Source of the DNA: Psittacicella melopsittaci | GTDB taxonomy: Bacteria; Pseudomonadota; Gammaproteobacteria; Enterobacterales; Psittacicellaceae | Assembly: GCF_003585925.1 (NCBI RefSeq) | Contig: NZ_NRJH01000001.1 | Location: 1 to 55,712, forward strand | DNA length: 55,712 nucleotides | Direction: 5' to 3' | In this document: positions 1 to 55,712 of the stretch, piece after piece | How positions within the stretch are numbered: position 1 is the stretch's first letter | Layout of the letters: each line of letters starts with the position of its first letter | Notes under the pieces: generated by a model | The model's input: the letters and a program-made list of their open reading frames with translations, nothing else | Told to the model about the DNA's origin: nothing | Database searches by the model: none | Position numbers and translations under genes: made by a program

Positions 1-284
1 TTTGCTTTGTTTTGCTTAGCTTAGCTTAGATTAGCTATGCTTAACAGCAGTAGGCATAAGGCTTAACCTCTGCCTTAAGAGCAATCTGACTTTGTTTACC
101 TAAGTAAAAAACCTACCTTATCTCGATAAATTAACTCTAGATTTGAGCTGTTTCTCGCAATACTTTTGCTGAGTTAAAAGCTTAACTACACCTCGATAGC
201 ATATTAAAAAAATAACTTTGGTTGTGAGCAGGTTTTTTGCTCGTAGTTTTACTCAATTCTATTTTTTTTTAAGAAAAAAAATCT
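1..284. other. Non-coding leader upstream of traN
   Basis: No open frame of useful length is seen here. The stretch is AT-rich and contains a short hairpin (GAGCA near 226 pairing with TGCTC near 242 across a T-rich loop), followed by an A/T-rich run up to the traN start. There is no strong Shine-Dalgarno sequence; only an A-rich AAGAAAAAAAA lies just before the ATG at 285. The left edge begins with a degenerate repeat of gcttagctta. It could be an operon-internal spacer or a promoter region. Confidence 0.5.
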
Positions 285-3200
285 ATGCGTTTATCTTGGC
301 TCAAACAATTATTTTGGGGGCTAAGTATCGGGTGTTTGCTTTTAACGGGAGTACAAGCTAACCCCACAGCTCAAGCCCAAAAGATCTTACAAGCGGGAAA
401 TAATCCTAACTCTCCCGAGTATCAAAGCTATTTAGCTTTGCGTAACGATCCTAAATTCATGCAGTTAATTACTCAACTCAATTGGCAAAACTTGCAAGAT
501 TTTAATTTTGCTAAGCTCACAAGTGCCCAACAACAGCAACTGGTTAAGCTAGTAGCAAGTATGCTCCAAGCTCCGCCAACTATAGTTGATCCTAGTCAAC
601 AAGCTACTTGGGATGCTAGCAAAGACTATGCCGAACAGGCTTCGGGAATAGCTTCACGCAGTCTTGCCCAAATGCCAAATCTGCAAATTACCCCAGAGCT
701 TACCTCAGGCTTAGAACCTGGGCAAACCGCCCAAGTTAGCAAGCCTTGCTTTAAACAAACTAATAGTCAGGTTTCTTGTACGCAACCGCGCATTATTGTA
801 GGTAAATGCATAGTACGTCCTACTTGGCAAGGGAGTAATACAGGCACTGGGGATATAGAGCAAACCCCAGCCTTTGCTAAGAATAATAAATCCTGTGGCA
901 AAAATTGCTTTAGTACGCAAATTACGCTCACAGGCAAAGCTCGCTTTTATGAACAAAGCTTGGTAGTGTTACATGCCCTAGAAAAAATGCGTTTCACTGT
1001 CCGCCTTGTCGAGGGAGATGTTCCTGTGATTTACCAAGGACAGCAACTAAAGCAAAACGAAATTGATGTAAGTGAACATTATCAAGCTCGCAGTAAAACT
1101 CTGAGCCTAAAACTCACTAAACGTATAACACGAAATAGAAATCAAGATGTAACTTTAGAAGTACGAGGTTACTTTACGCGTGACTTAAAACCCACGCACA
1201 TAGATTGGAACCTTGAATCCTGTCCATGGCAAAGATTAACCCAAGAGTTTAAACGTGGGCAGTTAAACGAGACAACCCATCTAGCTTCACTAAATATTGT
1301 CCCAGCATGGCTTATGCTCACGGGCATGGCACGTCAAGTTACGCCGCAAAATCTCGCCCAAGTGCCTTTAGTAGCTAGCACAAAACTTTATACAGCGCGT
1401 TGTTTAGTTAAACCAGTTGCTTTACCTACAGATAAAAAATCTTGCGTAAAAATTAATGGCAAAACCTATTGTCGGATAGCTAATCCTTACAACCCATATC
1501 TCGAAGCCAATGCTTTTTGTGAGCAAATCGAAATCACTTGGCAATACCCAACGCAAGTTAAAGCTAGTTGTAAAGATGCCTTAGCTCAAGCTCTCAAAGA
1601 CAATCCACAGGGCAAATGCCAGTTAAAACAAACTACGTCTATTTACCAAACTAATCAAGTAGTAGCACAAGAACAAGATCCGTATAACTTGCAATATGCT
1701 CAAATAGAAAAGAACTATGCCAATAAAGGGCAAAGAGTTAGAGGAATTGTTGGTTATACCTACGAGTACCAGTGTAGTAAGATAACGCGCCAAGCTAATT
1801 GTGCCCAAGGAGTAGTGAGCAATACCGCTTATGACAATTGTCCTCTGGAAGTAAATGTAGAGGAGCTACAAAAAAATTACCGCATCTGGCGTACTGAAGT
1901 ATGTGCCATGGGAAGAAATTGCCCGAGCTTTATAGTTTACGCCAACGCCAGTAAAAAACCTAAAGCTCAAGCTGCCAGTGCTACTTTTAAGCTCGAAGAC
2001 TATTTGAGTAAACCAAGTTCGAGCTCAGGCACAGGTAAGGTAGTTTCTCTGCATAAAAACTGCCAAATTAGCCAACAAGATAATGACCTAATAAGCTATC
2101 GCTGTTGGCAACAGCAAAGCTTTACTACCTCGGTAGTTAAAACTCAAAGTAAATGTGCCAAATACACTTGTTCTCCTGGTGATATAGGCTGTGATCGCTT
2201 AACCCAAGCCCATGATGTAAGCAAGGCTTTAGCCTCATTTTCTCTACTTACGGGTTTACAAGAAGAAACTTCTTGTGATCCACGCACAGGCGTTTGTAGG
2301 CTCTTTGCGGGCAAGGCACACAGCTGTCGCTGTAGTGGCAAGGGCTTGGTTGATTGTTGTAATTTACCAACCCAAGCCTCACTCAATGACTATTTGAGTT
2401 TGGGATTTAAGTTAACTCAACTCAATGAGTATGCTTCGCGCTCTTTTGGTTATGAAAATCCTCTTGGCTCTTGGTCAAATTTAGGGGATCTAGTAAACCA
2501 AGGCTTTAGTAAAGCCTACCAGTTTAGTAAAAACAACCTCACTTCGCTTTATGAGAATTTTGTGGGTAATAGTGCAGCTACAAGTACTACTTTGGCTACT
2601 GCACCACAACAACCTCTGAGTCAACAGCAAGTGAAGTTCATGCAAAGACTATTAAACGGCGTTTACGCTTGGATAAAAGACAATCTGGGGGCTGAAGTAG
2701 CAGGACGCGTTTTTACTACTCAAGGTGCTAATGTAACTATTAACCCTAAAGTAACGCAAGCTTTTAACTATGCCATGTTTGTTTACACTTCCTACACCTT
2801 TGTCAAAAACTCCATGGAGTTAGCTTACGCTTGCGAGGAAAGAGAAGTAGAACTAGCCAATAAACGTAAACTGCGTTCGTGTACCACTGTAGGTACTTAC
2901 TGCAGTCAACGCATTATGGGTTCGTGTATTCAAACTACCACTACCAGTTGCTGTTACTCTAGTCCTTTAGCCCGCATTCTCCAAGAGCAAATTCGTGCTC
3001 AATTAAATTTAGGTTTTGGTAGTGCTCAAGTACCTAATTGTGCCCCTCTTACTGATGCCGAACTAGAAAAAGTAGATTGGGACAAAATCAATCTCGATGA
3101 ATGGATTGGCATAATGCTGGCTAACCCAGAGTTTGCAGCCTTAGGAGCAAAACTTGCAGATCAACGTACTCTCTTAAGTCGTACTACGCAACAAGGAATT

Positions 3201-3320
3201 TACGATCAACGTGAGGCAGGACAAAGAAACTCCGATCGTCTTTCCCATTTAGGCACTAATTTAACCCTAGATGCCTTTGTGAGTCGGGCGATAGAGTTTT
3301 TAATTAACCAACGTCCGTAA
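285..3320 (+). CDS. traN: TraN, conjugative mating-pair stabilisation outer-membrane protein
   Basis: TraN is an outer-membrane adhesin of F-type transfer systems that stabilises donor-recipient pairs. Residues 1-25 are a clear signal peptide (basic start, leucine-rich core, cleavage after VQA). The protein is very rich in cysteine, as TraN proteins are. The C-terminal part has the family signature: a YACEERE motif, an RKLRSC stretch, then TYCSQRIMGSC and a double-Cys TTTTSCCYSSPLARILQEQ, followed by NCAPLTDAELEKVDW. At 1011 aa it is longer than F TraN (about 600 aa) but within the range of larger relatives; the extra length is in the N-terminal and central sensor region, which is expected to face recipients. 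It is first in the visible part of the operon, with no strong ribosome-binding site. The many disulfides imply use of periplasmic Dsb enzymes. Confidence 0.9.
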   Translation: MRLSWLKQLFWGLSIGCLLLTGVQANPTAQAQKILQAGNNPNSPEYQSYLALRNDPKFMQLITQLNWQNLQDFNFAKLTSAQQQQLVKLVASMLQAPPTIVDPSQQATWDASKDYAEQASGIASRSLAQMPNLQITPELTSGLEPGQTAQVSKPCFKQTNSQVSCTQPRIIVGKCIVRPTWQGSNTGTGDIEQTPAFAKNNKSCGKNCFSTQITLTGKARFYEQSLVVLHALEKMRFTVRLVEGDVPVIYQGQQLKQNEIDVSEHYQARSKTLSLKLTKRITRNRNQDVTLEVRGYFTRDLKPTHIDWNLESCPWQRLTQEFKRGQLNETTHLASLNIVPAWLMLTGMARQVTPQNLAQVPLVASTKLYTARCLVKPVALPTDKKSCVKINGKTYCRIANPYNPYLEANAFCEQIEITWQYPTQVKASCKDALAQALKDNPQGKCQLKQTTSIYQTNQVVAQEQDPYNLQYAQIEKNYANKGQRVRGIVGYTYEYQCSKITRQANCAQGVVSNTAYDNCPLEVNVEELQKNYRIWRTEVCAMGRNCPSFIVYANASKKPKAQAASATFKLEDYLSKPSSSSGTGKVVSLHKNCQISQQDNDLISYRCWQQQSFTTSVVKTQSKCAKYTCSPGDIGCDRLTQAHDVSKALASFSLLTGLQEETSCDPRTGVCRLFAGKAHSCRCSGKGLVDCCNLPTQASLNDYLSLGFKLTQLNEYASRSFGYENPLGSWSNLGDLVNQGFSKAYQFSKNNLTSLYENFVGNSAATSTTLATAPQQPLSQQQVKFMQRLLNGVYAWIKDNLGAEVAGRVFTTQGANVTINPKVTQAFNYAMFVYTSYTFVKNSMELAYACEEREVELANKRKLRSCTTVGTYCSQRIMGSCIQTTTTSCCYSSPLARILQEQIRAQLNLGFGSAQVPNCAPLTDAELEKVDWDKINLDEWIGIMLANPEFAALGAKLADQRTLLSRTTQQGIYDQREAGQRNSDRLSHLGTNLTLDAFVSRAIEFLINQRP

Positions 3321-3412
3321 ACCTAGAGAAGCTGGGGAGCGAGAGAAAACACTAACTCGAGTTCCCCATGTGTAAGCAAGTTAAATTAAGCCCAAGAGGC
3401 AAAGAACAAAAA

Positions 3413-3720
3413 AATCCTTCTAGTAAAACTACAAGTAGAAGGACAAAAAACAAAAAATCCTTCTAGCTAAACCACAAGCATAAGGACAAAAAACAAAAAA
3501 ATCCTTCTAGCAAAAATACAAGCAGAAGGACAAAAAACAAAAAATCCTTCTGAGCAAATCAGCAGAAGGACAAAAAGTAAAAGATTAAACAGGCAAAAGC
3601 CAAAATAAAAAACTCTTTTGCCTAATCCAACATAACAGCCAGAATTACAAAATTCTTCTGGTTGATACAACCAGAAAAACAAAAAACACTTCTGGCTTAT
3701 ACCACAACCAGAACTTAAAA
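3413..3720. repeat. Tandem hairpin repeats between traN and the TraF-like gene
   Basis: Four tandem units of about 43 bp begin at 3416, 3459, 3503 and 3546. Each carries a CCTTCT arm and, about 15-20 bases later, an AGAAGG arm (weaker in the second unit), separated by A-rich ACAAAAAACAAAAAAT spacers. Degenerate relatives follow, including a perfect 9-bp stem TTCTGGTTG/CAACCAGAA at 3656-3676. Read on the minus strand, each stem is followed by a T-rich run, the pattern of an intrinsic terminator. The 461-bp gap 3321-3781 has no other gene. Confidence 0.8.
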
Positions 3721-3781
3721 ACTCTCAATAAACAACTTTCTCTAAGCCTCACTCTTCTTAGTGAGGATAAGAGAGGAGCAC

Positions 3782-4939
3782 ATGAAATACCTTTTTTCTC
3801 TTTTTTTTCTAATAAGCAGTCTAGCTTGGGGACAAACACCCCCAGCTGCTAACCTTATCTCTCCTCCAGGCCTTGTCTCTCCTCCAGGGTACGCTTACCC
3901 GCAAGGCAATGCCTACTTGCCAGGTCAGCCTTATCCTCAAGGTTATGGCTACCCTCAGGGCTATGCGTATCCGCCTAGCCATACTTACCCGCAAGGGTAC
4001 GCTTTGCCACCTGGCTACCTTTTTTCTCCAGGCTATGCCTATCCTCCAGGATACGGCTATGCCCCAGGTTATCCTTATGTGCCACCCCAACCAAATGGCA
4101 ATAACTTTTCTTATCAACCGCAAGATCAAGGTTGGTTCTACTACAACTGGGAACTCGAAGAAGATAAGCCCTTAAGCGAACTCCCTCAAGCTCTTCCCCA
4201 AGGCAAAATGACCTTGGAGCAACTACCCCCAGTTCCCGAACAAATAAGCGTCGCTTGGTTACGCACCAATTTACCAAAATACCTCGAGTTTGCTATGGAC
4301 AATCCTAGCCAAGAAAATGTTCTTGCTTACTTGTACTTACAAACCTACGCTTCCCAGCAAGCTTCGGTGTTTAGTGAGCAAGCGCAACTGGTAACCCAAG
4401 GTAATGCCATTTTAGATAACAATGCCGTATTTCCGCAAAATGCCGTTGCCCGCCAATATCGCGAGCAACTAGCTGCTCAAATTCGTCGTGAGTTAATTCG
4501 TACCCATGCAGCCCAGTTAACCATGATCTTTACTATTTCAGGTGACTATGAAAGCAGGAACTTTACGGCCTTGGCAGCCAAGGCTGCCTCGAATCTGGGC
4601 ATTAAAGTGCAAATTTACGAAGTAAATGCCCAAGTCTATCCCGAGCTTGCCCAATACTGGCATATGACCGATCTAAAAAGAATCAATGAGTTTATTAACT
4701 CCGCCCCAATCGAAATGGTACCTACGGTTAATCTCTTTAGCCCCACTGGGGGAGTTTTCTTAGTCGAAGGAGCTACGGATTTACAAGAATTTGAAATGCG
4801 CATTGTGCACTACCTCTATAAACAGCAGTTCATTAGTCGCGAGCAGTTTAATTTGGCACGGGGAATTATGAGCGAACGCTTACAAGACCCAGCTAAAGTA
4901 AGTGAGTTTATTAACCGTACTCTATTACAGCGAGAGTAA
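3782..4939 (+). CDS. traF: TraF-like thioredoxin-fold pilus assembly protein with Pro/Gly/Tyr repeats
   Basis: TraF is a periplasmic protein needed for F-type pilus assembly. The ATG at 3782 is chosen over the upstream GTG at 3761 because GAGGAG (3773-3778) sits just before it and the product then begins directly with a signal peptide (MKYLFSLFFLISSLAWG). Residues about 20-110 are a low-complexity tract of PPGY/PQGY repeats. Then comes the TraF core: a GWFYYNWELEE motif, a PPVPEQ segment, the helical SQENVLAYLYLQTYASQQAS region, and a C-terminal thioredoxin-like domain from about residue 245. Where redox-active relatives have CXXC, this protein reads GDYESR (residues 254-259), so both cysteines are absent, as in F-plasmid TraF. 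The Pro/Gly repeat is unusual for the family. It ends 2 bp before the next gene. Confidence 0.82.
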   Translation: MKYLFSLFFLISSLAWGQTPPAANLISPPGLVSPPGYAYPQGNAYLPGQPYPQGYGYPQGYAYPPSHTYPQGYALPPGYLFSPGYAYPPGYGYAPGYPYVPPQPNGNNFSYQPQDQGWFYYNWELEEDKPLSELPQALPQGKMTLEQLPPVPEQISVAWLRTNLPKYLEFAMDNPSQENVLAYLYLQTYASQQASVFSEQAQLVTQGNAILDNNAVFPQNAVARQYREQLAAQIRRELIRTHAAQLTMIFTISGDYESRNFTALAAKAASNLGIKVQIYEVNAQVYPELAQYWHMTDLKRINEFINSAPIEMVPTVNLFSPTGGVFLVEGATDLQEFEMRIVHYLYKQQFISREQFNLARGIMSERLQDPAKVSEFINRTLLQRE

Positions 4940-4941
4940 TT

Positions 4942-5922
4942 ATGAAGCACCTGCGTATATTTTTTCTCCTAATACTCCTGAGCACTAAAGCTCTAGCTCA
5001 TCCTGGCAATCTTTACTACCTTTGGGCAAGCCAACCCCAAGAGTTTGTTTTAGTTAACTCCCCTTTGTTGCTGAGTGTAGAGCAAGAGCGTCAACTTTTA
5101 GCTGAGTATTATCAGCAACGTCAGGTAGAGCTAACACTTCTTAGCCAACTTGAACCTAAAATTGCCAAGCAAACTCAGCTTTGGCAAAGCTGGGTGCAAG
5201 AGCAAGATCCTCAAGCTCAGCACTTTGCTTTGTATAAGATATTTTCTTGGTACTACTTTAATTGGCAACTGCAAGCGCAAGTACTAGATAAGCATCCTAG
5301 CCCAAGTCAAGAGCTTGCTTCCTTACCGCCTGTCCTCGAACAAACTTGGCTTATTACCCATTTGCCAAGTTACTTTGAGGCAAGTATGCGTAGTCTGGCT
5401 CTAGACGATCTTATACGTACTTGGTATCTGCTCTGGGCAAGTGCTTATTTAGATGAGCAACCTGAGCTAGTACGTTTAACCTCGTTAGGCTTAATTGAGC
5501 AAGCTCTACGCCAAGCTGTATTAGAAAAAGCCTGCCAACATGTGCATTTAAGTTGGCAAGGTAAAGTAGAGCGCGAACAAATAGCTTTAGTGCAAGAGAT
5601 CCAGAGTCAAGCTCAAGCTCTGGGCTGTAAGTTCGAATTAGTTGCCGAGGCAAGCCCTGCTTGGGGAAGACTCGATAAACTGCAAGTGCAATTAGGGCAA
5701 GCCCAACAAAGCTATAATCCGCAATTTTACAAACGCTCACTCGGCATGCGTTCTTACCAAGGACAAATGCAAGTTTTTTATACTCAAGCCCTGGAAATTA
5801 TCTTGCTCGATTTTCTTTATAACCAAGGCCTCTTAGGCGCCTCACAAGTAAAAATTCTCTTAGGGCAAGGACAAAAGGTTGATCTCCTAGCCTTGTCCGC
5901 AGAGTTAGAGGAGGTTAAATAA
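4942..5922 (+). CDS. Second TraF/TrbB-like periplasmic protein, divergent
   Basis: The protein has a signal peptide (MKHLRIFFLLILLSTKALA). Residues about 95-190 have the same order of elements as the TraF-like protein just upstream: SWYYFNWQLQ, then LPPVLEQTWLITHLPSYFEASM, then a helical stretch. It therefore looks like a diverged duplicate of that gene. It occupies the position of trbB in F-type operons (between traF and traH), but there is no CXXC thiol-oxidoreductase motif. The C-terminal half shows only a vague thioredoxin-like pattern. It starts 2 bp after the upstream stop and its stop directly abuts the traH ATG, so the genes are translationally coupled. Function is inferred as periplasmic assembly help; catalysis is unlikely. 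Confidence 0.6.
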   Translation: MKHLRIFFLLILLSTKALAHPGNLYYLWASQPQEFVLVNSPLLLSVEQERQLLAEYYQQRQVELTLLSQLEPKIAKQTQLWQSWVQEQDPQAQHFALYKIFSWYYFNWQLQAQVLDKHPSPSQELASLPPVLEQTWLITHLPSYFEASMRSLALDDLIRTWYLLWASAYLDEQPELVRLTSLGLIEQALRQAVLEKACQHVHLSWQGKVEREQIALVQEIQSQAQALGCKFELVAEASPAWGRLDKLQVQLGQAQQSYNPQFYKRSLGMRSYQGQMQVFYTQALEIILLDFLYNQGLLGASQVKILLGQGQKVDLLALSAELEEVK

Positions 5923-7269
5923 ATGTATAAAACTCTTTTTTGTTGTTCATTGTGGGCTCTGAGTTTAGGAGCCCTTGCCAATAACTTTAACAACTCCTTA
6001 AATCGCCATCTCAATAGTACTAGCAATACCACCAACCCCGCCCGCATTCAAGCCCTAGATCGCAATGTCTATTACGGAGGCAGTTTTATGCTCCGCAATC
6101 AACTGTTTAATACCCAATTAATCAACTTTGATGCCCCTTATATAAATGCTGGCTGTGGGGGCATAGACCTCTATGGCGGAAGCCTGAGTTTTATTAGTAA
6201 AGAGCAATTCAATTTGCTCTTAAAGTCCATTGCCTCAAATGCCGTGGGCTATAGCTTTAATCTAGCTTTAACCCATGTTTGCCCTACTTGCAGTCAAGTT
6301 ACCGAGTCCTTACAACGCAAAGTACAAATGCTCAATCAGTACCTAGGCAACTCTTGTGCTTTGGCACAAGGGATAGTTAACGATACAGTTTCGGCCATAA
6401 CTGGCTCTACGAACAATAAACTCAGCCTCATGGCCAATATCAAAGGCTTTGGGGATAGTTTTGCTAGTTTTTCTGGGCAAGCAGTACAAGCTAAACAAGA
6501 GGTAATCAAAGACAATAAAGTTAAACAAAACTTTTATGGCAATTTACTTATGCAAGCCATGCGAAAAGTTTACAAAAACGAGTTTAGTCAAGAAAAAATT
6601 CTTAGCATGATTTCCTTAACGGGAACGGTAATTGCCTTACCGCAAGCCAAGGGAAAAACTAGCGAAGACAACCTCAAGGTTTATGCAGGGCAATTAATTT
6701 CTTTTAGTCAAGTGCTCAATGGCGGAGCTATTTCCCAATATGCTTGTAGTGACAGTAAATGCGAGAACTTAAAAATAGTTACCGTGAGCCAAGAAAGTAT
6801 TGCCCAACAAGTTAAAAAACTCTACCTTGGCGGAGCAGAAAATAGCCCTGACTTTTATGGGCAAGGGGTAATAGGCATGTACGAAAGTAATCGGGGTAGT
6901 TTAAGTGCAAGTCAAAAACGCCAACTTTTACTAATTGGTGAGGGAATTAATAGCCAAATTAAAACCCTAGCTTTACAAAGTCCAGCTGCTGCCCGTGATT
7001 TTGTTAACTATGCTGCCAGCTATATTGCCTACAAGTATGCCGTACAAGAAATAGAGTACACTTTTAGGGTGGTAATTACGGCCATGGAAGTTATGAACCA
7101 AAACCCTGCTTACCAACGCTTGCTCGAAGTAGTACAACGCAGTTACCAAGCCTATGCCGATGTAATTGCTACTTACTCAGAATTAGCAGATCCTAAAGCC
7201 GTAGTCGAGTACTACAATAACTTGCAACTGCAACTTAATCCGCATTATGGGCGTATTACCCCGAAATAA
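5923..7269 (+). CDS. traH: TraH, conjugative pilus assembly protein
   Basis: TraH is a periplasmic/outer-membrane-associated protein required for F pilus assembly. The product is 448 aa, close to F TraH (about 458 aa), with a signal peptide (MYKTLFCCSLWALSLGALA). The family signature is clear: YYGGSFMLRN, then INAGCGGIDLYGGSLSFI (Cys78), then THVCPTCSQV (Cys120/Cys123) and NSCALAQG. The C-terminal region is helical, as in TraH. The start directly follows the previous stop, with GAGGAGG 9-16 bases upstream inside the preceding gene. It is followed by traG after 12 bp, the usual H-G order. Confidence 0.92.
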   Translation: MYKTLFCCSLWALSLGALANNFNNSLNRHLNSTSNTTNPARIQALDRNVYYGGSFMLRNQLFNTQLINFDAPYINAGCGGIDLYGGSLSFISKEQFNLLLKSIASNAVGYSFNLALTHVCPTCSQVTESLQRKVQMLNQYLGNSCALAQGIVNDTVSAITGSTNNKLSLMANIKGFGDSFASFSGQAVQAKQEVIKDNKVKQNFYGNLLMQAMRKVYKNEFSQEKILSMISLTGTVIALPQAKGKTSEDNLKVYAGQLISFSQVLNGGAISQYACSDSKCENLKIVTVSQESIAQQVKKLYLGGAENSPDFYGQGVIGMYESNRGSLSASQKRQLLLIGEGINSQIKTLALQSPAAARDFVNYAASYIAYKYAVQEIEYTFRVVITAMEVMNQNPAYQRLLEVVQRSYQAYADVIATYSELADPKAVVEYYNNLQLQLNPHYGRITPK

Positions 7270-7281
7270 CGAGGAGTTTTT

Positions 7282-9795
7282 ATGTGGGATATTTATGTAA
7301 TTGGCGATGTAAGGTTCTTAGGAGCAATCCTCAATGGCATAGCCATGATCTTTGCGGGAGATAGTATTTGGGTAGCTGCCAAAATCTTCTTGCTTTTAAG
7401 TGTGTTACATCTGGGCATTAATGCGGTGTTACAAAACTCATTTATGCAAGTACAGTATTTAGCTATTAGCTGGATGCTGTTAAGTGCTTTATTTGTGCCG
7501 CGTGTAGTAGTTAATCTACACGATCGCGAGAGTTTACTGAGTCGACAAGTGGCAGGCGTACCCATTGGCTTGGCAGTTTTTGCTAGTTTTACTAGCAGCA
7601 TGGGCAAGCAAATGGCACAGATAATGGAGCAAGCTTTTACCACTCCGCAAGCTAACTCAACTACCCCCGCCGTAACCCAAAGTTTTGAGCAACTTTTACA
7701 ACTGCGAGCTCGGGTGTTAGAGTCCATGCTCAGTAGCGGGAAAAAACCGCATTTGTACTATAGTTGGAATCAATATCTCGAACATTGCACTAATGTTGCC
7801 CTTGATTTACCAAGTAATGCCCAAGGAGCACAAAATTTAGCAAGCTTGCTAGGCAAAAGCCTGCCTGAAGCTTTGCGTCTTAATTCGGAAATTTATTATG
7901 TGCGAATTCGCAATAACGACGGACGCGAACAAGTGCTCAGTTGCAATGCAGCCTTTAATTACCTCAAACAACAAACGCTAGATCTAAGCCGGAGCTTAAG
8001 TCGGCAAGATCGCCAGAAAAGCTATAATCTGACCAGCTTAAATCGCGATATTACCAGCTTGTCAAATGGTCATCTCGATGCACAAAAATACATTATGGCT
8101 CTTTCTATGGCACAAATTATGGCACAACAACCTGATTACACTAATCTAGGGGCAGCTGTACTCAGCCAAAGTCTAGCCGACCTCTATAGTCAATGGAGTT
8201 TACAAGGGAATATTTTTACGAATACCGTAAAACCCTTACTCACGTTTTTAGAAGGCTTTTTCTATGCCATAGTCCCTTTTGTTTTTTTATTACTCATGCT
8301 AGGGCAATTTGGTTATCGCATGCTCGGTAAGTTTATTATGCTTTTGGTATGGTTACAAATGTGGCAACCCATTATTAGTGTAATCAACCTATATTACCAA
8401 CAGAGTATAAGTCGCTCAATGCTCGAGTTAGAAAACTCTTATATCGCCGTAGACAGTTTTTGGGGTATAACTCTGTTCAATCAAAAGCTCGAAGCCTACT
8501 TGTCTACTTCAGGTATGCTTTTATCTTCGGTTGGCAGTCTAGCTCTCTTTCTCGTTTACGGTGGTGCCGTTGCGGCTACGAGCTTGGCAAGTAAACTTGC
8601 CCCAGCCGTACCTAGTGCCTCGGCAACTTTAACCCCAAGTGTAGTGCAAAGTGCTCCCGTAGTACAAGCGAGCTCAAGTTATACCTCGAGTGCTTATGAA
8701 GGAACACATAGATCTGGGGCTCAAGCTGCCGTTGGGGTCATTGGTATAGAGAGCTCACGCACGTTATTACAAAATGCCCAAGAGACCTTAACGCAAATGT
8801 CACGCTCCAGTTTACAAACTAGCAGTAGCCAATCGCAAAACTTTAGTCAAACGGCGAGTAGTTACAGCTATCAAGAGCAAGGGCAAGGCTCGCTCTATCA
8901 AGAAAGTAGCAATAAACAAGAGAGTATGAGCCAACAAACTACCCTAGGCTCTAACTCGGGCTATAGTTCGAGTACGAGTCATACAACCAGCAATAATCTG
9001 GGCTTAAGTGGCGGAGCGGGTCTAGGGAGCATGGGTGGCGGTAGTGGCGGCAAAGGTGGCGTAAGTGCAGGCATGAGTCAAGTTGGAAGCAAGGCAACTG
9101 CACATACAAGTGTTGAGACAAATACTAACAACCTGAGTAAACGCCAAGAACAAAGCACAGGACAAACTACTACTTCTCAAAGTCAAACTAGTTCGGGCAC
9201 TAGTGCTAATCAAGGACAAGAGTCTCGCACGCAAGCAAGTCATGGACAAACCTATTTGACCGATACCAGCAGTCAATATGCTCAACAAGCGCAAAACTTG
9301 CAACAAACGCTTGACCGCCTTGGAGCTAATCAAAATCTTTCGGTGCTATCTCTTGCCCAAAACCTGAGCCAAAGTCCGCAAGCGGCTGCCTTTGTGCAAG
9401 AGTTAGTGGCAAGTAACGCGAGTTTGGCACATACCGCTCTGGCAAATCAACAAGCATTACGTCAACTGGTACCAGATAGCCAACAAAGACAACAGGCTGC
9501 CAACCTACAGGCAATCTTTGCTGATCGCTCAGAGCAAGGGGAGTATTATCGTGCCGTAGCTCTTTATACCGCTCTGAATGGGCAAGCGCCAACTGGGCAA
9601 ATGCTTACGGCAATTCGTCAAGCAAGCAACCTTTACGAGCAAACTTCGCAAACCTTTAGTCAAGTTTGGCAAGGACAAAGTGAAGTAGGAGCCCAAGCCC
9701 AAACTAAACCGCAAGCTCCCCCTGCTTCTGATAACAGTGTTTATTATGTTAACCAAACCTCAGCAGAGAATACTGCTAAGCGAGGAAGAAAATAA
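7282..9795 (+). CDS. traG: TraG, inner-membrane mating-pair stabilisation protein
   Basis: TraG of F-type systems acts in pilus assembly through its membrane N-terminus, and in mating stabilisation and entry exclusion through its periplasmic C-terminus. The start MWDIYVIGDVRFLGAILNGI is typical. Hydrophobic segments lie at residues about 10-75, 317-370 and 412-440. After about residue 450 the protein becomes Ser/Gln/Thr-rich low complexity, with a Gly-rich patch at 575-600 and a final Gln/Ala helical region. F TraG is 938 aa, so length is similar, but I do not recognise a conserved C-terminal TraG domain. The start has CGAGGAG 6 bp upstream. Its stop overlaps the next ATG by one base. Confidence 0.85.
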   Translation: MWDIYVIGDVRFLGAILNGIAMIFAGDSIWVAAKIFLLLSVLHLGINAVLQNSFMQVQYLAISWMLLSALFVPRVVVNLHDRESLLSRQVAGVPIGLAVFASFTSSMGKQMAQIMEQAFTTPQANSTTPAVTQSFEQLLQLRARVLESMLSSGKKPHLYYSWNQYLEHCTNVALDLPSNAQGAQNLASLLGKSLPEALRLNSEIYYVRIRNNDGREQVLSCNAAFNYLKQQTLDLSRSLSRQDRQKSYNLTSLNRDITSLSNGHLDAQKYIMALSMAQIMAQQPDYTNLGAAVLSQSLADLYSQWSLQGNIFTNTVKPLLTFLEGFFYAIVPFVFLLLMLGQFGYRMLGKFIMLLVWLQMWQPIISVINLYYQQSISRSMLELENSYIAVDSFWGITLFNQKLEAYLSTSGMLLSSVGSLALFLVYGGAVAATSLASKLAPAVPSASATLTPSVVQSAPVVQASSSYTSSAYEGTHRSGAQAAVGVIGIESSRTLLQNAQETLTQMSRSSLQTSSSQSQNFSQTASSYSYQEQGQGSLYQESSNKQESMSQQTTLGSNSGYSSSTSHTTSNNLGLSGGAGLGSMGGGSGGKGGVSAGMSQVGSKATAHTSVETNTNNLSKRQEQSTGQTTTSQSQTSSGTSANQGQESRTQASHGQTYLTDTSSQYAQQAQNLQQTLDRLGANQNLSVLSLAQNLSQSPQAAAFVQELVASNASLAHTALANQQALRQLVPDSQQRQQAANLQAIFADRSEQGEYYRAVALYTALNGQAPTGQMLTAIRQASNLYEQTSQTFSQVWQGQSEVGAQAQTKPQAPPASDNSVYYVNQTSAENTAKRGRK

Positions 9796-12700
9796 TGTTT
9801 AAAAGTACTTGGCAAACTCTCACAGGTACCTTGCCTCATACTTGGGATGAGGCAAGGGCAACCTTGTTTATTCTCCCTGAACAGCTTCCCCTTGAAAGGC
9901 AACTGCCTAAAATTATTGCTGCTGTGCTCGTTACTTGTTCTTTTTCTTTAAGGGTTTACCTCAAGCAAGAGCAACGCCAAGCCGTTTATGCTTATTTAAG
10001 TTGCTATTACTCAAGTCAGGCTTTTAGGGTACAAGGGAACCTCAAGGATCTAACTTGGTATCAACTTTTAACCCCCGAGCAAGTGCTTTGTAGAGTAGGA
10101 GAGCAAGAGTTAGAGAATAGCTTTGATAGCTCGGAGCAAGTAATTTGTTTAGCCGAACAACTTGCAAGTTTTAAGCAGATTCCAGCTAAGCTAGTAGTTT
10201 TTGTTAGAAAGCAAGAACTTGTACAAGTGCAAGAACTCCTAAGCGCACAAGGCATGCCTTTTAGAGTAGAAAACTGGGACGCCAGAGAAGCTAATCGCTT
10301 TTGGCAAGAGGTATATGCTCAACAAGCCAATCTCCTTGGCTACAAAGCAAAACAACTTCTTGCCCAAGTGAGTGAAGCTCAACCTGGCTATTTACTTCCT
10401 GCTTATTTACCTCTGGGACAAGAGTATTTACCCGCGGTTCCTGCTCAACTTGAACTTCTTGCCTTACCTAGCTGGGGACAAATGCGAGCTTTGCGTTTTA
10501 ATCTCTTGCCAAGTTTTAATTTAGCGACTTTAGCTCCCAGTGAACTAGCTCTTGCCCATCAAACGCTAGGCAACCTCTTGGCATTAGAGTATAACCAGCA
10601 AGTGGTCAATCTCTATTGCTATAGCTCAGTGCCAACGCAGGAAACAAGGCAAGATAAGCCTGAGCAAGAAAGGCAAGGTGAAGGAGAAAGGAAAATAAAA
10701 GCAGAGCTCAAACTCGAACCCCAAGAAAAAACCGAGCTCAAACTCGAACCCCAAGAAAAAACCGAGTTTGAACTTGAACCTAAAGGAAAAACTGAACTCA
10801 AACTCGAACCGCAAGAAAAAACTGACTTCGAACTCGAACCCCAAGAAAAAACAGAACTCAAACTAAATAACTCAAGCGAGCCTGAGCTCGAACAAGTAAA
10901 CAACCCAAAACTCAAGGCACCAAGCCAATCCCAAGTACAAGCTGAACCTCTAACAACGAACCCAAGCCAAGGCAAGACTTTTGCTGGCAAAGCGCAATTG
11001 TCGGAGCAAGATCCTCGTGTCCAACTTTTATTGCAAATAAAACAGCAAACTTGGCTAGGGCATCAACAAGCCCATTGGCAACAGGTTTACCAAGTATTGG
11101 AAAGATGGCAACAACAGCAAAGCAATAAACTCATAATAACCGCTCGAGTGCCTGATCTCCTAGACCTTACCATCTGGCAAGAGTTGCCTCTAGACTTTGT
11201 CCCGCAGCAACTCAAACTACATTGGTGGCAAGGGCAATTACTTCTCCCTGAGCAAGAGGAGCAAGATTGGTTACATCCTCAAGCCCCAGCTCGCACTTGG
11301 CACTGGCATCTCAGTCAAGAACTCTATTTAGATACTTTAGTAACTCAGTTGCTCACCGATTATGCTCAAGAGCTAGTTCCCTTGCTTTTAGCTGAACTAT
11401 ATCAGAGTCAAGAGCAAGCCTATTTAAAAACTCTCAGCTCTTGCTTAGCTCCACAAAACCTTGCTCAGGTTTTTTCGCATCAAGAAGAGTTGAGCCAAGA
11501 GCTTTGGCAAACGCCTTTGTTTTATGTAAATTGGGGCACGAGCATTGGGCAAAGAGTGGTTAACTATTTAAAAGCGCATGGCATTGCTTATCAGGATTTA
11601 GCTTTAGATTTTAGTTTACAACGCAAAAACTGGCCAGAGTACTCGACCCTAAGTAAAGACAAGACAGAGCAAGATCATTTATCTTCGCCCCTAGCCTGTC
11701 CATATACTCAGCACGAACTGCAAAACTCTCTTAGTGCCACTTGCTTCATGCCCCAACTCTGGCAACAACTTGAATCTAGTCATCTCGTACCCGCTTGGGG
11801 ACAAGTCGAAGTCTACTTACCAAGTGCAAGTTTATTAGCCTTGTTTCCCGAGTTATTAGCAGCTTGCCCTTATCCTCAACTTGCACAAAACTTTATTGCT
11901 GTGTGGGATAGGTTCAAGCAACTGCTTAAACAACAAGCTTGGCAACAAGACTTTGCCCAACAATTGCAATCTCAGGCTACTTGGGTTGTACTTGGCAAAA
12001 CGCCTTGGCTCAGTACCACTTGGCAACAGCATTTTCTTGCAGATTCCCAGCGTGCCCACAAGAACTTGCAGTTAAGTTCTGCCTATAACCAAGAGTTTGC
12101 CCTCTTGGGCTTAGAGTTATTAGAGCTTTTTCACAAAGTAAAACCACAGCTTTACAGCCCAGCCAAAGTAAACCTAGCCCAAGCTCTTGCTTATGAGCCT
12201 CTCGAGTTGTTTAATTTGGCTTTAGCCCAGTTACTCCAAGGGAAAAAAGCATCTCAATCTTCTTCAGGACAAGTAAGCTGGCAAGAGGTAATTAACCAAC
12301 TCGAACAAGGAATTAGTTTACCTTGCAAGCAAGGCAAATACACCAGCTATGCTCTTTCCCATTGTTCCCCTGAGCTAATGGCAGGTAAAACTATTCTCTA
12401 TCAAGAGGACTTTTTTACTAGTACTGCCTCAGTGCCTTTAACGCCATTACCTAGTTTAGTGTTACGCTGGCTAGACTTTAAGCTGGCGCATAGCTATCCG
12501 CAATACTTTCCTCAGTATATTCATCTCAGTCAGGTTGCTAGTTCCTTTGAGGTAAAGTACAGAGCTTGGCAAGCTCCGCTTGCCATGCTCCAACAAAGCC
12601 AACATCTTTGGCAACTAGCAAGGATAAAGCATTTTAGTCTCGAGCAGGTTAAGCCCAGTTTTATTACTTGGGTACATCTTATACAAAAACTGCAAGAGCT

Positions 12701-15700
12701 AGGGCGCGATCCTTGGCAAGCTCAACTTTTACTAAGTGCTTTAGAGCAAGAGAAAAGAGTTTGTTCTTGGTCGGCATGGGGACAAAAGTTCTTTGCCAAA
12801 CCAGAGACTGAAAGTTTAGAACAAAAGTTGTTGTTTTATTTAATGCAATATCTTGAGGCTATTTTTCCCAGTAACTTTACAAGTTGGTTGGAAAACTACT
12901 GTAATGAACTGACAATTGCTTGGCAAAAGCAAGATATAACCTTGACCTTTACGAGCCCAAGCTTGCCCGAGCCTAACCAAAACACTATGCCCTTTACGCA
13001 ACGGCATACTTGGCAAGAGCAACGCAAAGCTTGGGCACGTGAGCAAAGCCAACAAGTTTTACGCCAGTTACTTGATTGGGATAAGGTCTTTAATAGTGCT
13101 CAACTTTGCCAAGCTTGGCAAAAAGAACAAGTAAGGCAAGATATAGACCTCAAGGCTTGGCAAGCATGGCAAGGTACGCAGTTATATGCTCAGCTTGCTC
13201 CCTTGAACATAGATCTGTTAGCTTGGCAACAACTTTATCAAGACTTTTTTCTCTATCGCAAGCTTTTACTGCGTTTTCTTAAAGCCAAGCAAATTAGCTT
13301 AGCTCGGGGAGAGCATCTAGCTTGTTTAAGTTGGCAAGATAGCCACAGCCAACTACTTTCTTTACCTTGTCAATGGCTCGTCTACGATCCGCAAAAACTC
13401 GAACCCTTTGCTTATTGTGCCGAGCAACAACTTTGCCCCCAGCAAATTTGGGCATACTTTCTTTGGTGGCAAAGAAAGCGAGCTAAGTTAGAGCAAGATT
13501 GGAGTTTAAGAGAGCAAGCTCCTCGTGCTTTTGTGCAACAAGAGTTAGGCATCTACTCTCTTTCTCAGATTCATGCTCAGCTAACCCAAAGCTATTATCG
13601 CCGGGTACATCACCGCAGTAAAAGTCTAGCTCGAAGTTTTTTTACTAGTAAAAACTGGGTGGATTATCTGTACCAACAAAATAATTTAGCTAGCTTGCCT
13701 GTAAGTCAACTCTATCCTGAACATGACTTTGCTCAAGTTAGTAAGTACTTTACTAAGGAACCTGAACAAGGTTCACTTTGGCAAAGGTATGCAGGAATTG
13801 CCGAACACCTTGCTCAAGCTCCTCAAGTTCAACACCAAGTAGCAGGGATAAAGGACAACTTTCTCTGGTGGGCTTGGCAAGAACGTAATTACGCTAAGCT
13901 AGCTTGGCTTAACCCACAAAAGCTTCGCACCAACTTTGTGAGTTGCTTAGTTAAAGTCCAAGCCGAGCAACTAAAACAAGAACCTTTGCTAAGGCAAGAG
14001 CTAGAAGCTCAGTTCCTTACTCCACAAGCTTTACCTCGTCTTCTCAGTTTTACAGCCATTCAATGGCAGTATAAATACGCATTATTAAAAATTCATCACG
14101 AGCGTAATTTACTTCCTCTTGAGGTTTTACAACCTCACTATGACCGTTTAGTTGCAAACTATGGCTTGGGTTCAGAACCTAGCTTGATTGCACAAATTCG
14201 TACGGGCTTAAGTCGGGAAGGGTTACGTTGGTATAAGCAAGAGCAAACTCTAGCCGAAGCTGATTTAGAGCGAAGCAAAACTCCAGCCGAGACTGATTTT
14301 ATGCGTGCTCAAACCACAGCCGAAGCTGATTTAATGCAAGCTCAAACTCCAGCCGAAGCTGATTTAGTGCGTAGCAAAACCCCAGCCGAAGTTGATTTAG
14401 TGCGTAGCAAAACCACAGCCGAGGTTGATTTAGTGCGTAGCAAAACCCCAGCCGAAGTTGATTTAGTGCGTAGCAAAACCACAGCCGAAGTTGATTTAGT
14501 GCGTAGCAAAACCACAGCCGAGGTTGATTTGGAGCAAGGTAAAACTCCAGCCGAAGCTGATTTGGAGCGTAGCAAAACCACAGCCGAAGCTGATTTGGAG
14601 CGTAGCAAAACTCTAGCCGAGACTGATTTAATGCGTGCTCAAACTCTAGCCGAGGTTGATTTAGTGCGTAGTAAAACCACAGCCGAGGTTGATTTAATGC
14701 GTAGCAAAACCTCAGCCGAAGCTGATTTGGAGCGTAGCAAAACTCTAGCCGAGACTGGTTTAATGCAAGCACAAACTCCAGCCGAAGTTGATTTGGAGCA
14801 AGGCAAAACCACAGCTGAAGATAATTTGGAGCGTGTTCAAACCACAGCCGAAGTTGATTTAATGCGTAGCAAAACCACAGCCGAAACTGATTCAGTGCGT
14901 GCTCAAACCACAGCCGAAGCAGATTTAATGCAAGCTCAAACTCCAGCTGAATCTGATTTAGAGCAAAGCAAAACTCCAGCCGAAGTTAATTTAGAGCAAG
15001 TCAAAACCACAGCCGAAGGTGATTTAGAGCGTAGCAAAACTCCAGCCGAAGTTGGTTTAGTGCAAGCTAAAACTCCAGCCGAGGTTAATTTGGAGCGTAG
15101 CAAAACCCCAGCCGAAGCTGATTTAGTGCAAGCTCTAACCCCAGCCGAAGCTAATTTGGAGCAAGACAAAAACTCAGCCGAAGCTAATTTAATGCGTGCT
15201 CAAACCACAGCCGAAGTTTATTTGGAGCAAAGCAAAACCCCAGCCGAAGATAATTTAGAGCGTAGCAGAACCCCAGCCGAAGCTAATTTAATGCGTAGCA
15301 AAACCACAGCCGAGACTGATTCAGTGCGTGCTCAAACCACAGCCGAAGCTGATTTAGAGCGTAGCAAAACCACAGTAGAGGTTGATTCAGTGCGTGCTCA
15401 AACTCCAGCCGAAGCTGATTCAGTGCGTAGCAAAACTCCAGCAGAAGCAGATTTAGAGCAAGCTAAAACCACAGCCCAAGCTAATTTCGAGCCTGACAAA
15501 ACCTCAGCCTCAACAAATTTACCTCTTTCTTCTCAATCTCATAAAACAACCAAGCTAGCAGAACCTCGGCAAGGCTTTTGGCAAAGAGTTCTCCTCAAAG
15601 CAAAAAGCCTCTTCCCCCAAAAAGTAAAAGCTAGCTATCCTACTTCTACGCCAATAGAGCCCAGAGCTCTAGCTCATTATTGGTATGACTTGCGTGAAGA

Positions 15701-16835
15701 TACTTATCTTACTTATTTACGTTTACAAGAACTAACGCCAGTCAAACAAATAAAGCTAGAGTTGGATTTAACTAATGACACTTCCCCTTGGCAATTACAA
15801 AACTCACAAGGCTTAGTTACCAGTTTAGCTTGCTTGCAAGTAAAAGAAGATCTTACCGAAGAGCAAGCCATAGCTCAAGCCTTTGCTCATATTTATAGTC
15901 CAGCTCAGATTCTTGCAAGCCAAGGTATTAGCCAAGAGCAGGTTCCAGCTCGCACCCCTGTCAGCTTAATTAGCCAAGATCTCTTAGCCTCAGGAGTTTA
16001 TCTCGAACAAGTACAAACTCTCGAGCCTGAGAACTTGTCTCTGGCTAATACTTATTTAGAGCAAGAGCAAGAAGTATTAGCACCAGATTGGTTTTTTACG
16101 CAAATGGGAAGTGCTTTGCCAGAGCATGCAACTAATTGTCCCCCTGGTATTTACCTCAATGCTTTTGAGGGGAAACAAATAGCTTACAGCTATTTGTTTG
16201 GTCAAGCTTGTTACTCTATGCAGTTTGGTTATGAGAATAAGCATTTTATGCAAGCTTTGGCAGATGCTTATATAGATCCTCAGCTGGTGCAAACAAATTT
16301 TTGGGGAAAAGAGCAACAAGAGTACTTGCAAGTGCTTACGCCAGAAAAAGATCCGCAAGAGAGTTTTGCTTTTTATCCCCAAAGAGCAAGTCAAACGCGA
16401 GCCATGTATCAAGTGCAGGCTCAGGCATTAACTTCTGAAGTTAAAGTCCCCTTAAAAAGCGAACTGCCTTTGAGTGTAGACATGCACTTTGCTCGCTATC
16501 GCGTCAGCCATTTAGATTTGCATCTTGCCAAACAAAAACCTGAGCTCGAAGTTAATCAGCTCATGAGTAGAGCAAGGTTCTATTATCTCTTTTGGACTGA
16601 TTTGCTCCCTCGCTTAAAAAACTATCATGCTTGTTTGGTGGGAAATATGGACTGGCAGTTTTTTGCTCCAAGTTCGGCACAACAACTTTCCCAGCTCTAT
16701 ATGTCCACCTACAGTGTGTATCATCTCAGTGCTGAGCAAGCAGAGCTTGCCCAGCAGTTAAGTCAAACTAGTCAAGCTTATGCTCAGTACTATTACCACT
16801 GGCGCTTAAGTCAAGTATTAGTACAACGCGAATAA
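9795..16835 (+). CDS. Giant 2346-aa Trp/Gln-rich protein of unknown function in the tra operon
   Basis: I do not recognise this protein. No signal peptide, transmembrane segment or Walker A motif is visible, so it is probably cytoplasmic. Layout: an N-terminal domain (1-270); an acidic low-complexity linker with five 10-aa repeats (304-353); a long helical, Trp- and Gln-rich middle (about 400-1480); thirty-eight 11-aa repeats (1485-1902); and a C-terminal domain (about 1940-2346). The gene overlaps the traG stop by one base (TAATG) and is followed by a gene with a good AAGGAGG, so it is co-expressed with the secretion machinery. Its place between traG and the coupling protein is where F has traS/traT. 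Options are a DNA-processing scaffold, a secreted substrate, or a structural cargo. Codon and residue usage (high Gln, Leu, Ala) resemble the neighbouring unknown genes. Confidence 0.75.
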   Translation: MFKSTWQTLTGTLPHTWDEARATLFILPEQLPLERQLPKIIAAVLVTCSFSLRVYLKQEQRQAVYAYLSCYYSSQAFRVQGNLKDLTWYQLLTPEQVLCRVGEQELENSFDSSEQVICLAEQLASFKQIPAKLVVFVRKQELVQVQELLSAQGMPFRVENWDAREANRFWQEVYAQQANLLGYKAKQLLAQVSEAQPGYLLPAYLPLGQEYLPAVPAQLELLALPSWGQMRALRFNLLPSFNLATLAPSELALAHQTLGNLLALEYNQQVVNLYCYSSVPTQETRQDKPEQERQGEGERKIKAELKLEPQEKTELKLEPQEKTEFELEPKGKTELKLEPQEKTDFELEPQEKTELKLNNSSEPELEQVNNPKLKAPSQSQVQAEPLTTNPSQGKTFAGKAQLSEQDPRVQLLLQIKQQTWLGHQQAHWQQVYQVLERWQQQQSNKLIITARVPDLLDLTIWQELPLDFVPQQLKLHWWQGQLLLPEQEEQDWLHPQAPARTWHWHLSQELYLDTLVTQLLTDYAQELVPLLLAELYQSQEQAYLKTLSSCLAPQNLAQVFSHQEELSQELWQTPLFYVNWGTSIGQRVVNYLKAHGIAYQDLALDFSLQRKNWPEYSTLSKDKTEQDHLSSPLACPYTQHELQNSLSATCFMPQLWQQLESSHLVPAWGQVEVYLPSASLLALFPELLAACPYPQLAQNFIAVWDRFKQLLKQQAWQQDFAQQLQSQATWVVLGKTPWLSTTWQQHFLADSQRAHKNLQLSSAYNQEFALLGLELLELFHKVKPQLYSPAKVNLAQALAYEPLELFNLALAQLLQGKKASQSSSGQVSWQEVINQLEQGISLPCKQGKYTSYALSHCSPELMAGKTILYQEDFFTSTASVPLTPLPSLVLRWLDFKLAHSYPQYFPQYIHLSQVASSFEVKYRAWQAPLAMLQQSQHLWQLARIKHFSLEQVKPSFITWVHLIQKLQELGRDPWQAQLLLSALEQEKRVCSWSAWGQKFFAKPETESLEQKLLFYLMQYLEAIFPSNFTSWLENYCNELTIAWQKQDITLTFTSPSLPEPNQNTMPFTQRHTWQEQRKAWAREQSQQVLRQLLDWDKVFNSAQLCQAWQKEQVRQDIDLKAWQAWQGTQLYAQLAPLNIDLLAWQQLYQDFFLYRKLLLRFLKAKQISLARGEHLACLSWQDSHSQLLSLPCQWLVYDPQKLEPFAYCAEQQLCPQQIWAYFLWWQRKRAKLEQDWSLREQAPRAFVQQELGIYSLSQIHAQLTQSYYRRVHHRSKSLARSFFTSKNWVDYLYQQNNLASLPVSQLYPEHDFAQVSKYFTKEPEQGSLWQRYAGIAEHLAQAPQVQHQVAGIKDNFLWWAWQERNYAKLAWLNPQKLRTNFVSCLVKVQAEQLKQEPLLRQELEAQFLTPQALPRLLSFTAIQWQYKYALLKIHHERNLLPLEVLQPHYDRLVANYGLGSEPSLIAQIRTGLSREGLRWYKQEQTLAEADLERSKTPAETDFMRAQTTAEADLMQAQTPAEADLVRSKTPAEVDLVRSKTTAEVDLVRSKTPAEVDLVRSKTTAEVDLVRSKTTAEVDLEQGKTPAEADLERSKTTAEADLERSKTLAETDLMRAQTLAEVDLVRSKTTAEVDLMRSKTSAEADLERSKTLAETGLMQAQTPAEVDLEQGKTTAEDNLERVQTTAEVDLMRSKTTAETDSVRAQTTAEADLMQAQTPAESDLEQSKTPAEVNLEQVKTTAEGDLERSKTPAEVGLVQAKTPAEVNLERSKTPAEADLVQALTPAEANLEQDKNSAEANLMRAQTTAEVYLEQSKTPAEDNLERSRTPAEANLMRSKTTAETDSVRAQTTAEADLERSKTTVEVDSVRAQTPAEADSVRSKTPAEADLEQAKTTAQANFEPDKTSASTNLPLSSQSHKTTKLAEPRQGFWQRVLLKAKSLFPQKVKASYPTSTPIEPRALAHYWYDLREDTYLTYLRLQELTPVKQIKLELDLTNDTSPWQLQNSQGLVTSLACLQVKEDLTEEQAIAQAFAHIYSPAQILASQGISQEQVPARTPVSLISQDLLASGVYLEQVQTLEPENLSLANTYLEQEQEVLAPDWFFTQMGSALPEHATNCPPGIYLNAFEGKQIAYSYLFGQACYSMQFGYENKHFMQALADAYIDPQLVQTNFWGKEQQEYLQVLTPEKDPQESFAFYPQRASQTRAMYQVQAQALTSEVKVPLKSELPLSVDMHFARYRVSHLDLHLAKQKPELEVNQLMSRARFYYLFWTDLLPRLKNYHACLVGNMDWQFFAPSSAQQLSQLYMSTYSVYHLSAEQAELAQQLSQTSQAYAQYYYHWRLSQVLVQRE
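10704..10853 (+). repeat. Five 30-bp in-frame repeats (10 aa, consensus ELKLEPQEKT)
   Basis: Five consecutive 30-bp units encode ELKLEPQEKT with small variations (EFELEPKGKT, DFELEPQEKT). A partial sixth unit follows. They form a highly charged, probably disordered linker between the N-terminal and middle domains of the 2346-aa protein. Near-identical DNA suggests recent slippage expansion. Confidence 0.9.
14247..15500 (+). repeat. Thirty-eight in-phase 33-bp repeats (11 aa, consensus TPAEADLxRSK)
   Basis: The 1254-bp stretch divides exactly into 38 units of 33 bp with no insertion or deletion. Each unit encodes T-(P/T/L)-A-E-(A/V/T)-D-(L/S)-(V/E/M)-(R/Q)-(S/A)-K. An 11-residue period is the hendecad period of right-handed or straight coiled coils, and it resembles the 11-mers of group 3 LEA proteins. 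The units are mixtures of a few variants in shuffled order, as expected from unequal exchange. Confidence 0.95.
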
Positions 16836-16845
16836 GGAGGTTTCC

Positions 16846-18003
16846 TTGAGTGAGAAAAATATTTATCTCGATTTCTTTGCTTTAGATAATTTAGCCTTAC
16901 ACAATCCTGATTATCTGGACAGTAAAAGGTTATATGCCGTATCTGCCTTACATTTGCAAAAGGTAGTTGCCAAACCTCTTGAAGCTTTACGTCGCACCAT
17001 GGCTCTAGAAGCGGTGATCGAAGTAAGCTTGCTAGATTCGATGCTCTTACGAGCACAAAGGTTTTTCTATACTTTACCTTATGCGGAAAAAGGAGAGTTT
17101 GCTCATACTTTAGGGGCATATCAATTTTTTCTCTATTCTAGTGAAAAAGGATTTGGGCATTATCTTGCTAATGCCCCTAAAGTAACTCAAGCTCGTACGG
17201 TAATTGAACGCTTTGCTAATGGCATTCTTTTTGTAGCTGCTAATTTAATTACTCTGGCCTTAGAAATGAGTCGCAAGGTTAGTTTGAGTTATAACCAAAA
17301 AAGCTATAGCGAGTTTGGTGTGGATTTACAAACTTGGGTTGAGGACTTTAACTTACAAAGCAAGTTAACCTCTTATATTCCTCTAAGCTGGCATCAGCCT
17401 AATGATTTAAGCAAGGGAGAACTAACCCAAAAATTCAAAGTATTTAAAGACGCTTTATTTCCTCCTGGCTTACAAAGTTATTTAACTTGCATCTACCCAA
17501 ATTGGGAAAAAGCCTTGTTTGCGATATGCTCCCAGCAAGGAACTGACTTGTTGCAAACAAGTTTAGAGTATGGACGCAAGGCTGCTATGCAAATTTGTCA
17601 AACGCAATTGCGTCCGCAAGAGTTAAGAAAAATCTTTAAAGAAAGTCAGCAATTATTTGCAGCTAACTCTTACGCTCTAGGACAAGAAATAGTAAGACAA
17701 GCTAGTCAGTTGCATGGCAATCAACACCTTGCCTGCTATTTACAACAAAAAGTGGCTTTTTGGCAATTGCATTTAGCTTCACGTAACCTCAAGCATCAAG
17801 AGGTCATAGACCTCTTGCGTTGGGGCTGGGTAGCTGACTATTTAGATTTGCATTGGCAAGAGCTCAGTGGTTTGGCTCTCAAACAAATGCTCCAAAAACT
17901 GTGCCAAGAGTATAAGCAAATGGATGCCACTAAAAGTCAAGCGAAAAAGCAGTATATGAGTAAAGCTGGTACCCATGCCTCTTACTCTTGTATCGATGAT
18001 TAA
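16846..18003 (+). CDS. Degenerate MOBH relaxase-like protein (TraI_2 fold, catalytic residues missing)
   Basis: It starts at TTG 16846, supported by a strong AAGGAGG 6 bp upstream. Residues 44-93 follow the pattern of MOBH (SXT/R391 TraI) relaxases: PLEALRR, a helical stretch, LLRAQRFFYTLPYAEKGEF, then AHTLGAY, matching the family LPASE...H-x-L region. But the family's HHH and GG motif is absent. Further on, ERFANGILFVAANLITLA sits where relaxases have the ALLHDxGK motif, which is also lost. The segment with YSEFGVDLQTWVEDF and YIPLSWH then resembles the WNPxxxSLxxW and YxxxW parts. The similarity was judged by eye and is weak. The gene lies just upstream of the traD-DUF4400 pair that normally accompanies a MOBH traI. 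If correct, the protein keeps a DNA- or partner-binding role without strand transfer. Confidence 0.4.
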   Translation: MSEKNIYLDFFALDNLALHNPDYLDSKRLYAVSALHLQKVVAKPLEALRRTMALEAVIEVSLLDSMLLRAQRFFYTLPYAEKGEFAHTLGAYQFFLYSSEKGFGHYLANAPKVTQARTVIERFANGILFVAANLITLALEMSRKVSLSYNQKSYSEFGVDLQTWVEDFNLQSKLTSYIPLSWHQPNDLSKGELTQKFKVFKDALFPPGLQSYLTCIYPNWEKALFAICSQQGTDLLQTSLEYGRKAAMQICQTQLRPQELRKIFKESQQLFAANSYALGQEIVRQASQLHGNQHLACYLQQKVAFWQLHLASRNLKHQEVIDLLRWGWVADYLDLHWQELSGLALKQMLQKLCQEYKQMDATKSQAKKQYMSKAGTHASYSCIDD

Positions 18004-18020
18004 GATGAGGAGACCTAGAG

Positions 18021-19781
18021 ATGGCAAAGAAAAAAGAGAAGTACTCTTATACCCCAATAGGGCTAGAGCTTTTATATGATGAAGTGCTAGAAGGGGAAGG
18101 GAAGGCAGAGTTAGAGCAAAGAGGACAAGACACAGAAAAAGAGACAAGGGCGAGACAAGCAGAGGTAAACTCTAGCCAGAGTCAAGCTCAAGGAGGTTCT
18201 CAAGAGCAAGAAAAGTCTTGCTCCAATGCAAGCTCAAACTCTAGCCAGAGTGCTCAAGAGCAAGAAAAAGCTTGCTCAAGTGCGAGCTTAAACTCTGCTA
18301 AGAACTTAGAAGAACAAACCCTTGCTAAGCAAGAGATTGTCGAAGCTCAAGCTGAAGAGGCAAATGAGTTCTGGCAAGAAATGCTCACTGATATACCGCA
18401 GTATACCAGCCAACAGCTAGAAGAGATGTTTGCTTATTACCAAGGCTATGAGGGAGAAATGATTCCTGAGTATGGAGAGCTAGAACCGCCACCTGAGTGG
18501 GTAGAGCAAGAACTTGCTGTAACTCCTGAAGATATTGCCTATTACGAAAACTATTGTCAAAGTGTTAATTTTGCTCAAGAGGAACTCGAAGCCTATTGGC
18601 AAGGGCAAGAAGTAGGATCGTCTTATTTTGTAGCCGAGTTAGAGGCAGGGAGTGAAGCTGAATTAGAGTTTGGGAGAGAGCCTGAGTTAGAGTTTGGGTG
18701 CGAGCCTGAGTTAGAGTCTGGACGAGGTTCGGAGTTAGGGGCTGGACGAGGTTCGGAGTTAGAGTCTGGACAAGGTTCGGAGTTGGAGTCTGTATCTGCT
18801 TTTAAGGGAGATTCTGATTTAGCCTCAGGATCTGCTCTTAGAGAAGATTGCGTAGAGTCTAGGCATGATCTTGGTGCTGATTCTGGAGTTAGACCAGTTG
18901 CTAGTCCACTAGACGAGCAAGCTCAACTTAAAACAAAAAGCACCACTCCCATTTGGAAAAAAGCTCAAGCTTTAGTGCACGAACAAATAGATAAAGAGCA
19001 GGCTCGGGAACATATTCAAGCTCGTATTCAAGCCAATAATCAAGTTGCTCTGACAAGTTTAGAGAACCTACCCGAAGCTGATAAAGAAAAAGAGTGGTTT
19101 GAGGATTTAGAGCAAAACATTGAAAGCATGGCACAACGCTATCAAGATGAGCAGGTCAGTGATCTAATTGCTTATTTAGCACAACAACCGAGCAAACCAC
19201 CTCCTGCCAGTCAGACCTCTTATCAAACAAATGTTCCTCTGAGTCCCAAAGAACGAAATATTTTAGCTTGGCGACAAAAGAAAGACCAGCTCTATCAACA
19301 CCAACTTGAAACTAGTAAAAGATTGCAACGTCGTCCTTTGCTAAATCGCATTCATGCTTTATCTAACCTCAGCGAGTTAATGCATATGTGCGGTGATCCT
19401 GCTATTTTAAGTCACAACTTTAAATTACGCAGTAAGTATCTTTTACATCTGGTACAGCAAGGCTCTTTTGCTCCTGCTAAGTTTATGGCACAAAACAAAT
19501 CTTTGTTTTTGGCAAATATGGTCAAGCAACTGGCAACTTGGCAGCAAGTAGCCCCGCATTGGCAAGGACAAGAGGATCCTGCTTGGCAATTATTTGCTCA
19601 GGCACAACAAGTGGATTTTGTTGACTGTGATTTTACTGAAGTAGATTTAGATTTAATCGCTTCTCTATACCAAAAGAAAAACTCTAATCTTTGGCAAGAG
19701 CAAGCAGCCCGTTTGGTGTTGCAATGGCAACTTTTTGAAAAGTTTGCTGCTCTAGCAAAAAATAAAGCTCAGGAGAGTTAG
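18021..19781 (+). CDS. Hypothetical protein with acidic repeat linker, tra operon
   Basis: I do not recognise this 586-aa protein. There is no signal peptide or membrane segment. The N-terminal 120 residues are Ser/Gln/Glu-rich low complexity with two copies of an SSQSxxQEQEKxCSxAS-like block. Residues about 125-205 are acidic and Tyr/Glu-rich. An 8-aa repeat follows (212-259). The C-terminal third (about 405-586) is basic and helical, with SPKERNILAWRQKKDQLYQH and PLLNRIHALSNLSELMHMC, and looks like a folded domain. GAGGAG lies 9-14 bp before the ATG at 18021. It could be an accessory relaxosome protein or the separated C-terminal part of a relaxase, but nothing in the sequence proves it. 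Confidence 0.7.
   Translation: MAKKKEKYSYTPIGLELLYDEVLEGEGKAELEQRGQDTEKETRARQAEVNSSQSQAQGGSQEQEKSCSNASSNSSQSAQEQEKACSSASLNSAKNLEEQTLAKQEIVEAQAEEANEFWQEMLTDIPQYTSQQLEEMFAYYQGYEGEMIPEYGELEPPPEWVEQELAVTPEDIAYYENYCQSVNFAQEELEAYWQGQEVGSSYFVAELEAGSEAELEFGREPELEFGCEPELESGRGSELGAGRGSELESGQGSELESVSAFKGDSDLASGSALREDCVESRHDLGADSGVRPVASPLDEQAQLKTKSTTPIWKKAQALVHEQIDKEQAREHIQARIQANNQVALTSLENLPEADKEKEWFEDLEQNIESMAQRYQDEQVSDLIAYLAQQPSKPPPASQTSYQTNVPLSPKERNILAWRQKKDQLYQHQLETSKRLQRRPLLNRIHALSNLSELMHMCGDPAILSHNFKLRSKYLLHLVQQGSFAPAKFMAQNKSLFLANMVKQLATWQQVAPHWQGQEDPAWQLFAQAQQVDFVDCDFTEVDLDLIASLYQKKNSNLWQEQAARLVLQWQLFEKFAALAKNKAQES
18654..18797 (+). repeat. Six 24-bp in-frame repeats (8 aa, GSELESGR-like)
   Basis: Six units of 24 bp encode EAELEFGR, EPELEFGC, EPELESGR, GSELGAGR, GSELESGQ and GSELESVS. 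The units are in phase and form an acidic linker between the two halves of the 586-aa protein. Confidence 0.85.
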
Positions 19782-19783
19782 TT

Positions 19784-20758
19784 ATGTATGACGATGATGA
19801 AGATCTAGACCAACCTAATGCCCTCAAATCTTTATTGGATTTGTATGATGTAATGCGGGTAAGGTGGCAAAAAGAAAACCCTGGTGTGCATATTCCCACA
19901 CGCCAAGAGTTTGTGGAAAAAATGAATCGTGGGGAAACTATTACTTGGCAAACTCCAGAACCGCCAACTAAATCTCCTCCAGTAAAAAAAGCTAGTAAAA
20001 AGGGGCAACCAGTTAAAGCTTATCAAGAGCTTTCGCAAGTAAGACTCGATGAACTTTTTTATAGTTTTGAGCAAATGCCTGAGTCAAGTATGGTAAAGGG
20101 AATAAACCAAGACAGCAGTTGTCGCCGCATCAATAACTTGCGTAAAAAGGTTAGTGACAATATGACCCCACCCGCACAAGAACCAGCAGTAAAAAACCTC
20201 GCTCGTTATGATTTTGCTCGCTTAGGGCAAGAATTGTGTCATAGTCCTGAAGGACGAGCTGTACAACAAAACTTGGTAGAGCAACAATTGCATTTAAAGA
20301 GTCAGGACTTTTTACTGCTCGAGATAATGTCGGTGTTATATGACTTTAGTGTAAAACAGCTCGAACAGGATTTTTCTCCCACCAAGCTCGAAAGTTATTT
20401 ACAGCAGTATGGTTTAGTGCATGGCGAACAAAACACCAGTGTTTTTTTAGGGCAAGGGGCTTTTGTTCCTTTACGAGCAAGTGGCTATACTGGGGCTGTT
20501 AAATCTGAAACTAAAGCCCGAGCGAGCCTTGATTATCAAGCTTTGCTTGATTATTTAGCCGAGCACTTACATCCCGATACTTGGGCGTATTTGCAACTTA
20601 GTCAAGTTGAACGCTATTTAGTGCAATTGCTTTATCAACCCCAACATAGTTTGCAATATGATGCCCAAGCTCAGCAAATAAACTATAGCTATTTTTTAGA
20701 TTTGCCCATTTTGCATCTGCTCGTGGAAATCTATGGTCAACGCGAGGAACATTTATGA
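19784..20758 (+). CDS. Hypothetical protein upstream of the coupling ATPase
   Basis: I do not recognise this 324-aa protein. There is no signal peptide or membrane segment. The N-terminal 110 residues are charged and Pro/Lys-rich, probably disordered. From about residue 135 the protein becomes helical, including LARYDFARLGQELCHSPEGR, QDFLLLEIMSVLYDFSVKQL and a Trp/Leu-rich C-terminus. It starts 2 bp after the previous stop and overlaps the coupling-protein gene by ATGA (20755-20758), so the two are translationally coupled and may act together. A role as an adaptor presenting substrate or the relaxase-like protein to TraD is an inference from position only. Confidence 0.7.
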   Translation: MYDDDEDLDQPNALKSLLDLYDVMRVRWQKENPGVHIPTRQEFVEKMNRGETITWQTPEPPTKSPPVKKASKKGQPVKAYQELSQVRLDELFYSFEQMPESSMVKGINQDSSCRRINNLRKKVSDNMTPPAQEPAVKNLARYDFARLGQELCHSPEGRAVQQNLVEQQLHLKSQDFLLLEIMSVLYDFSVKQLEQDFSPTKLESYLQQYGLVHGEQNTSVFLGQGAFVPLRASGYTGAVKSETKARASLDYQALLDYLAEHLHPDTWAYLQLSQVERYLVQLLYQPQHSLQYDAQAQQINYSYFLDLPILHLLVEIYGQREEHL

Positions 20759-22626
20759 AAAAATATTTATATTGTCAGTGTGGACTAGATTACTTTTTTC
20801 CGCAAACTTGGCAAAAGTATTTGTTGGCAAGGTACGCCAAAGAAGATGTGTCTATTCATTGGCGCGAAAACTATGAGCAGTTATTAGTTAACCTTGCCTT
20901 GGGACTAGGTGTAGGTTATTGGGGCTTGGGGTGTATTTTGGCTTTGTTTAACTACTTGCCAGGCAGTTGGGTAAGTTTGTTTTTTGCGTTGGCTTGTTTT
21001 TGTTTGAGTTTAAGTCTTTATCCCCAAGCCTTATTTAATCGGCAATGGCTCGAACAAAGATACACGCGTCCTCTGTTACTAACTAACTCTCTTGCTTTAC
21101 AGCAAGAGTTAGATCCGCAAAAATGGTGGTTGGGCAAGGGCTTTTACTGGGATGCACGGCATAGTTTTAAACAGCAAGCTATTCAACAAAAGTACAAGCT
21201 TTCCCAACACCAAAGTTATATTTCAAGTTCGCGCATGGGGTCATCTTGGTTACATGCTCTAGAGCATCAAGAACACAACCTCTATCTCGATTGTGAGCAT
21301 ACGAATGGTCATATGCTCATAGTTGGAACCACAGGTTCGGGCAAAACTCGGGCATTTGATTTGTTGATTCAGCAAGCGATTATGCGTCAAGAAAGTGTAA
21401 TAATTATCGATCCTAAAGGAGATCACGATTTACGCCAAAAGGCTTTGCATACATCCTATCGCATGAACTTGGCTACGCGTTTTTTAGCTTTTAGTCCTGC
21501 TTTTGCCCAACAAAGTATTGCTCTGGATTTATTGAGTAACTATGCTAAAACTTCGGATCTTGCCCAACGCATAATTTCTTTAATGCCCAACTCGGCTCAT
21601 GCTGCTCCGTTTAAGGCTGTTTCTTATCAGACAGTGCTAACAGTAATTGATGCCTTAACCCTACTCAATCACAAGATAACCCTTGCTAAAATTTATCTGA
21701 GTCTAACCGTGGGCTTAAAAGATCTAGTTATTCAAGTAATGCTTTATGCCTGTAAAACCTATGACATTCCGCAGTATCTTGAAATTCTTGCCCAAGAAAA
21801 CCTTGATACTCGTGCCTTAAAAAATGTCCTGCGTGCCTACATAAAAAACTATCATCCTTTAGTTAAGCAAGAAGCGATTTTGAATTTAATTGAGTTATAT
21901 AATCATGACTCTACTCATCTTGGGAAAATGCTTGCCACTTTACTGCCTGGGTTACAAGTTCTAGCTACTCCACCCATGAATGAGTTAATTACCCCCGAAC
22001 TTGAAGTAAGTGGGCAAAGAATGGTGTTTAATCTCCAGAGTTTAACCAGTACTAACTATATTCTCTATATTGGCCTCGACAGTTTGTCAGATGCCACTTT
22101 ATCGGGCAATATTGGTAGTTTACTTCTTTCGGATTTAGCCGCTTTAGCAGGTTCAATATACAACTACAAGGATATTAAAAAGCCGATTAACATTTTTATT
22201 GATGAGGCAGGTGAGGTAGTAAATGACGCCTTTATTCAAATTCTCAATAAAGGTAGGGGAGCAGGCTTGCGCTGTTTTACTGCCACCCAAACTATAGCTG
22301 ATTTTAATGTGCGGATCGGAGATAAAGAAAAAACCCGACAAATGCTAGGAAACTTTAATAACTGGTTGGCTTTGCGGACTACCGATTTTGAGACACAAAA
22401 ATACCTTGCTCAATCTTTACGTCAAACGCGCGTAACCGTAAAACAAAGTAACTATATGCAGCATGATGCCTTTACTAATAACTCTTATAGTGATGCTCTC
22501 AACCATGAAAGTACCCTTTTAGTGACGCCAGATATTCTTGCTGAGTTACCAAATTTTGAGTACATAGCTCGAGTAGCGGGGGGACAGGTTATTAAAGGGC
22601 GTTTACCTATAGTAACCGAGGAGTGA
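20755..22626 (+). CDS. traD: TraD, type IV coupling ATPase (SXT/MOBH type)
   Basis: Coupling proteins are inner-membrane hexameric ATPases that deliver the substrate (relaxase-DNA or protein) to the type IV channel. Hydrophobic segments lie at residues about 43-85. Walker A is GTTGSGKT at 191-198, followed by the family-typical IIIDPKGDHDLRQKAL; Walker B is IFIDEAGEVV with D483/E484; GRGAGLRCFTATQTIADF is the downstream sensor-like stretch. At 623 aa it matches SXT-type TraD, whose GTTGVGKTR and FDPKGD motifs are nearly the same. Unlike the relaxase-like gene upstream, all ATPase motifs look intact, so the channel is probably energised. It overlaps the previous gene by 4 bases and is followed by a DUF4400-like gene, the SXT traD-s043 arrangement. 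Confidence 0.88.
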   Translation: MKKYLYCQCGLDYFFPQTWQKYLLARYAKEDVSIHWRENYEQLLVNLALGLGVGYWGLGCILALFNYLPGSWVSLFFALACFCLSLSLYPQALFNRQWLEQRYTRPLLLTNSLALQQELDPQKWWLGKGFYWDARHSFKQQAIQQKYKLSQHQSYISSSRMGSSWLHALEHQEHNLYLDCEHTNGHMLIVGTTGSGKTRAFDLLIQQAIMRQESVIIIDPKGDHDLRQKALHTSYRMNLATRFLAFSPAFAQQSIALDLLSNYAKTSDLAQRIISLMPNSAHAAPFKAVSYQTVLTVIDALTLLNHKITLAKIYLSLTVGLKDLVIQVMLYACKTYDIPQYLEILAQENLDTRALKNVLRAYIKNYHPLVKQEAILNLIELYNHDSTHLGKMLATLLPGLQVLATPPMNELITPELEVSGQRMVFNLQSLTSTNYILYIGLDSLSDATLSGNIGSLLLSDLAALAGSIYNYKDIKKPINIFIDEAGEVVNDAFIQILNKGRGAGLRCFTATQTIADFNVRIGDKEKTRQMLGNFNNWLALRTTDFETQKYLAQSLRQTRVTVKQSNYMQHDAFTNNSYSDALNHESTLLVTPDILAELPNFEYIARVAGGQVIKGRLPIVTEE

Positions 22627-22628
22627 GT

Positions 22629-23255
22629 ATGAGATATTTTTATCGTTTTCTCTTAGTTTTATTTTTGAGTAGTATGTTGGGCTTGTTTGTTTATGGTTTT
22701 TTAGCACTCAATCGTCAGCATCTAATTGAGGCAATAGTTCTAGCCTTTGCTAGGCACGGACCTGCACTACAAGAGTTTGCTAATTTAGTTGCCCAAGGAG
22801 ATATAGAACCCTTGCCTAATTGGCAACTTTGGGGAGTAGAAGCTGATCCGCGTCCTTGGTCACAAAGATTGCAAGAAGGGCGTTGGCAAGAAAATCGCAT
22901 TCACGAGTTTATGCTAACTTTAGATTTATACTTGATTCTCTTAAAACAGAGAGCTTGGAGTTTTTTACCTATATTGCTTTTAAGTTTACCGCTAATTGGC
23001 TTGCTCTTTTACTGCTTACGCATTAAACGTTTAATTCAACAAGACTATTTAGTTTACACTTCGCCATTGCAAAAAGGGATATATGTTTATGCTCTGGGAG
23101 CTAGTAGTTGGTTGTGGATGTTTCTTTTTGCTTTGCCTTATCCGCTTAGTCTTACTTATATAGGGGGAAGTTATTTACTGGTAGTGGTTTTAACTTACAA
23201 GGTAAGACAAATTGTTCAGGTGTCGGTACGGCAAAATGCTTTAACGGTTAATTAA
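22629..23255 (+). CDS. DUF4400-like integrating-conjugative-element membrane protein
   Basis: The ATG at 22629 is preferred to the GTG at 22623 because GAGGAG (22618-22623) lies 5 bp before it and overlaps the GTG. The 208-aa product has a hydrophobic N-terminal segment (about 5-27), a pair of segments near 112-136, and C-terminal segments near 156-195 with the pattern YVYALGASSWLWMFLFALPY then GGSYLLVVVL. This is the architecture of DUF4400 proteins, which sit directly after traD in SXT-type elements; their function is unknown but linked to the coupling protein. It is the last gene of the operon. Sequence similarity was judged from the hydrophobic pattern and context. Confidence 0.6.
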   Translation: MRYFYRFLLVLFLSSMLGLFVYGFLALNRQHLIEAIVLAFARHGPALQEFANLVAQGDIEPLPNWQLWGVEADPRPWSQRLQEGRWQENRIHEFMLTLDLYLILLKQRAWSFLPILLLSLPLIGLLFYCLRIKRLIQQDYLVYTSPLQKGIYVYALGASSWLWMFLFALPYPLSLTYIGGSYLLVVVLTYKVRQIVQVSVRQNALTVN

Positions 23256-23460
23256 GAAGAAACAAAAGTAAAAGCAAAAACAAAAGCAAAACTGAAAAAA
23301 AAGGTAGGTTAAGCAAAGCTAAAGCACAACTGCAAAATGGTAAGTTAAGCAAAGCTGAAACCAAACTGAAAAAATAGTAGGTTCAGTAAAGTAAAAAACA
23401 AAAACAAAAAAGGCAGGTTAAGAAAAGAAAAAGTGAAAAATTCTGAGATAAAATGAACTT
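23256..23460. other. A-rich degenerate repeat spacer after the tra operon
   Basis: No gene is seen. The plus strand is strongly A-rich, with degenerate copies of GGTTAAGCAAAGCT and of AACTGAAAAAA spaced about 35-55 bp apart. No convincing terminator with a GC stem is visible right after the operon. Confidence 0.5.
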
Positions 23461-23515
23461 AGAAGGTTTTTAGAAGGTTTTTAGAAGGTTTTTAGAAGGT
23501 TTTTAGAAGGTTTTT
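23461..23515. repeat. Five perfect 11-bp tandem repeats (AGAAGGTTTTT)
   Basis: AGAAGGTTTTT occurs five times head to tail without error. An 11-bp period places a T5 tract on the same face of the helix each turn, so the segment should be intrinsically curved. It marks the edge between the tra operon and the lower-GC island. Confidence 0.95.
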
Positions 23516-23590
23516 ATTTTAAGAGGGAGATTTTGTCTTCCTCTTCCTTTATATGACAAATTAGTTGAGATTGAATAGTTAAACTGAAGA

Positions 23591-23680
23591 GATTGAACTT
23601 TGAAATATTCTTCTATACAAGATTGAACTTTGAAATATTCTTCTATACAAGATTGAACTTTGAAATATCCTTCGATACAA
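23591..23680. repeat. Three 30-bp tandem repeats
   Basis: Units at 23591, 23621 and 23651 start with GATTGAACTTTGAAATATTC. The first two are identical and the third differs at two positions. There are no spacers, so this is a direct tandem repeat and not CRISPR. Confidence 0.95.
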
Positions 23681-23805
23681 GATTTAGCTATGCAAGATAA
23701 GTTCTCGTAAGATTCTATGCACTATGTTTATAATAACTCTGTTTTAGTTAATTATTCATGCTTTGATGATTTAGGTTTTTAATATATCTGGATTTTAGTT
23801 GATTA

Positions 23806-24099
23806 CTAATTTAAATAATTAACCTTAAATAATTCCCCATAATTTTGAGCTATGAAAAAAATGTCAGTGGTAATGGAAAAGCAGTAATGGCAATATTTGC
23901 ATCGCCATTGATGACGACTAGCGTTAAAATAATCATTATGACATTTTTGACAACGAGTACAAATAACATGATGAAGATTATCACTTTGTTGCGAACGTTC
24001 TTTGATTAGCATTTTCAAAATATCAATATCAGACATCTCACTCACTTGTGCAATAGACAAGTGGCGAGCGTTTGCTGATAAAAGAAAATGCTGTGCCAT
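23806..24099 (-). pseudogene. IS1595-family transposase, N-terminal fragment
   Basis: The 97-residue product begins MAQHFLLSANARHLSIAQV and contains a zinc ribbon (CTRCQKCHNDYF then WRCKYCHYCFSITTDIFF), the hallmark N-terminus of IS1595-type transposases. The reading frame then runs into unrelated AT-rich sequence and stops, so the DDE catalytic domain is missing. It is similar in layout to, but clearly diverged from, the transposase gene at 27399, so the two are different elements. It points left, away from the restriction gene. Confidence 0.75.
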
Positions 24100-24108
24100 A
24101 AAAAGAAA

Positions 24109-24168
24109 TCCCTTTATTGAAATTCTGTTTAGCCTTTTAAGGCTTAAAGCAAAAATTCAATAAAGGGA
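24109..24168. repeat. Stem-loop upstream of the transposase fragment
   Basis: A perfect 13-bp inverted repeat (TCCCTTTATTGAA at 24109-24121 with TTCAATAAAGGGA at 24156-24168) encloses a smaller stem AGCCTT/AAGGCT (24131-24144). It lies in the leader of the minus-strand transposase fragment. It could be part of the element's terminal region or an RNA stem. Confidence 0.75.
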
Positions 24169-24379
24169 CTTCAAAATTTTTATGGCTTAAGTTTTAATTT
24201 AATACTGAAGTAATGTCAAATTATTTTTGTTTGTCAAGCAAATTTACAAAAATTTGTTTAGGTATTAATTCCTTGATTTTTGTGGTGGTAATATAGGTTT
24301 ATTTGATTTATTTTTATAGGACTTATCTCATCAAAATATACAACTAATAAAAACTAATTGATATAATAATTATAATTTA

Positions 24380-26962
24380 TTAAGTTGTTAAATCACCTAA
24401 CTCTTTCACAACTTCTTGAATTTGACTAACAGCTTGCCATTTGCTATCCATTGCATTTTTAATTTTATTTGAGATCTCTAAAATTTTATTCCTATCATTA
24501 TGTATAGGCAATTTTAATTCTTTCCAACGATCAGCTATATTAGGTAAAGTAGTTTCTATTAATATTTTATTTTTAGCTTGTTCTTGTGTGATCCAATGAC
24601 TTAATAAATATAATAAATAATAAGGTGTTATTCCATATTTATTATTAGGTAGAACTCTTAAAACTAAAATTTCACGAGTTAATAAAACTTCTGTATCAAA
24701 AGGAGATATCATTGCAACACTTCCAATCCTATAGCTACCTCTCCTCACATATAATATATCGCATTCATGTAATGTTTTTTGCTCACTAAAAATTTCTTTA
24801 TATGTGTTATATGGAATTTTTGATGTTGGGTCTTTATAAACTTCCCAATTCACTATATCTTTTACACGAATATATGGAATATCTCCTTTTCCTTTATTTT
24901 CAGATTCAGGTGAACCATGTCCATCAAAATGTTTTATAACTTTTGATGAAATTAATTCTTGAATAGAAATTAAAGATATTCCTTTTTTATCAGCATAAGT
25001 TTCTAATTCTTTTGTTTTTTCTTTCCAGTAATATCGAGGTACATATACTTTTGTTTTTTTTACAATACTAGAATCTACTAAAAAAGAATATCTAATATTA
25101 TCACTAAATTCTTCATTATTGACAAAGGTAGTCCAATTACCCCCTTTACCTTTTAATTCTTTCAGTTCATTAATTTCACTGTTTATGATCTTTATATCAT
25201 CCCAAAGTTCATTTGTAGACTTATGATTGGTATAATCCCATCTAAAAATCTCTTTACCTTGATGATCATGCCCCATTTCTTCAGCTACACACATTAATAT
25301 TTTATCTTGCTGTTTTGTGTTTTTTTCAAGAAATACAGCAATACATTTAGCATTATTATGAGGTCTAAATGTATTATGAGGTAAATCAATTAAGCAAAAT
25401 ATATTATGTTTTGCCAGAAACTCCATTACATATTGAGCTCTTGGAGCATGAAAGTAGGTTTCAGGAATAATCAGCCCCATTCTTCCCCCATCAATAAGCA
25501 AATCCAAACATCTTTCAATAAAGAGAATTTGCGGAGGCATCTCTGTATTTAATTTATTTGTTTCAATATAATAATTACCATTCTTTTTCCACTTTTTAGC
25601 TAGCTTATATTGTTCTAGTTTTTCTCTTCCTTTAATTTTTATATCTTTTCCAAACGGCGGATTAGCGAGTAAACAGTCAAAAGAATTTAAATGTATACTT
25701 TGTTGAGTTTTTATACACCAATGAGACGGTAATTCAAGACTATCTTCACAAAAAATACCTCCTTTTCCATCTCCTAATATTGCCATATATGCTTTAGAAA
25801 CTTTAGCTAATAATGAATCTTTTTCTATTCCATGAACTAATGTCATTGCTGTTTTTTGTTTTTCTTCATTAAGAGCTAAGTTATTCCATCCTAAATATTT
25901 TGCATCTTCCTCTAATAGATTCCATAAATAACGTAGTGATTCAACAAGAAACCCACCTGAACCACAAGCTGGATCAATGACTTTTTCATCAATACCTTGA
26001 TTCAAAATATTAACCATCAATTTAATCACATTTCGAGGAGTAAAGAATTGTCCCTGAGGACCTTTTAAAGCATAACCAATAAAGGTTTCAAAAGCATCAG
26101 CAACAACATCTCTTTCAGCATCAATTAAACAATAGTTTTGTAATTGCCCAACAACATAATATAAAGAATGATCATCTAAAGTTATTTTATCATTCGTATC
26201 AAAAACTTCTTTATATTTTGATTTTACTGATTGAAATAATTCATTAATTCTATAGGCAACATCTTTTTCTGATTCATTTACCCCCGCTCTAAATTTAACA
26301 ACTTCATTGGGAGGAGTAAATTTTTCATCATAAATTTTTGTAAATATAATATTAATTAATTGTTTTGCTAATTCTTCATCTCTAGTTGTTCCAATAGCAT
26401 TACCAGCTAAATGATTACGTAATGAATTAAAAATAGCTTTTAAATTATGCGGAACAATTAAATCTTTTCTTTTATATAACCCAATATCTTCTAATCTTTC
26501 TCCTCTTTTAGGTATATTAGGAATCTGTTTAAATACTAATCCATTTTCAGTTATTATTTTTTGCAAATAAACGGGGGTATCTTTTCCATTATACCAAACA
26601 CCTAATTCAGCAGATGACAGAGTCAAATAGTCTTTTAGCTGGGATATCCCTTCCTTTATCATAGATTGTTTACATTCAACTATAATATAAAGCTCATTCT
26701 CTTTTTTTTCTGATGTTTTAAAGACTGCAATATCAATGGGGAAGCTACCACTAGTATCTGATGGGGATTTTTTTACAAAAAATTGAGGTCTGGTAATAAT
26801 TTGAGATTTCTCATAATTATAATCATTTACTAGAATTTGAGAAAATGGTTGGGTAGCCTGAATTTCTTCAGGTGTGCTTTTAATATAGATGTTAGAAATA
26901 TAATCTAAAATATAACCTTCTCTTGATTCTACTATTTCAGAAGATATAGATTGTTGGCTCAT
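24380..26962 (-). CDS. Single-chain restriction-modification enzyme (HsdR-N nuclease, N6-adenine methylase, HsdS-like specificity)
   Basis: This 860-aa protein combines three activities, as in type IIG or BcgI-like and fused type I enzymes. Residues about 20-130 resemble the HSDR_N_2 domain, with a PD-(D/E)xK nuclease pattern: PIDIAVF then IIVECKQ. The central part is an N6-adenine methylase: motif I DPACGSGGF (from D330) and motif IV ANPPFG (from N434), with LKGPQGQFFTPRNVIKLMV just before. From about residue 600 an HsdS-like target-recognition region follows, including IPYIRVKDIVNW and a final coiled helix. The frame is intact. Base composition is clearly more AT-rich than the tra genes, a sign of transfer. 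An XRE-type regulator lies upstream in the same direction, suggesting controlled expression. No separate helicase-type HsdR is seen. Confidence 0.85.
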   Translation of the reverse strand: MSQQSISSEIVESREGYILDYISNIYIKSTPEEIQATQPFSQILVNDYNYEKSQIITRPQFFVKKSPSDTSGSFPIDIAVFKTSEKKENELYIIVECKQSMIKEGISQLKDYLTLSSAELGVWYNGKDTPVYLQKIITENGLVFKQIPNIPKRGERLEDIGLYKRKDLIVPHNLKAIFNSLRNHLAGNAIGTTRDEELAKQLINIIFTKIYDEKFTPPNEVVKFRAGVNESEKDVAYRINELFQSVKSKYKEVFDTNDKITLDDHSLYYVVGQLQNYCLIDAERDVVADAFETFIGYALKGPQGQFFTPRNVIKLMVNILNQGIDEKVIDPACGSGGFLVESLRYLWNLLEEDAKYLGWNNLALNEEKQKTAMTLVHGIEKDSLLAKVSKAYMAILGDGKGGIFCEDSLELPSHWCIKTQQSIHLNSFDCLLANPPFGKDIKIKGREKLEQYKLAKKWKKNGNYYIETNKLNTEMPPQILFIERCLDLLIDGGRMGLIIPETYFHAPRAQYVMEFLAKHNIFCLIDLPHNTFRPHNNAKCIAVFLEKNTKQQDKILMCVAEEMGHDHQGKEIFRWDYTNHKSTNELWDDIKIINSEINELKELKGKGGNWTTFVNNEEFSDNIRYSFLVDSSIVKKTKVYVPRYYWKEKTKELETYADKKGISLISIQELISSKVIKHFDGHGSPESENKGKGDIPYIRVKDIVNWEVYKDPTSKIPYNTYKEIFSEQKTLHECDILYVRRGSYRIGSVAMISPFDTEVLLTREILVLRVLPNNKYGITPYYLLYLLSHWITQEQAKNKILIETTLPNIADRWKELKLPIHNDRNKILEISNKIKNAMDSKWQAVSQIQEVVKELGDLTT

Positions 26963-27075
26963 TTTTATCCTTTTTGATTAAATATAAAATAATATTTATT
27001 GTTTTTCTGAAATTTCTTTAAAAGAAATTGAAAAAGCATCTTTTAATTTTTTAGGCATCAAACGATAGTCTGTAA

Positions 27076-27351
27076 TCAATTTTTTTCTTGCCCTGTAATC
27101 GAACTTTCTAGCATTGCTGTCTGAAACATCAATCCATTTCTAGAGAGCAACCAAGTTACATTTACAGAAAGTCCTTTATGAATTTTTATTAAAGCCTCCT
27201 CGTTTGGATCTCTTCCTTCTTTTAAGTAATTCATTGCTGAACGATAAGAAATTCCAGTCACGTTAGAAAATTCAGTAACAGCCATATTCTTAACTTCTAA
27301 CACCTGTTTTAAACGATCACATATGCACATTATTTCATATTCATATAGCAT
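27076..27351 (-). CDS. XRE-family HTH regulator upstream of the restriction enzyme, probably 3' frameshifted
   Basis: The 91-aa product carries a helix-turn-helix of Cro/CI type: RLKQVLEVKNMAVTEFSNVT then YRSAMNYLKEGRDPNEEAL and KIHKGLSVNVTWLLSRNG, the usual phage-repressor-like motif. It precedes the restriction gene in the same direction (113 bp away) and may control it, like C proteins of R-M systems. The start is the first ATG, with an in-frame alternative 7 codons later. After the A7 tract (T7 on the plus strand, 27080-27086) the protein stops. One base more would extend it to 26996 with LITDYRLMPKKLKDAFSISF, which fits the usual C-terminal DNYRALP-type tail of such regulators. The gene is probably slightly truncated by a homopolymer frameshift. 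Confidence 0.75.
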   Translation of the reverse strand: MLYEYEIMCICDRLKQVLEVKNMAVTEFSNVTGISYRSAMNYLKEGRDPNEEALIKIHKGLSVNVTWLLSRNGLMFQTAMLESSITGQEKN

Positions 27352-27398
27352 ATAAAAGTTTATTCATATTTTAATTTGGTTAGGGTAAAACTGCAATT

Positions 27399-28298
27399 AT
27401 GGCTCAACAATTTTTACTTTCATCCAAAACAAAAACTCTTTCTATTCGTCAAGTAGTGAGCTTGACGGATGAACAAGCATTTAATTTGCTTTGTGAAATA
27501 AGATGGGGAAGTCATACTATCGTCACTTGTCCTCAATGCGGTTGTGTTCATCAAGCCTATTTTATTGCTACTCGTAAGCAATTTCGTTGTAAACATTGTC
27601 GCCATACCTTTAGTCTTACATCAGGAACTATTTTTGCTCATCACAAATTATCTATACAAATCTATTTATTAGCAATAGTGTTATTTTTTAATGCGGTTAA
27701 AGGTATATCTGCTTTACATCTATCACTTGATTTATGTGTGCAATATAAAGTCGCTTATGTACTTGCCAATAAATTACGCAAAGTCTTACTAGAATAACGA
27801 GAATTAAGAGTATTACAAGGTGAAGTGGGGATAGACGGTACTTACGTCCACACAGCTCCACGTAAAACTAATAAAAAATCTGACCGCATTGACTATCGCT
27901 TGAAAGAAAATCAAAATCATCACAAGCGTTGTGTTATTGTTGCTTGTGAACATTATACACCAGTAGAAAAATCAGTACATAAGAAAGGGGCAAAACATAC
28001 ACAAGTATTAATGACTTACGCTGAAACAGCTAACGTTGTGAAAAAGTTTATTCAAGAACAAACTAAAATTAATACGGATGAAAATTGTGCTTATGAAGTT
28101 TTAATGCCATTTAATAAACTTTGCACCGTAATTCACAAAGAAAAATATTGCATTTTCTCCATAGAGAATAATGAATATACTCCCTCGCAAAAGAACTTTG
28201 ATTCTATTCGTAAACAACTTAATAAATTCCATAAAGATGGAATTATTACTCGCATTCAAATAGATTTTAAGACTGTATATTGGCAGTGGAAAAACTAA
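27399..28298 (+). pseudogene. IS1595-family transposase interrupted by one in-frame stop
   Basis: One reading frame of 300 codons is broken only by a TAA at 27795-27797. Upstream of the stop: MAQQFLLSSKTKTLSIRQV, a zinc ribbon (CPQCGCVHQAYF, FRCKHCRHTFSLTSGT) and the hydrophobic AIVLFFNAVKGISALHLSL. After it, in the same frame: GIDGTYVHTAP (first catalytic Asp), TDENCAYE (second) and a degenerate ENNEYTPSQKNF region where the third acidic residue is expected. Length fits IS1595 transposases. A CAA to TAA change is the simplest explanation. The left end probably lies just upstream, near GGGTAAAACTGCAATT; no matching right inverted repeat was found by eye. Confidence 0.8.
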
Positions 28299-28311
28299 GT
28301 GTAAAGTTTAT

Positions 28312-28687
28312 TTAATCGCCCAAAAGCCCTACCGCAATTCTGAACTCCCCTTGTTTTTTAATCCTATATAAAATTCGTTTTGTTGCTTGATAGTGCTTAT
28401 CTCCCACATCTACAAAGATAGACAGTCCTTGCGAATTAAGCACCTTTTTCGCGATTTCTTCACACATCATCCAATGTTCATGTTGTCGTAAAACTTGTGC
28501 TATTAGTCTTGAAGTAATCAGGCGAGAGGTTTTAGCTGTTTTGTCGTTATCATTAGGGATGAAATAAGAAAGTAAAGTATCTACTTCCTTGTTTAAAACA
28601 TTCATTTGCTCCACATTATTTCTTGCTTTTTTTTTGTATCTTGATTAAACTTGCTATTAACTCGGTTTTGTTGAGCTTTTGTGCCAT
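28312..28687 (-). pseudogene. Small unknown protein gene with a frameshift in an A9 tract
   Basis: From the ATG at 28687 the minus strand reads MAQKLNKTELIASLIKIQKK and then stops shortly after a run of nine A (T9 at 28627-28635 on the plus strand). With eight A the frame would continue through NNVEQMNVLNKEVDTLLSY to the stop at 28312, giving a 124-aa protein. The downstream part is open for 100 codons from a GTG at 28614. The C-terminal half (WMMCEEIAKKVLNSQG, YQATKRILYRIKKQGEF) looks like a small winged-helix fold; I do not recognise the family. It may be decayed, or switched on and off by slippage. It overlaps no other gene and lies between the transposase and the cytosine methylase. Confidence 0.6.
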
Positions 28688-28689
28688 AA

Positions 28690-28728
28690 TAAAGTCCTTA
28701 TTGTTAAATTAAACTAATAAGGACTTTA
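28690..28728. repeat. Perfect 13-bp stem-loop
   Basis: TAAAGTCCTTATT (28690-28702) pairs with AATAAGGACTTTA (28716-28728) across a 13-base AT-rich loop. It lies between the divergent starts of the frameshifted small gene and the methyltransferase. It may be an operator or a leader stem. Confidence 0.8.
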
Positions 28729-28779
28729 ACAAAATTTAATGGAGTGAGTTACCTTAGCTAAAGTGTGGAACTAATATAT

Positions 28780-29916
28780 ATGAATGACAAAATTGAATTA
28801 AGAGATGCTAGTGCTTTAATTAAACAAAAGCGCAGTAACTTGCATTTAACTGCCAAAGAATTTGCTGATGCTCTTGGAATGGGAAAGTCTGGAGAGCGAA
28901 CTTTAAGAAGTTGGGAAGCTGGGGAGTCTACACCCTCTCCTTTGCAGTTACAAAGGATATTAGACTTTGCCCAAAAGGCACCTTTTGTTTCTCGTGCCGA
29001 GGCACCTTTTAAAGTAATAGATCTTTTTGCAGGTATTGGCGGGATTAGATTAGGTTTTCAGCAAACAGGTAAAACCCATGTAGTCTTTAGTAGTGAAATA
29101 GATAAATTTGCAGCTAAGACCTATCGCCTCAACTATGGGGAAGAACCTTGTCGAGATATAACCCAAATCAGTAATGAGCAAATTCCTGAGCATGATATTT
29201 TACTAGCTGGTTTTCCTTGCCAAGCTTTTTCTCAAGCTGGGAAAAAATTAGGTTTTGCTGATACTAGAGGTACCTTGTTTTTTGAGGTAGCAAGAATTTT
29301 AGAAGCTAAACGTCCACGTGCTTTTTTACTTGAGAATGTAAAAAATCTCGTTTCCCATGATCGAGGTAATACTTTTAAAACTATTATTAGAGTACTCGAA
29401 GAATTAGACTATCAAGTTTATTATCAAGTACTTAAAGCTCGAGATTTTGGCGTACCACAAAACCGCGAAAGAATTTACATTGTTGGCTTTGATAAGCAAC
29501 AAGTAAAGGCTTGTCGTGATTTTACTTTTCCGCAAGCAACAGGAAAAGTAACACGAGTAGGGGATATTCTCGAAACTCAGGTTGATAGCAAGTACACTAT
29601 TTCCGATAAGCTTTGGCAAGGGCATCAACGTCGTAAAGCCGAACACCAAGAAAAAGGTAATGGTTTTGGTTATAGTTTATTTGATCATGAGAGTCCTTAT
29701 ACTAATACTATTTCTGCAAGGTATTATAAAGACGGTAGTGAAATTCTTATTGCTCAAGACAAGGCTAATCCACGTAAGTTAACTCCTCGTGAAGCAGCAA
29801 GACTGCAAGGTTTTCCAGAAGAGTTTATTATTCCTGTAAGCGATATGCAAAGTTACAAGCAGTTTGGTAATTCGGTATCAGTACCAGTAATTAATGCTAT
29901 TGCCAAACAAATCTAG
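28780..29916 (+). CDS. DNA (cytosine-5) methyltransferase with N-terminal HTH
   Basis: It transfers a methyl group from SAM to C5 of cytosine in a DNA target. Motifs in order: I DLFAGIGG (from D81), IV GFPCQAFSQAG with catalytic Cys147, VI LLENVKNL, VIII QNRERIYIVG, a target-recognition region around residues 260-320, then IX (RKLTPREAARLQGFPE) and X (QFGNSVSVPV). Residues about 15-65 form a helix-turn-helix (LTAKEFADALGMGKSGERTL), which may autoregulate the gene. The ATG at 28780 is preferred; a GTG at 28765 is in frame but neither has a good ribosome-binding site. The protein is complete and its composition is nearer to the tra genes than to the restriction gene. No cognate endonuclease is visible next to it, so it may be an orphan methylase. 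Confidence 0.9.
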   Translation: MNDKIELRDASALIKQKRSNLHLTAKEFADALGMGKSGERTLRSWEAGESTPSPLQLQRILDFAQKAPFVSRAEAPFKVIDLFAGIGGIRLGFQQTGKTHVVFSSEIDKFAAKTYRLNYGEEPCRDITQISNEQIPEHDILLAGFPCQAFSQAGKKLGFADTRGTLFFEVARILEAKRPRAFLLENVKNLVSHDRGNTFKTIIRVLEELDYQVYYQVLKARDFGVPQNRERIYIVGFDKQQVKACRDFTFPQATGKVTRVGDILETQVDSKYTISDKLWQGHQRRKAEHQEKGNGFGYSLFDHESPYTNTISARYYKDGSEILIAQDKANPRKLTPREAARLQGFPEEFIIPVSDMQSYKQFGNSVSVPVINAIAKQI

Positions 29917-30014
29917 AGATCTTAGAAAAGAAAAGTTAGTTTTGGCTTCACTACCTGAGAGTAAGTTAGAGAGTAAATTTACTTGAGGGGTGTAAGGCAA
30001 ATAATTAACCACTA

Positions 30015-30050
30015 TTTACCTCGGCAAAAATTGCTTTTTGCCGAGGTAAA
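30015..30050. terminator. Perfect 16-bp stem-loop after the methyltransferase
   Basis: The left arm (30015-30030, containing ACCTCGGCAAAAA) and the right arm (30035-30050) pair perfectly over 16 bp around a TTGC loop. It is 99 bp after the methyltransferase stop. There is no T-run outside the stem, so it is not a textbook intrinsic terminator, but it could act as one in both directions or protect a 3' end. Confidence 0.55.
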
Positions 30051-30318
30051 AACTGTTAGAGAGTAACTTGTGGAGCTAAAATTTAGGGATAAGCTTATTT
30101 GGGTTTGTTTGGTTTAAAAATATTGCTAATTAACAATCTCTAATCTATTTTAAAAAGTAAAATCACTATTTTACTTTTTACAAAAAATCGGGGTAATACC
30201 TAAAAATTGTAGGTGAATCTTTTACAGATTTCAAAGTTATATCTGTTTATTTATCATGGTTTTGTCCGCTTTAATAAGATATCTTATTGAGTTTTAGTAC
30301 AAAAACAAAGACAATTTT

Positions 30319-30347
30319 TTGCAAATAATTTGTAAAGTTAGTAATAT
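30319..30347 (+). promoter_or_regulatory. Sigma70-type promoter for a putative small RNA
   Basis: TTGCAA (30319-30324) and TAATAT (30342-30347) are separated by exactly 17 bp, close to the -35/-10 consensus. The start point would be near 30354. No coding gene follows before a strong terminator. Confidence 0.5.
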
Positions 30348-30353
30348 ATAGGT

Positions 30354-30547
30354 ACAGTCTTCTGGTAAAAAATTTAAGGCTCGTTTTATCAGAAGACAAG
30401 GATATCTATAACCTTAGCATAGATATTTTATCTGTTTGTTAGGCTCACTAACTTAGTGAGCCTATTTTAGGCACAGCCTAAAAAATTAATTCTTAGTAGT
30501 TTAAGCAATAAATCAAAACCTCTAGAGACTGTCTAGAGGTTTTTTTG
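30354..30547 (+). ncRNA. Candidate structured small RNA of about 190 nt
   Basis: A promoter-like sequence precedes four consecutive stem-loops and a terminator with no open frame. Stem 1: 30357-30370 with 30384-30397 (14 bp, one G-U). Stem 2: TAGGCTCACTA/TAGTGAGCCTA (30440-30464). Stem 3: TTTTAGGC/GCCTAAAA (30465-30483). Stem 4: the terminator at 30515-30547. The GCCTA and TAGGC elements of stems 2 and 3 can also pair with each other, allowing alternative folds. It does not match any small RNA family I know (6S, Spot 42, tmRNA and RNase P are excluded by sequence). It lies between the cytosine methylase and the convergent gdx gene. Confidence 0.5.
30515..30547 (+). terminator. Rho-independent terminator
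   Basis: AAAACCTCTAGA pairs with TCTAGAGGTTTT around a GACTG loop, and the right arm runs into a T7 tract. On the minus strand the stem is followed by a shorter T-rich run, so it may also end gdx transcription. Confidence 0.85.
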
Positions 30548-30620
30548 TAAACGAAGAGTTTTTTGGTTATCTTTAACTTATGGCTGGTGTTTGCCTCTAA
30601 GTTTAGTGTTGATTTTTTTT

Positions 30621-30750
30621 GTTGGTTTGCTAGCTTTGTCTTTGAGCTAGAGATTGGATTGTTGGTTTTGTCTTGGAGCTAGAGTTTTTTTGGTTAGTTT
30701 TGCGTTGGATCTAGAGTTTGGCTTGCTAGTTTTGCGTTGGAGCTTGGGTT
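30621..30750. repeat. Four degenerate 32-bp tandem repeats downstream of gdx
   Basis: The landmark GAGCTAGAG (or GATCTAGAG, GAGCTTGGG) recurs at 30644, 30676, 30708 and 30740, exactly 32 bp apart, each preceded by a TTGCTAGTTTTGCGTTG-like block. The region 30548-30782 has no gene. Confidence 0.8.
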
Positions 30751-30782
30751 GCCTCCTAGCTTAGCCTTTTACCTTCTATTTC

Positions 30783-31106
30783 TTATTTATTGGCAATTTT
30801 AAGAACAATAACTCCACCAATAATCATAGCTACTCCTAGCCAACTTAAAAATGTACTAGGTTCTCTAAAAGCTATAACTCCTAAAACAAAAGTACCTGCA
30901 GCCCCTATACCTGTCCATACAGCATAGGCTGTTCCCATAGGAATAGATTTTTGTGCCATGAATAAACAAAAACCACTGAGACCAATACAAATTGTTGCCA
31001 TTAAAATGCCAAGTAAGCGATGTTCGGCAGCCTGAGCAAGTTTAAAGCCAACTGGCCAGCCAATTTCACAGATTCCTGCCGCGATTAAAAAGAGCCAAGC
31101 GACCAT
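30783..31106 (-). CDS. gdx: Gdx (SugE) guanidinium/H+ exporter, SMR family
   Basis: It is a small inner-membrane antiporter that exports guanidinium, working as a dual-topology dimer. The 107-aa length and four hydrophobic segments (about 3-21, 30-50, 57-80, 86-104) fit the SMR family. The Gdx/SugE signature is present: the conserved proton/substrate Glu14 in CEIGWPVGFK, and GTAYAVWTGIGAAGTF in segment 3. GGGAG lies about 10 bp upstream of the ATG. No guanidine riboswitch is recognisable in the leader. It stands alone on the minus strand, convergent with the candidate small RNA. Confidence 0.93.
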   Translation of the reverse strand: MVAWLFLIAAGICEIGWPVGFKLAQAAEHRLLGILMATICIGLSGFCLFMAQKSIPMGTAYAVWTGIGAAGTFVLGVIAFREPSTFLSWLGVAMIIGGVIVLKIANK

Positions 31107-31580
31107 CTTGGTAATTCTCCCTTATGTAAGTTATGCAAAAAAATAAATGAATTATCGAATGTTAGTAAATTAAATAACGAATGCCAATAATTGCATTAGC
31201 AAGTGCTGACAAATGCATTATCTATGCCAATAAGTGTATTATCGAATGCCGATAAATGGATTATTGGTTTTTTTAATTTGTAATATCCATTAGTAGTTTT
31301 CTAAAAAAGTGTAGCTAATCAAATGTAATGCTCTAAAAAAGAAAAAGCTCTAAAAGATAATATTCTCTAAAAGAGAAAAGCTCTAAAAAAGTGAAGCTTA
31401 ACTATGGGAAATACTAAAAAGTAAAGCTTAATTTTTCTGTTACTTTGGAGGCAGACCTTGCTAAGTAGAGCAAAAATTAAAAGCACTAGATCTTGAAAGG
31501 ATCAAGAGCCAGAGCTTTAAAAAAGAGAAAGAAAATATAAAAAAGCTAAAGAGCAATATCCTGTAGTAATTTGCAAGAAA
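31107..31580. other. Non-coding region with degenerate repeats upstream of gdx
   Basis: No gene is seen. From 31140 to 31270 an AATGCATTATCGAATGCCAATAA-like block recurs in altered forms, about 30 bp apart. From 31330 to 31430 GCTCTAAAA-type blocks recur. These resemble the tandem degenerate repeats of other gaps in this window. The gdx promoter should lie here, but no clear -10/-35 pair was identified. Confidence 0.5.
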
Positions 31581-31640
31581 ATACAAAAACAATTGGCAAA
31601 ATGCAAAAACAATTGGCAAAATGCAAAAACAATTGGCAAA
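31581..31640. repeat. Three 20-bp tandem repeats
   Basis: ATGCAAAAACAATTGGCAAA occurs three times head to tail (the first copy begins ATAC). Looser TGCAAATTACAAAAT-like copies continue to about 31820. Confidence 0.92.
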
Positions 31641-31850
31641 ATACAAAATGTTAAAAAGTTTTATCTACAAAATGTAAAAAATTTCCTGCAAATTATAAAA
31701 TTACTTCCTGTAAATTGCAAAATTCTGCCTGCAAAATGTGAATTTTTTGTATGTAAACTGTAAAAATCCTTGCCTGTAAACTGCAAGCTTACTTTCTGCA
31801 AATTACAAAATCTTTACCCACAAACAAAAAAATTACCACACATTAAAAAA

Positions 31851-31877
31851 GTGTGTAGTTTTGGCTAAACTACACAC
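31851..31877 (-). terminator. Perfect 11-bp stem-loop with T-run on the minus strand
   Basis: GTGTGTAGTTT (31851-31861) pairs with AAACTACACAC (31867-31877) around a TGGCT loop. On the minus strand the stem is followed by six T. It could be a back-up terminator for the leftward gene ending at 32154, or end another minus-strand transcript. A further stem, CCTTGAG/CTCAAGG, lies near 31934-31953. Confidence 0.65.
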
Positions 31878-32125
31878 TGCTAAACTTCTAAGAATAAAAT
31901 AATATACTAATAAGATATATATTTGATATAGCCTTGAGGCGATTCTCAAGGTATCATTTTCTATACTCTATATATTAGCACAAAAAATGTAAAATTCTAG
32001 TTCTTTTAGTAAAGAAATGTAAAATTTTATTTATTGATTTTTGTTAAAGACCTGTTTGTCGATAATTTTAGGCACTAACTTTACCTTAAGGCACATTTTC
32101 TATGTGGTTATTAGGACAAAAATAT

Positions 32126-32147
32126 ACTCTGAGCCCTAGCTCAGAGT
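32126..32147 (-). terminator. Intrinsic terminator after the 228-aa gene
   Basis: ACTCTGAG (32126-32133) pairs with CTCAGAGT (32140-32147). On the minus strand the stem is followed by ATATTTTTG. It lies 7 bp after the stop of the minus-strand gene. Confidence 0.75.
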
Positions 32148-32153
32148 TATGTT

Positions 32154-32840
32154 TTAGCGAAAGTTTTCTGGGTTTAAATCTTCGTAAGCAAAAGCATAGC
32201 CTTCTTTTAATGCTTTAACTATACGTTGAATTTCCCCAGAGGAAATTCCGCGATCTTTTAAATCGATTTTGGCACATTCAACAAGGTAACGACAACGAGC
32301 GTAGAACTTACGTCTTTCTAGTTCATCGATTAGTTCACGACGGTCAGCACTTAAGTAAGGGTATACCGAGTTAGAATCAATTACTTGACGTGATTCTTCT
32401 AGAGTATAACCTGAATATTGAGTTTTAGCACGACGTGATAATAGCGAGTAGTGTTCGGTTACTAAACAGCGGTAACGTAAGTGACCTCCTTCTCTAACAA
32501 CCATTGGCGTGCCAAGTTGATATTTTAATTGGCGAGTATTAATAATGCCATTTTTATCAGGAATGTGTGCAGTAAAGTTAATTACCAGCTGAGAACCGTG
32601 CTTGGCTGATACAAAAAGATCGCCATATTGTTTATAGAAGTTGTCGCTATCTAAGTCAATTTCAACCGCAGGAAAGTGTGTACGGTCAATAGATTGATTA
32701 TGTTTTCTAATCATACGTTCACGCTCTTTAATGCGTTTGTGCATTAACTTAGGTCTACGATTATAATTTCTAACACTAGTTAAATCATCTGAATTAACTT
32801 CTTGCACCATAATTGGTGCGGTTTTTGTCTTAGCGGTCAT
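32154..32840 (-). CDS. Hypothetical 228-aa basic protein
   Basis: I do not recognise this protein. There is no signal peptide or membrane segment. The N-terminal 60 residues are strongly basic (NRRPKLMHKRIKERERMIRK), suggesting nucleic-acid binding. A central part with alternating strands follows (AVEIDLDSDNFYKQYGDLF, then QLVINFTAHIPDKNGI), and a helical C-terminal part (YLSADRRELIDELERRKFYA) ends in YAFAYEDLNPENFR. It is a single-gene unit with its own terminator and a perfect 11-bp-arm palindrome 42 bp upstream of the start, which could be an operator. Codon use looks normal for the window. It could be a regulator or a replication-associated protein, but no family evidence supports either. 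Confidence 0.7.
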   Translation of the reverse strand: MTAKTKTAPIMVQEVNSDDLTSVRNYNRRPKLMHKRIKERERMIRKHNQSIDRTHFPAVEIDLDSDNFYKQYGDLFVSAKHGSQLVINFTAHIPDKNGIINTRQLKYQLGTPMVVREGGHLRYRCLVTEHYSLLSRRAKTQYSGYTLEESRQVIDSNSVYPYLSADRRELIDELERRKFYARCRYLVECAKIDLKDRGISSGEIQRIVKALKEGYAFAYEDLNPENFR

Positions 32841-32882
32841 AAATATGCTTTTCCAACCCTAAAAAGATTAACAACATACAAA

Positions 32883-32905
32883 GATATAACAAGGCTTGTT
32901 ATATC
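32883..32905. promoter_or_regulatory. Perfect palindrome upstream of the 228-aa gene, possible operator
   Basis: The arm GATATAACAAG (32883-32893) is followed by one central G and its exact complement (32895-32905). It lies 42 bp upstream of the ATG of the leftward 228-aa gene. A second inverted repeat, CCCCAAG/CTTGGGG, overlaps its right side (32905-32911 with 32933-32939). Dimeric repressor binding is an inference. Confidence 0.6.
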
Positions 32906-33272
32906 CCCAAGGGTTCAAGAAAATAGTCATTGCTTGGGGCGAGCTAGCTCACGCTAATTCTAGCAAGCAAAGCCTGCTTTGAGTTCAACAAAAAACCTCA
33001 AGTAAAACTAAACATAATACTTCAAACTCTCCCAAACTTTGCACGGGGAGAACATCTGTCAACTTCACGAGAAATTGAAGTTTTACTTAAGCCAACTTGC
33101 TGAAAGACTACCAGGGTCATGCTCAAAGTTCTTGAACAAGATTAAGAACCAGAGAAATTACCAAGCTCATTTAAAATAAGTGAGGCAAATGTTTACTCTT
33201 GCCTTAATCGTTTTATTAAGTAAAAGCGAGCGTTGAACTTAGCTTGCTTTTTCCTAAATAAACATTTTTGTT

Positions 33273-33410
33273 GAGTTTAGCTGGGCTAAACTTAATAGTT
33301 AAAATAAAAAGCCAAAAAACTATATAAATTATTATTTTGTAGAGTTTAGCTGGGCTAAACCTCACAGTTAAAATAAAAAAACCAAAAAACTATATAATTA
33401 TTATTTTGTA
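33273..33410. repeat. Two 69-bp tandem direct repeats each with a hairpin
   Basis: Copies at 33273-33341 and 33342-33410 differ at few positions. Each begins GAGTTTAGCTGGGCTAAAC, in which GTTTAGC pairs with GCTAAAC around TGG, and each ends in TATTATTTTGTA. Confidence 0.92.
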
Positions 33411-33670
33411 GGAAAGTATCTGAATTTATACTTAAAATGGGATATAAGTGTCTTTATTCAATCTAAAAGCTATTTGTGCATTTAATCCATTTTCTAAAAA
33501 TTAACATTTTTACCAAAAAGAACTAAAAACAAATAGTTGTGGAAAAAATAGAAAAACAAACCTCGGTTATCTTTCTATAATATCTAAAGTCAATTAAGAA
33601 TTATCCAGCGAGAATCTACTCAAAGCCGTAGGAAAAAACCAAACTCTTAATTTATTTAGAGACGGAAAAG

Positions 33671-33761
33671 AATTGTTAATTTTTTTAAGTTGTAAAAAAT
33701 TTGGCAACTCTAAATCAATAGGTGCACTTAAAATCTCTTTTTTTACAAAAAATTAACAATT
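33671..33761. repeat. 15-bp perfect inverted repeat 61 bp apart
   Basis: AATTGTTAATTTTTT (33671-33685) is the exact complement of 33747-33761. Inside it a second pair, GTAAAAAA with TTTTTTAC, extends the potential stem. It is almost purely A/T, so it could be a cruciform or part of an unwinding element. Confidence 0.8.
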
Positions 33762-34350
33762 AAGAAAAGTAACATTATAAATATTCTTACTTTTCAGTTT
33801 GAATCAGTTGTGCTTTTGCTTTATGCATAATTATATATTAAATTATTAGCGTAAAGACAAGGGGAGCGGAAAAAAATTTTTCTCTTTTAGTGAGGAGAGA
33901 AATTTTTGCTTTTCTTAATCTAAATAAATGAGTTTTTTATCTTAGCAGTAAAATTACGAGCGAGATTTTTTTAATGGAAAAAATTTATAAAACTTTATCA
34001 TAAAAAATGTAAATACAGATAAAAGTTTAATAATTTACGTCTTTGGCTTTGAAACTTGATTTAAGATTGAAAAATAATCCCAAGCTGAGCTTTACTCTGG
34101 CAAGAAAAAAAGGAGATTTTCTTGAGAATTATTTAACCCTTACTAATTATAAGGTTATTTTGATTTTTTAGGTACACTTAAATCATTTTTGCGATAAATT
34201 TTTTGGCGAGCAACTCTTTTTAGGGATAACAAAATATACTTTTAGGGGAGAGCTAATTCTCAAATCGGGGAGAATTTTACTTTACAGGTAAAGAGGACTT
34301 AAAAAAAGAAGAGTAAAATTATGAAATTATCTTATATTTGTCTTTGCAAT

Positions 34351-34535
34351 TGAACTTAACAAAATTATGAAATGAACTTAAAAGTTTTCTTTGTAATTGA
34401 GCTTAAAAAATTTTTTGCAAATGAGCATGAAGAAATTATGAAATGATCTTAAATTTTTCTTTGCAAATGATCTTAAAAAAAATTATGAAATGATCTTAAA
34501 AAAATACTCAAGATGATCTTAAAATGATCTTAAAA
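34351..34535. repeat. Phased array of nine TGATCTTAA-like repeats
   Basis: TGA(T/A/G)C(T/A)TAA-like cores begin at 34351, 34373, 34398, 34422, 34444, 34468, 34491, 34514 and 34525. Spacings are 22, 25, 24, 22, 24, 23, 23 and 11 bp, that is, two helical turns and finally one. The spacers alternate between ATTATGAAA and TTTGCAAA types, making a 46-bp dimer. It resembles plasmid iterons or a multi-site operator. Confidence 0.8.
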
Positions 34536-34708
34536 AAACATTGTAAAACCCCTCTCTAAAAATCTTTTTTAGCCTAGTACTTTCCTAGTTTAAAGATATT
34601 TCCCCAGTTATACTCAGGAAAAAATTTAAGTATAGATATAGCGAGTGCTATATCTTTAATTTTTATAAATTTTTTTCTTAATATGAGCATGATTTTTACT
34701 AAAAAAAA

Positions 34709-34717
34709 TGTTATAAT
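34709..34717 (+). promoter_or_regulatory. Extended -10 promoter, probable adhesin promoter
   Basis: TGTTATAAT contains a perfect TATAAT preceded by the TGn of an extended -10 element; no good -35 hexamer is seen. Transcription would start near 34724 and give a leader of about 420 nt before the adhesin ATG. Confidence 0.5.
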
Positions 34718-35145
34718 AACTGTTGGAAAAAAGTGTATATATTATTTTATTTTTATTCACTTAAGATTAAATTTAGTAGTCAAAATCCATGGTTGACTAA
34801 TACTTTTTTTAATCTGGATCTTAGTAGAACCTGCAAGCGTTTTGGCAAATGCATTACTAGGTTTTTTGGCAGCTAGGGCAAACAATGTGAGGCGGGCTAT
34901 ATTTTTTATTTTTTTTAGAATATTGCCTAACATGTATTTAGGTTAGATTTTTAAATCTTTTCGTTTGAAATCTTTCTTGGCAGAAAGAAACATTTCTTAA
35001 ATCACTTCTACTATTTTTATTTTGTCGCGTACAAATCTACCTTCATTCCTTATTTTGACATTCCCCTTCTCTTGCTATTTTAGATTAAAAATGGTTTTAT
35101 CAACCTGTTGGCTACGTTACCTTATTATTTAGCATTCAACAGATT

Positions 35146-38100
35146 ATGAATAAAATCTACAAATTGAAATTTAATCGTAATACTCTTTCTCTTGATGCTG
35201 TATCCGAAATTGCAAATAACTGTGTTACAGGAACTGTAAGCGATAACAGCGTACAAGCAAACGAAAGTATTCGATTTGGCTTTAACAAAGTAAGTAGAGT
35301 TCTTGGAAGCTTACTTATTCCAGTAACTGTTGCAGGAACAGCTTACGCTGACTCCCTCTCAAACCCAAATGTAATCAACGGTAAAGTTGATATAGTTACT
35401 AATGGCTTAGTAACCACCATTACCAACAGTAATGGGGCTATTATTGAGTGGGAAAAATTTAATATAGGTACGAATGAATTAGTTAAATTCATTCAAGAAT
35501 CAACCAACTCCGCAGTACTTAACAGAGTGCTGGGCGGAAGCGTGTCCCAAATTCTTGGTACTTTAGAGTCTAACGGTAAAGTATTTATCGTTAACCCTGC
35601 AGGTATCGTGTTTGGGACAAACTCAGTTGTAAACGTACAATCTTTAGTTGCTTCGACTTTAGATATTAGCAACGAAGATTTCCTTAACGGCAACTACGTA
35701 TTTAATCAAGATAAAGATAAAGCTATTGCTAATGTACTTAGCCAAGGTTTAATTAAGGTAAACGATGACGGTACTATAGCTTTAGTGGGTGGTAAAGTAG
35801 TAAACACAGGCGTACTTGAAGCTAAAAACGGTACAGTTTACTTACTGGCTGGTCAGTCTATTACCATTCAAGATTTAGATAATCCATTAATTTCTTACAA
35901 AGTTACTGCCGACAACAAAGCAGTTAACCTTGGGGAAATTGTTTCTAAACGTGCGTACTTATTAGCAAACAAAGTATCTCACGGTTATTCAACAGCTGAA
36001 CAATTTGCGGATGTAATTTCAAGTCAAGATTCAGCTCGTAAAGCAACAATTACCGCTTCTGGTGAAGTGGTGCTTTATGGTGCTTCAGAAGCTGATAGCA
36101 TTCATACTACCGCTGAAAATAATAGCCAATTAACATCTGGTAACCACACGCTTAATAGTTTTGTGGTGAGTAACGGAACTATTAATACTTCAAATGCTAC
36201 AGGTAAAGCTGGGGATGTTAAGGTTCTTGGTGACAATATTTATTTAGTAAATAGCTCTCACATTAATGCTTCAGGTCAAACTGGTGGTACAGTTTACATT
36301 GGTGGTGACCTCCAAGGAACTGGTGAGATTAAGCTTTCCAATGCTACTTATGTAGGTGATGGTTCGGTTGTAAATGTATCAGGAACTGGTGTAGGTGATG
36401 CTGGTAAAGTGTACGTATGGGGTAATAGAGCTTATACCTCAGGTACATTCTTAGCAACTGCTGAGCAAGGAAATGGTGGTTTTGTTGAGACATCAGGTGA
36501 TATTATCGATGTTTCTGAGAATATCATGGTTAATGCTAGTTCTTTAGATGTAAATAAAGCTGGGCAATGGTTAATTGACCCTGTAGATGTTTATATTGTT
36601 GATCAAGGTCAATATGGTTCAATTATAACCTGTACCTCACATGAATATTCTTGGGCGTCTCATACACAAAGTGATAAAGCTACAATTCGTAGTAGTACGA
36701 TAAATAACTCGTTAAGAAATCAACGTGTAGTAGTTAGTACAATTAAAGCAGGTCAGACAATAGACCCTAATACAACTAGTGGTGGGAATATTACCGTTGA
36801 TAATATAACTATTGAAGCTGCTAGTGGAAGTCATTCACTGCAGTTAATAGGTAATAATATTCTAATTCAGAACTCTACTCTTAATGTATCAGACTTTAGA
36901 TCTGCTGCGTTAAGTAACACTACTATAAAAGACTCATCAATAAATACTTGGAGAAATTATAATGGTGATATCCTAATAAGTAGTGGGGTTTACTGGGCAA
37001 ATCGAACTGCAAATTACTCTACAAACTATAGGATCTTCAGAAATAATTCACTTAATACGACAATTGATAACTCTACACTTCAAGCTACACGTTGGTTAAC
37101 GTATGGAGCTCTACCTATATATGAGCAGAATGGCAATATAAGTCTTGGTTCTGGTATGTATGATTATAGAACCGAGGGGTTTTATAAGTTAAATGTGGCT
37201 AATGGTAGTTATCTTTCTGGTGTAGTAGTACAGCTGTTTACTAACTATGACTCAAATTTCACCGATTCCACAATTTCTGCCTGTATTACGAGTATTACTG
37301 GTCCTGGTTCGGGAGTTGATACAGGTCTTACGACCACGCCTTTCGCTAGTCAAGGTGGGATTAGATACTACTTCAAGAACATGAAATTCATTGATTACTG
37401 GGGGGAATCAACTAGAGTTTGGATAGGTTCTGAAAGTCAATACGGTACCAAATATTTTTACGTTTTTGACAATACAACGTTTAATTACACTAATAGCTCT
37501 AAGGCTACTGATATCACAATTGTAGCTAAAGAGGGAGGATCTGGTTACGCTAGAGTAGAATTTTTAAATTCAAGTGTTAATACTGCAGGAAATATAAAAG
37601 TTGATACTCCTATTAATGTGAGTGGTTCAGGAAATAAAATTTCTAACTCTACTTTTGTTTCTACTCAAGGTTCTGTTAATTTAGTAGCTAACTCTCAAAC
37701 AAATATTTCAGGTATTAACATTACTGGCCAAACAGGTGTTAACTTCACTACAGATACAAATACTAGTATAAGAAGTGGAGTAAGATCGGGCAATTTAGTT
37801 ATTGAAAACACTAATGTATCTGCAGAAACAGGTAATGTTAGTGTTAATGTTGCTCAGACTGGAGCGTTAGTAATAAATGGCTCTTCTAACTTTACCTCAA
37901 AAGTAGGTAATGTTACGATCAACTCTACTCGTGGATCTAAAGTTGAACTTGATGATGTAACGATTAACACTCCAGAAACCTCTTCGATTAGCGGGGGTTC
38001 AGGTACTGCTGTATCTATTACAAATGTAACAGCAACAACAGCAAAAGATATTGCTTGGGGTGCAACTGGAGCTGCAACAACCGTAAGTAAATCTAATGTT

Positions 38101-41100
38101 AAAGCTTCTAATAACGTTGCTATAGGTACCTCAACTAGTACTTTATCTATTGATAATACTACTACGACTGCTGGAAACAACACTACGCTAAGTGGTAGTG
38201 ATGTAACCATCAATGATTCAAATGTTAACTCAACTAGTGAAACTTTAATTAATTCCAAAGGTTTTATTAAGGGTTCTAACGCGAACATTGCTGCTAGTGA
38301 TAATTCAGAAATCACTCTTACTGCTTCTAAAGAAATCACTTTCACTGGCTCGAATATTACAACAGCTAAAGGTTTCAATGCGACCTCAACTGGTGGTGCA
38401 GTAAGTTTTACTAATACTACTATCGGAACTAAATCTGATACTGCAGATATTAAATTACAAGGTACTTCAACTACTCTTGATAATGTTAAATTAGCTGACA
38501 ACATCCAATCTCTAACCTTAAACTCTACCGCTGGTAGTGCAAACATTAAAAATACTAATGTTAATACTAGCAAAGACGTTAAAGCTTATGCTGTAGGTGG
38601 AGATGTAAATCTAGAAAATGCAACCGTAAATGCCACTGAAGTAAATCTTACAGGGGCAGGGGTAGTAGTAGGTAATTCTACAGTTTGCTCAACTGTTGGG
38701 GCAGTTAACTTAACTGCAACTACGAATGGTGTAACTGTAAACAACTCTACTCTTAATGCAACTACAGAAATTAACCTTAAAGCAGTACAAGATATTTTAG
38801 TTACAAATGGAACTAATCTAACTGCTGTGGGGGGTAATGTAACTCTAGTTTCTACAGCGGGGTCAGCTTCAATTAAAGGTAGTAACATTACTACTTATAC
38901 CGAAGATGCAGTAGTAAATATTAGTGCTTCAACAGGTATTACTATTGATAACACTAATATCACCAATCCAAAAACTTTAGAGATTAACTCTGAAACTGGT
39001 CCAGTTGCAATCACAAAAACAGTACTTAATGCAACTAACACCCTAAATATTACGGGTGGTCAGTTAAGTTTAGATAATGTTTCTGTAACTAAAAACATTA
39101 AAAACGTAACAGCAACAGCTAAAACAGGTACTTTAACTTTAAGTAATGTATCAGCTAATGCAACTGACACGTTAATTCTTAATGCAGCTGGTGCTTTAAC
39201 CGTAGAATGCTCATCAGCAATTGGTACTAACCGTACGCGTTACCAAACTGGTGAAACCTTAACAGTTTCTAATATCAAAGATGCTCCTGCAACAGACAAA
39301 TTAGAATATGTAGGTAAGAAAGGGGTTACGGTTACTAATGCGAACCTAACGGTAAAAAATGGAGTAGAAATCTACTCTGAATGTGGTACTGTAGCTTTAA
39401 CTTGCTCTACAGCTAAAGGGCAAACAACCAATATTACAGGAGCAAATGTTCAACTAACTAATAGTGAAGTTAATGCAACAGCAAGCGGTGTGGTAGTTAA
39501 CGCTACTACAGGGACTGTTGTGGCTAATAATGCAACTATTTATGGTCAAGACTCAGCTCTAGTTTCTGGTAAAGGTGGCGTTAATTTAGGTAATGGTACT
39601 AATGTTACAGCTAACACTGGTAATTTAACGGTTAAATCAGATGCAGGCTCTATTACTTCTGATGGTGCTAACCTTACCGTTAAAAATAAAGATGCTAATG
39701 TAAGTGTTACGGTAGCTACAGGCATTAACCTAAATAACACTAATATTACTAATCCGAAAAATCTTGAGATTAAATCGGAAGCTAACGAAGTTAAAGTAAC
39801 TAACTCAAGTCTAAGTGCAAGCAATAACCTCTCGGTAACGGGCGGCAGTGTTACTTTTGCGAAAAATAAAGTACAAGGTGAGTTAGAGAACGCACAAATT
39901 ACCGCAACTGCAGGTGATGCAAATGTATCAGACACTAACTTAACTGCTAAAGGTAAAACCTCTGTTACTGCAGCTCAAGGTGAAGTTAAAGTTGAAAATG
40001 CAACTCTTGTAAGTACGCAAACTAAAGTTGCAGGTCAAGGCGTAAGCATTACTAAATCTAATGTAAATTCAACTACAGGTGATTTAGAAATTACCGCAAC
40101 TGAAAATAAAGTTAGTCTTGCTCAATCTAACATTTCAGCGCAAGGTAAAGTTGCAGTTACCGCAAAACAAGACGTAGTTCTAGGTAATGGTACTAATGTT
40201 GCTGCTACAACTGGCAATGTAGGAATTACTTCTGAAGCAGGTAAAGTAGAAGCACAAGGTACAAATATTACCGTTAGCCCACAAGCAAATGTAACTGTAA
40301 CGGCAGCTACAGGAGTAAGTGCAAATAACTCTAATATTAGTCACGCTAAAAACGTAAGTTTAACTACGACTTCAGGTGAAGCTAAATTAGATAACTCAAC
40401 GGTTAAAGCAACTAATGACTTTACATTAGTTGGGGGTTCTGTAACTGTTTCTAACAACGCAAAAGTTGAAGGTGCACAAAACGCAACCTTAACAGCAACT
40501 GATGCTACAGGTTCTCTAACTGTAACTAATGCCGATATCCAAGTTAGCAAAACTCTAAATGCAACCTCAAAAGGTAGTGCAAGTGTAACTGACTCTTGCT
40601 TCTCAGGTGCTGCAGAAACAAAAGTTAATGCAGAAAAAGAATTAACTATTTCTGGTGGTACGGTTAACTCAAATAAAGTAGATTACGCAGGTAAAACAGG
40701 CGTAACCTTAACTAATCACCAAGTAGCTTCTAAAGGTGAAGCTACCGTAAAAGCAGAACAAGGTGCAGTTACTTTAGATAACGCATGTGTTTCAGGTACT
40801 ACAACTACAGTTTTAGCTCAAGACGCAGTTACTTTAACTAACGCTAATGTAACTGCAACTACAGGTGCATTAAATGTAACTTCAACTGCAGGTAAAGTAG
40901 AGTCAATTAACTCTAGTCTTGCTGGTCATAACGGGGTTAATATTAGTGCTCATACTAATGTTGAACTAGATAATGGCACTAACATCTCAGCTCAAGCTGG
41001 CAATGTAGCAATAACTGCTAAAACAGGTGCAGTTACTGCCAAAGGTACAAATATTACTGTTAGCCAACAAGCAAATGTAACTGTAACAGCAGCTACAGGA

Positions 41101-44100
41101 GTAAGTGCAACTAACTCTAATATTAGTCACGCTAAAAACGTAAGTTTAACTACAGCTGCTGGTGAAGCTAAATTAGATAACTCAACAGTTAAGGTAACCA
41201 ATGACTTCACTCTTGCAGGGGACTCTGTAACCCTTAAAGATGCTAAAGTTGAAGGAGCACAAAATGCTACTTTAACTGCAGATAATGGTGCTCTTACTGT
41301 TACTAACTCAGACGTTAAAGCTAGCAAAAAACTTGATGCAACAGCTACTGGTGATGCGAGTGTAACTAACTCTTGCTTCTCAGGTGCTACTGAAACTAAA
41401 GTTAATGCAGAAAAAACCTTAACTATTACTGGTGGTGATGCAATTAGCACTGGTAAAGTTGATTACTCTGGTAAAACAGGCGTAACCTTAACTAATCACC
41501 AAGCAACAGCAACGGGTGACTTAAGCGTTAAAGCAGAAGAAGGTGCAGTTACTTTAACTTCTACTTGTCTATCTGGAGCAACTGCTGATATTAGCGGTAA
41601 AAACGATATTACATTAAATAACGCTAATGTAGCTGCAACTACAGGTGCATTAAACGTAACTTCAACTGCAGGTAAAGTAGCGTCAAATAACTCTACTCTT
41701 TCAGGTAATGACGGGGTTAATATCAGTGCTACAACAGATGTTGAACTAAATAACGGTACTAACATTTCAGCTAAAACAGGCGATGTAGAAATAACCGCTA
41801 AATCTGGCTCAGTTAAAGCCGAAGGTACTAACATTACTGTAGATAAGGATGCAGCTAATGTAAGCATTACCGCAACTTCAGACATTACTGTAAACAACAC
41901 CAATATTAGTAATCCAAAAGATGTAACTATTAAATCTACAGGTGGAGTAACTAAACTTGGTAATACAAGTATTGAGGTAAGCAATAACCTCAGCGTTGAA
42001 GGTACTACTGTTTCTTTAGATAGAACTAAAGTTGCTGGTGGAGTGCAAAATATTAGCCTTACCGCTTCAGAAGGTACTTTAACCTTAACTAATACTACAG
42101 GTACAGCAGAGAAAAATGCTTTCTTAAAAGCAAATGAGTCTATCTCTACAGAAAACTCAACTTTATACGGTAAAGATCGTACCCGTTATGAAACCAACGC
42201 TACTTTAACTATAGGTAAAGGTGGTGAAGACCTAGATACCAACCAATTAGAGTATGTAGGTAAAGAGGGTGTTTCTGTATCTTGTCAAACTGTTACTGCT
42301 AAAGAAAACCTTGTTATTTACTCTGAAAATGGTCAAGTAGATATCACCAGTGGTTCGATTAAAGCTAAGAACACTAATGTTACAGGTGGAACAGTTACTT
42401 TAACTAACTCTGCAGTAGAAGCAACTGTAGGTGATGCGGTAGTTTCTTCAACTAAAAATAAACTAACAGTTAATAACTCAACTATTGCTGCTAACCAAAA
42501 CGTAACTGTTTTAGGTTCGGCTGGTATTGACTTAAATAACGGTACTAAGATCAATACTACTGCGGGTAATGTAACAATTTACTCATCAGCAGGAGCAATT
42601 AACGCTCAAGGTACTAATATCTCTGCCTTTGGTAGTAATACAGGCGTTAACCTCACGGCATCTAAAGATGTAACAATTAACAACACTAATATCACCAATC
42701 CAAAAGAATTAGTAATTAGTTCAATTGGTGGTAATACAAGTGTAAGCAACACTAAACTTGGCTCTAAAGGTAACATCACTGTAGACGGTAACAATGTTTC
42801 TCTGACTAAAACACAGATTTCAGAGGAAGTTGCTAATGTTACAATTACCGCTAAAACTGGTACTTTAACGCTAGAAAGCACTTCTGGTAAAGCAACTAAT
42901 ACCGCAATCTTAAAAGCAGAAAAATCTATTTCTACTTCAGGTTCAACTTTATCAGGGGCAGAGCGTACGCGTTATGAAACTAATGCTACCCTAACAGTTG
43001 GAGCTGGTGGTGATGCTATAGATACTAAACAGTTAGAGTATGTAGGTAAAGAAGGGGTATCGGTAGATAGTCAAGCAGTGACTGCTCGTGATAGCCTTGT
43101 AATCTACTCTGCTGAAGGTACAGTTAACCTTAACAATGGTTCGGTTAAAGCTAAGAACACTAATGTTACTGGTGGAACTGTTACTTTAACTGACTCTACA
43201 GTGGAAGCAACAGCAGGTAATGCGGTAGTTTCTTCAACTAATGAGAAACTAACGGTTAACAACTCTACTATTGCAGCTACAGCAAATGTAACTGTAACTA
43301 GTGCTAAGGGTATTGAGTTAAATAACGGTACTAAGATCAATGCTACCGCAGGTAATGTAACTCTTTACTCTTCTGAGGGTGAGATCAAAGCTGAAGGTAC
43401 TAATATTTCTGCCTTTGGTGATTCTTCAACAGTTAACTTAACTGCATCTAAAAACGTTACTTTAAATAACACTAATATCACTAATCCAAAAGAACTCTTA
43501 ATTAGTTCAACAGATGGTGATACTAAGATTACTAACTCAAACTTAAGTGCAAGTGGAAACCTCAATATTTCTGGTAAAGCAACTACTTTAGAAAAAGTTA
43601 ATATTCCAGAAACGGCAGGTAACGTTGCTATTGAAGCGAAAGACGGTTTATTAACCTTAAGAAACACAACTGCAAATGCATCTAATACTTTAATTCTTAA
43701 AGCATCAGATAACATTGAGGTTACAGGTGGTGCTCCAATTGGTAAAGAAAGAACCCGTTATGAAACTGGGGCTAAACTATCAATTGAAAATATCGAAAAA
43801 GCACCAGCAACCAAAAAACTTGAGTACTCTGCAAATACAGGTATTACCATTACTAACGCTAACTTAACGGTAGAAAATGGGGTAGAACTCTACTCAAGAA
43901 AAGGTGCAGTTGATGTAACTAACTCAACCGTTAAAGGTGATACTGCTAACATTACTGGGGCAACAGTTAACTTAAATGAATCTGTAGTTAACGCAACCTC
44001 AGGGCAAGCTGTAGTAGAAGCAACTGAAAACGCTTTAACAGTTACTAAGTCAAGAATTGACGGGGCAGCTGGCGTTAAAGTTGCAGGTAAAACAGGGGTT

Positions 44101-47100
44101 ACTTTAACTAACGGTACAAATATCTCTTCATCTGCTGGTGATGTTGAAGTTAGCTCACAAGCAGGAGCTGTAAATGTTCAAGGTACGAACATTACCGTTA
44201 CTAAAGACCACAATGTATCTATTACCGCAGCCACAGGCTTAACAGCAAATAACTCAAATATTAGCCACGCTAGAGATGTAACTCTAAGCTCAAGCAATGG
44301 TGATACTAAATTAGGTAATCTAACTGTTAAATTAGATAACAATCTCACTGTTGCAGGTGGCACAGTTGCTGTAGACAATACAAGTATTTCAGGTAACGTA
44401 CAAAATATTAGCTTTACTGCTACTACAGGTACTTTAACCTTAACTAATACTTCAGGTACAGCAGCTGATACTGCGATCTTAAAAGCAGATCAATCAATTT
44501 CTACTTCTGGCACTAGCCTTTCAGGTAAAGAACGTACGCGTTATGAAACCAATGAAACCTTATCTATTACAGGTGGTGGTAAACCTATAGATACAAATCA
44601 ATTAGAGTACGTAGGTAAAAAAGGCGTAACTGTTTCAGGTCAAGAAGTAACCGCACAAGAAAACCTTGTTATTTACTCTGAAGACGGTAAAGTAGATATC
44701 AACAGTGGTTCGGTTAAAGCTAAGAATACTAATGTTACAGGTGGAACTGTTACTTTAACTGACGCAACAGTAAATGCAACAGCTGGGGATGCGGTAGTTT
44801 CTTCAACTAAAGAGAAACTAACAGTTAACAACTCTACTATTGAAGCTACAGCGAATGTAACTGTAACTAGTGCTCAGGGTATTGAGTTAACTAACGGCAC
44901 TAAGATTAATACTACGGCAGGTAATATTACTCTTTACTCTTCAGATGGAGCAATCACTGCCGAAGGTACTAATATCTCTGCCTTTGGTGACTCGTCGGTA
45001 ATTAACTTAACCGCAGCTCAAGACGTTACTTTAAATAACACTAATATCACCAATCCAAAAGAACTCTTAATTAGTTCAACTGAAGGTGATACTAAGATTA
45101 CTGGTTCGTCTTTATCAGCAAAAGAACAACTTGTTGTTAAAGGTGATAACGATACAAGCTTAACTAACGTTAAAATTCCTAATACCACTAAAAACGTAAC
45201 CGTAGAGGCAACTAAAGGTCAGTTATCTTTAGATAATGCTAACTCTGAAGCTACAGATACCTTAATCTTAAAAGCTGGCGGTAAAATTAACGTGGTTAAC
45301 TCAAGTGCAGTGGGTGCAGAGAGAACACGTTATGAAACAGGTTCTACTATCACGGTTGACGGAGCTAAAAACTTAGCAACCAATAAACTTGAGTACTCTG
45401 CAAATGCTGGTATTACCGTAACTAACTCAGACCTTACTGTAAGAGATGGTGTTGAGCTTTACTCTAAAGACGGTAATGTTGATGTTACTAGCTCAACCGT
45501 TAAAGGTAAAAATACAAATGTAACTGGGGCTACAGTTAACTTAAATAACTCTAAAGTTAATGCAACCGAAGGTAATGCAGTAGTTTGTGCGACCGAAGGT
45601 AAGTTAACCGTAACTAACGGTACTATAGCTGCTAAACAAAATGTTCAAGTTGCTGGAGCTAATGGCGTAGAATTCACCAATGGCACTAATATCAGCGCTG
45701 AACAAGGTAATGTTGCGATTTCTTCATCTCAAGGCAAAATTGAATCTGAAGGAACAAATATTACCGTAAGTGGCGAAAAAGCAAATGTAAGCCTCACGGC
45801 AGCTACAGGAATTAGCTTAAATAATACTAATATTACCCGTGCTCATGATTTAAGCATTAAATCAGATGCAGGTGATACACAAATTACTAACTCTAACCTA
45901 AGTGTAAGCAATAACCTAGCAATTACAGGTGGCGAAGACTTAGTTCTAAATAACGTTAATATCTCTGAAGGTGTACAAAACATAGAGTTAACTGCTTCCC
46001 AAGGTGAGTTAAAACTAACTGACACTACTGCAACAGCAGAAAAAGCAGCAGTGCTAAAAGCAGATCAATCTATCTCTACTGCTAAATCTCCAGTTATAGG
46101 TAAAGAACGTACACGTTATGAAACTAATGCAACTCTAACTATTTCTGGTGGCGGTAGCGTACCAGAAACCCAACAACTTGAGTATGTGGGTAAACAAGGT
46201 GTTTCAATTAGTGATCAAAGTGTAACCGCAAAAGAAAAACTAGTAGTTTACTCTTCAGAAGGTAATGTAGATATTAGTAAAGCTAAAGTAGAAGCTAAAG
46301 ACACTAATATCTCAGGTTCAGTAGTAAACTTAAAAGATGCAACAGTAAGTGCAACTGCTGGTGATGCTGTAGTTGAAGGTAAAACAAGTGTTACTGCTAC
46401 TAACTCAGTAATTAAAGCTGATGGTGGCAATGCGACAGTTACCACAACTGCAGGTAAAACCTCTCTAGATAACACTACCGTTTCAGCAAGTAAAAACGCT
46501 ACTGTAACTGGTAAAGAAGGGGTTAAAGTTGATAATGCTTCACAAATTAAAGCAACTGAAAATGTAACTGTAACTTCAGAAAATGGCACGGTAGAAGTAA
46601 CTGGCTCGAATGTAAGTTCAGCGCAAGGTACTCTTAACCTAACTGCCAAAGAAAACGTAACTGTAACTAACAGTAACCTTGCAGGTCCTAAAGGCATTAA
46701 AGTAGACTCAACTAATAGTTCGGCTAATCTTGATGCAACTAATGTAACTGCAGAAGAAGGTGCTGTATCTATTACAGGTAAACAAGGGGCTAACCTTGGT
46801 AATGGTACTAATGTAACAGCACAAGATGATGTAACTATTGCTTCGGCAAATGGCTCAGTTAACATTACGGGCTCAAATGTTACAACTCATGCTGGAGAAG
46901 TAAACATTACTGCCCATGAAAATACTACTATTATTAATAGTAATATCACGGGTAATAAAGGGGTTAACCTAACTGCAACTACAGGTGTAACTACCGTTAA
47001 GGCTTCAAATGTTACTTCAGAACAAGGTTCAGTAAACGTTACTGCAGGTAAAGAAGTACTACTAGGTAGCGGAACTAATGTAACCGCTAAAGAGCAAGTT

Positions 47101-50100
47101 AACCTTGGCAGTGCAGCTGGTAAAGTAAGCGCTACAGAAGCTAACATTAGTGGTAAAACGGTTGCGGTTAAAGCAAACGAAGTTAGCCTAAGTAAAACTA
47201 ATGTTTCTGCGAACCAAGAAGTTAGTATCGACGGTACTAATGATGTAACTCTTACGGATACTAAAGTTAGCTCAGACACCGCAACTACTAAAGTTAACTC
47301 AGCAGCAGGTACTACAACCCTAACTGATGGAACTCAAGTTACTGGGGCAACAGGAGCAACTGTAAGTGGTGCTAATGTTGTAGTTAATGGTGACTCACGC
47401 GTTGAAGCGAAAAAAGGTGATGTAACTGTAGAAGCTACTACAGGTACAGCAACTGTTGAGGCTTCGAATATTACTGCTCTTGAAGGTAACGCAACTGTTT
47501 CAGGTGCTAAAGGCGTAGTATTTGGTAATGGTACAAATGTTACAGCAAGCAATAACATTAGTGTAACAAGTAGCGAAGGCTATATTCGTTCGAATGGCAC
47601 TAATATTACCGCAGGTAATAGCGTAGCTCTAAATGCTGCTGAAGAAATTAGTCTTGTTAACACTAATATCTCTGGCTCTAAGGCGACAACAATTGAAGGT
47701 ACAACTGGTGTAACCTTAGATAACACTAAAGTTAACTCTGCTGAAGGTAACACTAAAGTTAACTCAGCGTCAGGTACTACTAACTTAACTAATGGCTCTC
47801 AAGTTACAGGTAACAAAGGAGCAACTGTAAGCGGTGCTAATGTTGTTGTAGAAAAAGACTCACGCGTTGAAGCTAAAGAAGGTGATGTAACGGTAGAAGC
47901 AACTGCAGGTACAGCAACAGTTAAGGCTTCGAATATTACTGCTCCAAAAGGTAACGCAACTGTTACTGGTACTAAGGGAGTAGAACTAGGTAATGGTACT
48001 AACATTACTGCTGAGCAAAACATTACTGTAACAAGTAGCGAAGGCTATATTCGTTCGAATGGCACAAATATTACCGCTGGTAATAGCGTAGCTCTAAATG
48101 CTGCTGACGAGATTAACCTTGTTAACACTAATATCTCTGGCAAGAATGCTACAAGCATCGAAGGTAAAACTGGTGTAACTCTAGATAACACTAAAGTTAA
48201 CACTGCTGAAGGTGCAACTAAAGTTAACTCAGCAACAGGTACTACTACCTTAACTAATGAATCTCAAGTTACAGGTAAAACAGGAGCAACTGTAAGCGGT
48301 GCTAATGTTCTTGTAGAAAAAGACTCACGCGTTGAAGCTAAAGAAGGTGATATAACTGTAGAAGCAACTGCAGGTACAGCAACAGTTAAGGCTTCAAATA
48401 TCACTGCTCCAAAAGGTAACGCAACTGTTACTGGTACTCAGGGAGTAGAACTAGGTAATGGTACTAACATTACTGCTGAGAAAAACGTTGAAGTATCAAG
48501 TTCAGCTGGTGATATTAACAGTGTAGGTACTAATATTACTGGTGATACTGTAACGCTAAAAGCTGCTGAGGAAATCAGCCTAGTTAACACTAATATCTCT
48601 GGTACTAAGTCTACAAGCATTGAAGGTAAAACAGGCGTAACCTTAGATAACACTAAAGTTAACACTGCTGATGGTGCAACTAAAGTTACCTCAGAATCTG
48701 GTACTACGACCTTAACTAAAGGTACTCAAGTTACAGGTAAAACAGATGCAACTGTAAGCGGTGCTAATGTTGTAGTTAATGGTGACTCACGCGTTGAAGC
48801 TAAAGATGGTGATGTAACTGTAGAAGCAACTGCAGGTACAGCAACAGTTGAAGCTTCGAATGTTACTGCTCTAAATGGTGACGCAACTGTTAAAGGTACT
48901 CAGGGAGTTAAACTAGGTAATGGTACTAACATTACTGCTGGTCAAAACGTTGAAGTATCAAGTTCAGCTGGTGGTATTGACAGTATAGGTACTAACATTA
49001 CTGGTGATACTGTATCTCTTGATGCAGCTGATACGATCAGTCTTGTTAACACTAATATCTCTGGTACTAAGTCTACAACTATTGACGGTACTAATGGTGT
49101 AACCTTAGATAACTCTAAAGTTAACACTGCATCTGGTGCAACTAAAGTTAACTCAGACCAAGGCACAACAACTTTAACTAATGGAGCTAAAGTAAGCAGT
49201 GCTACAGGTACTACAGTAAGTGGTGTAGATGTTGTAGTTGAAGGTGACTCTTTAGTTGAAGCTAAGAAAGGTGATGTAACTGTAGAAGCAACTGCAGGTA
49301 CAACAACTGTTAGCGCATCTAACATTAGTGCTAAAGACGGCAATGCTTATGTTAAAGGCTCTAACGGCGTAACATTCGGTAATGGTACTAACATTACTGC
49401 TAGCCAAAACGTTGATGTATCAAGTTCAGCTGGTGGTATTAACAGTGTAGGTACTAACATTACTGGTGAAACTGTATCTCTTGATGCTGTTGATAAGATC
49501 AGTCTTGTTAACACTAATATCTCTGGTACTAAGGGTGTAACTCTTGATGGTACTAATGGCGTAACTTTAGATAACTCTAAAGCTAATGCAGCCGAAGGTA
49601 ACACTCAAGTTACCTCTGCAAACGGTGAAACTAAACTTACTAACGGTAGCTTAACGCAAGGTAAAAACGTTGAGTTAACTGGTACTTGTGTAACTGTAGA
49701 AGGTAAATCAGTAGTTAAGGCTAATGAAGGTAATGTAACTGTATGTGCAACTAATGGTTTAGCAACAGTTAAAGACTCTACAGTTTGTGCAACTAACAAT
49801 GTAAGTGTAACTAGTGATAAAGGTGTAGTTCTCGGTAATGGTACTAACCTAACCGCGAGCAACCATGTTGAAGTTTCAAGTACATCAGGTAAAGTTGATA
49901 GTACAGGTACTAATATCACAGGTAACACTGTAAATGTAGAAGGTAAAGAAGTTAGCCTTGTTAATACCAATATTTCTGGTAAAGCAGGAGCTACAGTTGA
50001 AGGTACAGACAGTGTAACTCTAGATAAAGCTAAAGTTGTTTCAGAAAATGGACAAGCAAATGTAACTACAACTAGCGGTAAAACAACTGTAACTAACGGT

Positions 50101-53100
50101 TCTAAAGTAGTTGGTGGTACAGGAGCTAGCGTAACTGGTACTGATGTTTTAGTAGACAAAGACTCGGAAATTATCGCTAAAACAGGTAATGCAGAGGTTG
50201 AAGCTAAAGGTGGTACGGCAACAGTTAACAACTCAAATGTAACTGCTGAGTCAGGTGATGCGAGTGTTAAAGGTACTAAAGGCGTGGTATTTGGTAATGG
50301 TACTAATGTAACTGCAAGTAACCATGTTGAAGTATCTAGCCCAGAAGGTCGTATTGACAGTAACGGTACTAACATTACAGGTAACTCTGTAAATGTAGAA
50401 GCTAAAGAAGTAAGCCTTGTTAATACTAATATCTCTGGTAAAACTGGAGCTACAGTTGAAGGTACAGACAGTGTAACTCTAGATAACACTAAAGTTGTTT
50501 CAGAGAATGGACAAGCAAGTGTTGCTAGTGACAATGGTTTAGCTAAACTAACTAATGGCTCGAGCGTAACTGGTGCTTCGGCATCTGTAACAGGTCCAAG
50601 CGTAACTATTGAAGGCAAATCAAGCGTTAAAGCTACTGAAACTACAGCAACAGTAGACGCTACTAATGGTAAAGCAACTATTAACGACTCAAGCGTTGAA
50701 GCTAAAACTGATGCAACTGTTAAAGGTACTCAAAGCGTAGAACTTGGTCAAGGTACTAATATCACTGCTGCAGGCAAAGTAGAAGTATCTAGCCCAGAAA
50801 CAGTTACCGCAACCGCAGCTAACATTACGGCTAACGAAGTTGAAGTAACAGCTAAAAACGTTAACCTCAACAACGCAAATGTTACAGGAACAACAAGTGC
50901 AAATGTTAAAGCTGAGCAAGACGTGACCCTAGAGGGAGCTAAAGTAGTTTCTCCAAACGGTCAAGCAAGCGTAAGCTCAGAAACAGGCACTACTAAAGTA
51001 ACGCAAGGTTCAACTGTTGAAGGGGCTTCAGTAAGCGTAACTGGTCCAAGCGTAACTCTAGATGGTAAATCTAAAGTTAATGCAACCGCAACAACAGCAA
51101 CCGTTGAAGCAACTGATGGTACTGTAACTATTAATGACGCTAGCGTTAATGCAAAAACTGATGCAAGCGTAAAAGGTAAAGCTGGAGTAAATTTAGGTAA
51201 TGGTACTAATGTATCTGCAGGTAATCGTGTAGATATCTACTCTGCAGAAGGTGGTATTACTGCCGAGGGTACAAACATTACTTCTAATGCTCCTGATGCA
51301 GTTGTTAATCTAACTGCGGCTAAAGACATTAGCTTAAATAACACTAATATTACTAATCCAAAAGAATTATTAATTGATTCAACGGGTGGTAATACAACAA
51401 TTACTAACTCAAGCTTAAGTGCAAGTGAAAATCTTAATATTTCTGGTAAAACAACAACTTTAACAAAAGTTGATATTCCAGATACAGCTGGTAACGTTGC
51501 AATTGAAGCGAGAGAAGGGGTATTAACCCTAACAGATACAAGTGCAAATGCATCGAATACTTTAATTCTTAAAGCAGCCGATGACATTAAAGTTTCAGGG
51601 GAAACACCAATTGGTAAAGAGAGAACTCGTTATGAAACTGGGGCTCAATTAACCATTTCTAATGTAGAAAAAGCTCCTGCAACTAAAAAACTTGAGTACT
51701 CTGCGAATACAGGTATTACGATTACTAACTCTAACCTCACGGTTGTAGATGGTGTAGACCTCTACTCAAGAGATGGTGAAGTAGCTATAACTGGTTCTAC
51801 AGTTAAAGGTAATACTGCGAATGTAACAGGGGCATCAGTTACTCTAACTGACTCAGAGGTTAACTCTACAGTTGGTAGTACAGTAGTTTGTGCAACTAAA
51901 GAAAAAGTAACCGTAACTAACTCTACCGTTACTGGACAAGAAAATGTTCTTGTTGCAGGTAACAAGGGTGTAGCATTAGAAAATGGTACTAATATTAGTG
52001 CTCAAACTGGCAATGTAACTGTGTACTCTCCTGAGGGAACTATTACCTCAGAAGGGACAAATATCTCAGTTTGCACAACAACTTCGCACGTTAACTTAAC
52101 GGCAGCTGGAGACATTACCTTAAATAACACTAATATTACTAACCCGAAAGAATTATTAATTGATTCTACAGGTGGTAATACTAAGATTACTAACTCAAGC
52201 TTAAGTGCAAAAGATAACCTCAATATCTCAGGACGTAATACTACTCTTGAGAAAGTAGTTATCCCAAGTACAACAAGTAATGTAGCTATTGAAGCAACTG
52301 AAGGAGATATTTCTCTAACAGAAACTAAATCACAAGCTACAGATACTTTAATTCTTAAAGCCAAAGGCGATATCCAAACTAAAGACTCGGCAGCGGTAGG
52401 TGCAGAGAGAACGCGTTATGAAACTGGTGGTACTATTACCGTGGAAAACGAAAACGCTCCTGCTACCAAAAAACTAGAGTACTCTGCTGACAAGGGTATT
52501 TCGATAACTGGCTCGAACCTCACTGTAACCGAAGGAGTAGATCTCTACTCTAAAGACGGTACTATTGATGTAGTTTGCTCAACTGTTAAAGCAAAAGAAA
52601 CTAACGTTACAGGGGCTATAGTTAACATTAACAACTCTACGGTTAATGCAACCGAAGGTGATGCTGTAGTTTGTGCAACCAAAGGAGCACTAACTGTAAC
52701 TAATGGTACGATTGAAGCTAAAGAAAACGTGCGTGTATCTGGTGATCAAGGCGTGAACTTTAACAATGGTACTAATATTACTGCTGATAACGGTAATATC
52801 GACGTAGTTTCTCCAAATGGTAAGATTATTTCTGAAGGAACTAATATTACTGTTAAAAATGACAACGAAGACGTAAGCTTAACCGCTGCTACAGGCATTA
52901 GTTTAAATAACACTAATATTACGCGTGCTCGTGACTTAACAATTAAGTCAGATACGGGGGATACTTGTGTAACTAACTCGAGTTTAGAAGTAACTAACAA
53001 CCTCTCAATTACAGGTGGGGACAATCTAACTCTTGAGAATACTAAGATTGCTGATGGAGCGAAAAATATTGAGCTTACTGCTGAGTCAGGTGAGTTAAAA

Positions 53101-55712
53101 CTCAAAGATACTACTGGTAAAGCTGAAAATACGGCTATTCTCAAAGCTGATAAGGCTATTTCAACCGATAACTCTTCGGTATATGGTACAAATCGTACCC
53201 GTTATGAGACTAATGAAACTCTAACAATTAGTGGTGGTGACTCTCCTGAGACTAACCAACTTGAATATGTTGGTAAGAAAGGAGTAAGCATTACTGACCA
53301 AACGGTGAAAGCAAATGAAAAACTAGTAATTTACTCACCAGAAGGTACAGTTGATATTAATAAAGCAACTGTAGAGGCTAAAGATACTAATATCTCTGGT
53401 CAAATAGTAAGCTTAAAAGACTCAAGTGTATGTGCAACTGACGGCAACCTCGTTGTTGAAGGTACAACTTGTGTAACTGCAACTAATAGCAACCTTACAG
53501 CTAAAAATGATCTAACTGTAACTTCAACAAAAGGTTCAGTAGAGGTTACAGGTTCTAACCTAACTTCAACACAAGGTTCGGTTAACCTAACTGCTCAAGA
53601 AAATACTCGAGTTGTAAACAGCAATATTGCTGGTAAAGAAGGAGTTGAGGTAGGAGCTACTAACGGCACAACTACTATTGACGCTTCTAATGTTACAACT
53701 GATAACGGTTCAGTTAACATTACAGGTAACCAAGGAGTTAACCTTGGTAATGGTACTAATGTAACTGCCAAAGATGATGTAGCTATTGTTTCACCAAATG
53801 GAGCAATTAGCATTATTGGTACTAATGTTACTTCCTTTGAGGGTGGTGTTAACATTAGTGCTAAAGAAGACACTACTATCGTAAATAGTAATATCACTGG
53901 TAAGAAAGATATTGAGATCAGTTCTTCTGAAGGTAACACTACTGTTACTGGCACAAATGTAAACTCAAGTGCAGGTTCAGTTAATATCACAGCTAAAGAA
54001 GATACTACTGTAGTTAACAGTAATATTGCAGGTAATAAAGGAGTTAACCTAGGTTCTACCAATGGTACAACTACAGTTAACGCATCTAACTTAACTGCAA
54101 GCGAAGGCTCAGTGAACGTAACTGGCGACAAAGCGGTTTACTTAGGTAATGGTACAAACGTTACAGCTAAAGACGATGTAACTGTTGCTTCACCTAATGG
54201 TTCAGTAAGTGTAATTGGTACTAATGTTACTTCCTTTGAGGGTGGCGTAAACATTAGTGCTAAAGAAGATACTACTATCGTAAATAGTAATATCACTGGT
54301 AAGAAAGATATTGAGATCCGTTCTTCTGAAGGTAACACTACTGTTACTGGCACAAATGTAAACTCAACTGCGGGTTCAGTTAATATCACAGCTAAAGAAG
54401 ATACTACTGTAGTTAACAGTAATATTGCAGGTAATAAAGGAGTTAACCTAGGTTCTACCAATGGTACAACTACAGTTAACGCATCTAACTTAACTGCAAG
54501 CGAAGGCTCAGTGAACGTAACTGGCGACAAAGCGGTTTACTTAGGTAATGGTACTAACGTTACAGCTAAAGACGATGTAACTGTTGCATCACCTAATGGT
54601 TCAGTAAGTGTAATTGGTACTAATGTTACTTCCTTTGAGGGTGGCGTTAACATTAGTGCTAAAGAAGATACTACTATCGTGAATAGTAATATCACTGGTA
54701 AGAAAGATATTGAGATCAGTTCTTCTGAAGGTAACACTACTGTTACTGGCACAAATGTAAACTCAACTGCAGGTTCAGTTAATATCACAGCTAAAGAAGA
54801 CACTACTGTAGTTAACAGTAATGTTGCAGGTAATAAAGGAGTTAACCTAGGTTCTACCAATGGTACAACTACGGTTAATGCATCTAACTTAACTGCAAGC
54901 GAAGACTCAGTGAACGTAACTGGTGACAAAGCGGTTTACCTTGGTAATGGTACTAACGTTACAGCTAAAGATGATGTAACTGTTGCATCACCTAACGGTT
55001 CAGTAAGTGTAATTGGTACTAATGTAACTTCCTTTGAGGGTGGCGTTAACATTAGTGCTAAAGAAGATACTACTATCGTAAATAGTAATATCACTGGTAA
55101 GAAAGATATTGAGATCAGTTCTTCTGAAGGTAACACTACTGTTACTGGCACAAATGTAAACTCAAGTGCAGGTTCAGTTAATATCACAGCTAAAGAAGAT
55201 ACTACTGTAGTTAACAGTAATATTGCAGGTAATAAAGGAGTTAACCTAGGTTCTACAAATGGTACAACTACAGTTAACGCATCTAACTTAACTGCAAGCG
55301 CTGGCTCAGTGAACGTAACTGGTGACAAAGCGGTTTACATTGGTAATGGTACAAACATTACTTCGAACGAAGACGTGAACGTAGTTTCACCGAATGGTTC
55401 AGTAAGCGTAATTGGCTCGAATGTAACAGCACCGGGTACAGTTAATATCACAGCTAAAGAAGATACAACTATCGAGAATAGTAATATCTCTGGTGTTAAA
55501 GGTGTAGACATTAGTTCAACTAACGGTACAACAACTGTTAATGCAACGAATGTAACATCTAAAGATGGTTCAGTTAATGTAACTGGTGACAAAGGCGTTT
55601 ATGTTGGTAATGGTACTAATATTACTGCTAAAGACGATGTAACTGTTGCATCACCTAACGGTTCAGTAAGTGTAATTGGTTCTAACATCATTACAGAACA
55701 AGGTGCAGTAAA
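35146..55712 (+). CDS. Giant filamentous-haemagglutinin-type two-partner secretion adhesin (3' end beyond window)
   Basis: One frame stays open from the ATG at 35146 to the window end, at least 6855 codons. In-frame upstream stops at 35056 and 35086 fix the start, although no Shine-Dalgarno is visible. Residues 1-22 are an extended signal peptide region (MNKIYKLKFNRNTLSL...), and the hydrophobic core and cleavage (TAYA) lie near residues 55-68. The TPS haemagglutination domain follows, with the IVNPAGIVFG motif (near residue 150) and the typical QWLIDP at W475. The rest is Asn/Thr/Val/Gly-rich parallel beta-helix built of nested repeats. Such proteins cross the outer membrane through a TpsB (ShlB/FhaC-type) pore, not present in this window. 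Likely roles are adhesion, aggregation, or carrying a C-terminal CDI toxin; the C-terminus is not visible. Confidence 0.9.
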   Translation, partial: MNKIYKLKFNRNTLSLDAVSEIANNCVTGTVSDNSVQANESIRFGFNKVSRVLGSLLIPVTVAGTAYADSLSNPNVINGKVDIVTNGLVTTITNSNGAIIEWEKFNIGTNELVKFIQESTNSAVLNRVLGGSVSQILGTLESNGKVFIVNPAGIVFGTNSVVNVQSLVASTLDISNEDFLNGNYVFNQDKDKAIANVLSQGLIKVNDDGTIALVGGKVVNTGVLEAKNGTVYLLAGQSITIQDLDNPLISYKVTADNKAVNLGEIVSKRAYLLANKVSHGYSTAEQFADVISSQDSARKATITASGEVVLYGASEADSIHTTAENNSQLTSGNHTLNSFVVSNGTINTSNATGKAGDVKVLGDNIYLVNSSHINASGQTGGTVYIGGDLQGTGEIKLSNATYVGDGSVVNVSGTGVGDAGKVYVWGNRAYTSGTFLATAEQGNGGFVETSGDIIDVSENIMVNASSLDVNKAGQWLIDPVDVYIVDQGQYGSIITCTSHEYSWASHTQSDKATIRSSTINNSLRNQRVVVSTIKAGQTIDPNTTSGGNITVDNITIEAASGSHSLQLIGNNILIQNSTLNVSDFRSAALSNTTIKDSSINTWRNYNGDILISSGVYWANRTANYSTNYRIFRNNSLNTTIDNSTLQATRWLTYGALPIYEQNGNISLGSGMYDYRTEGFYKLNVANGSYLSGVVVQLFTNYDSNFTDSTISACITSITGPGSGVDTGLTTTPFASQGGIRYYFKNMKFIDYWGESTRVWIGSESQYGTKYFYVFDNTTFNYTNSSKATDITIVAKEGGSGYARVEFLNSSVNTAGNIKVDTPINVSGSGNKISNSTFVSTQGSVNLVANSQTNISGINITGQTGVNFTTDTNTSIRSGVRSGNLVIENTNVSAETGNVSVNVAQTGALVINGSSNFTSKVGNVTINSTRGSKVELDDVTINTPETSSISGGSGTAVSITNVTATTAKDIAWGATGAATTVSKSNVKASNNVAIGTSTSTLSIDNTTTTAGNNTTLSGSDVTINDSNVNSTSETLINSKGFIKGSNANIAASDNSEITLTASKEITFTGSNITTAKGFNATSTGGAVSFTNTTIGTKSDTADIKLQGTSTTLDNVKLADNIQSLTLNSTAGSANIKNTNVNTSKDVKAYAVGGDVNLENATVNATEVNLTGAGVVVGNSTVCSTVGAVNLTATTNGVTVNNSTLNATTEINLKAVQDILVTNGTNLTAVGGNVTLVSTAGSASIKGSNITTYTEDAVVNISASTGITIDNTNITNPKTLEINSETGPVAITKTVLNATNTLNITGGQLSLDNVSVTKNIKNVTATAKTGTLTLSNVSANATDTLILNAAGALTVECSSAIGTNRTRYQTGETLTVSNIKDAPATDKLEYVGKKGVTVTNANLTVKNGVEIYSECGTVALTCSTAKGQTTNITGANVQLTNSEVNATASGVVVNATTGTVVANNATIYGQDSALVSGKGGVNLGNGTNVTANTGNLTVKSDAGSITSDGANLTVKNKDANVSVTVATGINLNNTNITNPKNLEIKSEANEVKVTNSSLSASNNLSVTGGSVTFAKNKVQGELENAQITATAGDANVSDTNLTAKGKTSVTAAQGEVKVENATLVSTQTKVAGQGVSITKSNVNSTTGDLEITATENKVSLAQSNISAQGKVAVTAKQDVVLGNGTNVAATTGNVGITSEAGKVEAQGTNITVSPQANVTVTAATGVSANNSNISHAKNVSLTTTSGEAKLDNSTVKATNDFTLVGGSVTVSNNAKVEGAQNATLTATDATGSLTVTNADIQVSKTLNATSKGSASVTDSCFSGAAETKVNAEKELTISGGTVNSNKVDYAGKTGVTLTNHQVASKGEATVKAEQGAVTLDNACVSGTTTTVLAQDAVTLTNANVTATTGALNVTSTAGKVESINSSLAGHNGVNISAHTNVELDNGTNISAQAGNVAITAKTGAVTAKGTNITVSQQANVTVTAATGVSATNSNISHAKNVSLTTAAGEAKLDNSTVKVTNDFTLAGDSVTLKDAKVEGAQNATLTADNGALTVTNSDVKASKKLDATATGDASVTNSCFSGATETKVNAEKTLTITGGDAISTGKVDYSGKTGVTLTNHQATATGDLSVKAEEGAVTLTSTCLSGATADISGKNDITLNNANVAATTGALNVTSTAGKVASNNSTLSGNDGVNISATTDVELNNGTNISAKTGDVEITAKSGSVKAEGTNITVDKDAANVSITATSDITVNNTNISNPKDVTIKSTGGVTKLGNTSIEVSNNLSVEGTTVSLDRTKVAGGVQNISLTASEGTLTLTNTTGTAEKNAFLKANESISTENSTLYGKDRTRYETNATLTIGKGGEDLDTNQLEYVGKEGVSVSCQTVTAKENLVIYSENGQVDITSGSIKAKNTNVTGGTVTLTNSAVEATVGDAVVSSTKNKLTVNNSTIAANQNVTVLGSAGIDLNNGTKINTTAGNVTIYSSAGAINAQGTNISAFGSNTGVNLTASKDVTINNTNITNPKELVISSIGGNTSVSNTKLGSKGNITVDGNNVSLTKTQISEEVANVTITAKTGTLTLESTSGKATNTAILKAEKSISTSGSTLSGAERTRYETNATLTVGAGGDAIDTKQLEYVGKEGVSVDSQAVTARDSLVIYSAEGTVNLNNGSVKAKNTNVTGGTVTLTDSTVEATAGNAVVSSTNEKLTVNNSTIAATANVTVTSAKGIELNNGTKINATAGNVTLYSSEGEIKAEGTNISAFGDSSTVNLTASKNVTLNNTNITNPKELLISSTDGDTKITNSNLSASGNLNISGKATTLEKVNIPETAGNVAIEAKDGLLTLRNTTANASNTLILKASDNIEVTGGAPIGKERTRYETGAKLSIENIEKAPATKKLEYSANTGITITNANLTVENGVELYSRKGAVDVTNSTVKGDTANITGATVNLNESVVNATSGQAVVEATENALTVTKSRIDGAAGVKVAGKTGVTLTNGTNISSSAGDVEVSSQAGAVNVQGTNITVTKDHNVSITAATGLTANNSNISHARDVTLSSSNGDTKLGNLTVKLDNNLTVAGGTVAVDNTSISGNVQNISFTATTGTLTLTNTSGTAADTAILKADQSISTSGTSLSGKERTRYETNETLSITGGGKPIDTNQLEYVGKKGVTVSGQEVTAQENLVIYSEDGKVDINSGSVKAKNTNVTGGTVTLTDATVNATAGDAVVSSTKEKLTVNNSTIEATANVTVTSAQGIELTNGTKINTTAGNITLYSSDGAITAEGTNISAFGDSSVINLTAAQDVTLNNTNITNPKELLISSTEGDTKITGSSLSAKEQLVVKGDNDTSLTNVKIPNTTKNVTVEATKGQLSLDNANSEATDTLILKAGGKINVVNSSAVGAERTRYETGSTITVDGAKNLATNKLEYSANAGITVTNSDLTVRDGVELYSKDGNVDVTSSTVKGKNTNVTGATVNLNNSKVNATEGNAVVCATEGKLTVTNGTIAAKQNVQVAGANGVEFTNGTNISAEQGNVAISSSQGKIESEGTNITVSGEKANVSLTAATGISLNNTNITRAHDLSIKSDAGDTQITNSNLSVSNNLAITGGEDLVLNNVNISEGVQNIELTASQGELKLTDTTATAEKAAVLKADQSISTAKSPVIGKERTRYETNATLTISGGGSVPETQQLEYVGKQGVSISDQSVTAKEKLVVYSSEGNVDISKAKVEAKDTNISGSVVNLKDATVSATAGDAVVEGKTSVTATNSVIKADGGNATVTTTAGKTSLDNTTVSASKNATVTGKEGVKVDNASQIKATENVTVTSENGTVEVTGSNVSSAQGTLNLTAKENVTVTNSNLAGPKGIKVDSTNSSANLDATNVTAEEGAVSITGKQGANLGNGTNVTAQDDVTIASANGSVNITGSNVTTHAGEVNITAHENTTIINSNITGNKGVNLTATTGVTTVKASNVTSEQGSVNVTAGKEVLLGSGTNVTAKEQVNLGSAAGKVSATEANISGKTVAVKANEVSLSKTNVSANQEVSIDGTNDVTLTDTKVSSDTATTKVNSAAGTTTLTDGTQVTGATGATVSGANVVVNGDSRVEAKKGDVTVEATTGTATVEASNITALEGNATVSGAKGVVFGNGTNVTASNNISVTSSEGYIRSNGTNITAGNSVALNAAEEISLVNTNISGSKATTIEGTTGVTLDNTKVNSAEGNTKVNSASGTTNLTNGSQVTGNKGATVSGANVVVEKDSRVEAKEGDVTVEATAGTATVKASNITAPKGNATVTGTKGVELGNGTNITAEQNITVTSSEGYIRSNGTNITAGNSVALNAADEINLVNTNISGKNATSIEGKTGVTLDNTKVNTAEGATKVNSATGTTTLTNESQVTGKTGATVSGANVLVEKDSRVEAKEGDITVEATAGTATVKASNITAPKGNATVTGTQGVELGNGTNITAEKNVEVSSSAGDINSVGTNITGDTVTLKAAEEISLVNTNISGTKSTSIEGKTGVTLDNTKVNTADGATKVTSESGTTTLTKGTQVTGKTDATVSGANVVVNGDSRVEAKDGDVTVEATAGTATVEASNVTALNGDATVKGTQGVKLGNGTNITAGQNVEVSSSAGGIDSIGTNITGDTVSLDAADTISLVNTNISGTKSTTIDGTNGVTLDNSKVNTASGATKVNSDQGTTTLTNGAKVSSATGTTVSGVDVVVEGDSLVEAKKGDVTVEATAGTTTVSASNISAKDGNAYVKGSNGVTFGNGTNITASQNVDVSSSAGGINSVGTNITGETVSLDAVDKISLVNTNISGTKGVTLDGTNGVTLDNSKANAAEGNTQVTSANGETKLTNGSLTQGKNVELTGTCVTVEGKSVVKANEGNVTVCATNGLATVKDSTVCATNNVSVTSDKGVVLGNGTNLTASNHVEVSSTSGKVDSTGTNITGNTVNVEGKEVSLVNTNISGKAGATVEGTDSVTLDKAKVVSENGQANVTTTSGKTTVTNGSKVVGGTGASVTGTDVLVDKDSEIIAKTGNAEVEAKGGTATVNNSNVTAESGDASVKGTKGVVFGNGTNVTASNHVEVSSPEGRIDSNGTNITGNSVNVEAKEVSLVNTNISGKTGATVEGTDSVTLDNTKVVSENGQASVASDNGLAKLTNGSSVTGASASVTGPSVTIEGKSSVKATETTATVDATNGKATINDSSVEAKTDATVKGTQSVELGQGTNITAAGKVEVSSPETVTATAANITANEVEVTAKNVNLNNANVTGTTSANVKAEQDVTLEGAKVVSPNGQASVSSETGTTKVTQGSTVEGASVSVTGPSVTLDGKSKVNATATTATVEATDGTVTINDASVNAKTDASVKGKAGVNLGNGTNVSAGNRVDIYSAEGGITAEGTNITSNAPDAVVNLTAAKDISLNNTNITNPKELLIDSTGGNTTITNSSLSASENLNISGKTTTLTKVDIPDTAGNVAIEAREGVLTLTDTSANASNTLILKAADDIKVSGETPIGKERTRYETGAQLTISNVEKAPATKKLEYSANTGITITNSNLTVVDGVDLYSRDGEVAITGSTVKGNTANVTGASVTLTDSEVNSTVGSTVVCATKEKVTVTNSTVTGQENVLVAGNKGVALENGTNISAQTGNVTVYSPEGTITSEGTNISVCTTTSHVNLTAAGDITLNNTNITNPKELLIDSTGGNTKITNSSLSAKDNLNISGRNTTLEKVVIPSTTSNVAIEATEGDISLTETKSQATDTLILKAKGDIQTKDSAAVGAERTRYETGGTITVENENAPATKKLEYSADKGISITGSNLTVTEGVDLYSKDGTIDVVCSTVKAKETNVTGAIVNINNSTVNATEGDAVVCATKGALTVTNGTIEAKENVRVSGDQGVNFNNGTNITADNGNIDVVSPNGKIISEGTNITVKNDNEDVSLTAATGISLNNTNITRARDLTIKSDTGDTCVTNSSLEVTNNLSITGGDNLTLENTKIADGAKNIELTAESGELKLKDTTGKAENTAILKADKAISTDNSSVYGTNRTRYETNETLTISGGDSPETNQLEYVGKKGVSITDQTVKANEKLVIYSPEGTVDINKATVEAKDTNISGQIVSLKDSSVCATDGNLVVEGTTCVTATNSNLTAKNDLTVTSTKGSVEVTGSNLTSTQGSVNLTAQENTRVVNSNIAGKEGVEVGATNGTTTIDASNVTTDNGSVNITGNQGVNLGNGTNVTAKDDVAIVSPNGAISIIGTNVTSFEGGVNISAKEDTTIVNSNITGKKDIEISSSEGNTTVTGTNVNSSAGSVNITAKEDTTVVNSNIAGNKGVNLGSTNGTTTVNASNLTASEGSVNVTGDKAVYLGNGTNVTAKDDVTVASPNGSVSVIGTNVTSFEGGVNISAKEDTTIVNSNITGKKDIEIRSSEGNTTVTGTNVNSTAGSVNITAKEDTTVVNSNIAGNKGVNLGSTNGTTTVNASNLTASEGSVNVTGDKAVYLGNGTNVTAKDDVTVASPNGSVSVIGTNVTSFEGGVNISAKEDTTIVNSNITGKKDIEISSSEGNTTVTGTNVNSTAGSVNITAKEDTTVVNSNVAGNKGVNLGSTNGTTTVNASNLTASEDSVNVTGDKAVYLGNGTNVTAKDDVTVASPNGSVSVIGTNVTSFEGGVNISAKEDTTIVNSNITGKKDIEISSSEGNTTVTGTNVNSSAGSVNITAKEDTTVVNSNIAGNKGVNLGSTNGTTTVNASNLTASAGSVNVTGDKAVYIGNGTNITSNEDVNVVSPNGSVSVIGSNVTAPGTVNITAKEDTTIENSNISGVKGVDISSTNGTTTVNATNVTSKDGSVNVTGDKGVYVGNGTNITAKDDVTVASPNGSVSVIGSNIITEQGAV
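42178..46111 (+). repeat. Large in-frame supra-repeats of about 786 bp (262 aa) in the adhesin
   Basis: The landmark RTRYET recurs at 42178, 42964, 43750, 44533, 45322 and 46108, with intervals of 786, 786, 783, 789 and 786 bp. It is followed by N or G, giving two unit flavours. The flanking sequence (QLEYVGK or KLEYSAN about 20 residues later, and NNTNITNPKEL earlier) also recurs. The same landmark is at 39232. Confidence 0.9.
47059..50750 (+). repeat. Medium in-frame repeats of about 460 bp (about 155 aa) in the adhesin
   Basis: GNGTN, preceded by a GVxLG or GVxFG motif, recurs at 47524, 47989, 48454, 48916, 49378, 49834 and 50293. Spacings are 465, 465, 462, 462, 456 and 459 bp. Each unit also has SLVNTNISG and KVNxxxGxTKVNS. 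Confidence 0.85.
51622..53196 (+). repeat. Second block of 786-bp supra-repeats
   Basis: RTRYET recurs at 51622, 52408 and 53194, exactly 786 bp apart, matching the block at 42178-46111 although about 5.5 kb of different repeats lie between. This suggests block duplication with insertion of the 460-bp array. Confidence 0.88.
53767..55362 (+). repeat. Four near-identical 399-bp (133-aa) tandem repeats
   Basis: Units begin at 53767, 54166, 54565 and 54964 with AKDDVTVASPNGSVSVIG (the first unit differs at its start). Spacing is exactly 399 bp each time; a diverged unit starts at 55363. DNA identity between units is very high, including silent positions, so they expanded recently or are homogenised by recombination. 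Confidence 0.95.

Follow-up and report, generated by a model that had tools for sequence, protein, structure and literature searches.

A predicted TraI_2 domain without its two metal motifs upstream of TraD in the F-type secretion system of Psittacicella: a possible docking adaptor

Within an F-type T4SS of Psittacicella melopsittaci, a protein of 385 residues, designated p385, is predicted to adopt the TraI_2/HD fold of MOBH relaxases and lacks both the three-His (3H, HHH) and the HD motif. We consider the chances about evenly balanced that p385 is a MOBH-type domain devoid of both metal motifs, likely acting as a non-catalytic docking adaptor for TraD in an F-type system that would no longer send relaxase-nicked DNA. 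The best reading of the system as a whole is that an F-type conjugation system has been domesticated in Psittacicella.

The window, meaning the whole stretch of 55,712 nucleotides that was analysed, is one entire contig of a Psittacicella draft assembly (99 contigs, about 91% complete), and the comparison set consists of four Psittacicella genomes, all drafts of about 99-300 contigs that are 86-92% complete. Positions 285-23255 of the window hold one half of the T4SS, the whole system being split over two contigs, with the following features.

285..3320, + strand, TraN, from domain search
3761..4939, + strand, TraF, from domain search
4942..5922, + strand, 326-aa ORF between traF and traH, weakly TraF-like (33% over 62 residues, 7e-6)
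5923..7269, + strand, TraH, from domain search
7282..9795, + strand, TraG (TraG_N), from domain search
9795..16835, + strand, repeat-rich "giant" ORF of 2346 aa between traG and p385, fast-evolving, with a counterpart in all four genomes
16846..18003, + strand, p385, 385 aa, predicted TraI_2/HD fold without HHH and HD motifs
17092..17100, + strand, GEF (residues 83-85 of p385) at the 3H columns, a column assignment that depends on alignment A6
17236..17259, + strand, AANLITLA (residues 131-138 of p385) in place of HDxGK, the HD columns being I135-T136 in A6 and T136-L137 in the SXT alignment
18021..19781, + strand, p586, low-complexity, poorly conserved ORF of no family
19784..20758, + strand, p324, unknown family, directly 5' of traD, only its C-terminal part matching across the four genomes
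20755..22626, + strand, TraD, SXT-type coupling ATPase with Walker A and B
22623..23255, + strand, DUF4400-type protein of 210 aa (hhalign probability 87, P=3.9e-6)

The order traG, giant ORF, p385, p586, p324, traD and DUF4400 is kept in all four Psittacicella genomes, and traN-traF-traH lie 5' of traG in three of them, the contig of G002 (P. gerlachiana) beginning at TraG. A second contig carries TraB, TraE, TraC and an ORF in the TraK position in every genome, followed in three of the four by an S26 peptidase, TrbC and TraU; the G003 contig ends before these. The definition of MPF_F asks for five or more type-specific genes in addition to the ATPase, and the system possesses TraN, TraF, TraH, TraG, TraU, TrbC, TraE and a TrbI-domain TraB, with TraC also present. 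The 326-aa ORF is possibly a diverged TraF paralogue, judging by its weak similarity. In the giant ORF, a 33-bp unit encoding an 11-residue repeat recurs about 38 times (repeats at 14245-15509); the counterparts of this ORF measure 2306 aa and 3222 aa and comprise two ORFs in G002, and searches with it returned no known domain, only weak repeat-driven matches. A scan of the window against Rfam gave no match.

The neighbourhood of p385 corresponds to that of MOBH relaxases. The first-pass annotation had named an SXT-type traD, encoding an intact coupling ATPase, and a DUF4400-like gene as neighbours, and these identifications were borne out: TraD scores 448 bits against the SXT_TraD model (cut-off 366 bits), with Walker A at 191 and Walker B at 480, and the 210-aa ORF is the only one among 17 families to match DUF4400. 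The TraD reaches at most 41% identity among the best 30 of 3545 plasmid records. The placement of p385 itself was right in part, as p385 and traD do belong to one module, whereas the gene directly before traD is p324, p385 lying two genes further up and separated from traD by p586 and p324. The order mobH-traD-(orf)-DUF4400 was found in all seven plasmid loci opened, which were chosen from the list of TraD matches, and p385 thus has an SXT-type TraD and a DUF4400 gene nearby as in a MOBH module, with two intervening ORFs. In the available part of a study of GGI-like systems with a MOBH relaxase, a small membrane protein, Yaa, always directly follows the coupling protein (PMC4207684), and Yaa and the DUF4400 protein would appear to be the same kind of protein. 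Because the TraD and DUF4400 neighbours match the order in MOBH loci, a mobH-traD-DUF4400 set is the most likely origin of the Psittacicella module.

Studies on the kinship of p385 with TraI_2 proteins relied on sequence searches, profile comparisons and structure prediction. Searches of p385 against Pfam and NCBIfam models gave no useful match, and the curated Pfam TraI_2 model (PF07514) was absent both at E<=1 with p385 of the window and at E<=5 with the four orthologues. In protein database searches, one of which scored just the 8000 candidates with the most shared words, orthologues were found in Psittacicella only, the nearest named homologue being that of P. gerlachiana, and pattern scans of genome contigs and viral contigs yielded no relative. 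Five of 148 genomes matched in the p385 search; G059 was dropped as a source of an orthologue (E=0.002 over 67 residues, with two internal stops). TraI_2 profiles were then built from loci that PF07514 identified in two genome sets and compared with the four p385 orthologues and with 16 other Psittacicella families. The broad profile gave p385 a score of 33.0 (P=0.0012), the alignment following one diagonal for 150 columns; the second-best family reached 17.5, and none of 200 shuffles attained the p385 score. With the ORFs tested singly, three p385 orthologues occupied the first four rows of 102 ORFs (overlapping loci list one protein twice), and the G001 orthologue fell outside the best 12 of the 102. 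p385 also ranked first with the 54-locus profile (31.8; 1/100 shuffles attaining its score), the canonical profile (27.8; 1/100) and the SXT-type profile (27.0 over 198 columns; 0/150). The degenerate-set profile gave 22.1, lower than traN and traB (10/100 shuffles); the P0004-branch profile gave 17.0, lower than several controls (22/100); and a profile of the MobH rows of A6 gave 17.5, again lower than traN and traB. Plain hmmsearch of our own TraI_2 HMMs against 115 ORFs was marginal and inconsistent, and a reverse search with a p385 HMM placed the motif-less TraI_2 proteins L071 and L073 at the top of 163, followed by a mixture with decoys.

The first, unbiased AlphaFold model of p385 was poor, with low pLDDT, and plain Foldseek on either of two p385 models found no match at E<=0.001. 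In a second look (VIA), both AlphaFold models had 3kq5 as their best solved match, a Coxiella protein that is a TraI_2 relative as well and that the broad TraI_2 profile also finds among solved structures; neither Phmmer with canonical MobH nor the p385 profile found a significant solved relative. Taken together, p385 is predicted to belong to the TraI_2/HD fold, a model-based assignment carried by the remote-homology comparison with the broad profile and by the structural match, several of the narrower profiles having failed to single p385 out. The fold proposed by the first-pass annotation thus agrees with profile comparison and with two predicted models; of the search and model comparison that it had put forward as a check, the Pfam part returned nothing, whereas our own broad profile and the match to 3kq5 pointed to TraI_2.

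The replacement of both motifs, likewise noticed from the sequence at the outset, extends to all four orthologues. At the 3H columns of A6 the window has GEF and the other orthologues GDY (P0002), GVF (P0003) and GEF (L085); at the HD columns the residues are IT, LT, VS and LM, or, one residue further on in the SXT alignment, TL, TL, MT and SQ. The family of four orthologues has 66 invariant residues, among which the acidic ones are D9, E59 and D331 and the sole histidine is H87. As stated in the accessible part of a MOBH review, both motifs are needed for cleavage by the one molecularly characterised MOBH relaxase, and such relaxases are described as having three parts, the HD domain, a middle region that is disordered and a globular domain at the C-terminus (PMC12857230). 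p385 could accordingly be the counterpart of the HD domain, and the low-complexity p586 together with p324 occupies the position of the remaining MobH parts. hhalign of p385, p586, p324 and the giant ORF against MobH C-termini gave no signal, with a poor reference alignment; because p586 and p324 show no similarity to these C-termini, a split relaxase formed by p385, p586 and p324 is only a thought. The p385 ORF is intact in all four genomes, and its differences between the window and G002 follow the codon-position order 2<1<3 (0.24, 0.37 and 0.56). Identity across genomes is 35-55% for p385 and 72-79%, 67-79% and 72-74% for TraD, TraE and TraU, respectively; p324, p210 and the structural TrbC ORF (41-43%) diverge about as fast as p385, and the giant ORF shows even less identity (29-41%). 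The speed of p385 alone therefore says little about lost catalysis.

The first-pass annotation had also regarded an intact relaxase elsewhere in the element as an argument against its view. No match to PF07514, PF08751, PF03432, PF03389 or PF02486 (TraI_2, TrwC, Relaxase, MobA_MobL and Rep_trans) was found in the four incomplete draft genomes, a search that covered these five relaxase families; PF01076 likewise had no match, with its control equally silent, so that a MOBV relaxase may be present. Tyrosine integrases occur in all four genomes and none on the T4SS contigs. Two genes 3' of the cluster are common to the window and G002 (76% and 87% identical), and because both are shared, the sequences suggest one common site of the cluster in these two genomes. 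In G001, a relative of the first flanking gene lies upstream of traN instead, and none was seen on the G003 contig. This pattern fits vertical inheritance and proves neither vertical inheritance nor a chromosomal place.

Motif-less TraI_2 proteins are not unique to Psittacicella, and the initial description of such a protein beside a coupling ATPase as unusual was too strong. When six MobH proteins served as queries against a database, 103 TraI_2 proteins were recovered; 3 of them fit a loose HH..G pattern and 2 fit HDxG. One of the 103 lies directly 5' of traD and DUF4400 on the Hydrogenophaga plasmid pPBL-H3_B2-1 (320 kb, typed conjugative, MOBP and MPF_T) and may likewise be a MobH without catalytic function, the plasmid having a further relaxase; in this locus (L122, 19986-25178) the motif-less MobH, TraD and DUF4400 stand beside a VirB-type channel. 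The branch represented by P0004 (P0004-P0103 and others) resembles p385 in having a TraI_2 fold without HHH/HD and, in the one neighbourhood read, traD-DUF4400, and differs in its own conserved LFSGExG and YPLGK, neither present in p385, in its length of about 510-690 aa and in the MPF_T channel of the Hydrogenophaga plasmid. P0004 matched 1226 plasmid records, only 4 of them over 80% of its length, and the branch is therefore rare among plasmid records. Membership of p385 in this branch was considered and dropped, the conserved residues of the branch being missing in p385.

Coxiella 3kq5, the closest solved structure, and the proteins L089-L092 are likewise motif-less TraI_2 members. The latter, about 450-500 aa long and found in four gammaproteobacterial genomes, are encoded by stand-alone genes, and in this they differ from p385, no T4SS gene being recognised adjacent in the stretches read; 3kq5 matches one such stand-alone protein at 9.9e-18. 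The gene adjoining L089-L092 we take to be apaH in all four cases, with a presumable ksgA on the other side in three. Two further motif-less proteins of about 530-550 aa, L093 (8405-10051) and L094 (9023-10621), each have an ORF next to them, on the downstream side, that by eye resembles a tyrosine recombinase. The MOBH relaxases of SXT/GGI (MobH/TraI, PF07514) share with p385 the predicted fold, the LP-x(4)-G and W landmarks, the TraD-DUF4400 neighbourhood and an F-type channel; unlike them, p385 lacks 3H, HD and a recognised C-terminal domain, has 385 aa against about 530-1180 aa in the loci read, and lies two ORFs away from traD. With MOB-less or protein-secretion T4SS, the Psittacicella system has in common a channel and a coupling protein with no relaxase found, here in incomplete drafts. 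In the available text of a survey from 2016, MPF_I and MPF_T are the only types for which protein-secretion T4SS are named (PMC4793230), in contrast to MPF_F in Psittacicella, and a 2011 study, as far as its accessible portion goes, counted MOB-less MPF_F systems and suspected them of protein secretion (PMC3158045). Titles and abstract openings revealed no literature on inactive relaxases or pseudo-relaxases of this kind, or on such a case in Psittacicella.

The reading of p385 as an adaptor implies a series of steps. p385 would derive from a MOBH relaxase encoded in the common mobH-traD-DUF4400 arrangement; its metal site would have been lost, and with it the ability to nick in the way known for MOBH; the F-type system would be inherited vertically and not be mobile; and p385 would retain the other task of a relaxase, contact with TraD, and may present a new protein cargo to the channel, the products to consider first as cargo or as additional adaptors being its fast-evolving neighbours p586, p324 and the giant product. 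Because p385 is without the His and Asp needed by MOBH relaxases, DNA cut by a relaxase is probably not what the machine would move, as judged from sequence. A bolder version, which we hold tentatively and with the balance tilted against it, is that an SXT/GGI-like F-type machine became a resident relaxase-free secretion system in Psittacicella. It would be the first such system within type F, and the dead relaxase domain would serve in it as the receptor handing new protein cargo to TraD.

The strongest counter-argument to the adaptor reading is that, if the motif-less MobH group still drives DNA transfer, p385 might do so too. ICEclc-type TraI is not known to contain HHH and HD. All but two ICEclc-type ICEs have the MOBH TraI as their only relaxase, according to the available part of one study (PMC10732049), which counts against p385 as an adaptor. 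It is conceivable, if rather unlikely, that p385 still processes DNA without the classical 3H+HD centre, as the P0004 branch may, with DNA export or exchange by the system continuing. In favour of this, both TraD and the genes for the F-type channel are intact, the 103 TraI_2 proteins are almost without HHH/HD and include the one preceding traD-DUF4400 on a plasmid typed conjugative, and ssDNA export is described for the GGI, whose F-type system has MOBH (PMC12857230, in its accessible part). However, p385 is without even the conserved residues of the P0004 branch (YP at the HD columns and the GE(G/M)G stretch) and has a single invariant His, and another relaxase may nick on the Hydrogenophaga plasmid, since it is typed MOBP.

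Alternatively, nicking in Psittacicella could be performed by a relaxase encoded at another place in the genome, one that escaped recognition or assembly, with p385 as an auxiliary relaxosome protein. The fragmented, incomplete drafts and the silent MOBV control leave room for this, and the absence of a local relaxase from one GGI-like system was explained by sharing in the available part of that study (PMC4207684); five relaxase families without a match in four separate drafts argue against it, and we judge it decidedly unlikely. That p385 is the decaying remnant of a dead mobile element would agree with its fast divergence and motif loss, the split of the cluster over two contigs and the IS and restriction genes nearby, yet this is improbable in view of the ORF intact in every genome under codon-position constraint and of the retained T4SS genes and gene order. 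Least credible, and very improbable, is that p385 is unrelated to TraI_2, the likeness reflecting a common helical arrangement. The lack of a Pfam or NCBIfam match, three profile tests non-significant or below controls and the low pLDDT of the unbiased model speak for it; the broad profile, the singly tested orthologues, the structural match to 3kq5 and the recovery of 3kq5 by the broad profile speak against it.

Should the adaptor reading hold, Psittacicella would be a natural experiment on cargo choice by a coupling protein whose relaxase no longer cuts DNA, as the TraD-DUF4400 part of a MOBH module is kept in several related genomes and only the relaxase is without catalytic residues. The 2011 suspicion that F-type systems were recruited for non-conjugative use would become testable in a bird bacterium, and the case of p385 links other groups of motif-less TraI_2 proteins.

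The remainder of the window provides several additional observations. The stretch separating the DUF4400 gene from the shared flank (24380-29916) contains an N6-methylase gene with HSDR_N_2, a small HTH-like gene and a C5 methylase gene with HTH; the position just after the DUF4400 gene is taken by an SLFN_AlbA_2 gene in G002 and by a LlaJI-type restriction gene in G001, and this region is likely a hot spot for defence genes. Pieces of an IS1595-type transposase occur at 23806-24099 and 27399-28298, the zinc ribbon and the DDE part being separate ORFs, together with another zinc-ribbon-like fragment. The shared flank encodes a small membrane protein of 107 aa that is SugE-like by eye (30783-31106) and a 228-aa protein that is 87% identical in P. 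gerlachiana (32154-32840). At 35146-55710, an open ORF of 6855 aa with tandem repeats of 132, 399 and 462 bp runs off the contig end; it resembles a giant surface adhesin by eye, and over the initial 445 residues it shares 71% identity with an ORF located at the end of the G002 contig that carries the other half of the T4SS.
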